From positions 1-31,290 of the IMG/VR virus record IMGVR_UViG_3300014497_000291: a stretch of 31,290 bases of DNA; one strand, 5' to 3'. Below the pieces are notes generated by a model. It had not been told where the DNA came from, ran no database searches, and saw nothing but the letters and a program-made list of their open reading frames with translations. This DNA is from a virus. The translations under genes and the position numbers were made by a program. Positions 1-31,290 of this stretch are shown piece after piece (the first letter of the stretch is position 1; the number at the start of each line of letters is the position of its first letter).

Positions 1-1029
1 GCGCGCGGCACGCGCGATGAGGCCGATGTTCTCGACCACCTTCTGGCTGCGCTGCTCGAAGACGTCGGCCGCGGTGCGCACGGCGAGCGACGTGGCCGCC
101 TCTTCGTTGCCTTGATCCTGCAGCGCCTTGATCTGGTCGTAGACCGCCGCAGTCAGGTAGTGATACGTGGAGTTGAGCTCCACGGACGCCTTCACCGGGT
201 CGTCCGCCAGCTTGGTGAACTTGGCGACCATGTCTTCGGCGCCGTCGCCAGCAGCAATCGCGGCCGATGCGACCAGGCGCAGCTGATCCGAGGTGAATTT
301 CCCAGAACCGGCCACCTCAGCCAGAACGGCCGCGGCGTCATGCTGACTGCCGGTCGTGCGCGATAGCTCCTGGGAAAGCCCCTGAAGCTGCTGGGCCGTG
401 ACGCCAGCATAGTTCCCGGTGTTGATGATGGCCTTCTGAAAAGCCACTTGCTCGTCGCTCCCTGACTTCCAGGCGGCGAAGAGCGCAACGGCTGCGCCAG
501 CAAGCAGGGTGGCGGGGTTAATCAGGGCGAACAGCGACGATCCGAGAGCCCTTGCCGCAGGAGCGATGCCGCCGAACATGTCCTTGAGCTGTCCGCCCTG
601 CTGCAATAGCACAGACAGTGGACGCTGGCCTGTCGCGAGGCCTGAGACGATGTCCGTGATCTGCGCGGGAACGCCGCGCATGGCCGCCGCGCGCGCCCGA
701 TCGCTCATGACGTAGGCGTCAGTCTCCTTTGTGAGCGCGGCCGCGTTCGCCAAGGCCTTCTTCGCGATCTGGTCGCCGAGTTCACCACCAATACGGACCT
801 GCGCGTTGTGAGCGATCTGCTCCGCGCGGGATTTACCCAGGAGGTCGGCTTGCCGGAGAAGGCTCTCGGCGTACCGCTTCGTGCTCGCGTTCGCCTTGTC
901 AAACTGCGCAGCGGCCTCGGCGCCAAGCCCAGAAACCTTCCGCTTTGCGGCCTCGACGCCCGTTTCCATCGTCGCGGTGTTGACCGTGACGTCGATTCGG
1001 GCGGTGCCGATGCTTTCTGCTTCGGTCAT
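1..1029 (-). CDS. Tail length tape measure protein (N-terminal part)
   Basis: The frame is open from ATG at 1029 to the window edge, giving 343 residues. The N-terminus (MTEAESIGTARIDVTVN) is followed by a helical stretch rich in Ala, Lys and Gln. Then comes the segment around GQRPLSVLLQQGGQLKDMFG, typical of lambda-type tape measure proteins (TMP_2 family). After it a hydrophobic stretch (ALINPATLLAGAAVALFAAW) could be the membrane-inserting part. Such proteins set tail length and help DNA enter the cell. The start lies 2 nt after the frameshifted chaperone ORF, with AAGG upstream. The C-terminal part is outside the window. Confidence 0.9.
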   Translation of the reverse strand, partial: MTEAESIGTARIDVTVNTATMETGVEAAKRKVSGLGAEAAAQFDKANASTKRYAESLLRQADLLGKSRAEQIAHNAQVRIGGELGDQIAKKALANAAALTKETDAYVMSDRARAAAMRGVPAQITDIVSGLATGQRPLSVLLQQGGQLKDMFGGIAPAARALGSSLFALINPATLLAGAAVALFAAWKSGSDEQVAFQKAIINTGNYAGVTAQQLQGLSQELSRTTGSQHDAAAVLAEVAGSGKFTSDQLRLVASAAIAAGDGAEDMVAKFTKLADDPVKASVELNSTYHYLTAAVYDQIKALQDQGNEEAATSLAVRTAADVFEQRSQKVVENIGLIARAAR

Positions 1030-1031
1030 CG

Positions 1032-1642
1032 TCAGCCTTTATGGATTTCGTCGAGGGCCGCGTCTTCGATCACCCGCAGTTGCGCGAGCATTTCGTCGTA
1101 GCGGTCAGGAGGAAGGTTCATGCGGTCGAGTTCGTGGAACAGGACGCCGTAGTTCAGGCTGTAGGCGCCACCGGCGCCGACATTCCATTGCCGCCAGATC
1201 CGACTGAAAAACTGGATGGCGTCCCACGCCTCCGGCCAGACTTCGACATGCGGCTCTTTGTAGTGCTTGGGCTTAAGGCCCGTGCCGACGAGTTCCGCTT
1301 CACTCGGGCGCCGCCAGTACAGCGCCCGAGTGGCGGCCGTCAGTTTTTTTCCAGTTCCTTCCGGCGGGCCTGGTGGAATCCGGAAAACAGCGCTTCGACG
1401 ATGCCGGGGTACTCGTCTTCGAAGGCGAGGACGCCTTCTTCCGTCAGATCGAAGTCGGTATTCCAGGACTCGACCAGGAAGGCGATCAGCGAGGCCATGG
1501 TGACGCCGGCCTCCAGGCGCTCCCGGATCTCCGACTGCTTCCGGTTGTGGTACGTGACGTCCAGCTTGTCGGTGGAACCCTGGCCAGTGATGGTCAGGGT
1601 GGCCGGGAGGCTCTTCGGTCCGTTGCCCTTCTTCAGGCTCAT
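1032..1642 (-). CDS. Tail assembly chaperone, frameshifted long form (GT-like)
   Basis: Predicted 203-residue fusion made when ribosomes slip -1 at A-AAA-AAC just before the stop codon of the short ORF. The downstream frame is open from the slip site to 1032 and reads KKLTAATRALYWRRPSEAEL onward. It ends in a region rich in Trp and Tyr (WPEAWDAIQFF, IEDAALDEIHKG) that resembles the DUF1799 phage family. That downstream frame has no convincing start of its own. Its position directly upstream of the tape measure gene is the standard place for a lambda gpGT-like chaperone, which coats the tape measure protein while the tail tube assembles. Confidence 0.8.
1340..1642 (-). CDS. Tail assembly chaperone, short form (G-like)
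   Basis: 100 residues starting MSLKKGNGPKSLPATLTITG. The ATG overlaps the tail tube stop (ATGA, 1639-1642). The protein ends KELEKN immediately after a run of seven A. It lies between the major tail tube gene and the tape measure gene, as does lambda gpG, and a slippery heptamer sits at its last codons. The body is acidic and mixed alpha/beta, with no membrane segment. The function as an unshifted chaperone is inferred from gene order and the frameshift site rather than from a strong sequence match. Confidence 0.8.
   Translation of the reverse strand: MSLKKGNGPKSLPATLTITGQGSTDKLDVTYHNRKQSEIRERLEAGVTMASLIAFLVESWNTDFDLTEEGVLAFEDEYPGIVEALFSGFHQARRKELEKN
1343..1349 (-). other. -1 ribosomal frameshift slippery site
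   Basis: Read on the minus strand the sequence is CTG GAA AAA AAC TGA. It contains A-AAA-AAC, a canonical X-XXY-YYZ heptamer in the correct phase, with the zero-frame stop as the next codon. Slipping back one base continues into the 103-residue downstream ORF. A stop codon right after a slippery site is common among phage tail chaperone genes. Confidence 0.85.
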
Positions 1643-2298
1643 GCCGCCTCCACCAGGATGGAGTCACCCAGGGCCGTGAACGTCGCCGTATTGCCCATGG
1701 GCGTGTTGGCGGCCATGGTCGGATCGGCGTCGAATGACAGGTAGCCGTAGCGATAGATGATGTCGCCATCGGGAAGCACGCAGCGCAGGACCAGAGGCTC
1801 CCGGCGCCGGTCGGCGGCCTTCGCAGCGGCGTACCACGGCAGCTTCGGATCGAAGTACAGCGGCAGCGTGAAGACCTTGGCGTTCTTCACCGTCGGCACG
1901 CTGATCTGGCGGTTGGCCTCGAGGAACTGGCCCGTCCAGAACTGCTGATCACCGCCGCTCGTGGAGAGCTCGCCCTGCTGATTGAAGTCCACGAAGCCGG
2001 AGGCCACCATCACGCTGGCGTTGGCCTGGCCCGCCTTGAAGACCGTTACATCGGTCGTGTCCAGGCCCAGCAGCTGGACGGTATCGGACGCACCCGCGGT
2101 GACCGTGCCCGCCTCGACCGCGGTGTTGTTCGCCTCGACCCAGTCCGACAGCAGGACGAGAACATCGCCCTCGTCGACGGAGCCGGTGGGCAGCGTAGCC
2201 ACGGCAGGATTCGCGTTCGATACAGCCGAGGCGACGATGGCGGCGGCGATCGCGGTCGAGATGCCGAATACGGCGCCATTGGGGAATTTCAGGCTCAT
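1639..2298 (-). CDS. Major tail tube protein
   Basis: 219 residues starting MSLKFPNGAVFGIS. Gene order (directly upstream of the two chaperone frames and the tape measure) and the composition, rich in Ala, Val, Thr and Gly with predicted beta strands, fit the siphovirus tail tube family. Its C-terminus reads FTALGDSILVEAA. The start is supported by GAGGA about 8 nt upstream. The preceding 100 nt hold a terminator and a second small hairpin. This highly needed protein may therefore have its own promoter or rely on antitermination. Confidence 0.75.
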   Translation of the reverse strand: MSLKFPNGAVFGISTAIAAAIVASAVSNANPAVATLPTGSVDEGDVLVLLSDWVEANNTAVEAGTVTAGASDTVQLLGLDTTDVTVFKAGQANASVMVASGFVDFNQQGELSTSGGDQQFWTGQFLEANRQISVPTVKNAKVFTLPLYFDPKLPWYAAAKAADRRREPLVLRCVLPDGDIIYRYGYLSFDADPTMAANTPMGNTATFTALGDSILVEAA

Positions 2299-2353
2299 GT
2301 GCGAGTCCTCATGGTTTGACGGGTGGGATGGTTCGCCGCCAAACGGCGGGCAT

Positions 2354-2376
2354 GAAAAAGCCGCCTCGCGGCGGCT
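2354..2376 (-). terminator. Intrinsic terminator between tail completion and tail tube genes
   Basis: On the minus strand AGCCGCC-GCGA-GGCGGCT is followed by TTTTC: a perfect 7-bp GC stem with a U-run. It lies just after the DUF3168 stop codon. A second small dyad (CCGCC-AAAC-GGCGG, about 2336-2349) follows before the tail tube ribosome site. Confidence 0.75.
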
Positions 2377-2398
2377 CGTGAAAGTCGTGGATCTACGC

Positions 2399-2755
2399 CT
2401 AGGTGCGCGGATACCAGATGCTGAAATCGGTGCGCGCGCCGTAGATCTTCAGGACGTCGTTCGTGTCAGACACTGCTGCGCCGAGCGTCTTCACCTTCAA
2501 TGGGCTCGCCAGCAGCACATCGCGAACTTGCCTTGCGAGGGCGCTTGCCTCCATCCGGGAGTGGCACCAGACCCAAACCTGCACCCGCGCGTTGTCGTTA
2601 TCGGCCGGCTTCTGCTCCGAAAAGTCGACGGCTACGCCGCCCGCGCCTTGATAGACGATTAACGGGTAAACCGGGATGTCGTCGGTTATGTCGGGTGTGC
2701 AGCGCCCTTCGACAAGTGGCCCAAGTAGCGCGTAGAGGCTTTCTTCCAAGCTCAC
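2399..2755 (-). CDS. DUF3168-type tail completion protein
   Basis: 118 residues starting MSLEESLYALLGPLVEGR. The pattern YPLIVYQGAGG followed by VQVWVWCHS and a C-terminal FSIWYPRT is typical of DUF3168 phage proteins. These occupy the place of lambda gpU/HK97 tail terminator proteins at the end of the tail tube. It starts 4 nt inside the upstream gp10-like gene (overlap 2752-2755), so translation is probably coupled. Family recognition is from sequence pattern and position. Confidence 0.8.
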   Translation of the reverse strand: MSLEESLYALLGPLVEGRCTPDITDDIPVYPLIVYQGAGGVAVDFSEQKPADNDNARVQVWVWCHSRMEASALARQVRDVLLASPLKVKTLGAAVSDTNDVLKIYGARTDFSIWYPRT

Positions 2756-3258
2756 ACGAAGTCCTCGTCAGGCGGCTGATAGGCCTCGCGCAGCAATTCG
2801 GGAAGGCGCTCACGACCACGCGCCAGGGCGGCTTGCTGCGCGCGCGTCCGCGCCATGTCGAATGCTGGCCTCAGAAATGGATGCGCAGGGACCCATCTCG
2901 GCTCAGCAAGGGGGATATCCGGCAGCGTGTACCACCGGCCATCCGCCCCCTTGTAGGTCACATGAGTCTGCCAGTGACCGAACTCCAGAAGGTGCCCATG
3001 AGGTGCCTTCTTCGCGTTCCATGTGATCGAGTAGGTGACATTGTCCTCGTTGGAGCGGTCATCCTTGTAGGCGAGGTAGATGGCGCTTTGCAGCAGGCCT
3101 TCTCCTACTGGAGCGAGCAACTTGGCCTCGTCCCGGTAGACGGTGCCGCTGGCGACGGCCATAGAGCGTGCCAGGCGCGTCGCCAGCGGCCCCACCAGTT
3201 GGTTCAGGCCGGCGAGTGCGGTACTTGCATCGGCCTTTGCCTGGAAGCCATCAGCCAT
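2752..3258 (-). CDS. HK97 gp10-like head-tail/minor tail protein
   Basis: 168 residues from the chosen ATG at 3258 (MADGFQAKADAS), which has GAGGCG 8 nt upstream and overlaps the preceding stop by 8 nt. A longer frame to 3309 lacks a ribosome site. The middle motif HLLEFGHWQTH and the ending AHPFLRPAFDMAR are signatures of the HK97 gp10 family. These small proteins bridge head connector and tail in HK97-type phages. Both neighbours are connector/completion genes. Confidence 0.85.
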   Translation of the reverse strand: MADGFQAKADASTALAGLNQLVGPLATRLARSMAVASGTVYRDEAKLLAPVGEGLLQSAIYLAYKDDRSNEDNVTYSITWNAKKAPHGHLLEFGHWQTHVTYKGADGRWYTLPDIPLAEPRWVPAHPFLRPAFDMARTRAQQAALARGRERLPELLREAYQPPDEDFV

Positions 3259-3592
3259 CGTTCGCGCCTCGGTTGCAGACCAGGTCCGTCCACTCCCTTC
3301 GGTCTTCATCCATCTGGACCGACGTGATGTCGTAGGGGATGCCGCCCATCAGCACGCGCATGCTGGCGTCAATGCCAGTCCGGTAGCGAATTCGGAAGCT
3401 GTAGCGCGTGATCGAAGTGGCTACGCCGCTCTGGTCACCAACGATCGTTCCCATGCCGGTCTGGCTCTTCACGTTCGCCCAGCTCGAAACAACGTCGACC
3501 CACACCTTGATCGGCTGGCCGGCACCGTCGCGACCCATCGTGCTCTTCTGGATCGTGACCTTTCGATTGAGTGGCCCAGCTGGAAGAGGCAT
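3251..3592 (-). CDS. Phage head closure / head-tail adaptor protein
   Basis: 113 residues, start MPLPAGPLNRKVTIQK. The beginning (LNRKVTIQ), the central WVDVVSSWANVK and the end YDITSVQMDEDRREWTDLVC match the SPP1 gp16-like head closure family. Members form the ring that plugs the connector after packaging. The ATG at 3592 shares one base with the upstream stop (TGATG), so it is translationally coupled to the connector gene. Confidence 0.88.
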   Translation of the reverse strand: MPLPAGPLNRKVTIQKSTMGRDGAGQPIKVWVDVVSSWANVKSQTGMGTIVGDQSGVATSITRYSFRIRYRTGIDASMRVLMGGIPYDITSVQMDEDRREWTDLVCNRGANDG

Positions 3593-3903
3593 CAGTAGCG
3601 CTTCCGGTACTGAAGGAGACGCTCAACGCCCAGTTGGAGCTGGCTGCTCACCTCGCCGACCACGACGCCCTCACGATTTGCATACCAGTGGCCGACGAGA
3701 AGCCGAACCGCCTGCTCTACGTCGGCCGTAAGGCTCATCTGTGCGGGATCGATGGGCTCGCCCTCGACTATCTGGCGGTCGCAGTGCTGCTCGACATGCG
3801 CGATAGCGGCGTCGACGTAGCTCTGCAGAAGACCGTCCGGCGCTTCGTCTGCGTCGGCTCGTATCTGTTCTCGCAGGACGTCGAGGTCGAGCGCAATGGC
3901 CAT
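3592..3903 (-). CDS. Head-tail connector protein (gp6-like)
   Basis: 103 residues starting MAIALDLDVLREQIRAD. It is mainly helical, with the pattern LQSYVDAAIAHVEQHCDR and a later LLVGHWYANRE. Both are typical of HK97 gp6-like connectors, which stack a ring below the portal. Gene order portal-protease-capsid-small gene-gp6-gp16-gp10 agrees with this. The start immediately follows the stop of the Lys/Pro-rich small gene. Confidence 0.87.
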   Translation of the reverse strand: MAIALDLDVLREQIRADADEAPDGLLQSYVDAAIAHVEQHCDRQIVEGEPIDPAQMSLTADVEQAVRLLVGHWYANREGVVVGEVSSQLQLGVERLLQYRKRY

Positions 3904-4131
3904 TTACTTCTTCTCTTCCGGAGCGACCGGCTTCTTCTCGTCCGGAGTGGCCGGCTTGGCCTTGCCGGACTTACGGGGGCCGGCGTCGGCAGCCTCGGCG
4001 AGGCCCTTCCCGATCAACGTGTGCCCGTACTCTTCGTCCACATCGATCACGTCGCCCGCGCGAACGCGGCCTTCGGCGGTGCTCGTTTTGACGGGATCGC
4101 CCTTAAATCCCCAAAGTGCCCTTATCTGCAT
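3904..4131 (-). CDS. Small head-module protein, unknown function
   Basis: 75 residues. The N-terminal half (MQIRALWGFKGDPVKT, AGDVIDVDEEYGHTLI) looks like a small compact beta domain seen in short proteins at this place in HK97-type head clusters. The C-terminal third is a Lys/Pro/Glu-rich tail ending in a twice-repeated EKKPVAP-like element. The role is unknown. Decoration, scaffolding help or connector assembly are possibilities from position only. The strong hairpin upstream lies between this gene and the capsid gene. Confidence 0.65.
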   Translation of the reverse strand: MQIRALWGFKGDPVKTSTAEGRVRAGDVIDVDEEYGHTLIGKGLAEAADAGPRKSGKAKPATPDEKKPVAPEEKK

Positions 4132-4146
4132 ATCATTCTCCGGTTG

Positions 4147-4168
4147 GGGCGGGCCCGGAGGCCCGCCC
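4147..4168 (-). other. Strong RNA hairpin after the capsid gene
   Basis: GGGCGGGCC and GGCCCGCCC form a perfect 9-bp GC stem with a 4-nt loop, 6 nt after the capsid stop codon. No U-run follows, so it is not a standard terminator. It could protect the capsid message 3' end or lower read-through into connector genes (inference). Confidence 0.65.
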
Positions 4169-4174
4169 GTTCGA

Positions 4175-5392
4175 TCAGCCGCCGGCGGGGACGGCGAAGG
4201 TGCCCTTCACGAATGCATAGGCGCGCCGCACGGCCAGGCCGAGACGCTCTTCGACCAGCAGCACGCGCTGGTTCTTGATGAAGTCGTCGTTGATCCAGCC
4301 CACCTTGACCGTGTAGGCCATACGGTCGTAGATGCGGGCGCCCTGGGCGAAAGAGCCGACGAGGAACTCGCCGCCGGTATCCGTGCCATCGCCCTCGTCC
4401 ATGCTGTCCGATGCAACGACGGGGCGACCCCAAAGGACCGGCGTCACCAGTCCCTGCAGGTTAGCGAACAGGTAGCGGTTCTCGCCGTCCTTCTGCAGCT
4501 CGATGTTCATCCAGTCCAGGTCGGACATCACAACCGCGTCAGCGGCGCGCTTCGACTGCTTTCGCACCTGGTAGATCGCTCGGCGCACCGTGTCGATCGC
4601 CGTGTCGTTCGCCTTGCTCAAGGCCGCGTCGAACGTGGTCGCCTGCGTCATGATGCCATTGAGGTTATTACCAGTGCCGTCACCTTTAAGCAGCTGACCC
4701 TCCTCTTCCAGTTTCAGGTCGTAGCGGAGAAGCTCCCAGAGGTAGCTCTGAAGCTGAGGAACGTCGTCCAGCGCCTCGTCCGTCACCGGCATCCATACCG
4801 CGAGCTTCTTGATCGTGTCGGTCTTCTGCTCGAAGGTAACGTTGCTGGTGGGCTTCGCGCCGCCTTCCGCCACAGGAGCGGCGCCGCGGGTGTGAAGCAA
4901 CTCGCGGAAGTAGCTGTAGGACTGTCCGGTCACCGGCGTGCTCGGGATCAGGTCACGGATCAGCAGTTCCTGCCGCGGTTTGTCCTGGATGACCGGGTCG
5001 TAATTCGGCGCGACGATGCCCGCACTGGTGACCAGCTTGGACTCCATCATCGAGAGCATGTCGCCCTTGGTGAATTCGATCTCGGCCTTCTGCTGCTTCT
5101 TCTCGGCCAGGGCCTTGTAATCGTCGTTACCCTTTACCAGGTCGATGAAGCTCTTGCGCTCGTTGCCCGGGCCGCGCAGTTTGAGGCCCTTCTCCTCGAG
5201 CTTCTGAACCTGCTCGATGACGCGCTCGATCTCGCCTTTCTGGTTCTCGATCTGGCCCTTAAGGTCGCTGGTGACCTTGTTGCCATTTTCGAGTTCCTTG
5301 ATCGCCGCGTCGTACTTGGCCTGCAGGTCGCCGAAGCCGGTCTTGAGCTGGGTTTCAAGGGCTTCGCGGATTTCTTTCACGTCGGTCGTCAT
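4175..5392 (-). CDS. HK97-type major capsid protein
   Basis: 405 residues. Residues 1 to about 85 are charged coiled coil (ETQLKTGFGDLQAKYDAAIK), equivalent to the HK97 delta/scaffolding domain removed by the protease. The rest carries HK97-fold features: LVTSAGIVAPNY, the glycine-rich LKGDGTGNNLNGIM, WGRPVVASDSM and the C-terminal VGWINDDFIKNQRVLLVEER. The length matches the family. The start overlaps the protease stop (ATGA, 5389-5392). It forms the icosahedral shell. Confidence 0.96.
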   Translation of the reverse strand: MTTDVKEIREALETQLKTGFGDLQAKYDAAIKELENGNKVTSDLKGQIENQKGEIERVIEQVQKLEEKGLKLRGPGNERKSFIDLVKGNDDYKALAEKKQQKAEIEFTKGDMLSMMESKLVTSAGIVAPNYDPVIQDKPRQELLIRDLIPSTPVTGQSYSYFRELLHTRGAAPVAEGGAKPTSNVTFEQKTDTIKKLAVWMPVTDEALDDVPQLQSYLWELLRYDLKLEEEGQLLKGDGTGNNLNGIMTQATTFDAALSKANDTAIDTVRRAIYQVRKQSKRAADAVVMSDLDWMNIELQKDGENRYLFANLQGLVTPVLWGRPVVASDSMDEGDGTDTGGEFLVGSFAQGARIYDRMAYTVKVGWINDDFIKNQRVLLVEERLGLAVRRAYAFVKGTFAVPAGG

Positions 5393-6033
5393 GCCGATGC
5401 TCCGATGATGGATTGGAAGGTGAGGTGCAATTTCTTCAGCTCCTCCACGGTCGCCGTGGCCGCGTCGTCACCATCTCGGTGGATCGCTGGAAAGCCGAGC
5501 GAGGCGACAGCTGCCGCCTCCTTCTGCGAGAGGCCCATCCGCTCACGGAGGGCACCCTCGAAAAGCCTGATATCGGATTTGACGCTGGTTACCTGCGCCT
5601 CCGGGTTCATGCCGAACGGGACAATGGACGCTTCCCAGAGTTCGGCCTGCTTGATGACTCGGACCGACCGACCGTTTCGGGTCTCGATCGCATCCTCGAT
5701 GGTGTTGAAGCCGATGGACATCGAGTCCAGCGTGCCGTCCTGCATCAGCGCATACGCGTCGCGCGCGTAACTGACATTCTGGTTGACCTTCCCCTTGATG
5801 AAGAGCCCGTGGTCGTCCTGGCGGAACTCCGCGGAGCCCACCAGCCGGGTAAGGTCGTGGAATAGGGCAAGCTTGAGGCGGCCATTTCGGGTGGTTTTCA
5901 CCCGGGTGAAGGCGCCCGGCAGGATGATGTCGTCGCCGAGATCCACGTTGTTGAAGACTGCGGCGTAGCCCTCGAAGTTGCCGGCGTCGTCCGCGGCCTT
6001 TACCTCGAATGGAACCTCAAGCTTGCTGATCAT
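5389..6033 (-). CDS. HK97 family prohead protease
   Basis: 214 residues. The N-terminus EGYAAVFNNVDLGDDIILPG is the family hallmark. The likely catalytic residues are His59 in LALFHD and Ser106 in DSMSIGF, the usual U35 serine-protease pair. It cleaves the scaffold domain of the capsid protein during head maturation. The gene overlaps portal by 17 nt and capsid by 4 nt, giving the usual portal-protease-capsid order. The C-terminal 60 residues, with a heptad-like end, may bind the capsid scaffold. Confidence 0.95.
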   Translation of the reverse strand: MISKLEVPFEVKAADDAGNFEGYAAVFNNVDLGDDIILPGAFTRVKTTRNGRLKLALFHDLTRLVGSAEFRQDDHGLFIKGKVNQNVSYARDAYALMQDGTLDSMSIGFNTIEDAIETRNGRSVRVIKQAELWEASIVPFGMNPEAQVTSVKSDIRLFEGALRERMGLSQKEAAAVASLGFPAIHRDGDDAATATVEELKKLHLTFQSIIGASA

Positions 6034-7243
6034 TGGTCTGGATCTCCCAACGGGTGATGCGGTCGTATTCGTTGCCGTCGAGGACGGGCAGGTTTTCTTT
6101 GAGCCGCACGTCGTTTATCGACATCCAGCCGGACCCGCCAGACCCGCCGAGCGCGGCCTGGTAGTACGCGGCGCGGGCGGTGCTGTCCGCGCGGAGCAGT
6201 CCCTCCACGACGAATTCGACGAAAACGCTTGAATCGGGGAAGAGCTTGTCGTTGAACTCGTCCTCGATGGCATCGAGGTAGGGCTTGAGACCGAAGGTCA
6301 CGTAGCCGCTGGTCTGCTGCTCGAGGTTCGACCCCATGATCGAGGTCTTACTCGCGCGGTTGGCCAGGTACAGCGGAACGCCCCAGATGCCGGCAAGGGA
6401 CTCTTCCTGGAACTGCTGGGACTCGATGAACTGGCTGTCCTTCTGGCTCAGTCCAGCCGGGACGATCTTCGGGTTACCCTGAAGAACCGCCATTTTGCCG
6501 ATATCCTCGACGTCGCCTTCGCGGATGTCCGGGAATTTCTCCATGATCTGCGCTTGCTGCACCTTCGTGAGGAACTGCTCGTAGATCACGTAGCCGCCGG
6601 TGAAGCCGCCCTTGCGCATGAAGCGCGCGGACCAGTCCTGGCCGGCCTTCGCCAGGCCCATCGTCTCCGCCTGGTACTCAACCGGAGACAAGCCCACGAT
6701 TCCGTCGACGCTGAAAAGTTTGAAATGCAGCATGTTCTCCGGTGAGACGGGAAAACGCTTGCCGTCCAGCGTGACCCAATAAAGGAGGTCCTCGTCCGTA
6801 TCGATCTCGACGCAATCGGTGCCCACTGGGATGAACCCTACCCAGTCACCCTGGGTGTCCCGTTCGATCAGCGCGAAGGCATTGCCCTGGAGCGCCATGT
6901 TGACGACCACGGCCTTGAGGAAATTCAGCCGGGTCATGAACGGATTGGGCTTGCGCAGCAAGCGCATGACACGCTTGTTCTTCGCGCCGCGCTCGAGAAC
7001 GAGCTCGCGGCGGCCACTGGAGTCGTCGTAGACCTTCAGCGGCAGGCCGGCGGCTGACTCGGCGAGAATCTTCACGCACGACCAGACGATACCGATCGTC
7101 ATCGCACGCTTCGGAGTGATCTTGATGCCCGACCGCGTCCGCTTGCCGCCGATCTCCATGTCGACCTCGACATAGTTCCCGGTGCCAGGGTCGGTGTACC
7201 CGAACATGCGCCAGGACAGCGGGTTGTACCAGCGAGACGCCAT
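6017..7243 (-). CDS. HK97 family portal protein
   Basis: 408 residues. It shows family features KRAMTIGIVWSCVKILAES, GNAFALIERD, PENMLHFKLFSVDGIVGLSP and FQEESLAGIWGVPLYL. Portal forms the twelve-fold ring for DNA entry and exit at one head vertex. The start ATG at 7243 follows the large terminase stop by 2 nt and has only a weak upstream purine site, so translation is probably coupled to terminase. Confidence 0.96.
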   Translation of the reverse strand: MASRWYNPLSWRMFGYTDPGTGNYVEVDMEIGGKRTRSGIKITPKRAMTIGIVWSCVKILAESAAGLPLKVYDDSSGRRELVLERGAKNKRVMRLLRKPNPFMTRLNFLKAVVVNMALQGNAFALIERDTQGDWVGFIPVGTDCVEIDTDEDLLYWVTLDGKRFPVSPENMLHFKLFSVDGIVGLSPVEYQAETMGLAKAGQDWSARFMRKGGFTGGYVIYEQFLTKVQQAQIMEKFPDIREGDVEDIGKMAVLQGNPKIVPAGLSQKDSQFIESQQFQEESLAGIWGVPLYLANRASKTSIMGSNLEQQTSGYVTFGLKPYLDAIEDEFNDKLFPDSSVFVEFVVEGLLRADSTARAAYYQAALGGSGGSGWMSINDVRLKENLPVLDGNEYDRITRWEIQTNDQQA

Positions 7244-7245
7244 AG

Positions 7246-8925
7246 TTAGCCCACGAGCCCGAAAAATCCGCCGTTGAGGTAGTCATCCATCCCGGATTTG
7301 CTTTCCGGGTTCAGAGACATGAGGGATGCTGCGTTGAAAACGGCCATCAGCGGGTCGATCTTTGCCGTGCCACTGGCCTGCTTCGTGATGTTGATGGCGT
7401 TACTGGTGACCACGATGCGGGCGTTGCCGACGCACCAGTTCATCATCGGCTGGCCGCCGTGCCACATCGTGCCTTCGGCCAGCTTCCGCTCCACGGTCTT
7501 TATCGCGCCGCCTAGCTTCCACCCCTGGCTGACGCCCACGATCTTGTCCTTTGGAACCCCGGCCTCTTCCAGCGCGTCGAGCACGCCGCCCAGGCCCGCG
7601 GGATCGACGCCGACCATGTCCAGCAGGCCTGCGTCCTCGATGCGGGCGACGTACTGCGCCAATTCCGCGACGTCCTCGCCGATTCGCGTGACCAGGGTTA
7701 GGTGACCCTGCCGCGCGAAGTCGCGAAGCGCCGGAGCAATCTCCGTTCGCCGGGCAAGCACCGATGGGTGCGCCCAAGCGCGGGTCCAGACCAGCCATTC
7801 CTTGGTGACTCGGTGCCGACCGATCGCAGCGGCGCCGAGTAGGTCGTCCAGGCCGCCGCCGTCTACTCCGAAGTCGATGACCTCGGACCATTCCAGCAGG
7901 TAGTCGAACGTTACCTCGCGGCGAGCCTGCTGCTCCCAGAAATCTGCACCGGCCCATCGGTCGGAACGGAGGTTGAGGCCGATCTCGACGTTGAGGTGCT
8001 TGGCGAGGAACTGCTGCAGCGTGCCGTCAGTCTTGGGCAGGTTCTTCCGCAGCTGGTCTTCCAGCCATTCGGCGCTAACCGAGCGCCCCATATTCGGGTT
8101 GGTGATATAGAAGTTCTTCGGATCAAGGTAGGCCTTGGCCTTCACCATGTCCGGCGGGAACTCGTAGATCACGCCCAGCGACTTCTTGTCGACGATCTTG
8201 CCGTCGCGCACGTCGCGGTAATACTGCAGCTTCTCCCGGAATACGCCCGCCGGTGGCTCGTCCGCCTGCGTGCTGAGCAGGATCACCCAGCCCTCATCGC
8301 GAGAAATCTGGCCGCCGAACGCCTCCATGAACATCGATTCGGCATTGGCGCGCTTGCCGAATAGCCAGTGCTCGTCAACCAGGACCTTTCCGGACTTCTT
8401 GCCGGACACCGTGTCGGTATCGGCCGCGACCACCTTAAGTGAGGCCTTCGAATCCCGCCGCGTGATCGTCCGGATGTGGTCCTGGACGTGAAACAGGTCG
8501 GTCAGCTCGTCGTCCGCGCGAACCATGCCGGCAGCGGGCTTGAAGCTGTTGTCGGCGACCTCCTTTGTCGGCGCGAGGATCAGGTGTTCCTCGTCATCGC
8601 GCCAGCAGAGGATGACTGCGGTCAGCATGATGCCGGCCGCGATGGTCGACTTCGTGTTCTTCTTGCTGATCAGAAGAAAGAACTCGCGGATCAGCTGCTT
8701 TCCCGTCTCCGCATCGTAGGCGCCGAAGATGGCGGCCACGAAGTCGAACACGAAGTCGTCGCTGCACTCGCCGAACGTAGGCTTTCCAGGCAGGTCGACG
8801 ACCTTGAGCTGCTTGAAGATGCCCAGCGCGCGGGCGGCCTCGTCAGGGAAGATAGGCGGCGGAATGATCGACTGCCCCGCAACCAGGCGTTCGGCCCAGT
8901 CGGGACAGGCGGTACTCCAGTCCAT
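7246..8925 (-). CDS. Terminase large subunit
   Basis: 559 residues. The N-terminal ATPase has a variant Walker A (SKKNTKST, residues 87-94), a Walker B ending VLVDE (181-185) and a coupling motif STQAD (about 218-222). The C-terminal nuclease domain has a first acidic site in IDFGVDGGG (Asp351/Asp355) and a later VGVDPAG. It cuts concatemeric phage DNA and pumps it into the prohead through the portal. Length and motif order match the HK97-type terminase_1 family. It starts 4 nt after the small subunit stop. Confidence 0.96.
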   Translation of the reverse strand: MDWSTACPDWAERLVAGQSIIPPPIFPDEAARALGIFKQLKVVDLPGKPTFGECSDDFVFDFVAAIFGAYDAETGKQLIREFFLLISKKNTKSTIAAGIMLTAVILCWRDDEEHLILAPTKEVADNSFKPAAGMVRADDELTDLFHVQDHIRTITRRDSKASLKVVAADTDTVSGKKSGKVLVDEHWLFGKRANAESMFMEAFGGQISRDEGWVILLSTQADEPPAGVFREKLQYYRDVRDGKIVDKKSLGVIYEFPPDMVKAKAYLDPKNFYITNPNMGRSVSAEWLEDQLRKNLPKTDGTLQQFLAKHLNVEIGLNLRSDRWAGADFWEQQARREVTFDYLLEWSEVIDFGVDGGGLDDLLGAAAIGRHRVTKEWLVWTRAWAHPSVLARRTEIAPALRDFARQGHLTLVTRIGEDVAELAQYVARIEDAGLLDMVGVDPAGLGGVLDALEEAGVPKDKIVGVSQGWKLGGAIKTVERKLAEGTMWHGGQPMMNWCVGNARIVVTSNAINITKQASGTAKIDPLMAVFNAASLMSLNPESKSGMDDYLNGGFFGLVG

Positions 8926-8929
8926 CCGA

Positions 8930-9328
8930 TCAGTTCACATTATTTCGGCGAGGCGGCGGCGCGGCGCCGAAGCGGCTGCCGCCACCGACGGCCGCGGCGG
9001 CGGCATCCTTCGCTGCCTTCTTGCCCTGCTCGCCCATCTTCCCGTGCACATAAGGCGCCGCGGCCACGGCCATTCGGTCGCGGCGGTCCGGTTCGGCACT
9101 TCGGTTGTTCATGACGTGGAGCATGTACTCCAACGGGTTCATGTTCGCCGGCAGCACCTCGCCCTCGAACACCTCAGCGCCGGGAGGCGGGCCAGGCGGA
9201 AGAGTGGTGATCTTGCCGCCCTTCGATTTTGTCTTCTTCGCGTCCGTCTTCGGAGCAGACGACTTTTTGCCCTTTGCGCCGCTGCCTTTCGGACGGCCGG
9301 CGCCAGGGCGGGGACCCCCGCGTGGCAT
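8930..9328 (-). CDS. Terminase small subunit
   Basis: 132 residues. The N-terminus is basic with the motif PRPGAGRPKG followed by a Lys/Ser-rich linker. The core NPLEYMLHVMNN and AAAPYVHGK is typical of phage small terminase subunits, which recognise the packaging site and load the large subunit. A very good ribosome site (GAGGTGAT) precedes the ATG. The gene-free repeat region just upstream is its likely DNA target. Confidence 0.88.
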   Translation of the reverse strand: MPRGGPRPGAGRPKGSGAKGKKSSAPKTDAKKTKSKGGKITTLPPGPPPGAEVFEGEVLPANMNPLEYMLHVMNNRSAEPDRRDRMAVAAAPYVHGKMGEQGKKAAKDAAAAAVGGGSRFGAAPPPRRNNVN

Positions 9329-9561
9329 GTATCACCTCAGTGCACCGAAATAGGCTCAAAGCCTTGTGCGGTGCGGGTTGTTTGATTTCCGTCCCCTGCT
9401 GCGATTAATCAAAGAGGGGAAATTTTCCGTGCGTGAGAGGACAGTCGGTTTCCGGCCCAGATCGGCCCGGACTTTCGATACCCCCCACCCATCGCCGATG
9501 AGACTCGTTCGCGTTCAGGCTCGGCCGGTGGTCGGCCTGCCTCACTGCGACTCGTTCGCAT
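9329..9561. other. Gene-free packaging-site (cos) candidate region
   Basis: 233 nt between the HNH gene and the small terminase gene carry no convincing ORF. The stretch holds part of two long direct repeats, a C-run (CCCCCCACCC near 9481) and an imperfect dyad CCGGCCCAGATCGGCCCGG near 9454. In HNH-terminase phages cos lies here. The cleavage position itself cannot be read from sequence. Confidence 0.55.
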
Positions 9562-9596
9562 TCAAAGCGACCGGCCGAGGTCGACCTGCGTCTTCC
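9502..9596. repeat. Two imperfect 47-bp direct repeats, putative terminase binding sites
   Basis: GACTCGTTCGCGTTCA at 9502-9517 returns as GACTCGTTCGCATTCA at 9549-9564, exactly 47 bp away. Each copy is followed by a GGCCGG/CCGGCC-containing block and then GGTCGGCCTGC or GGTCGACCTGC. The second copy runs into the end of the HNH gene. Confidence 0.7.
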
Positions 9597-9870
9597 GGTG
9601 GTGGCATCCGTCCGGCCCGATGCACAGGACCTGGCAGTTCTCATCCACGTCTGCCCCACCGTTGAGCAGGGCCACCTTGTGGTCGAGCTCGAACTCGTGC
9701 ATTGCGACCAGTCGGCCGCAACCTGCGCAGTGCGGGTCCTGCGACCAGATGCGCAGTCGGCGCTCCTGCAACGCCCTGCCCGTCATGCGCCTGTCTGCCG
9801 ACCGCTGAGGTGCTGGCTGCCTACTTGGCGCCATTGCAACCCGACTTCCGATCGTCCTAAGCCGTGCCAT
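9562..9870 (-). CDS. HNH endonuclease
   Basis: 102 residues from ATG at 9870, which overlaps the Rz1 stop (TGATG) and has GGAG upstream. Paired cysteines HCAGC, the HNH core FELDHKVALLNGG, DENCQVLC and the final CHHRKT define a zinc-ribbon HNH nuclease. Such enzymes next to terminase assist site-specific cutting at cos in HK97-like phages. The neighbouring small terminase gene and repeats support that role. An internal Met (MAPSRQ) is an alternative start. Confidence 0.9.
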   Translation of the reverse strand: MARLRTIGSRVAMAPSRQPAPQRSADRRMTGRALQERRLRIWSQDPHCAGCGRLVAMHEFELDHKVALLNGGADVDENCQVLCIGPDGCHHRKTQVDLGRSL

Positions 9871-10184
9871 CACTCCGCCTGCTTGCACGCAGCCGGCGGC
9901 TCTTCGTGGTTGGCTGACGTGATCCACCACACCAGGCAGCGCATGCGAGCCGCGCAGCGCTCGAAGGCGACAACGGCGCGCTCGCGGTTCTCTTGGATGT
10001 CACCGACGATCAAAGTGGGCTTCAGCACGGGAGCCTCGCACTGCGTCAGCAACGCGTCACTTGGCTGGGCTGACTGCACCACCGTTCGGCTCGTGACCAC
10101 TGGTTCCGGGGCATGGCCTGTCGTCGAGCACGCAACCAACAGCAGGAGGCACGGCAGTGTCCAGCAAGACTTTGGCATCCGCAT
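9870..10184 (-). CDS. Rz1: Rz1-like outer-membrane spanin lipoprotein
   Basis: 104 residues starting inside the Rz gene in another frame. The N-terminus has a lipoprotein signal with lipobox LLVAC (Cys19). ATG at 10184 has GGAG 7 nt upstream; a second ATG lies two codons later. It pairs with Rz to fuse the inner and outer membranes at lysis. It is longer than classical Rz1 and extends about 190 nt beyond the Rz stop, ending over the HNH start. Confidence 0.8.
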   Translation of the reverse strand: MRMPKSCWTLPCLLLLVACSTTGHAPEPVVTSRTVVQSAQPSDALLTQCEAPVLKPTLIVGDIQENRERAVVAFERCAARMRCLVWWITSANHEEPPAACKQAE

Positions 10185-10539
10185 TGGTCTTCTCCAGCTG
10201 GCGGACCTTGTCGCGCAGCGCTTGGCCCTTGGTGTCGGCCTTGTCCAATTCATGGTGCAGGCCATCGAGGGCCTGGCTGTCGATCTCGCGCAGGCGCTTC
10301 AACTCGGCGATCGCCTTGTCCTGGTCCTTGTTAGCGTCCACCTGCTGATCCAGCGTCCCGCTGACCTTGCCGAGCCGCTGGCTCAGGTCGAGCGTCGACT
10401 CGGTCAAGGCGCGCGTGCGGAAGTAGGCGACTGTGCCGTAGACGCCGAGGACGACCACCAGCAGGATCAACGCGTATTCGATGATGAGCCGGGCCTTGCC
10501 CGACAGGAACGTGATGGCGCTAGCCAGTAGGGTTGCCAT
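10057..10539 (-). CDS. Rz: Rz-like inner-membrane spanin
   Basis: 160 residues from ATG at 10539, chosen for GGAGG 7 nt upstream. A longer frame to 10614 lies within the holin gene. One membrane segment (residues about 17-40, LIIEYALILLVVVLGVYG) is followed by a long charged coiled coil to about residue 125. That is the usual i-spanin layout. Rz1 is nested in its 3' half. It overlaps the holin stop by 20 nt. Confidence 0.85.
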   Translation of the reverse strand: MATLLASAITFLSGKARLIIEYALILLVVVLGVYGTVAYFRTRALTESTLDLSQRLGKVSGTLDQQVDANKDQDKAIAELKRLREIDSQALDGLHHELDKADTKGQALRDKVRQLEKTNADAKVLLDTAVPPAVGCVLDDRPCPGTSGHEPNGGAVSPAK

Positions 10540-10867
10540 CTTGCGACCTCCGGTTGAGACCGAGCTTCGCCCAGACCGCACGCTGCATGACCTGGGTGGT
10601 AGCTCGGGCACCAATCATCCCGAACGTGCCGGCGATGAAGGTGGTCCACACGATGCTCAGTCCCCACACCGAGCAGAGAAGTCCGCTTAGGACCCCAACG
10701 AAGCCGGCGGCGACGAACTCGACGACGGCCTTCCAGAACAAGATAGGTTCGTTTCCATCCATCGCGCGCAGCACGTACCCGATGGCGCCGCCAACGGCAG
10801 CGAAGGCGGCAACCAGCGCCATCTGGAGCCAACTGAAGGGCGGCTCGTTCGGTGGCAGCTCGTTCAC
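10520..10867 (-). CDS. Holin, three-helix type
   Basis: 115 residues from a GTG start at 10867 that overlaps the endolysin stop by 4 nt (GTGA). Longer frames upstream lie inside the endolysin gene. Three hydrophobic segments are visible: WLQMALVAAFAAVGGAIGYV, WKAVVEFVAAGFVGVLSGLL and LSIVWTTFIAGTFGMIGA. Then comes a basic C-terminus, resembling LydA-like holins. It would time release of the endolysin, whose gene lies directly upstream. Confidence 0.85.
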   Translation of the reverse strand: MNELPPNEPPFSWLQMALVAAFAAVGGAIGYVLRAMDGNEPILFWKAVVEFVAAGFVGVLSGLLCSVWGLSIVWTTFIAGTFGMIGARATTQVMQRAVWAKLGLNRRSQDGNPTG

Positions 10868-11397
10868 TTCACACCCAGTTCGAACTTGGCGCGCTCCAGG
10901 CGAAGCGTGCGGTCTTCCAGGCCGGTCAGGCCGCCATTGATCCTGCGCGTCAGCGCCACGAAGTCGCGCTGGTCGGCGATCTCGTTGCACCCGTGGGCCT
11001 TCCACCACCAGCCGGCGGTGAGGGCCGAATAGTCCTCTCGCTCGAGCAGCGCGGGGCTGCGCACGAAGTCGACCCCGAACTCGGTTGATGCCGCGGCATA
11101 GTTGGCGCGCCCGGTGATCATGATCAGGCCGCGGCCCATAAAGCGCTTGCCGTCGCCCGGCTGGGTGTTGCCCAGGTCGGTCCGGCCCTCGTACTTCACC
11201 TGCGCCGCCGTCGGCCCCCATATCTCCCTGGTACGCGAGAAGCCCAGCGACTCGTGGCCCACCTGCGCGATGAACATCACCATGCGCCAGTCCAGGTCGA
11301 TGTCGTAGAGCTCCATCGCGTCCGTCAGGGGCCGTGCCCACACCTTGGCGCGCGGCAGCGAGATACCTGCCGCCTTGCTCAGCGTCTGGGCGTCCAT
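10864..11397 (-). CDS. GH19-family endolysin
   Basis: 177 residues from ATG at 11397, with GGAG 5 nt upstream. The GH19 (chitinase-like) muramidase/glycosidase pattern is clear: FIAQVGHESLGFSRTREIW with Glu49 and Glu58 as candidate catalytic acids, then MGRGLIMITGRANYAAA. There is no signal peptide, so it needs the adjacent holin to reach the cell wall. It is the first gene of the late lysis cassette. Confidence 0.92.
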   Translation of the reverse strand: MDAQTLSKAAGISLPRAKVWARPLTDAMELYDIDLDWRMVMFIAQVGHESLGFSRTREIWGPTAAQVKYEGRTDLGNTQPGDGKRFMGRGLIMITGRANYAAASTEFGVDFVRSPALLEREDYSALTAGWWWKAHGCNEIADQRDFVALTRRINGGLTGLEDRTLRLERAKFELGVK

Positions 11398-11415
11398 GAG
11401 TGCTCCGAATAGGTT

Positions 11416-11447
11416 GGCCGCATCGTCGGGGAGGTGACGATGCGGCC
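11416..11447 (-). promoter_or_regulatory. 12-bp perfect hairpin upstream of endolysin ribosome site
   Basis: GGCCGCATCGTC and GACGATGCGGCC are perfect inverted repeats with an 8-nt loop, which reads ACCTCCCC in the minus-strand RNA. A second hairpin, CGTCCC-N6-GGGACG, lies at 11451-11468. There is no U-run, so it is not a normal terminator. It could control endolysin translation or late transcription. Confidence 0.6.
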
Positions 11448-11474
11448 GGTCGTCCCCGCGGCGGGACGAAAGAG

Positions 11475-11580
11475 TGGAAGGGGCACGGTTCGAACGTGCG
11501 CTGCCGATTGCAGGACGAAGCCCGCTCAGCATCAGGCGATCATCTGCCCTTGGGGTGACCCATCTCCCCTACGCCTTCCA
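11475..11580 (-). ncRNA. tRNA-like structured element (not a canonical tRNA)
   Basis: Three cloverleaf arms can be drawn: acceptor TGGAAGG/CCTTCCA, D-arm GGGG-AGATGGGTCA-CCCC preceded by TA, and T-arm GCACG-TTCGAAC-CGTGC. No 7-nt anticodon loop with U33 fits the central 52 nt, which instead form a separate hairpin. No CCA end is encoded. It may be a decayed phage tRNA or a structured late leader. Confidence 0.4.
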
Positions 11581-11581
11581 T

Positions 11582-11613
11582 AAAAGAAAAACGCCCGACC
11601 GATGGCCGAGCGT
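11582..11613 (-). terminator. Intrinsic terminator after the Q-like gene
   Basis: On the minus strand ACGCTCGGCC-ATC-GGTCGGGCGT forms a 10-bp stem with two G-U pairs, followed by TTTTTCTTTT. The wobble pairs exist only in minus-strand RNA, so it is directional. It separates the early leftward operon from the late lysis and structural genes. Confidence 0.85.
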
Positions 11614-11659
11614 TTGTGACGATACGAATCGTGGCGGGTTAGGTGACAGCTTGCAACTG

Positions 11660-12313
11660 TCAGTCCACGCGACGAAGGAAATCCCGGCGAGCCGGTTCAA
11701 GCGCAGCATGGCAGAAGTCGATCAGCCACTCGTAGACCGGCGCGATATTGGTGCGGTATGTCTCACGATTCACGCCAATCATTTCAGCACGCGCTCGATC
11801 ACTCACCTTAGCCCGGCCGGTGGTCTCGCACATCGTGCACCCCCTGACCTTGCCCTCGGCCATCACGAAGCCCCTTCCGCGGCATTCCGGGCAAAGGCAT
11901 GCGGCACTCATTTCCGCCAGCACAGCGAGTCGGATGGCGGCGTACGGCGAGCCGGGACCGACGCGCGGCCATTGAACGACCTTCGCAGCCTCGACCGCCT
12001 CCGCGGCGGTGCGGCGTTGCCTCTCTCCATCCGCAACCTCGGCGCGAAGCTGGGCGGTTATCAGCTGGTCGGCACGGCGGCGCCATTCCCCGAGCTGAGC
12101 CTCCATCAGCAGGCGGTCAAGCTCCTTCGGCGCTAGCTGCGCACCATCGGGCCACCACAGGCGACACATCAGCTCGCGGCCAAGCCCTGGCCTGACCATG
12201 CCGATGGCCGCCGCAATGTCCTGGGCGGTCAGTTCCGGGAGGCCGCCACGGCCTATGTCGTATCGAATGTTCGTTGGGTTCAGGCGTGCCATCAGTTCAG
12301 CCGCTCGCATCAT
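11660..12313 (-). CDS. Q-like late antitermination protein
   Basis: 217 residues. The C-terminal half has a zinc-finger pair CPECRGRG (Cys141/144) and CTMCETTG (Cys159/162). A helix-turn-helix-like SDRARAEMIGVNRETY follows. This fits the phage-82-type antitermination Q family. Q proteins load on RNA polymerase at the late promoter and allow it to pass terminators. The place fits: last gene of the early operon, followed by a strong terminator and the lysis cassette. Two ATGs (12313, 12310) are possible; the second has better spacing to GGGGA. Confidence 0.75.
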   Translation of the reverse strand: MMRAAELMARLNPTNIRYDIGRGGLPELTAQDIAAAIGMVRPGLGRELMCRLWWPDGAQLAPKELDRLLMEAQLGEWRRRADQLITAQLRAEVADGERQRRTAAEAVEAAKVVQWPRVGPGSPYAAIRLAVLAEMSAACLCPECRGRGFVMAEGKVRGCTMCETTGRAKVSDRARAEMIGVNRETYRTNIAPVYEWLIDFCHAALEPARRDFLRRVD

Positions 12314-12325
12314 GGGTTCCCCTGG

Positions 12326-12544
12326 TTACTTCCGCGTGTCGTGCACGGCGCTAGCGGCGCCGCTCTTCTTCTGTTGCTTTGCCGTCCGGCGCAGGTCGCC
12401 GGCTGCTCGCTTGAGCTTTCCCGACAGCTTGTCCAGTCGCTTCGCCAGCGCTTCGGGCTCGTAGGCCTGATTCACCATGGCGTTGAGCGACGACGTGACC
12501 GAAGCGATCGTTTGCTCGGCACGGGTCGGGAAGTGGACGGTCAT
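12326..12544 (-). CDS. Small basic helical protein, unknown
   Basis: 72 residues, starting MTVHFPTRAEQTIASVTSS. The centre is predicted helical. The C-terminal half is strongly basic with a Lys/Arg coiled stretch (LSGKLKRAAGDLRRTAKQQK). The start overlaps the RusA-like stop by 4 nt. It is not recognised. Its placement between the resolvase-like gene and Q suggests a DNA- or RNA-linked accessory role, but nothing more can be said. Confidence 0.7.
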   Translation of the reverse strand: MTVHFPTRAEQTIASVTSSLNAMVNQAYEPEALAKRLDKLSGKLKRAAGDLRRTAKQQKKSGAASAVHDTRK

Positions 12545-12891
12545 GCCGGGTGCACCTCGATCCGGACGCCGTACTGGTGCGGAGCGCCGCGCTCCTGCTC
12601 GTACTCGAACCGGATCTTCGTCTTGTCGTTGTCGGCAATGCCGTAGGCATCCGCTACGCCGTCACGGATGGCCTTGAACACGCCCGACAGGTTGTCGTCG
12701 TCCAGTGCGCGGGGCGCAATCCGAATCAGGCGCACGACCACAGGTAGCTTCGGGCGCTTGGCGTCGAGTAGCGTCCAGTGTGCTGCCTCGCGCTCTCGCC
12801 GCGTGCGACTCGCCCGTGCTCGCCAGTGCTCGCGCGCGTTCTGCCCGCCCTTGAGGCGCATGTCCTCGATCTCGACGATCAGCGGCTTCAC
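12541..12891 (-). CDS. RusA-like Holliday junction resolvase
   Basis: 116 residues from GTG at 12891, chosen because GGAGG lies 8 nt upstream and the GTG overlaps the preceding stop (GTGA). An open frame reaches 13023 but its extra part lies over another gene. The acidic cluster LDDDNL (Asp64-66) followed by KAIRDGVADAYG and DND (87-89) is the RusA-type metal site arrangement. Resolvases trim branched phage DNA before packaging. The distance from classical RusA is considerable, so this is a family-level call. Confidence 0.7.
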   Translation of the reverse strand: MKPLIVEIEDMRLKGGQNAREHWRARASRTRREREAAHWTLLDAKRPKLPVVVRLIRIAPRALDDDNLSGVFKAIRDGVADAYGIADNDKTKIRFEYEQERGAPHQYGVRIEVHPA

Positions 12892-13091
12892 GGGGGCGCC
12901 CTCCGGACGACGAGGCTTCCTGTCTTCGCCCAGCGCCGAATCGCCAACTCGCAGCCCATCGTCAGCGCTACGCCATTCGCAAGCCCCACATGGGTAGCCC
13001 GGCGCTGACATCCGCACGAACAAAGGCGACGAGCGTTATAGGCCACGGGCTGCGAATAGCGCCCGTGTTTCTGGGAGCAGCCATGGATCAC
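12888..13091 (-). CDS. Small Cys-rich protein with GTG start, unknown
   Basis: 67 residues starting MIHGCSQKHGRYSQ. The GTG at 13091 overlaps the Ref-like stop (GTGA) and has GAGGTG upstream; its own stop overlaps the GTG of the RusA-like gene. A compact LCSCGC motif is followed by ATHVGLANGVALTMGCE and IRRWAKTG. It looks like a small metal-binding domain with a basic helix. Because of the GTG start it is easily missed. The exact fit between two neighbours by 4-nt overlaps supports it being real. Confidence 0.72.
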   Translation of the reverse strand: MIHGCSQKHGRYSQPVAYNARRLCSCGCQRRATHVGLANGVALTMGCELAIRRWAKTGSLVVRRAPP

Positions 13092-13588
13092 GTGGTCACC
13101 TCGCAGGCAAGGCGCAGGTCCTGGAGCGCCAGTAGTTGATCGTCCGAGCCATAGACGGCGTGGAATGGCTTCGAACCATGCGCGAGGCTCGGACCGAATA
13201 TCTCGGCCGCCTCGCGGTCGGTCATTTCCCGGTACGGCCGAACGCCGCGGTGGTGCCATGGGCACGCGCCGATGGTGAATCGGTGGCCACGGCGGCGCCC
13301 GCCACTCAGGAGGTGATGCGCGTCGCACCCATGGAACGCGACGCGCACATAGCCCAACGCGTGATTCAGCTGGCAGCAGATGCAATCGCCACGGGTGATC
13401 CGCTCCAGACGTTCGGCCTCAGCCTTCGTCGGCTTGCCGGTGCTCCGGCCGCGCTTCAGAGAGGTCCGGATCGCTACGGCTCTCGACTTCTCCTTGGAGG
13501 CCGTCAAGGTCTGACGGATGGCAGTCATAGCGGCGAAGCCACGCCTTGCCTTGAGCGGGGTCTTGCGGAGCAGCGGGGTGCGCTTCAA
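13088..13588 (-). CDS. Ref-family RecA-dependent nuclease
   Basis: 166 residues. A very basic N-terminal arm (KRTPLLRKTPLKARR) leads to a zinc/HNH-like core with CICCQLNHALG, DAHHLLSGGRRRGHRFTIG and CPWHHRGV. This matches the P1 Ref family, whose members cut DNA held in RecA-made D-loops and stimulate recombination. It lies in the nuclease group (Ref-, RusA-like) of the early operon. The start overlaps the HTH gene stop by 4 nt. Confidence 0.82.
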   Translation of the reverse strand: MKRTPLLRKTPLKARRGFAAMTAIRQTLTASKEKSRAVAIRTSLKRGRSTGKPTKAEAERLERITRGDCICCQLNHALGYVRVAFHGCDAHHLLSGGRRRGHRFTIGACPWHHRGVRPYREMTDREAAEIFGPSLAHGSKPFHAVYGSDDQLLALQDLRLACEVTT

Positions 13589-13785
13589 TCCCGGACCCTC
13601 TGGTAGATGACCATGCGATGGATGCCCATGGCGTCCAGTAGCTCGGGGCGCGGGTGTGTTGCCTCCCCATGCGCCAGTCGCGACAGGTAGCCAGGGTCAA
13701 TGCCAAGGACTTCGGCGGCGGCACGCAAGCTCCTGTGCTCAGCGATGAATGCCTTCACGTGCTTCTTCAGGTCGGCCTCGCTCAT
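13585..13785 (-). CDS. Small helix-turn-helix protein
   Basis: 66 residues. The central SLRAAAEVLGIDPGYLSRLAHG is a good helix-turn-helix, followed by PRPELLDAMGI. A Cro/XRE-like DNA-binding role is likely, possibly a regulator of this operon. It overlaps both neighbours by ATGA (13585-13588 and 13782-13785). Confidence 0.78.
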   Translation of the reverse strand: MSEADLKKHVKAFIAEHRSLRAAAEVLGIDPGYLSRLAHGEATHPRPELLDAMGIHRMVIYQRVRD

Positions 13786-14123
13786 GCGACCTTCCTCCCC
13801 CGCAGCCCAGCCATGTGGACGGCAAGGTCCTGCGCCATCGCATCCAGATCGGCCAGATTGAAGCGCTCGCCGTCGGCCTTGGCCTGGTAGATGCCCACGA
13901 GGTGGTGGGCGTGGACGCGGCAGTGCCGGTCGTAGTCGATGTGGCGCCAGGAGTACGCGGCAATCTCGCCGTTCTCACCGGCGAACACGGCCACGCGGGC
14001 ATGGTCGGCGATCGCGACGCGAATCCGCTTCGCGAGGTATTCGGCGCCAGCGTGGTCGAAGTTGCCGATGTATGAGCACAGGTCGGTGAGCTTGCGGCGG
14101 CTATGGTGGGTGGTGGAGGTCAT
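13782..14123 (-). CDS. Hypothetical phage protein
   Basis: 113 residues starting MTSTTHHSRRKLTDLCSYIG. It has a basic N-terminus, a middle with RIRVAIADHARVAVFAGE and AYSWRHIDYDRHCRVHAHH, and an acidic helix near the end. There is no membrane segment and no domain I can name. It overlaps both neighbours by ATGA, so it belongs to the early operon. The His-rich middle might bind metal (speculative). Confidence 0.7.
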   Translation of the reverse strand: MTSTTHHSRRKLTDLCSYIGNFDHAGAEYLAKRIRVAIADHARVAVFAGENGEIAAYSWRHIDYDRHCRVHAHHLVGIYQAKADGERFNLADLDAMAQDLAVHMAGLRGRKVA

Positions 14124-14464
14124 TCGGTGCCTCGAATCATGTTGGGCTTTGTCGCGCGCTGGGCGCGCTCGTTGTAGGCCTGGCGGCTGTCGGCGTGCTT
14201 GCCGTAGAACTTCCGCCAGCTCGCTTCGAAGGTCGGGAGGTGCGCCAGCTTGTCGCCGTCCACGGCAATGCCCGGCAGCGACACGGGGCGACCGAGCACC
14301 TCGCCTGTGGCGTTCACGGCGTGGCGCAGCTTCGGCTCCAGACCCGCGGCTTTCAGGCCGTCGAACAACTCCATGGCGAAGGGATGGCGCAGGCGGTTGG
14401 CCTCGCGCTCCTGCTCGTAGCGCTGGATATCCCCGCCGATGCGCGCCAGAAGGTCAGTAGTCAT
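14120..14464 (-). CDS. Hypothetical phage protein next to helicase
   Basis: 114 residues starting MTTDLLARIGGDIQRYEQER. It is helical and charged, with a central GEVLGRPVSLPGIAVDGD and a C-terminal WRKFYGKHADSRQAYNERAQ. It overlaps the helicase stop by 11 nt. No family is recognised. A helicase partner is possible from position alone. Confidence 0.7.
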   Translation of the reverse strand: MTTDLLARIGGDIQRYEQEREANRLRHPFAMELFDGLKAAGLEPKLRHAVNATGEVLGRPVSLPGIAVDGDKLAHLPTFEASWRKFYGKHADSRQAYNERAQRATKPNMIRGTE

Positions 14465-15791
14465 AGGCCCCGTGGTGCGACATGTCGCGGAAGCGCATGG
14501 TCTCGGCCTGCCAGACGGCGCGGACGAAGCCGGTCGGGCCGTGGCGGTTCTTCTCCACGCTGATCTCGGCGATGCCCTTGTCGGGCGACTGCTTGTTGTA
14601 GACCTCGTCCCGGTAGAGCATCAGGACCTGGTCGGCTTCCTTCTCGATCTCGCTGGAGTTGGCGAGGTCGCCGATGTTGGGCCGCTTGTCGGCCCGCTTC
14701 TCGACCTCGCGGTTGACCTGCGCCAGCGCAACGACGGGGATGTCCAGTTCGCGGGCGATGTCCTTCAGGCCGATGGCGACGTCACCCACCTGATCGATGC
14801 GCGAGGCGCGCGGGTCGTTGCCCTTGATGCGCTGGACGTAGTCCACCAGGAGGCGCTGGATGCCATGCTTCTGCTTCCACCGACGAGCGACGCGCTGGAC
14901 CTCGCCGATCGTGACCCCGGCCTGGTCGCAGATCATGAGTTCGCGGTCCATGAGGTTGCCCACAGCGTTCGCCATGCGGCCGAGATCGTCCTCGTCGTGC
15001 GAGCCATTGCGCAGGCGCGATGCGTTGATCCCGCCCTCGATCGCGAGGATGCGTGAGCCGATCTGGACGACGGGCTGCTCGGTGGAGATCAGACCGGCGG
15101 CACCGTCGTGCCCGAGTGCCATATTCAGCAGCAGCGCCGTCTTGCCCATGGCCGGACGGGCACCGACGATGATCAGGTCGGACTTGTGCAGGCCGCCGAG
15201 GACGTCATCGAGTTCCGTCAGGCCGGTGGGAATACCCGGGATCTTGCCGCCGCGCTCCTTCGCCGCCGTGGCCGCCTCGTAGGCAATCGTCAAGGCCTGA
15301 CGAAGCGTGTACTCGGTGTTCTGCTCGATGTGCTGCATGCCCATCAGCTGGCCGATGACGCCGTCGACGAGGTCCATCGCCTCCTGCTCCACGCCGAAGG
15401 CGTTCTCGACGAGGTCGGACGCGACCGCGATGACGCGGCGGCGAATGGACTTCTCGCGGACGATCCGGGCGTAGGCCACGATGTTCGCCGCGCTGGGCGT
15501 GTCGTTGGCCAGCTGCATGAGGTACGCCGGCGGCACCTGGTCGAAGTCGTTCTTCGCGAACCACTCGCCCAGCGTGATCGCATCACACGGCGTGCCACGG
15601 GCGGACAAGGCGACCATGGCGCGGAAGATCAGGCGGTGGTCGCCGCGGTAGAAATCGTCAGCGTCAAGGTGTGACGACACGACGTCGATACCGTCGGGAC
15701 GGAGCATCAGTCCGCCCAGGACGCTCTGCTCGGCTTCGTCGGAGTGCGGCGGAACTCGCAGGCCAAGCCGCATGGAGTCGCGCGGGTTCAT
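14454..15791 (-). CDS. dnaB: DnaB-like replicative helicase
   Basis: 445 residues from ATG at 15791, which overlaps the O-like stop (ATGA); the frame extends to 15890 but that part lies over the upstream gene. The N-terminal domain (SDEAEQSVLGGLML) and the RecA-type domain are both complete. Visible motifs are Walker A GARPAMGKT (210-218), STEQP near 238, Walker B LLVDYVQ (314-320), ALAQVNREVEKR and EKNRHGPTG. It unwinds DNA at the phage replication fork and would be loaded by the adjacent O-like protein. Confidence 0.95.
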   Translation of the reverse strand: MNPRDSMRLGLRVPPHSDEAEQSVLGGLMLRPDGIDVVSSHLDADDFYRGDHRLIFRAMVALSARGTPCDAITLGEWFAKNDFDQVPPAYLMQLANDTPSAANIVAYARIVREKSIRRRVIAVASDLVENAFGVEQEAMDLVDGVIGQLMGMQHIEQNTEYTLRQALTIAYEAATAAKERGGKIPGIPTGLTELDDVLGGLHKSDLIIVGARPAMGKTALLLNMALGHDGAAGLISTEQPVVQIGSRILAIEGGINASRLRNGSHDEDDLGRMANAVGNLMDRELMICDQAGVTIGEVQRVARRWKQKHGIQRLLVDYVQRIKGNDPRASRIDQVGDVAIGLKDIARELDIPVVALAQVNREVEKRADKRPNIGDLANSSEIEKEADQVLMLYRDEVYNKQSPDKGIAEISVEKNRHGPTGFVRAVWQAETMRFRDMSHHGAYDY

Positions 15792-16591
15792 CGGCGCAGT
15801 TCCTCGCGGTGGCGCACGGGCTCGTTGCGCTGGCCGAAGCCGTTCGGGCTGCGGGCGTTGCGAATCCAGTTGCGGTAGGTGGCGTCCCAATCGAGCTTCG
15901 TCGCATCACGGCCCGTCTTGGCGTGCCAGTGGTCGCGGAACTTCGCCGTCTCCAGCCGCAGGTCGATGTCCGGCCGCTCCGTGCGGGCAGCGGCAATCAG
16001 TTCCGGCGTGGGGCGCCAGTCATCCGGCAGGCGGGTGCCGTTCCGCTTCGCCGGCTTCGGGGTGCCTGGGGCTTCGGCCGAGGCGAGAGCGAGTGGAGCA
16101 GCCGCCGACGAAGTTGGCGTGCTCTGCTCTTTCTGCTCTTTCTCTTCTTCTCTCCTCTCCTCTCCTCTGTCGTGACCTACCGTGACATTGCGTGACTCGA
16201 TGGTCATTGCCGTGACATCAGCGAGGCGATCACGCTCGCGTTGAGCCCGCTTCCGGTCAGCCGCCGTGGTGTCCTCGGCCTTGGGCTGCCTACGTTTCCA
16301 GGCCATGAGCTCTTCCGCGTCCAGGGTCTTCCCTTGCATCGAGTTGAAGATGGCCTCGACCTCCTCCTCGGGGATATCCAGGGCGATGCCAACGTCTTCA
16401 TTCGACCAGTTCGACAGTTCACCGCGCGGCGATGCCTGTGACGCGTTCTCCATCATCGCGGCCCACACAGCCACAACGTGACCAACCGTGACATTACGTG
16501 ACAGGCGAGCGCTTGCACGTGACGCGACCGTCCGAAGCTTCGGATCGTTGAATGTGCCGTGATGCCAGCGAAACCAGTGTTCCGTTGCCAT
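15788..16591 (-). CDS. O-like replication initiation protein
   Basis: 267 residues from ATG at 16591. The longer frame to 16669 overlaps the previous gene. The N-terminus MATEHWFRWHHGTFNDPKL and the following helices (NWSNEDVGIALDIPEEEVEA) look like a winged-helix initiator domain. Then comes a charged linker with a Glu/Lys/Arg run, and a C-terminal block with DDWRPTPELIAAAR and KFRDHWHAKTGRDATKLDW, as seen in phage helicase-loading proteins. The short peptide SRNVTVGH occurs twice (31-38, 133-140) because the coding DNA contains repeated CGTGAC iterons. DnaB follows directly. Confidence 0.82.
   Translation of the reverse strand: MATEHWFRWHHGTFNDPKLRTVASRASARLSRNVTVGHVVAVWAAMMENASQASPRGELSNWSNEDVGIALDIPEEEVEAIFNSMQGKTLDAEELMAWKRRQPKAEDTTAADRKRAQRERDRLADVTAMTIESRNVTVGHDRGEERREEEKEQKEQSTPTSSAAAPLALASAEAPGTPKPAKRNGTRLPDDWRPTPELIAAARTERPDIDLRLETAKFRDHWHAKTGRDATKLDWDATYRNWIRNARSPNGFGQRNEPVRHREELRR
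16122..16170. other. Polypyrimidine/polypurine tract beside iterons
   Basis: On the plus strand this is almost pure C/T (CTCTTTCTCTTCTTCTCTCC and similar) with very few G. It encodes the Glu/Arg/Lys run of the O-like protein. It directly abuts iteron cluster A. It could be a melting or triplex-prone element of the origin. Confidence 0.6.
16171..16216. repeat. Iteron cluster A, candidate replication origin
   Basis: CGTGAC starts at 16171, 16181, 16191 and 16211: exact 10-bp phasing with one register skipped. The repeats sit on one face of the helix inside the O-like gene, as lambda ori lies inside O. Confidence 0.72.
16477..16523. repeat. Iteron cluster B, candidate replication origin
   Basis: CGTGAC starts at 16477, 16487, 16497 and 16518: the same three-plus-one arrangement as cluster A, 306 bp away. 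The first 26 bases differ from cluster A at only two positions. Confidence 0.72.
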
Positions 16592-16592
16592 G

Positions 16593-16826
16593 TCAGTGCA
16601 CCGCCTCGCCCGGGATGGCGCGAGCATCAGCAAGCAGCTGGGCAGATAGGCGGCGCACCTCACCACCATCTACATCTAGCGTCAGGCACAGCCACGTCAT
16701 GCAGCTGGCGGAAATATCGCTGACCGAATCGGCCATGGATGCGTTGCCAGCCATGGTGGCCCGCGCCCCAAGTCGCACCAGCAGGGCGCTGATGGTCGCG
16801 AGGTCTTCCAGGTTCTTCTCGTGCAT
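16593..16826 (-). CDS. Small hypothetical early protein
   Basis: 77 residues from ATG at 16826, supported by GGAG upstream; the frame continues to 16862 without a ribosome site. It starts MHEKNLEDLATISALLVRLG and is helical. A middle segment MADSVSDISASCMTWLCLTL is followed by RRLSAQLLADARA. No family is recognised. It ends 1 nt before the O-like start, so translation of the initiator may be coupled to it. Confidence 0.68.
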   Translation of the reverse strand: MHEKNLEDLATISALLVRLGARATMAGNASMADSVSDISASCMTWLCLTLDVDGGEVRRLSAQLLADARAIPGEAVH

Positions 16827-16828
16827 AC

Positions 16829-17062
16829 CTACTCCGGGTCCCGGGAAAGTGCAGGCACGCAACCGACCGGACTCGGCTGTCCCCGGGAAGCTACCCCCGG
16901 GTTAGCGTGCTGCGGGTTGAACAACGAGGCCTGCGGCGAGGGCGCCAGCGCGGCAAGATGCATCTCGGCAGCGACGTGCTGCTCAGGTGTCGGCCCATGC
17001 GCCAGCACGCCAGGCACAACGGCCAGGGCGCGCAAGTACGCAGGGGACGACAGGCGGTTCAT
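16829..17062 (-). CDS. Small hypothetical early protein
   Basis: 77 residues starting MNRLSSPAYLRALAVVPGVL. The ATG overlaps the upstream HTH gene stop (ATGA). The C-terminal half is Pro/Ala/Ser-rich and probably unstructured. The function is unknown. Evidence for coding is the overlap and its fit between two genes without gaps; composition alone would be weak. Confidence 0.55.
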   Translation of the reverse strand: MNRLSSPAYLRALAVVPGVLAHGPTPEQHVAAEMHLAALAPSPQASLFNPQHANPGVASRGQPSPVGCVPALSRDPE

Positions 17063-17253
17063 GTGCCTTCGCGCTCCAACTTGCGGTGGGCCGCGATGTA
17101 GCGGTATGCCGTAGCCCGCGAGACGTTGAACGCGGCGCGGAGGCGCTGGACGATCGCCAGGGTGTTGTCCGTGTTGCGTCCACGGAACCAGGCTTCCAGG
17201 CGCATGCCGAGTTCGATCTGCGAGTCGGCGCCTCTGTCGGTGACTTTGCTCAT
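17059..17253 (-). CDS. Small helix-turn-helix protein
   Basis: 64 residues from ATG at 17253, which overlaps the preceding stop (ATGA); the frame runs to 17421 but the extra part overlaps another gene. The segment TLAIVQRLRAAFNVSRATAYRYIAAHR is a clear helix-turn-helix with a basic recognition end. It resembles short DNA-binding proteins in Xanthomonad prophages. A regulatory role in the early operon is likely but its target is unknown. Confidence 0.75.
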   Translation of the reverse strand: MSKVTDRGADSQIELGMRLEAWFRGRNTDNTLAIVQRLRAAFNVSRATAYRYIAAHRKLEREGT

Positions 17254-17441
17254 CGATCCGGGCTCAGCAAGGGGGAGCAGGTGAACAGGCGGCCGTGCCA
17301 CTTCTCCGTGGCGTCCAGCGCCAGCGGGTAATAGCCGTTCTCGTCGGCCCACATCGGGCGCGGTGACGGGCACGGATACGATGGGTCCGTGAAGCGGCAC
17401 GCCATGTCGTCGCACCAGCACATACGGGAAGGCTTGCTCAT
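17250..17441 (-). CDS. Small Cys-containing hypothetical protein
   Basis: 63 residues from ATG at 17441, with AAGGA upstream. The N-terminus has CWCDDMAC followed by FTDPSYPCPSPRPMW, giving several Cys that could bind a metal. The second half contains ENGYYPLALDATEKWHGR. It is not recognised as a named family. Overlaps of 4 nt with both neighbours support it. Confidence 0.65.
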   Translation of the reverse strand: MSKPSRMCWCDDMACRFTDPSYPCPSPRPMWADENGYYPLALDATEKWHGRLFTCSPLLSPDR

Positions 17442-17515
17442 GGTGCGAAGTCCTTCAGTGCGCGCAGCGCCCGGAACCACGCCAGCCACTCGGCGATCGC
17501 GAAGCGTTGGCGCAT
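17438..17515 (-). CDS. 25-residue micro-ORF, coupled on both sides
   Basis: The frame encodes a 25-residue amphipathic, Trp/Leu/Arg-rich peptide starting MRQRFAIAEWLAWFRALRAL. The ATG shares a base with the CII-like stop (TGATG), and the stop overlaps the next ATG (ATGA). This exact fit, with no spare bases, suggests that it is translated. It could be a functional small peptide or only a translational bridge. Confidence 0.5.
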   Translation of the reverse strand: MRQRFAIAEWLAWFRALRALKDFAP

Positions 17516-17970
17516 CAGGCGAGCCTCACCTGGTCCTGGATGGCCGCCACGAGGTCGACGACGACCTTCTGGACCTGCATGCCCGCGTTGGACGTGTCCT
17601 TCGCCTCGCTGCGCGTGATGACCCCATCCTCTCGTGCCTCGGCGATCGTGCCGGCAAGGTTGCCGGTCATCTGCATCAGCTGGAGGACCAACTCGTCCAC
17701 GCGATGCTGGGCTTCCTGACGCTCGCGCTCGAGGTCGTCCGAGCGTTGGAGGATGTAGCCGTGCGAGTGCGCCAGCGCGTGGAGAATGCGGTGGTCGTCG
17801 GTGACCGTCATCAGCAGGTCAGCCTCCGCCAGCGTCAGGTGATTGCGGTCGTATTGCGGGTTCACCTTGCCGCGCAGCAGCGCGCCGGACATGCCCACCC
17901 GCGGCGCCAGCGACTCGGCCCCGCCGGGGTATGCCTTGACCGTTGCCTGAGCTGCATCGAGGACATTCAT
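17515..17970 (-). CDS. CII-like regulatory protein (CP76 family)
   Basis: 151 residues from ATG at 17970; a TTG five codons earlier is also in frame. The segments NVLDAAQATVKAYPGGAESL, SGALLRGKVNP and LTLAEADLLMTVTDDHRIL match phage regulatory CII/CP76 proteins. The second half is a long helical coiled region. CII-type proteins help set the lysis-lysogeny choice by activating repressor or integrase promoters. It is the first sizeable gene after cro in the leftward operon. Confidence 0.85.
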   Translation of the reverse strand: MNVLDAAQATVKAYPGGAESLAPRVGMSGALLRGKVNPQYDRNHLTLAEADLLMTVTDDHRILHALAHSHGYILQRSDDLERERQEAQHRVDELVLQLMQMTGNLAGTIAEAREDGVITRSEAKDTSNAGMQVQKVVVDLVAAIQDQVRLA

Positions 17971-18074
17971 GAATGTGAATCTCAAATGGTGAGCCGCGCA
18001 GGCTCGGTGGGTAGAGTCCTCACCATGGAAATCAGGGTGAGCAAGGAATCAGTGGACTTTGTTCGGGTGGCGCC

Positions 18075-18152
18075 TCAGCGCCCTACCCGCTTTCGCAGCA
18101 GCCAGAAGGAGCACAACGCGAAGCACAGGAGCGCCAGCGCGTCGGCGCCCAC
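18075..18152 (-). CDS. 25-residue single-span membrane micro-ORF
   Basis: GTG at 18152 lies 1 nt after the Cro-like stop, with AAGGTGG upstream. It encodes a peptide starting MGADALALLCFALCSFWLLR and ending in KRVGR: one hydrophobic helix with positive residues after it. The stop codon lies inside a GGCGC-TGAG-GCGCC hairpin. No family is recognised. A small membrane peptide in the early operon could affect entry or host membrane state (speculative). Confidence 0.45.
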   Translation of the reverse strand: MGADALALLCFALCSFWLLRKRVGR

Positions 18153-18153
18153 G

Positions 18154-18426
18154 TCAGGCCACCTTCTCGTTCAGAACAGTCGGAGTTGCTTCGGCCGTCG
18201 CCCCTGCCGACGCGGCCGGGGTTCGGTGTCGTCGCGGGTCAGCACCTGCAAACACGCCCGGCTTGATCACGAAACGAATCTTCAAATCCATCCATTCCGG
18301 AAGGTCCCCGTCCGGCAGCTTGTTGATTGCCTGCCGGGTAACCCCGAGAGCACGGCCAAGCGCCGCTTGGTTGCCGTCGAAAAGCGCCAGCGCCTGGGCC
18401 TTGGTGATGCGGATCGTCTCGGTCAT
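18154..18426 (-). CDS. Cro-like DNA-binding protein
   Basis: 90 residues from ATG at 18426 (MTETIRITKAQALALF). A helix-turn-helix follows in GNQAALGRALGVTRQAINKL, then PEWMDLKIRFVIKP, typical of Cro/YdaS-like phage proteins. The C-terminal 30 residues are low complexity (Ala/Thr/Pro). It is divergent from the repressor gene across three shared operators, which is the classic Cro position. A TTG four codons upstream is an unlikely alternative start, as it lies in an operator. No strong ribosome site is seen. Confidence 0.85.
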   Translation of the reverse strand: MTETIRITKAQALALFDGNQAALGRALGVTRQAINKLPDGDLPEWMDLKIRFVIKPGVFAGADPRRHRTPAASAGATAEATPTVLNEKVA

Positions 18427-18433
18427 GTCCACA

Positions 18434-18497
18434 GTCAACCACAGTTGTCCTTATGAGGTCAACTACGGATTACTCGTTTTCGTCAACAATGGTTGAC
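18434..18497. promoter_or_regulatory. Immunity region: three operators at 24-bp spacing
   Basis: Dyads of consensus GTCAAC-N4-GTTGAC lie at 18434-18449 (GTTGTC right half), 18458-18473 (weak right half GATTAC) and 18482-18497 (perfect). Centres are 18441.5, 18465.5 and 18489.5, exactly 24 bp apart. A rightward promoter may use TTGTCC (18445) and GATTAC (18468) with a 17-bp spacer. TTGAC hexamers on the minus strand could serve the cro promoter. Confidence 0.82.
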
Positions 18498-19154
18498 ATG
18501 AGCACTCTCGGGGAGCGGCTGCGCGAGGCGCGGCGGGACAAGAAGGCGAAGCAGGAAGACCTGGCCACCGTGGCCGGCGTCTCAAAGCAGGCAATCTCGA
18601 AGATCGAGAACGGCGGCACCCTGGAGCCTGCCATGTCCACGATGGAACCCATCGCACGCTTCCTGGGCGTCAACGTGCGCTGGCTGACCGATGGGAAGCA
18701 GCCAAAGCACATGGAGACTCAGCCCACGGCCGAGGGGTGGGACGACATCATCGGCGTGCGCCAGGCCGCCGCCCTGGGCGAAGGCGCCGTGGTCGACGAG
18801 TACGCCGAGACCCACAAGCTCAAGTTCCGGGCCGAGAGCCTGCGCCGCAAGAAGCTGCGGGCCGACCGGCTGGCCGTGCTCTATGGCCGCGGGGACTCGA
18901 TGTCGCCCACCATCAAGGACGGCGACGCCATCCTGTTCGACACTTCAGATATCGAGCCGCGTGACGACAAGATCTATGTGATCAGCTACGAAGGTCACCT
19001 GATGGCCAAGCGGCTGGTCGAGCTTGGCGGACGCTGGTTCATCGCCAGCGACAACAAGGACGACCCGAAGTGGCGCAAGCCGGTCGCGGTCGACGAAACA
19101 AGGCAGTTCGCCATCCACGGCCGGGTACGATGGATAGGTAGCTGGGAGGACTGA
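18498..19154 (+). CDS. CI-like repressor with S24 peptidase domain
   Basis: 218 residues from ATG at 18498; ATG at 18489 is an in-frame alternative. XRE-type helix-turn-helix in residues about 5-60 (LATVAGVSKQAISKIENGG). The C-terminal LexA/S24 domain has Ser134 in GDSMSP and Lys171 in LMAKRL as the catalytic pair. It maintains lysogeny by binding the adjacent operators, and RecA-stimulated self-cleavage would induce the phage. No Ala-Gly or Cys-Gly pair occurs in the linker, so the cleavage site is not obvious. The start is so close to the putative promoter that the message may be nearly leaderless. Confidence 0.93.
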   Translation: MSTLGERLREARRDKKAKQEDLATVAGVSKQAISKIENGGTLEPAMSTMEPIARFLGVNVRWLTDGKQPKHMETQPTAEGWDDIIGVRQAAALGEGAVVDEYAETHKLKFRAESLRRKKLRADRLAVLYGRGDSMSPTIKDGDAILFDTSDIEPRDDKIYVISYEGHLMAKRLVELGGRWFIASDNKDDPKWRKPVAVDETRQFAIHGRVRWIGSWED

Positions 19155-19189
19155 TGCTGAACACACGACCTTTGGCCCATTGCACGATA

Positions 19190-19205
19190 ATAACTAGGTA
19201 GTTAT
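19190..19205. promoter_or_regulatory. Palindrome upstream of toxin gene, likely TA operator
   Basis: ATAACTA-GG-TAGTTAT is a perfect 7-bp inverted repeat in an AT-rich patch 4 bp before the toxin start. Type II antitoxins commonly repress their own operon at such a palindrome. Confidence 0.65.
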
Positions 19206-19209
19206 ATTC

Positions 19210-19617
19210 GTGCTCCATCTGATCATCCATCCAGATGCAAAGGCCGATCTCCAGAGGCTGAAAGCCGTAGACGCGCATGCTGCCGCCACAATTGCCGTTT
19301 TCCTTCAAGAAGTTAGTGGTAATCAGGATCTGTTGGATAGGCTCACCCAGGACGGATTCGGGATCGAGGGGCGCCATGACTTCAACGTACGAAAGATCGG
19401 AAATCAGCTGGCTGCAGGCCACAACATGTGGCGGGCCAAGATCTGGAAGTTGGAAAGGCGCGGCCGTAAGTACCGGGTGATCTACGCCTTCGTTCCATCG
19501 AAACGAAGCCACTACGTATTAGGCATCATGCCGAGAGAAATTGACTATGTCCGCGACGATGAGTTCATCCGTCGAGTTGAGAGAGCATACGACAGCATCC
19601 GAGACGGTCGTTGGTAA
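19210..19617 (+). CDS. RelE/ParE-type toxin
   Basis: 135 residues from a GTG start (MLHLIIHPDAKADLQRLK). The C-terminal half MWRAKIWKLERRGRKYRVIYAFVPS split by loops, then HYVLGIMPRE and FIRRVERAYDSI, fits the RelE-fold toxin superfamily, whose members mostly cut mRNA on the ribosome. The basic Lys/Arg core typical of the active face is present. It is followed and overlapped by an HTH antitoxin gene (toxin-first order, as in HigBA). Local GC is visibly lower than in the phage core, which suggests later acquisition. Confidence 0.83.
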   Translation: MLHLIIHPDAKADLQRLKAVDAHAAATIAVFLQEVSGNQDLLDRLTQDGFGIEGRHDFNVRKIGNQLAAGHNMWRAKIWKLERRGRKYRVIYAFVPSKRSHYVLGIMPREIDYVRDDEFIRRVERAYDSIRDGRW

Positions 19618-20041
19618 GGGGACCATACATACGGGCACTGCTGCCCTAGGGCGGCCCGTCGTCGTTGCCCTACGAAAGCCTGAAGCGAAGCCGGTTTTGC
19701 CGGTGGGATATTCGAGCATAGACGATGTCGTCTCCGAACTATTTTCGGATGCTGACGGCGCGCAGGCTTTGCTCGAAGCACGCGCCGATCTGGCCGAGGA
19801 CATCCATGCCATCGAAGGAATGACCCTTCGCGCGCGCCGGCTGGCCCTTGGCCTTTCTCAGGCTAAGCTTGCCGAGATGATTGGGACGCAACAGCCACAC
19901 ATCGCTCGAATCGAGCGTGGCACCGAGAATCTCCACATTAGTACTTGCCGGCGCCTCTGCGTGGCTCTCCAAGTTGATATGAACGACATGGATAAGCTCC
20001 TCGAACGGCAGGAGCAGGCCGCAATGCAGCGGGTGAAGTGA
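19547..20041 (+). CDS. HTH antitoxin (XRE type)
   Basis: 164 residues from ATG at 19547, overlapping the toxin gene by 71 nt; a TTG two codons earlier is in frame. The N-terminal 80 residues are loosely structured and probably bind the toxin. The C-terminal domain LRARRLALGLSQAKLAEMIG followed by QQPHIARIERG is a clear XRE helix-turn-helix. It would neutralise the RelE-like protein and repress the operon at the upstream palindrome. It ends in the start of a third gene (TGATG). Confidence 0.85.
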   Translation: MSATMSSSVELREHTTASETVVGKGTIHTGTAALGRPVVVALRKPEAKPVLPVGYSSIDDVVSELFSDADGAQALLEARADLAEDIHAIEGMTLRARRLALGLSQAKLAEMIGTQQPHIARIERGTENLHISTCRRLCVALQVDMNDMDKLLERQEQAAMQRVK

Positions 20042-20499
20042 TGGCACCCCGCGATTTCGACGTTCTGTATTCGGACGATGTGCGCTATGAAGTGGGCGGG
20101 AAGGTCTCTTACATCGGGTGCTACAACGGTGAGTTATGGGTCAAGGATTTTCCCCTGACGCTTCCCAAGCTCTGCGTCACTTTGTGGGCTCGCATCCCTC
20201 ACAGCAATCCCGTAGAAAGCCTAATTTTCCGCGTATTCAAGAATGACGAGTTGCTGCACGAGCAGAACGCAAACATTGCCGATGTCCCGCAAGCCCACTC
20301 CGCTGACTTCTGGGAACAGCAGCGACCTTCAGACATGGAGACGTTTACCATGCTCATGACGACGGTCATCTTTTCCCCAATGTTGCTTGAGGACGCTTGC
20401 TACATTCGCGTCCGAGCCTTCACATCCGACGGCGATGAATTGAAAGCTCCCGCGCTTCATATTCGAATTGCTCCACCGGAGTTCAAAGAGTTCCTATAG
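20041..20499 (+). CDS. DUF6941-like protein coupled to the TA pair
   Basis: 152 residues from ATG at 20041, which shares a base with the antitoxin stop. The N-terminal half FDVLYSDDVRYEVGGKVSYI, YNGELWV and FPLTLPKLCVTLWARIP resembles a family of small beta-rich proteins I know as DUF6941 (name less certain). The C-terminal half is beta-rich and hydrophilic. It ends right before a strong terminator, so toxin, antitoxin and this gene form one transcription unit. Its role is unknown: a chaperone, a third TA component or a passenger. Confidence 0.65.
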   Translation: MAPRDFDVLYSDDVRYEVGGKVSYIGCYNGELWVKDFPLTLPKLCVTLWARIPHSNPVESLIFRVFKNDELLHEQNANIADVPQAHSADFWEQQRPSDMETFTMLMTTVIFSPMLLEDACYIRVRAFTSDGDELKAPALHIRIAPPEFKEFL

Positions 20500-20519
20500 C
20501 CCGCTCCGGCGGGCTTTTT
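20498..20519 (+). terminator. Intrinsic terminator after the TA operon
   Basis: AGCCCGC-TCCG-GCGGGCT followed by TTTTT: a perfect 7-bp GC stem with a U-run, beginning within the stop codon of the third TA-operon gene. Confidence 0.92.
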
Positions 20520-20556
20520 CGTATCATGGGCCGGGGATTTGCCACAGGGGAATGGA

Positions 20557-20988
20557 ATGCGTCACACCTTGATTCTTGTTGCCTGCTCGATCGTCGTCCT
20601 TGCAGGTTGTGTCACCAAGCCGCCGCGGCCTGACCAGCTGCGTCAGCCACCCGCCGACCGGCTCCTAGCCTTCCAGTCGCCCGCGGACGGGGACTCTCGC
20701 ATCGTCGTCACCCGCGACGTGGGCATGCAAGGCAGCGCCTGCTTCGGCGCCGTCTTCATTGATGGCAAGGTCGTGGCCAAGCTTGCCACCGGCGAGCGGG
20801 CTACGTTCCACGTACCTAGCGGCGAACATATCGTCGGCACCTGGAACACCGGCTCCGGCCTTTGCGGCTATCGAGAGGGCAAGGACCGCCGGGAAACGTC
20901 GACCGTGCTGAAGGCTGGCGATGAGAAGCGGTTCCGGATCACGATCAACCCCAATTCCGGCGTCGAGATCAGCCCGACGACCCTGTAA
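20557..20988 (+). CDS. Lipoprotein, DUF2846-like
   Basis: 143 residues from ATG at 20557, with GGGGA upstream. The signal peptide MRHTLILVACSIVVL is followed by lipobox LAGC. The mature part, with SRIVVTRD, the pattern FIDGKVVAKLATGE and HVPSGEHIVG, resembles DUF2846-type lipoproteins. It is probably anchored in the outer membrane or facing the periplasm. It stands alone between two terminators, so it likely has its own promoter and may be expressed in the lysogen. Confidence 0.78.
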   Translation: MRHTLILVACSIVVLAGCVTKPPRPDQLRQPPADRLLAFQSPADGDSRIVVTRDVGMQGSACFGAVFIDGKVVAKLATGERATFHVPSGEHIVGTWNTGSGLCGYREGKDRRETSTVLKAGDEKRFRITINPNSGVEISPTTL

Positions 20989-21003
20989 CGGCCCGCTTCC
21001 CTA

Positions 21004-21022
21004 CCCGCTCCGGTGGGCTTTT
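21004..21022 (+). terminator. Intrinsic terminator after the lipoprotein gene
   Basis: CCCGC-TCCG-GTGGG then CTTTT: a 5-bp stem with one G-U pair and a short U-run. It closely resembles the 20498 terminator (GCTCCGG(C/T)GGGCTTTT). Confidence 0.68.
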
Positions 21023-21029
21023 CCGTACC

Positions 21030-21104
21030 ATGAGCGATCCATTATCCGCAGGGGGAGCGGACCCAGATGTCGCCGAAACGCTGTGTAAGCAGCGAGGAAT
21101 GTAG
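21030..21104 (+). CDS. Possible 24-residue ORF in a mini transcription unit
   Basis: ATG at 21030 opens a 24-residue frame starting MSDPLSAGGADPDVAETLCK. A competing 20-residue frame starts at 21067 with GGGGGAG upstream. Both lie between two intrinsic terminators. It may instead be a short noncoding RNA. No recognisable product. Confidence 0.25.
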   Translation: MSDPLSAGGADPDVAETLCKQRGM

Positions 21105-21127
21105 CTTGGGAAGACCCGCGACGACTT

Positions 21128-21149
21128 AGCCCGCCTTGGCGGGCTTTTC
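21128..21149 (+). terminator. Intrinsic terminator upstream of the accessory operon
   Basis: AGCCCGC-CTTG-GCGGGCT followed by TTTCTTCT: a perfect 7-bp stem with a U-rich tail. It insulates the accessory/integration operon from upstream transcription. Confidence 0.88.
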
Positions 21150-21167
21150 TTCTCCTGAAAGAATTTC

Positions 21168-21207
21168 GACAACTGTAGTTGACTATCAGCAGACAACTAT
21201 GGTTTAC
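21168..21207 (+). promoter_or_regulatory. Second repressor operator pair with candidate promoter
   Basis: GACAAC-TGTA-GTTGAC (21168-21183) and GACAAC-TATG-GTTTAC (21192-21207) have centres 24 bp apart, the same spacing and half-sites as the immunity region. A -35 TTGACT (21179-21184) and a -10 TTTACT (21203-21208) with an 18-bp spacer lie inside the two sites, so repressor binding would block them. Confidence 0.75.
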
Positions 21208-21243
21208 TTCTTCCACGCCACCACACGGCGATGGGAGAGGATC

Positions 21244-21687
21244 ATGGGCACCAACGAATCGAGTTACCTGACGATCGATAGGTTTCGTCAGACCGTGACG
21301 GTTTATCCGGACCAGCGCATCGAGGTGAGCTCGACCGGCTCGGTCAGCACCACCGAAGAGCTTCGCGACCCGGCATCTGACCTCGTCGGCGTCTACGTGA
21401 CCGTCGGCCCCCTTTCCATGGCGATCTCGACGGAAGAGGCTCTTCAGTTTGCCGCGGCCCTGACCGAAGCGGCGCTCTTCTACCGCGAGAAGAAGGTCGC
21501 AGCGCTGGAGCACTACGAGGCCATGGCTCGTGAAGCGCAACAGCTGCACGTTACAGCACCTGGCCGGAACGTTGCATGCTGCGATTGCGATGGGACTGGT
21601 CGCGGCGGCTCAAACACGACCGATGGCAGCCCCTACGATGACTGCTGCGCCTGCTCTGGATCGGGTGTCGCGAGGGCCGTGGCATGA
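21244..21687 (+). CDS. Zinc-finger hypothetical, first gene of the accessory operon
   Basis: 147 residues from ATG at 21244, with GAGAGG upstream; an earlier ATG at 21199 lies inside an operator. The N-terminal part is beta-rich (LTIDRFRQTVTVYPDQRIEV), followed by helices (ALQFAAALTEAALFYREKK). The C-terminus has paired DnaJ-type knuckles CCDCDGTGRGG and CCACSGSG, a zinc-binding arrangement. The function is unknown. As the first gene after the operator-controlled promoter it would be made on induction or infection. Confidence 0.78.
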   Translation: MGTNESSYLTIDRFRQTVTVYPDQRIEVSSTGSVSTTEELRDPASDLVGVYVTVGPLSMAISTEEALQFAAALTEAALFYREKKVAALEHYEAMAREAQQLHVTAPGRNVACCDCDGTGRGGSNTTDGSPYDDCCACSGSGVARAVA

Positions 21688-21914
21688 ACGCCCGCCTCGT
21701 CTTCACCATCGCCTTCTGCCTTGCTGCCTTCGGCTGCGCCACGCCGCTCTTCCCCGAGAAGACCCAGCGCGAGCGGGACATCGAGCAGTGCACCTACGGC
21801 ACGGTCGTCCCCCACAACATCCGGCAGCGGGATCGCGCCCACTACATCCAGCACGTCGTCGTTCCGGCCTGCCTGCGCGCCAAGGGCTACACCGACGTGG
21901 AGGGTGCCCGATGA
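21684..21914 (+). CDS. Small lipoprotein
   Basis: 76 residues. Signal peptide MNARLVFTIAFCLAAF with lipobox AFGC; mature part of about 57 residues with Cys in EQCTYG and VPACLRAKGY. This looks like small lipoproteins of Xanthomonad prophages with a possible disulfide. ATGA overlaps with both neighbours. A role in cell-surface change or exclusion is only a guess. Confidence 0.75.
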   Translation: MNARLVFTIAFCLAAFGCATPLFPEKTQRERDIEQCTYGTVVPHNIRQRDRAHYIQHVVVPACLRAKGYTDVEGAR

Positions 21915-22228
21915 GCACCGAGACGCAGAAGGTGACGAACACCAAAGTGCTCGCGTTCCCCGAAACAACCGATTACAGGGCACTCCATCAGGCGGAGAAG
22001 ACGCGTCGACTGCCGGATGGCCGCTTTGCCTGTGTGGCGGCCCTCTACTTCCAAGGCCAGCGCGGAGCCTATGTCACGGTTATTGCCGAAACGCGTGCCC
22101 GGGCCATCCGAACCGCCTCCGACTACCTCAACTGCGGTCAGCAAGCGTTGACTGATCCGCTATATGCCGCTCGGATGCGCAACGTCGCTGAGCGGTCCGA
22201 AGCCCGCCTTCGCGCGATGGGAGGCTGA
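21911..22228 (+). CDS. Hypothetical phage protein
   Basis: 105 residues starting MSTETQKVTNTKVLAFPETT. A central FACVAALYFQGQRGAYVTVI suggests beta strands; ETRARAIRTASDYLNCG and ARMRNVAERSEARL are helical. No family is recognised. The start overlaps the lipoprotein stop by 4 nt. Confidence 0.68.
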   Translation: MSTETQKVTNTKVLAFPETTDYRALHQAEKTRRLPDGRFACVAALYFQGQRGAYVTVIAETRARAIRTASDYLNCGQQALTDPLYAARMRNVAERSEARLRAMGG

Positions 22229-22231
22229 CTC

Positions 22232-22360
22232 ATGAAGCTCCGCATCCATAGGTACGGGGGCCGAAAGTCGCTTCGGGTCGTGCGCGGCGATGGCGCCATC
22301 TTCATCGACTGGCAGCGCTATGCGCTCGAGATCCGCTGGAGGGAGCCCAAGCCGCTATGA
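22232..22360 (+). CDS. 42-residue basic hypothetical protein
   Basis: Encodes 42 residues beginning MKLRIHRYGGRKSLRVVRGD with a Trp-rich second half (IDWQRYALEIRWRE). Good ribosome site GGGAGG 7 nt before the ATG, and the stop overlaps the next start (ATGA). Too short for family recognition; highly basic and beta-like. Confidence 0.65.
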   Translation: MKLRIHRYGGRKSLRVVRGDGAIFIDWQRYALEIRWREPKPL

Positions 22361-22572
22361 GCACACTCAACGTCCGCCAGCAGCGCGCCCTGCGCTACGC
22401 CGTGATGAAAGCCGAGGGCGATCGCGATCTGCGCGCGGCTGAGTTGCTTCGTCATGCCCATTCGTCTACGCCGAGCCTGCAGCGCTTCTTCGAAAGCCCC
22501 CACGGTGTCGTGCTGATGCTGGTCGTCGGGCTTGCCATCTTCGCGCTGTTCGCCCCCGTGGGGTCCTTCTGA
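22357..22572 (+). CDS. Small membrane protein
   Basis: 71 residues. The N-terminal two thirds are helical and basic (NVRQQRALRYAVMKAEGDRD). One C-terminal membrane segment, VVLMLVVGLAIFALFAPVG, ends at the stop. A tail-anchored arrangement is likely. It shares TGATG with the next gene, also a small membrane protein, so the two may act together. Confidence 0.7.
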   Translation: MSTLNVRQQRALRYAVMKAEGDRDLRAAELLRHAHSSTPSLQRFFESPHGVVLMLVVGLAIFALFAPVGSF

Positions 22573-22697
22573 TGCGCCGCCTGATCGCCTGGTGGATGTC
22601 GGCGCCGTGGGACGAGCGCGAGGCCGTGATCTTCGTCCTCGGTATCTGGACCCTGGGCGCGCTCGTCTGGCTGATCGATCCCGCTTCCCACCACTGA
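22572..22697 (+). CDS. 41-residue membrane protein
   Basis: 41 residues starting MRRLIAWWMSAPWDEREAV, then one membrane helix (IFVLGIWTLGALVWLI) and a short His-ending tail. Coupled to the preceding membrane protein by TGATG. It is followed by 350 nt without a convincing gene, so it closes this part of the operon. Function unknown. Confidence 0.65.
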   Translation: MRRLIAWWMSAPWDEREAVIFVLGIWTLGALVWLIDPASHH

Positions 22698-22793
22698 ACG
22701 CACCGCGCCTTCCCCTCCCTCCCCCGGAGGTGTGGCGCGTACCGACGCCGGCGGTCGATGCACCGGCACCTACAACTTAGGACTGGATGACTT

Positions 22794-22837
22794 CGCGTGA
22801 TTCAAGACGGTCCTCATAAATGTCCACGAATCACGCG
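22794..22837. repeat. Inverted repeat, 10-bp arms
   Basis: CGCGTGATTC (22794-22803) and GAATCACGCG (22828-22837), a perfect dyad with a 24-nt spacer. It could form a hairpin in RNA of either strand. Confidence 0.7.
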
Positions 22838-22888
22838 TCTGCTGGCTGAGCCTAACCAGCCTCGCCGCCCTGTCGAGTAGCACAAGGC

Positions 22889-23007
22889 ACAGATCTGGCC
22901 GTTCGGATGTGTGCGCTTACCCCGGAGCGCGAGTGCCGGGATTCCGAAATGTGTCTTTCGTGTTTGGGCCAGAGGTGTAGCGGCCTCTACCGAGCGGCCA
23001 GATCTGT
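22889..23007. repeat. Inverted repeat, 13-bp arms with GATC
   Basis: ACAGATCTGGCCG (22889-22901) and CGGCCAGATCTGT (22995-23007) are perfect inverted copies with a 93-nt spacer. Each arm contains AGATCT and hence a GATC site. Confidence 0.7.
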
Positions 23008-23048
23008 CCACCTTCAACAGCGCCGGCCTCGCCGGCAAAGGATTTCCC

Positions 23049-23480
23049 ATGGGCTACAACACGAAGTTCTCTGGCGTGCTGACGTTCGTCGACGTACCGA
23101 CCGTCTACCAGCTCGCAAAGCTCAACACCTTCCTTGGCCAAGACTGCCGCGACCATCCGGAATGGAACGCCGGACCCTATGCCTCGTACATCGACCTGGT
23201 CGTTACGAGCGACTACACCGGCCTCGAGTGGGACACGGCAACAGAGAAGACCTACGGCCTCGTCGACTCGGTGAATGTTGTCATTCGTGAGATGCGTAAG
23301 GAATGGCCGAACTTCGGTCTGTCCGGCACGCTCGTCGCACAGGGCGAGGATTTTGACGATCGGTGGGCGCTCGTCATCGGTGACGATGGCTTCGCGACCA
23401 AGCAGCCTCTCGCATTTTCCGGCACGGCCGTAACGTGCCCGCACTGCAAGAAGAATTTCTCCGTCGAGTCCGTGGGCTGA
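23049..23480 (+). CDS. Conserved phage protein with zinc-finger tail
   Basis: 143 residues from ATG at 23049, with AAAGGA upstream. It starts MGYNTKFSGVLTFVDVP and contains QLAKLNTFLGQDCRDHPEW, YIDLVVTSDYTGLEWD and EKTYGLVD. The C-terminus carries VTCPHCKKNF, half of a zinc ribbon. I recognise this pattern from widely distributed phage proteins of unknown function. The frame extends upstream without a good start. Confidence 0.8.
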   Translation: MGYNTKFSGVLTFVDVPTVYQLAKLNTFLGQDCRDHPEWNAGPYASYIDLVVTSDYTGLEWDTATEKTYGLVDSVNVVIREMRKEWPNFGLSGTLVAQGEDFDDRWALVIGDDGFATKQPLAFSGTAVTCPHCKKNFSVESVG

Positions 23481-23488
23481 TCGCAGCC

Positions 23489-23695
23489 ATGCCGCGCACC
23501 CCCGACATGCTCACCGGCTGGTTCGACAACCAGACCACCAGGCATCGCGAGTACTGGGACAACGGCGTCAAGGGTCGCCACGCCCACCGCTCCGCCATCT
23601 GCCCGCACAGCGTGCACCCCGAACTGCGTCCCGAGTGGGGCAGCAATCCCGACCTCCCGCATAACGCCAACGCCTCCAAGGAATCCGCAGCGTGA
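23489..23695 (+). CDS. Small hypothetical phage protein
   Basis: 68 residues from ATG at 23489 (MPRTPDMLTGWFDNQTTRHR). His-rich middle GRHAHRSAICPHSVHPEL. The ribosome site is weak and an in-frame ATG at 23435 overlaps the previous gene, so the start is uncertain. The stop overlaps the methyltransferase GTG (GTGA). Unknown function. Confidence 0.65.
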   Translation: MPRTPDMLTGWFDNQTTRHREYWDNGVKGRHAHRSAICPHSVHPELRPEWGSNPDLPHNANASKESAA

Positions 23696-24555
23696 CCGTG
23701 ACCAAGCCCGCCCTGCGATACCACGGCGCCAAGTTCCGGCTGGCCAGCTGGATTCTCAGCTTCTTCCCGCCGCACCGTTGCTACGTCGAGCCATTCGGCG
23801 GCGCGGCCGGCGTGCTACTCCAGAAGCCGCGCTCCTACGCCGAGGTCTACAACGACCTGGACGGCGACGTGGTCAACTTCTTCGCGATCGTCCGGAACCC
23901 AACGACGCGAGCCGCGCTGGTCGAAGCGTGCGCCATGACGCCGTATGCCCGGGAAGAGTTCGATGGAGCTTGGCAACCGACCGGGGACCCCATTGAGCGC
24001 GCGCGACGACTCGTGATCCGGGCGCAGATGGGCTTTGGTTCCGCGGGCGCCAGCAAAGGGACCACAGGCTTCCGAATCGACACCGCCCGCGCCTACGGAA
24101 CGGCGCAACAATTGTGGGCCGAGTACCCCGCATCGATCGCCCCGGTCGGCGAACGTTTTACTGGGGTGCTTATCGAGAACCGACCGGCCATCGAGGTCAT
24201 GCGCCAGCACGATGCCGGCGAGACCCTGCACTTCATCGACCCGCCCTACCTGCATTCCACGCGTGTCATGCAGAAGGGGAAAACCGGCTACTACCGCCAT
24301 GAAATGACCGAGGTCGATCACGCCGAACTGCTGGCCGCGATCCTCGAGCTGGAAGGCATGGTCGTCATTAGCGGCTATCGCTCGGACCTCTACGACCAGG
24401 CGCTCGCTGGGTGGACCCGTCACGAGACTGGATCGAGGATCAGCGCCGGTCGCGGCACCGCTGTGCGCACAGAGATTGTCTGGGTCAACAGCGCCTGTCG
24501 CGACGCGCTCGAGGGGCGCGCCGACGGCCTTTTCGCAAAGGAAGCCACCGCATGA
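23692..24555 (+). CDS. D12-class N6-adenine DNA methyltransferase
   Basis: 287 residues from a GTG start. Motif YVEPFGGAAG (SAM binding, residues about 31-40), EVYNDLDGDVVNFF and catalytic DPPY (183-186) are all present, as in Dam-like D12-class enzymes. It transfers methyl from SAM to adenine in a short target. The target cannot be told from sequence; GATC is common in this class. No restriction gene is adjacent, so it is an orphan enzyme that may protect phage DNA or alter regulation. Confidence 0.93.
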   Translation: MTVTKPALRYHGAKFRLASWILSFFPPHRCYVEPFGGAAGVLLQKPRSYAEVYNDLDGDVVNFFAIVRNPTTRAALVEACAMTPYAREEFDGAWQPTGDPIERARRLVIRAQMGFGSAGASKGTTGFRIDTARAYGTAQQLWAEYPASIAPVGERFTGVLIENRPAIEVMRQHDAGETLHFIDPPYLHSTRVMQKGKTGYYRHEMTEVDHAELLAAILELEGMVVISGYRSDLYDQALAGWTRHETGSRISAGRGTAVRTEIVWVNSACRDALEGRADGLFAKEATA

Positions 24556-25127
24556 CCACCTCCACCATCACCCCCGCCGAGTTCGAGAAAGCCCTCCGCC
24601 TGGCCTGTGTTCAGTGTGCGGCCCGCGGCGCCCTGCACCCCACGATCAACCCCTTCACGCATGGCGACGAGTTCGCCGTTCGCTACGGGCCATTCCTGGT
24701 CGATATCGCGAAGCTGGTCGGACTGACCATTCCTCAGACCAGGCGCCAGATGAAGAAGCTGCAGGACGACGGGCGCGTGCTGCGCGATGACGTCGCTGGC
24801 GGGCGGACGCGCTGGTGGTTGGCCGGACTGTCCGCCGAGCTTCGCCCAACGCCGCTCCCCGTCGCGGCGCCAGTGGTGCACGCCACGCCCTCGCCAGCGA
24901 CAGCCCGTCAAGGTGTGACGAATGTGCACGCGGTGCCCGTACGCGAGCCCTGGTGGAAAGTTCTGGGCGTTGCCCGTGACTGCTCGACCAGCGAGGTGCG
25001 CCAGGCTTTCAAGGACTGCATGGACGGCGTGCCGGAATACGACCTCGACGCGGAGCAGCAGCGCCAGCGCATCCGCGACGCCTACAACGCCCGTCTCACT
25101 GAAGACGGTATTTCGGAGTACGAGTGA
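24552..25127 (+). CDS. Winged-helix and J-like domain protein
   Basis: 191 residues. Residues 1 to about 95 suggest a winged-helix domain (FLVDIAKLVGLTIPQTRRQM then DDGRVLRDD). A Pro/Ala-rich linker follows, then PWWKVLGVARDCSTSEVRQA and a helical end, resembling a J-domain. The HPD tripeptide needed to stimulate DnaK is absent where expected. It may bind DNA and act as a degenerate J-protein. Starts in the methyltransferase stop (ATGA). Confidence 0.65.
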   Translation: MTTSTITPAEFEKALRLACVQCAARGALHPTINPFTHGDEFAVRYGPFLVDIAKLVGLTIPQTRRQMKKLQDDGRVLRDDVAGGRTRWWLAGLSAELRPTPLPVAAPVVHATPSPATARQGVTNVHAVPVREPWWKVLGVARDCSTSEVRQAFKDCMDGVPEYDLDAEQQRQRIRDAYNARLTEDGISEYE

Positions 25128-25129
25128 CC

Positions 25130-25420
25130 ATGAGCAACGAAACCAACGATAACCCACGCTTCTTCTGGTTCGGCGAGAGCACCGAGATATGCGCCGCGAA
25201 GGACTTCGAGCAGGCTCTCGAATTCAGCTGCTACGAGTTCGACGAGGACGAGCCGCGCGACGACCAGTGGGGCGAGCTGCCGGCCGACTACACGCTCTCC
25301 ATGATGGAAACCGACGAGAACGAGCGGCCGATCAAGGATGAGCCCACCACGCAGACCCTGCTGGAGTGGTACAGGGCCGAGCCAGGCATGCCGCAGATCA
25401 TGTGCTCGGCCTACAACTGA
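25130..25420 (+). CDS. Acidic hypothetical protein
   Basis: 96 residues from ATG at 25130 (an in-frame GTG lies two codons upstream). Strongly acidic, with EFDEDEPRDDQWGELPADY and METDENERPIKDE. No family is recognised. Many small acidic phage proteins mimic DNA to block host nucleases or regulators, but nothing beyond charge supports that here. Confidence 0.68.
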   Translation: MSNETNDNPRFFWFGESTEICAAKDFEQALEFSCYEFDEDEPRDDQWGELPADYTLSMMETDENERPIKDEPTTQTLLEWYRAEPGMPQIMCSAYN

Positions 25421-25430
25421 GGGCCTGACC

Positions 25431-25595
25431 ATGGACCAGCCCATCCGCCCCATTGCGATCGCCCGCGATGGCCAGGTGCGCGTGTTCGTCGGCTCCGCGT
25501 GGCAGTGCATGGACATTGCCGCGGCCGAAACTCTCTATTCCCAACTCGCCCGGGCCATCGAGCAGGCGAAGCAGCAGGAGGCCGTAAAGCCATGA
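25431..25595 (+). CDS. 54-residue hypothetical protein
   Basis: Starts MDQPIRPIAIARDGQVRVFV with a beta-like first half and a helical, Gln/Ala-rich second half (LARAIEQAKQQEAV). GAGG lies upstream. The stop overlaps the next ATG. Unrecognised. Confidence 0.65.
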   Translation: MDQPIRPIAIARDGQVRVFVGSAWQCMDIAAAETLYSQLARAIEQAKQQEAVKP

Positions 25596-25828
25596 CGACC
25601 GAATTCAACGACCACGCGTTGCGCCTGAAGGGCAAGCTGCCGATCCAGATTATGTCGTTCGCCGACGGCGGCGAGGGTGATCAGGTATGCGACGACCACG
25701 GCATCGGCGAACTGACCGACAGCGGCCACGGATTCGTCGAGATCGGCATGCACTACGGCGATGAGCGGGTCTATGTGCGGTTCCGGCTCTCCGACCTCAT
25801 TCGCGCTATCAAGGAGCACAACCTGTGA
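25592..25828 (+). CDS. Small hypothetical protein
   Basis: 78 residues starting MTTEFNDHALRLKGKLPIQI. Contains an acidic turn GGEGDQVCDDHG and the C-terminal VYVRFRLSDLIRAIKEHN, a strand-helix pattern. Not recognised. ATGA and GTGA overlaps with both neighbours. Confidence 0.65.
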   Translation: MTTEFNDHALRLKGKLPIQIMSFADGGEGDQVCDDHGIGELTDSGHGFVEIGMHYGDERVYVRFRLSDLIRAIKEHNL

Positions 25829-27087
25829 ACGACGAATCCAGCAAGTACCAGGCGGCCACCGACCAGGATAGCCTCCGAGCGTCGATCTATAACCTGCTGG
25901 CGAACTATCGCCTTCAGAACTGGGTCGATGAGGACGGCGAGAGCGGCTTTCCCCTGGTTGACGCGCTGAGCAATGGCGCTGGCACGATCGCGCCAGGCCT
26001 TGGTGAGATCGAATTCATCGCCGATGCCATTGCGGCCCATCTTGAGGCATCCGGCATGGTGCCTCCTGTCGATGCCTCCCAGCCTGCCGAGCAGCCGATG
26101 GGCGACCTCGACAAGGCCATCCACGCGATCGACGACCTGGTCGCCCTGAATGGCGAAGAACACGACGAGGCTGCGTGGAAGCTCATTCGCGATTGCGTCC
26201 TAGCCTCCCAGCCGAAGGCCGCCACGGATGCGCAGGTGGCGTTCCCTGCGCGGCACGTTGCTGTTCTTCGCCGATATTTGCAGCACTTACAGTCCTCCTC
26301 GCCGACTCAGAGCACACGACCAAGCTGGGCCGAATTGAAGCAAGCGTTGCGAGCCACTGTTGATACGCTCATCCACCCCGCGCCCTCGCAGGCTGTCGGG
26401 TCTCCTGTCTTCGCCTGCACAAAGTGCAGAGACACAAAGCAAGTATGGGAAACCTTCGGGACTGGCCTCGCGGTTAGTTCGAGAAAGGTGCCATGCAACT
26501 GTGCAGAGCAGGCTGTCGCCACGGCTGGGGATGGGGTGACGGAGGAAATAGTAGACGCCGCCATGCTTGCGTGGTCCGGCTACTGGTGCGACTGCAATGA
26601 CGCGAATGCCGCTGGCAACAATCGCGACGCTATGGAAGCGGCCCTCGCCGCCCTCGCCTCGCCTAGCGCACCGCGAGTGGGGGTGCCAATCGAGCAGTCT
26701 GGGGACGTAGTGGCGCATTGCCTGCTTCGTAAAAATGGCCATGGCAAATGGGTCAATGACGCTAAACGGTGGGTGGATGGCGTGCCGGCCGCCGAACTTG
26801 AACGCGATGTGGCAAAGCACCCCGACCTCTATCGCATCAGTTACGCCTATGCCAAACCGCTGCCCACGGGCGGGGTGCCGGACGGTGTGGTGCGTGATGC
26901 CGCACGATATCGGTGGCTGAACTGCCACATTCAAGTCACGGTGAACCATGGTTGCCCTAGCCACCTTGGCTTCGAAATGCGTACCGACGCTGATCGGAAC
27001 CAACCGCACTCGCTCCTTATCGACCAGGCCATAGACATCGCCATGCGCGCCACCGCGCCTGCCCCGGGCAAGGGTGGTGAGGCATGA
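25825..27087 (+). CDS. Mosaic multi-segment phage protein
   Basis: 420 residues from a GTG start overlapping the previous stop. It looks like fused small modules. The N-terminal helical part contains GEIEFIADAIAAHL. The middle has CTKCRDTKQVWETFG and VPCNC, a possible zinc site. Later come MLAWSGYWCDCNDANAAG and a C-terminal VVRDAARYRWLNC module. Such modules occur singly or joined in Ea31/Eaa-like accessory phage proteins. Function unknown. The central part has lower GC than its neighbours, which fits recombination. Confidence 0.7.
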   Translation: MNDESSKYQAATDQDSLRASIYNLLANYRLQNWVDEDGESGFPLVDALSNGAGTIAPGLGEIEFIADAIAAHLEASGMVPPVDASQPAEQPMGDLDKAIHAIDDLVALNGEEHDEAAWKLIRDCVLASQPKAATDAQVAFPARHVAVLRRYLQHLQSSSPTQSTRPSWAELKQALRATVDTLIHPAPSQAVGSPVFACTKCRDTKQVWETFGTGLAVSSRKVPCNCAEQAVATAGDGVTEEIVDAAMLAWSGYWCDCNDANAAGNNRDAMEAALAALASPSAPRVGVPIEQSGDVVAHCLLRKNGHGKWVNDAKRWVDGVPAAELERDVAKHPDLYRISYAYAKPLPTGGVPDGVVRDAARYRWLNCHIQVTVNHGCPSHLGFEMRTDADRNQPHSLLIDQAIDIAMRATAPAPGKGGEA

Positions 27088-27332
27088 GCGCCGTGTCGAA
27101 CCTGCCTAGCCGGAGACTGACTTCTGCGCAGGCCCGCGACCTGCGGGAGCTTGTGCGCAATCCGAAGTTCTACGCGGGGTCGAGCCTCAACAAGACCATG
27201 AAGGCCCTCCAAGCGAACGGCCTCGTTCGACTCGAATGGTTTGAAAGCGCGACGGGCTACTACGGCCGCGATTCCCGGTGGGTCGTTACTGAAGCCGGAA
27301 AGCTCGCCGCCGCGCCGGAGGTGCCAAAGTGA
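27084..27332 (+). CDS. Small winged-helix-like protein
   Basis: 82 residues starting MSAVSNLPSRRLTSAQARDL. TMKALQANGLVRLEWF and GYYGRDSRWVVTEAGKLA fit the helix-wing pattern of small wHTH proteins (a short linear helix, then a beta hairpin and T/E-G-K). A DNA-binding regulator is possible. ATGA/GTGA overlaps with neighbours. Confidence 0.65.
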   Translation: MSAVSNLPSRRLTSAQARDLRELVRNPKFYAGSSLNKTMKALQANGLVRLEWFESATGYYGRDSRWVVTEAGKLAAAPEVPK

Positions 27333-27547
27333 ACGTCCGGATCAAGTCCTTCCGCATCACCGAAGAAGACCTAGCCATCCTTGAGCGTGCCGTTCCCGTC
27401 ATGCACGAAGCCATTTCGAATCTGCCAGCCGTCTATTTCCGTCCCGATGTGCAGGTCGCCATGGAGGAATCCAAGCGAATCTTGAGCGATGTGCGCTGGG
27501 ACAACGGGCTGTTTCTTGAGATCGACGTGAACGTGGGAGGGATGTAA
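27329..27547 (+). CDS. Small hypothetical protein
   Basis: 72 residues from a GTG start overlapping the previous stop (MNVRIKSFRITEEDLAILER). Helical centre and an acidic C-terminus ending VNVGGM. Unrecognised. The next gene shares TAATG with its stop. Confidence 0.62.
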   Translation: MNVRIKSFRITEEDLAILERAVPVMHEAISNLPAVYFRPDVQVAMEESKRILSDVRWDNGLFLEIDVNVGGM

Positions 27548-28197
27548 TGAGCGAAGAACTAAAGCCGTGCCCCTTCTGTGGCGGCAGTGACCAATTTGTA
27601 GAGCGATACGACTACTGCTCGTGCTTCGTCCAGTGTGACGGGGCGGATAGCGAAGGTATGGCTTGTTTGTGCCGCGGGCCTGTCTCCCTACAGGACAGTG
27701 ACGACGAGGAAATCCCCGGACACGACGCCGCCATCCGAGCCTGGAACCATCGTCAGGCGCCGTTCCAGAAGCGGGTGTCGAAGTGGATGGGCCAATGCTT
27801 CCTGCCTTCGCTCTACAGCAACATGACTGAGCGTGGTGATCGGCTGCTCGAAGAGGTGCTTGAACTGCTCCAGTCGAATGGCTACGACCACAGCCGGGTT
27901 TCCACGCTGGTGGACTATGTCTACGGCCGCCCGATCGGTGAGCCCTCGCAGGAGGTCGGTGGCGTCATGGTCACGCTCGCCGGCTATTGCTGGATCGCTG
28001 GCCTCGACATGCACGCCGACGGCGAGCGCGAATTGGCAAGGATCAACCAGCCCGATGTCATGGCGAAGATCCGCGCCAAGCAGGAGGCGAAGAACGCCCT
28101 GCATTTCGACACGCCGCTGCCTGGTAACGCCAACCATCCGCATACCGAATATCCGGCGGATATCGGCATAGCGGGTCACGGGGAGGTGCAGTCGTGA
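27547..28197 (+). CDS. Lar-like zinc finger fused to dNTP pyrophosphohydrolase domain
   Basis: 216 residues in two parts. Residues 1 to about 75 contain CPFCGG, further Cys and the WNHR ending typical of Lar-type restriction alleviation proteins. The rest (ERGDRLLEEVLELLQSNGYD, VDYVYGRPIGEPSQEVGGVM, AGYCWIAGLDMHADG) matches the DUF550/MazG-like dATP/dGTP pyrophosphohydrolase family. Its EEV-E and later Glu/Asp residues would hold Mg. Combined antirestriction and nucleotide-pool control is plausible but not proven. Confidence 0.83.
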   Translation: MSEELKPCPFCGGSDQFVERYDYCSCFVQCDGADSEGMACLCRGPVSLQDSDDEEIPGHDAAIRAWNHRQAPFQKRVSKWMGQCFLPSLYSNMTERGDRLLEEVLELLQSNGYDHSRVSTLVDYVYGRPIGEPSQEVGGVMVTLAGYCWIAGLDMHADGERELARINQPDVMAKIRAKQEAKNALHFDTPLPGNANHPHTEYPADIGIAGHGEVQS

Positions 28198-28553
28198 TGG
28201 TGCCCAACCGACCCTCCGCCGTGGGCGAAGCGCTGGGCCAGCAGCTGGCTCGATTGACGGAGACTTCCCTCAGCAGGTTGCGGACCCGGTTTCCCGACCA
28301 CGCCGAACCGTGCGAGAGCTGCGCCTTCAGACTCGGTACGGTTCCGAATCGATGCCTGCCGACCGTGATGGACGCCCTGAAGTGCGTAGTCGAGCAGACC
28401 GACTTCTACTGCCACCAGGGACCCAAGGGAAAGGCGAAGCACCTGTGCACCGGCTACATGATCGCCCTGGTCGCTGTGGCCGATCGACCGCCTGGCTCTG
28501 TGCCCTGGGAGTTCTCTCACGTCGACGATGGTCAGGAGGTAGCCCGTGGATAA
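28194..28553 (+). CDS. Cys-rich phage protein
   Basis: 119 residues; GTG at 28194 overlaps the previous stop and ATG at 28197 is an alternative. Contains CESCAFR, NRCLPT, LKCVVEQ, FYCHQ and LCTGY: several spaced cysteines that suggest a zinc or iron-sulfur site. The pattern is familiar from phage genomes but I cannot name a function. The end overlaps the DUF1643 start by 8 nt. Confidence 0.72.
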   Translation: MMVPNRPSAVGEALGQQLARLTETSLSRLRTRFPDHAEPCESCAFRLGTVPNRCLPTVMDALKCVVEQTDFYCHQGPKGKAKHLCTGYMIALVAVADRPPGSVPWEFSHVDDGQEVARG

Positions 28554-29022
28554 GGCAGCGATCATCAGCCCGTGCGGGCGCTACCGGTACGTCCTGACCC
28601 GGACGTGGGACGACACCCTGCCCGTGCTGGTGTTCTGCATGCTCAACCCGAGCACGGCGGACGCCAGCCAGGACGATCCGACCATCCGGCGCTGCATCGG
28701 ATTCGCCAAGCGCGAGGGATGCGGCGGGATCGCCGTCGTGAACCTGTTCGCCTGGCGGGCCACCCATCCGGACCAAATGCCAGTCCTGGATGACGATAAG
28801 AGTGGGCCAGACAACCACCTGCATATTGCCGATACGGTTCGCGGTCGCCGAGTCGTCGTAGCGTACGGAGCGCACGTCTCGGCCCATCCCTGGACGGTAA
28901 AGCCGGTGCTCAAGGTCATCCGGTCGTTCGCCGCGGGGCTTTACCACCTCGGCACCACCAAGTCGGGCGCGCCGCGGCATCCGCTCTACGTGCGCGGCGA
29001 TGAGCCGCTGGTGGAATTCTGA
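28546..29022 (+). CDS. DUF1643 family protein
   Basis: 158 residues from a GTG start (MDKAAIISPCGRYRYVLTR). Signature pieces are FCMLNPSTADASQDDPTIRR, GGIAVVNLFAWRATHP, ADTVRGRRVVVAYG and YHLGTTKSGAPRHPLY. DUF1643 is common in phages and bacteria. A fold relation to uracil-DNA glycosylases has been suggested from memory, but the activity is unknown to me. TGATG couples it to the next gene. Confidence 0.88.
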   Translation: MDKAAIISPCGRYRYVLTRTWDDTLPVLVFCMLNPSTADASQDDPTIRRCIGFAKREGCGGIAVVNLFAWRATHPDQMPVLDDDKSGPDNHLHIADTVRGRRVVVAYGAHVSAHPWTVKPVLKVIRSFAAGLYHLGTTKSGAPRHPLYVRGDEPLVEF

Positions 29023-29369
29023 TGGGCTGGTCACTCGGCTACGACGAGAACTGGAAGCGTGACGTCGGCTACGGCGTGCCGGCAACGTGCGATCACCCGG
29101 GGTGTGGGGCGGAGATCGACCGCGGACTGTCCTTCGTCTGCGGTGGTGAGCCCTACGGCGGAACGCATGGCTGCGGGCTGTTCTTCTGCAGCGAGCACCG
29201 GACCCGCGCCGGCGACCGACGGGACAATGCGCCTCTGTGCGCGCGGTGCTACACCAACAAAGGCAAGACCTACGATCTCACCCCAGACACGCCGAAGTGG
29301 ATCGAACACAAGGCCACCCACCCGAGTTGGGCAGAATGGCGAGCGGAACAGGAGGCGGCGAAGCTGTGA
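29022..29369 (+). CDS. Zinc-binding hypothetical protein
   Basis: 115 residues. Cys/His-rich: TCDHPGCGAEI, FVCGGEP, HGCGLFFCSEH and LCARCY suggest two zinc sites. The C-terminus is helical with WAEWRAEQEAAK. Function unknown; common near integrases in Xanthomonad-type prophages (impression, not a search). Confidence 0.72.
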   Translation: MGWSLGYDENWKRDVGYGVPATCDHPGCGAEIDRGLSFVCGGEPYGGTHGCGLFFCSEHRTRAGDRRDNAPLCARCYTNKGKTYDLTPDTPKWIEHKATHPSWAEWRAEQEAAKL

Positions 29370-29581
29370 GCAGCAATTCCCACATCATCGATGCGGCCGA
29401 ACTGCGCCGCCTGTCCGGGCTCCAGCAGCCGGCGGCGGTGAAGCGGTGGGCAAGCACGCAGGGCATCCGTGTGCGCGATGGCGCAGAAGGCCCCTGGACG
29501 ACGGTCGAGGCGATCAATGCCGCTATGGGGTTAGGATCGGCCGGCAACGATGCCGCTTACCGCCCAGAGGACCTGCTGTGA
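29366..29581 (+). CDS. DUF4224-like, putative excisionase
   Basis: 71 residues from a GTG start overlapping the previous stop. IIDAAELRRLSGLQQPAAVK and RWASTQGIRV, then TTVEAINAAMG, match DUF4224, a short winged-helix family usually found just before phage integrases. It probably bends attachment-site DNA for excision. It overlaps the integrase start by 4 nt, so both proteins are made from the same message. Confidence 0.8.
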   Translation: MSSNSHIIDAAELRRLSGLQQPAAVKRWASTQGIRVRDGAEGPWTTVEAINAAMGLGSAGNDAAYRPEDLL

Positions 29582-30732
29582 CGCGTGGAAGGCCCAGGAA
29601 GCGGGACAAGACCATCCCGGAGCACATCGACCAGCGGAAGCTCCCCGTCGGCTGCTATTGGGATGCGCGCGATCGCGTGTGGTACACGATTCACCGCGAC
29701 CCAAAGCCGCGACGCCAGAAGGTCGCCAGGGCCGATGCGCTGATGTCCGACCTCCACCTGGCGATGGAGGCCATTCGCGGTGTGAATCGGAAGAGCCTGG
29801 GCTGGCTCGTCGACCAGTATCACGAGAGCCACGTCTTCCTGGCCCTCAGCGAGCGCACGCGTGCGGACTATAAGCGGCAACGGGGGATTGTCCGCACCCT
29901 GACGTTGAAGGACGGGAACACGCTGGCAAGCCTGGACTACGGGCGGCTCAACACCGTCTTCTTCCAGCGGCTCGTCGACAAGATCGCCGGCGAGGGAACG
30001 CCGACGAAGGCGAATCACCTGATGCGCTACCTTCGCCTGGTCTATTCGTGGGCCGTGCGCCGCGGCTACGTGCCCGCGAACCCAGTGAAGGGCACTAAGG
30101 AAGCGAAGGAGCGCCAGCAGCGCCGCCTACCTAAACCGGACGTGATGGCGGCGCTGGTCCGGTTGGCTTACGAAGGCAGCCAGCGCCAAGCACACACGGA
30201 GGGCAGTTGCCCGCCCTACCTCTGGGCCGTGGCGGACATCGCCTACCTCTGCCGTCTTCGCGGCATCGAGGTGGTAACACTCACTGAGGACCACGGAGTC
30301 GAGGCGGGCGTGCGGACGAACCGGCGCAAGGGTAGCCGCGACAACATCGTGGCATGGACGCCGCGGCTTCGCATGGCTTGGGACGCCCTGATCCGTTACC
30401 GGGATGGGATATGGCGGAAGCGCGGCACGCCTGTGCCCATCCGCGTCGAAGATCGCCCGCTGGTCGTCGCCGCACACGGCGGCGCCATCACGAAGAGTGG
30501 ACTGGATTCCGCGTGGCAACGCGTCAAGGAACGCGCCCTTCGGGAAAAGCTGCTCGACGAGAGGGATTGGTTCGGCCTGCACGACCTGAAGCGCCGCGGC
30601 GTCACCGACACCGCCGGCAATCGTGCCGACAAGCAGGAGGGCAGCGGCCATCGGACCGAGTCCATGATGGATGTTTATGACCTCAGCCTACCCGTGGTGC
30701 CGGCCGCTGGATCGGCGAAACTCACCCCGTAA
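29578..30732 (+). CDS. int: Tyrosine-type site-specific integrase
   Basis: 384 residues from a GTG start. N-terminal basic arm-binding part, a SAM-like core-binding domain (about 70-175), then the catalytic domain. Candidate catalytic residues are Arg228 (LCRLRGIE), Lys251, His335 in LHDLK with Lys338 where Arg is usual, His358 (SGHRT) and nucleophile Tyr367 (MMDVYD). It catalyses phage integration and excision at the tRNA-Lys site 90 bp downstream. Weak candidate hairpin GGGT-AGGAAA-ACCC follows (30763-30776). Confidence 0.94.
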   Translation: MTRGRPRKRDKTIPEHIDQRKLPVGCYWDARDRVWYTIHRDPKPRRQKVARADALMSDLHLAMEAIRGVNRKSLGWLVDQYHESHVFLALSERTRADYKRQRGIVRTLTLKDGNTLASLDYGRLNTVFFQRLVDKIAGEGTPTKANHLMRYLRLVYSWAVRRGYVPANPVKGTKEAKERQQRRLPKPDVMAALVRLAYEGSQRQAHTEGSCPPYLWAVADIAYLCRLRGIEVVTLTEDHGVEAGVRTNRRKGSRDNIVAWTPRLRMAWDALIRYRDGIWRKRGTPVPIRVEDRPLVVAAHGGAITKSGLDSAWQRVKERALREKLLDERDWFGLHDLKRRGVTDTAGNRADKQEGSGHRTESMMDVYDLSLPVVPAAGSAKLTP

Positions 30733-30821
30733 AATTCCCGCGCAAGTCGCTGATGAACTTGGGGTGTAGGGTAGGAAAACCCGTAAAAATAACCGCCGTA
30801 AGCTCGCGGAATCCATGAACG

Positions 30822-30876
30822 GAGCAGCGGACTTTTAATCCGTAGGTCGCCGGTTCGAATCCGGCACGACCCACCA
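30822..30876 (+). other. Attachment site: 3' fragment of tRNA-Lys(TTT)
   Basis: From GAGCAGCGGAC through the anticodon TTT (30834-30836) and T-arm GGTTCGAATCC to ACCCACCA, this is the 3' three quarters of a tRNA-Lys gene. The 5' part (GGGTCGTTAGCTCAG-like) is missing; phage DNA precedes it. The intact tRNA should lie at the other end of the prophage, left of this window. Confidence 0.85.
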
Positions 30877-30999
30877 TTCGCTCACGTTCGTCGACGCGCA
30901 ATGCGTCATTCACTGACGACGATTGGGCTTTTTTCTCAAGTCCTGGCGCAGTTGATTAGGGTAGCCTCCCTCCATCACCGAAGATCGAGGGATACGACA

Positions 31000-31290
31000 A
31001 TGAACATGCGCACCGATGCAGACGACCTGCCGGCCATCGCGCCGGAAAACGCCGATCGTTCATTGCGGGACATGCTGTACATGCTCTCGGAACGCATGCG
31101 GCATCTTGCCACGAGGTCGGAAGTACGCGAGTTGGCCTGCCGGGTCGCGGTGCTCGAAGAACGCATGTCGCACACGGCCACGAAGGCGTGGGTGCTGGGA
31201 GGCGCCGTGGCCGTGCTCGTGGCCATGATGGGCGGCTTCTGGTGGATCGTGCAGCAATACCTCTCGCCGCTGCTACGCGCGGCGGGCTGA
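31000..31290 (+). CDS. Small membrane protein on the host side
   Basis: 96 residues from ATG at 31000, with GAGGGA upstream; the frame extends to 30901 without a ribosome site. The N-terminal part is an amphipathic helix (MLYMLSERMRHLATRSEVRE, VAVLEERMSH), followed by one membrane segment (VLGGAVAVLVAMMGGFWWIV) near the C-terminus. The layout resembles small coiled-coil membrane proteins such as XhlA-like ones. It lies beyond the tRNA fragment, so it is host DNA or part of an adjacent element. Confidence 0.72.
   Translation: MNMRTDADDLPAIAPENADRSLRDMLYMLSERMRHLATRSEVRELACRVAVLEERMSHTATKAWVLGGAVAVLVAMMGGFWWIVQQYLSPLLRAAG

Follow-up and report, generated by a model that had tools for sequence, protein, structure and literature searches.

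The window, which is the whole 31,290-nt stretch of viral DNA analysed here, carries two 16-bp dyads at 21168-21207 that match those found 2.7 kb away, between a repressor gene and its divergent neighbour. A preliminary description had taken this distal pair for an unusual second immunity site, and the locus raises the question of what part the pair plays in the repressor's regulon.

We designate the distal pair OL, with an outer site 1 (GACAACTGTAGTTGAC, 21168-21183, plus strand) and an inner site 2 (GACAACTATGGTTTAC, 21192-21207, plus strand). The proximal sites, OR, are three 16-bp dyads starting at 18434, 18458 and 18482 (18434-18497, plus strand) and lie between cro and cI (18426-18498). 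The starts of the two distal dyads are 24 bp apart, the same spacing as that of the proximal ones. A scoring matrix was derived solely from the three OR dyads and used to scan the whole record. The distal dyads scored 22.6 bits at 21192 and 22.5 bits at 21168, ranking second and third in the record and exceeding two of the three sites from which the matrix was made, and none of 300 Markov-simulated windows reached these scores. The preliminary description had been right about the matching dyads, their spacing and the OL-OR separation of 2.7 kb, and the whole-record scan that it proposed as a check returned both distal dyads as the best remaining matches. No matrix match to a third OL dyad was seen 24 bp to either side of the pair, and the scan of the record found no further operators besides OR and OL. 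The sixth-best match, at 26941 (score 16-17), is isolated within a gene and barely exceeds the 95th percentile of simulated maxima (14.8); it was judged to be a chance match. A loose consensus search allowing 3 mismatches gave 24 matches against 21.6 expected, which is not significant by itself, and the case therefore rests on the matrix and the spacing. Phage records yielded no BLASTN match to 18100-21700.

Relatives of this prophage were found in Luteibacter, Dyella and Xanthomonas. For each relative, the best dyad triple upstream of cI was identified without the window's motif, converted to a matrix and used to scan the locus; registers for the groups that have no clear third site (L002-L007 and L010) were picked by eye. 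Loci with unclear de novo operators (L013, L015, L036, L037 and several from Acinetobacter) were left out, and in the four numbered ones the tblastn match does not start where the repressor does, so that the stretch examined may be something other than the cI-cro gap. Within each of 16 relatives, OR and OL have one common dyad, and this dyad varies by immunity group: GTCAAC/GTTGAC in the window, L001, L008 and L009; GTAAAT/ATTTAC in L011, L012 and L034; GTTCA-CTAGAC and CTAGAC in L007, L014 and L038; CTATGG/CCATAA in L002-L006; and CTACGG/CCGTAA in L010. Every group has a pair of its own dyads, spaced by 22-24 bp, at a distance of 0.9-3.1 kb downstream of cI. The OL pair of the distant locus L027 lies 4.2 kb downstream of cI, and a third OL site seems to be present in L007 and L014. 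When all matrices were run against all loci in a 17x17 cross table, the OL pairs of the same or a closely related group were found (scores 10-24), whereas unrelated groups mostly scored below 10. A search of 2.9 million viral contigs for a pair of GACAAC-N4-GTTKAC dyads separated by 6-10 bp gave just two stretches, namely the contig of L001 and a new, held-out locus, L047. The latter carries a cI relative (64%) 1.4 kb upstream of its OL pair and has its own three-site OR with 23/24-bp spacing.

A promoter is predicted within the distal dyads. This pL promoter, TTGACT-18-TTTACT (21179-21208, plus strand), has most of its -35 element (21179-21184) in OL site 1, and its -10-like element (21203-21208) is overlapped by site 2. 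A sigma-70 scan of 17500-22500 called no promoter; it missed pL because TTTACT lacks the A at position 2. TTGAC is present at the right edge of the outer OL site in all five operator groups, and in every group the inner site ends in TTTACT, TAGACT, CATAAC or similar, 16-18 bp beyond TTGAC. The -35 element is thus constant across groups while the remaining operator sequence varies. The opposite strand shows the same build at pR, whose -35 element falls in the middle OR site of the window (minus strand). The pL promoter that the preliminary description had placed within the dyads is therefore supported, despite the negative consensus scan and an 18-bp spacer, by elements that recur across operator groups. 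On the other side of the region, the cro ATG lies ~8 nt past the pR -10-like element (18426-18439) and the cI ATG (18498) directly adjoins OR; the two messages may both lack a leader.

The repressor gene, cI (18498-19154, plus strand), encodes 218 aa with an HTH_3 domain (Pfam, 9.5e-13) and a Peptidase_S24 domain (9.3e-16), and matches PHROG_4 (3e-45). The closest solved HTH chains include 434 repressor and Cro. The S24 Ser/Lys pair, S134 and K171, is invariant in 11 repressors, as is the residue pair at the cleavage-site position, which is Leu93-Gly94 rather than Ala-Gly or Cys-Gly. SOS-cleaved repressors carry Ala-Gly or Cys-Gly at this site. Judging from these residues, SOS cleavage of CI may be altered or lost, and it should not be taken for granted that RecA cleavage brings about induction, since the repressor family has Leu-Gly there.

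Divergent from cI, the minus strand carries the late and replication genes (capsid, portal, terminase and DnaB). The lytic (pR) operon opens with a gene (18154-18426, minus strand) that is cro-like mainly by its position and divergence; it matches PHROG_409 weakly (9e-4) and is 85% identical in L001. Downstream of cro lies a CII-like activator (17515-17985, minus strand; Pfam Phage_CP76, 1.3e-34; PHROG_101) that belongs to the CP76 family, not to the lambda CII family. The lytic operon also includes a DnaB-like replicative helicase (14454-15890, minus strand; Pfam DnaB_C, 4.8e-77). On the plus strand, the interval from cI to OL holds, in order, a toxin-antitoxin-like pair, a small gene, a lipoprotein gene and a terminator. 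The toxin-antitoxin-like pair (19210-20041, plus strand), which sits between cI and OL, where lambda has rex, and is also present in L006, consists of an HTH_3 protein (19541-20041) and a putative toxin that matches only PHROG_5869 (function unknown) and no named family. The phage lipoprotein gene (20539-20988, plus strand) matches PHROG_890 (5.6e-41). The intrinsic terminator (AGCCCGCCTTGGCGGGCT, 21128-21145) and its T-rich tail (TTTCTTCTCC) extend over 21128-21155 on the plus strand and close the cI-accessory unit just before OL.

Comparison of the window with L002 and L006 revealed which parts of the region change together. The repressors of the window and L002 are 31% identical over residues 1-78 and 97% identical over residues 79-218. 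Their DNA is 82% identical over the cII region (17755-18231) and 93% identical over the rest of cI, and similarity is lost at 18232-18731 (cro, OR and the DNA-binding half of cI) and again at 21013-21209 (OL). The match resumes at 21210, at 96%, just past the operator and the -10 element. L006 carries the window's accessory cassette between cI and OL, yet has the other operator at both ends. This pattern indicates that OR and OL track the DNA-binding half of CI and not the adjacent genes. It corresponds to a heteroimmune exchange in two separate pieces, with the C-terminal half of cI and the pL operon left nearly unchanged.

Downstream of OL, the ORF map shows a rightward (pL) operon of ~22 close-packed ORFs (21244-30732, plus strand), the first of which encodes a small protein carrying CxCxGxG motifs and the last an integrase. 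The preliminary description had described a plus-strand operon ending in the integrase, which we find, and had given it 16 genes, which is too few. No strong plus-strand terminator was found inside the operon, and the packing of the genes together with this absence suggests read-through from pL to int. A 350-bp non-coding gap at 22698-23048 breaks the operon; it is 93% identical in L002, is partly kept in L006 and L007, and may contain a pause site or a further promoter. An inverted repeat in this gap, cgcgtgattc/gaatcacgcg, is absent from L006. No N-like antiterminator gene was recognised among the proteins scanned. The operon encodes a Lar-type restriction alleviation protein (27547-28197, plus strand; Pfam Lar_restr_allev, 3.2e-9), comparable to lambda ral, and a Dam-type adenine methyltransferase is also encoded within it at 23692-24555. 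These two proteins are probably anti-restriction functions that are made early.

The final gene of the operon encodes a tyrosine integrase (29578-30732, plus strand; PHROG_1, 3.5e-28; 48-49% to Pseudomonas phage integrases). The integrase gene is co-directional at the operon end in L001, L003, L006 and L010, faces the opposite way in L007 and L009 and is located elsewhere in L008. Since the last three differ, int would commonly but not universally be under OL control, and it is not an obligatory part. Beyond the operon, the 3' part of a tRNA-Lys gene (30802-30876, plus strand; anticodon UUU by eye) was detected with the Rfam tRNA model (model positions 10-63), and ARAGORN found no complete tRNA. 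This tRNA part is probably the attachment site. It is followed by ~0.4 kb of probable host sequence, and the stretch 30802-31290 forms the right prophage end.

Collectively, the sequence evidence makes it highly probable that the pair at 21168-21207 is OL and serves as second operator region in an immunity region built like that of lambda, in mirror image. We regard it as OL and not as an extra immunity site because the arrangement is that of the lambda plan and is present in all 16 relatives. The proposal of a second immunity site thus holds in so far as the pair is an operator region for the repressor, but the arrangement is not unusual; it is the normal lambdoid design. Since OR and OL have one dyad in common and, from relative to relative, it changes at both places together, it is very likely that a single repressor controls the lytic side (cro, cII and replication) as well as the accessory and integration operon. 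We infer the following scheme, including CI binding, cooperativity, looping and pL-to-int read-through. CI dimers would bind the 16-bp dyads, three at OR and two at OL. Bound at OR, CI would shut the minus-strand lytic promoter pR (cro, cII and replication); bound at OL, it would cover the -35 and -10 elements of pL, silencing the 9.5-kb operon with its early accessory genes, restriction alleviation gene and integrase. The 24-bp spacing of the sites would suit pairwise cooperative binding, and the OL-OR distance would permit a CI-bridged loop as in lambda. Upon induction, pL and pR would open together.

Other readings of the distal dyads have to be weighed against this one. Their main ligand might be not CI but the Cro-like protein, or some other regulator of the operon. 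In lambda, the operators of CI are also bound by Cro (PMC11077077), and the cro-like gene was exchanged along with OR and the DNA-binding half of CI. Against this, the operator groups track the DNA-binding half of CI, and a cooperative dimer fits arrays of two or three dyads with 24-bp spacing. Cro is expected to share the sites, which is compatible with control by CI, and we consider a site mainly for another protein very unlikely. A truly unusual extra operator, acquired by an accessory and excision operon from outside the usual regulon, would fit with the length of the pL operon and its inclusion of the integrase. It is more improbable still, as the arrangement recurs in the 16 relatives, in a D3-like form and in lambda, and the record is without operators besides OR and OL. 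That the OL-like sequence is a relic or chance repeat with no present function is the least credible reading, with a probability close to negligible: none is expected by chance, the sites have been renewed with the repressor in other groups and the -35 element has been kept in every group.

Between OL and the first gene of its operon, single-sequence folding predicts that the pL leader (21209-21243, plus strand) forms, over about the first 30 nt of the predicted transcript (21209-21238), an 11-bp hairpin with the first gene's Shine-Dalgarno sequence in its 3' arm. The hairpin has an MFE of -16 kcal/mol, and no shuffled sequence folded equally well. Similar hairpins are predicted in most of 16 loci (mean z of -2.4 compared to -0.1 in random windows), and the first pL gene varies among many of the loci that carry one. 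The leader alignment yielded no structure with RNAalifold, and the outer stem showed no compensatory change, so the support comes from single-sequence folding only, and we treat the hairpin as a lead rather than a result. As it is kept across prophages that differ in operators and first genes, a cis-acting role may apply. That it is an RNA control element, either a translation gate or an N-independent antitermination element, replacing N/nut in this phage group is a tentative idea that we consider rather unlikely. HK022 put is the comparison case for N-independent antitermination.

These findings bring largely unstudied prophages of Rhodanobacteraceae and Xanthomonadaceae under the lambda paradigm, with operators that are readable from sequence. 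They also describe a natural experiment in heteroimmunity, in which at least five specificities are represented and the DNA-binding half of the repressor, OR and an OL 1-3 kb away change together, while the C-terminal half of the repressor and, in one pair, the pL operon are almost identical. How two separated operators can be switched without a virulent intermediate becomes testable, and the HTH domains, together with the cognate sites predicted for them, form a series of differing specificity.

Among the closest known systems is lambda itself, in which rex adjoins cI. From the lambda record (NC_001416; OL1-3 at 35591-35651, OR1-3 at 37951-38014 and int at 27812-28882), the same script recovered the annotated OL1-3 when given OR1-3. 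Lambda CI binds OL and OR, with three sites each, and represses pL and pR (PMC11077077); OL and OR are 2.3 kb apart and are looped by CI (PMC3708714), compared to 2.7 kb here. The window shares with lambda the order cII-cro-OR-cI-accessory genes-OL-pL operon-int, with int last, as well as OR and OL sites mostly 23-24 bp apart and a restriction alleviation gene in the pL operon. It differs in its mirror orientation, in having two OL sites instead of three (a third is not regarded here as essential to the type), in its unrelated operator sequence, in a toxin-antitoxin-like pair that replaces rex and in a CII of the CP76 family, and no N, exo, bet or gam was recognised. The CP-933P cryptic lambdoid prophage also has a toxin-antitoxin pair in its immunity region, and its OL/PL operators resemble the PR/PRM ones (PMC8630535). 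Its repressor PaaR2 belongs to the toxin-antitoxin operon, whereas cI here is separate and of the S24 type. Among described repressors in the phage collection, that of Pseudomonas phage D3 (NC_002484) is among the closest, after Xanthomonas phage PBR31. The D3 cI is 34% identical, and D3 has three annotated operators 24 bp apart that lie between cro and cI, a Lar-like gene on the OL side and, as a matrix match only, an OL-like pair 1 kb downstream of cI; its operator sequence is different. Finally, although at least five operator specificities occur among them, the prophages and viral contigs L001-L012, L014, L031-L034, L038 and L047 have a related repressor C-terminal half and the same two-operator plan as the window.
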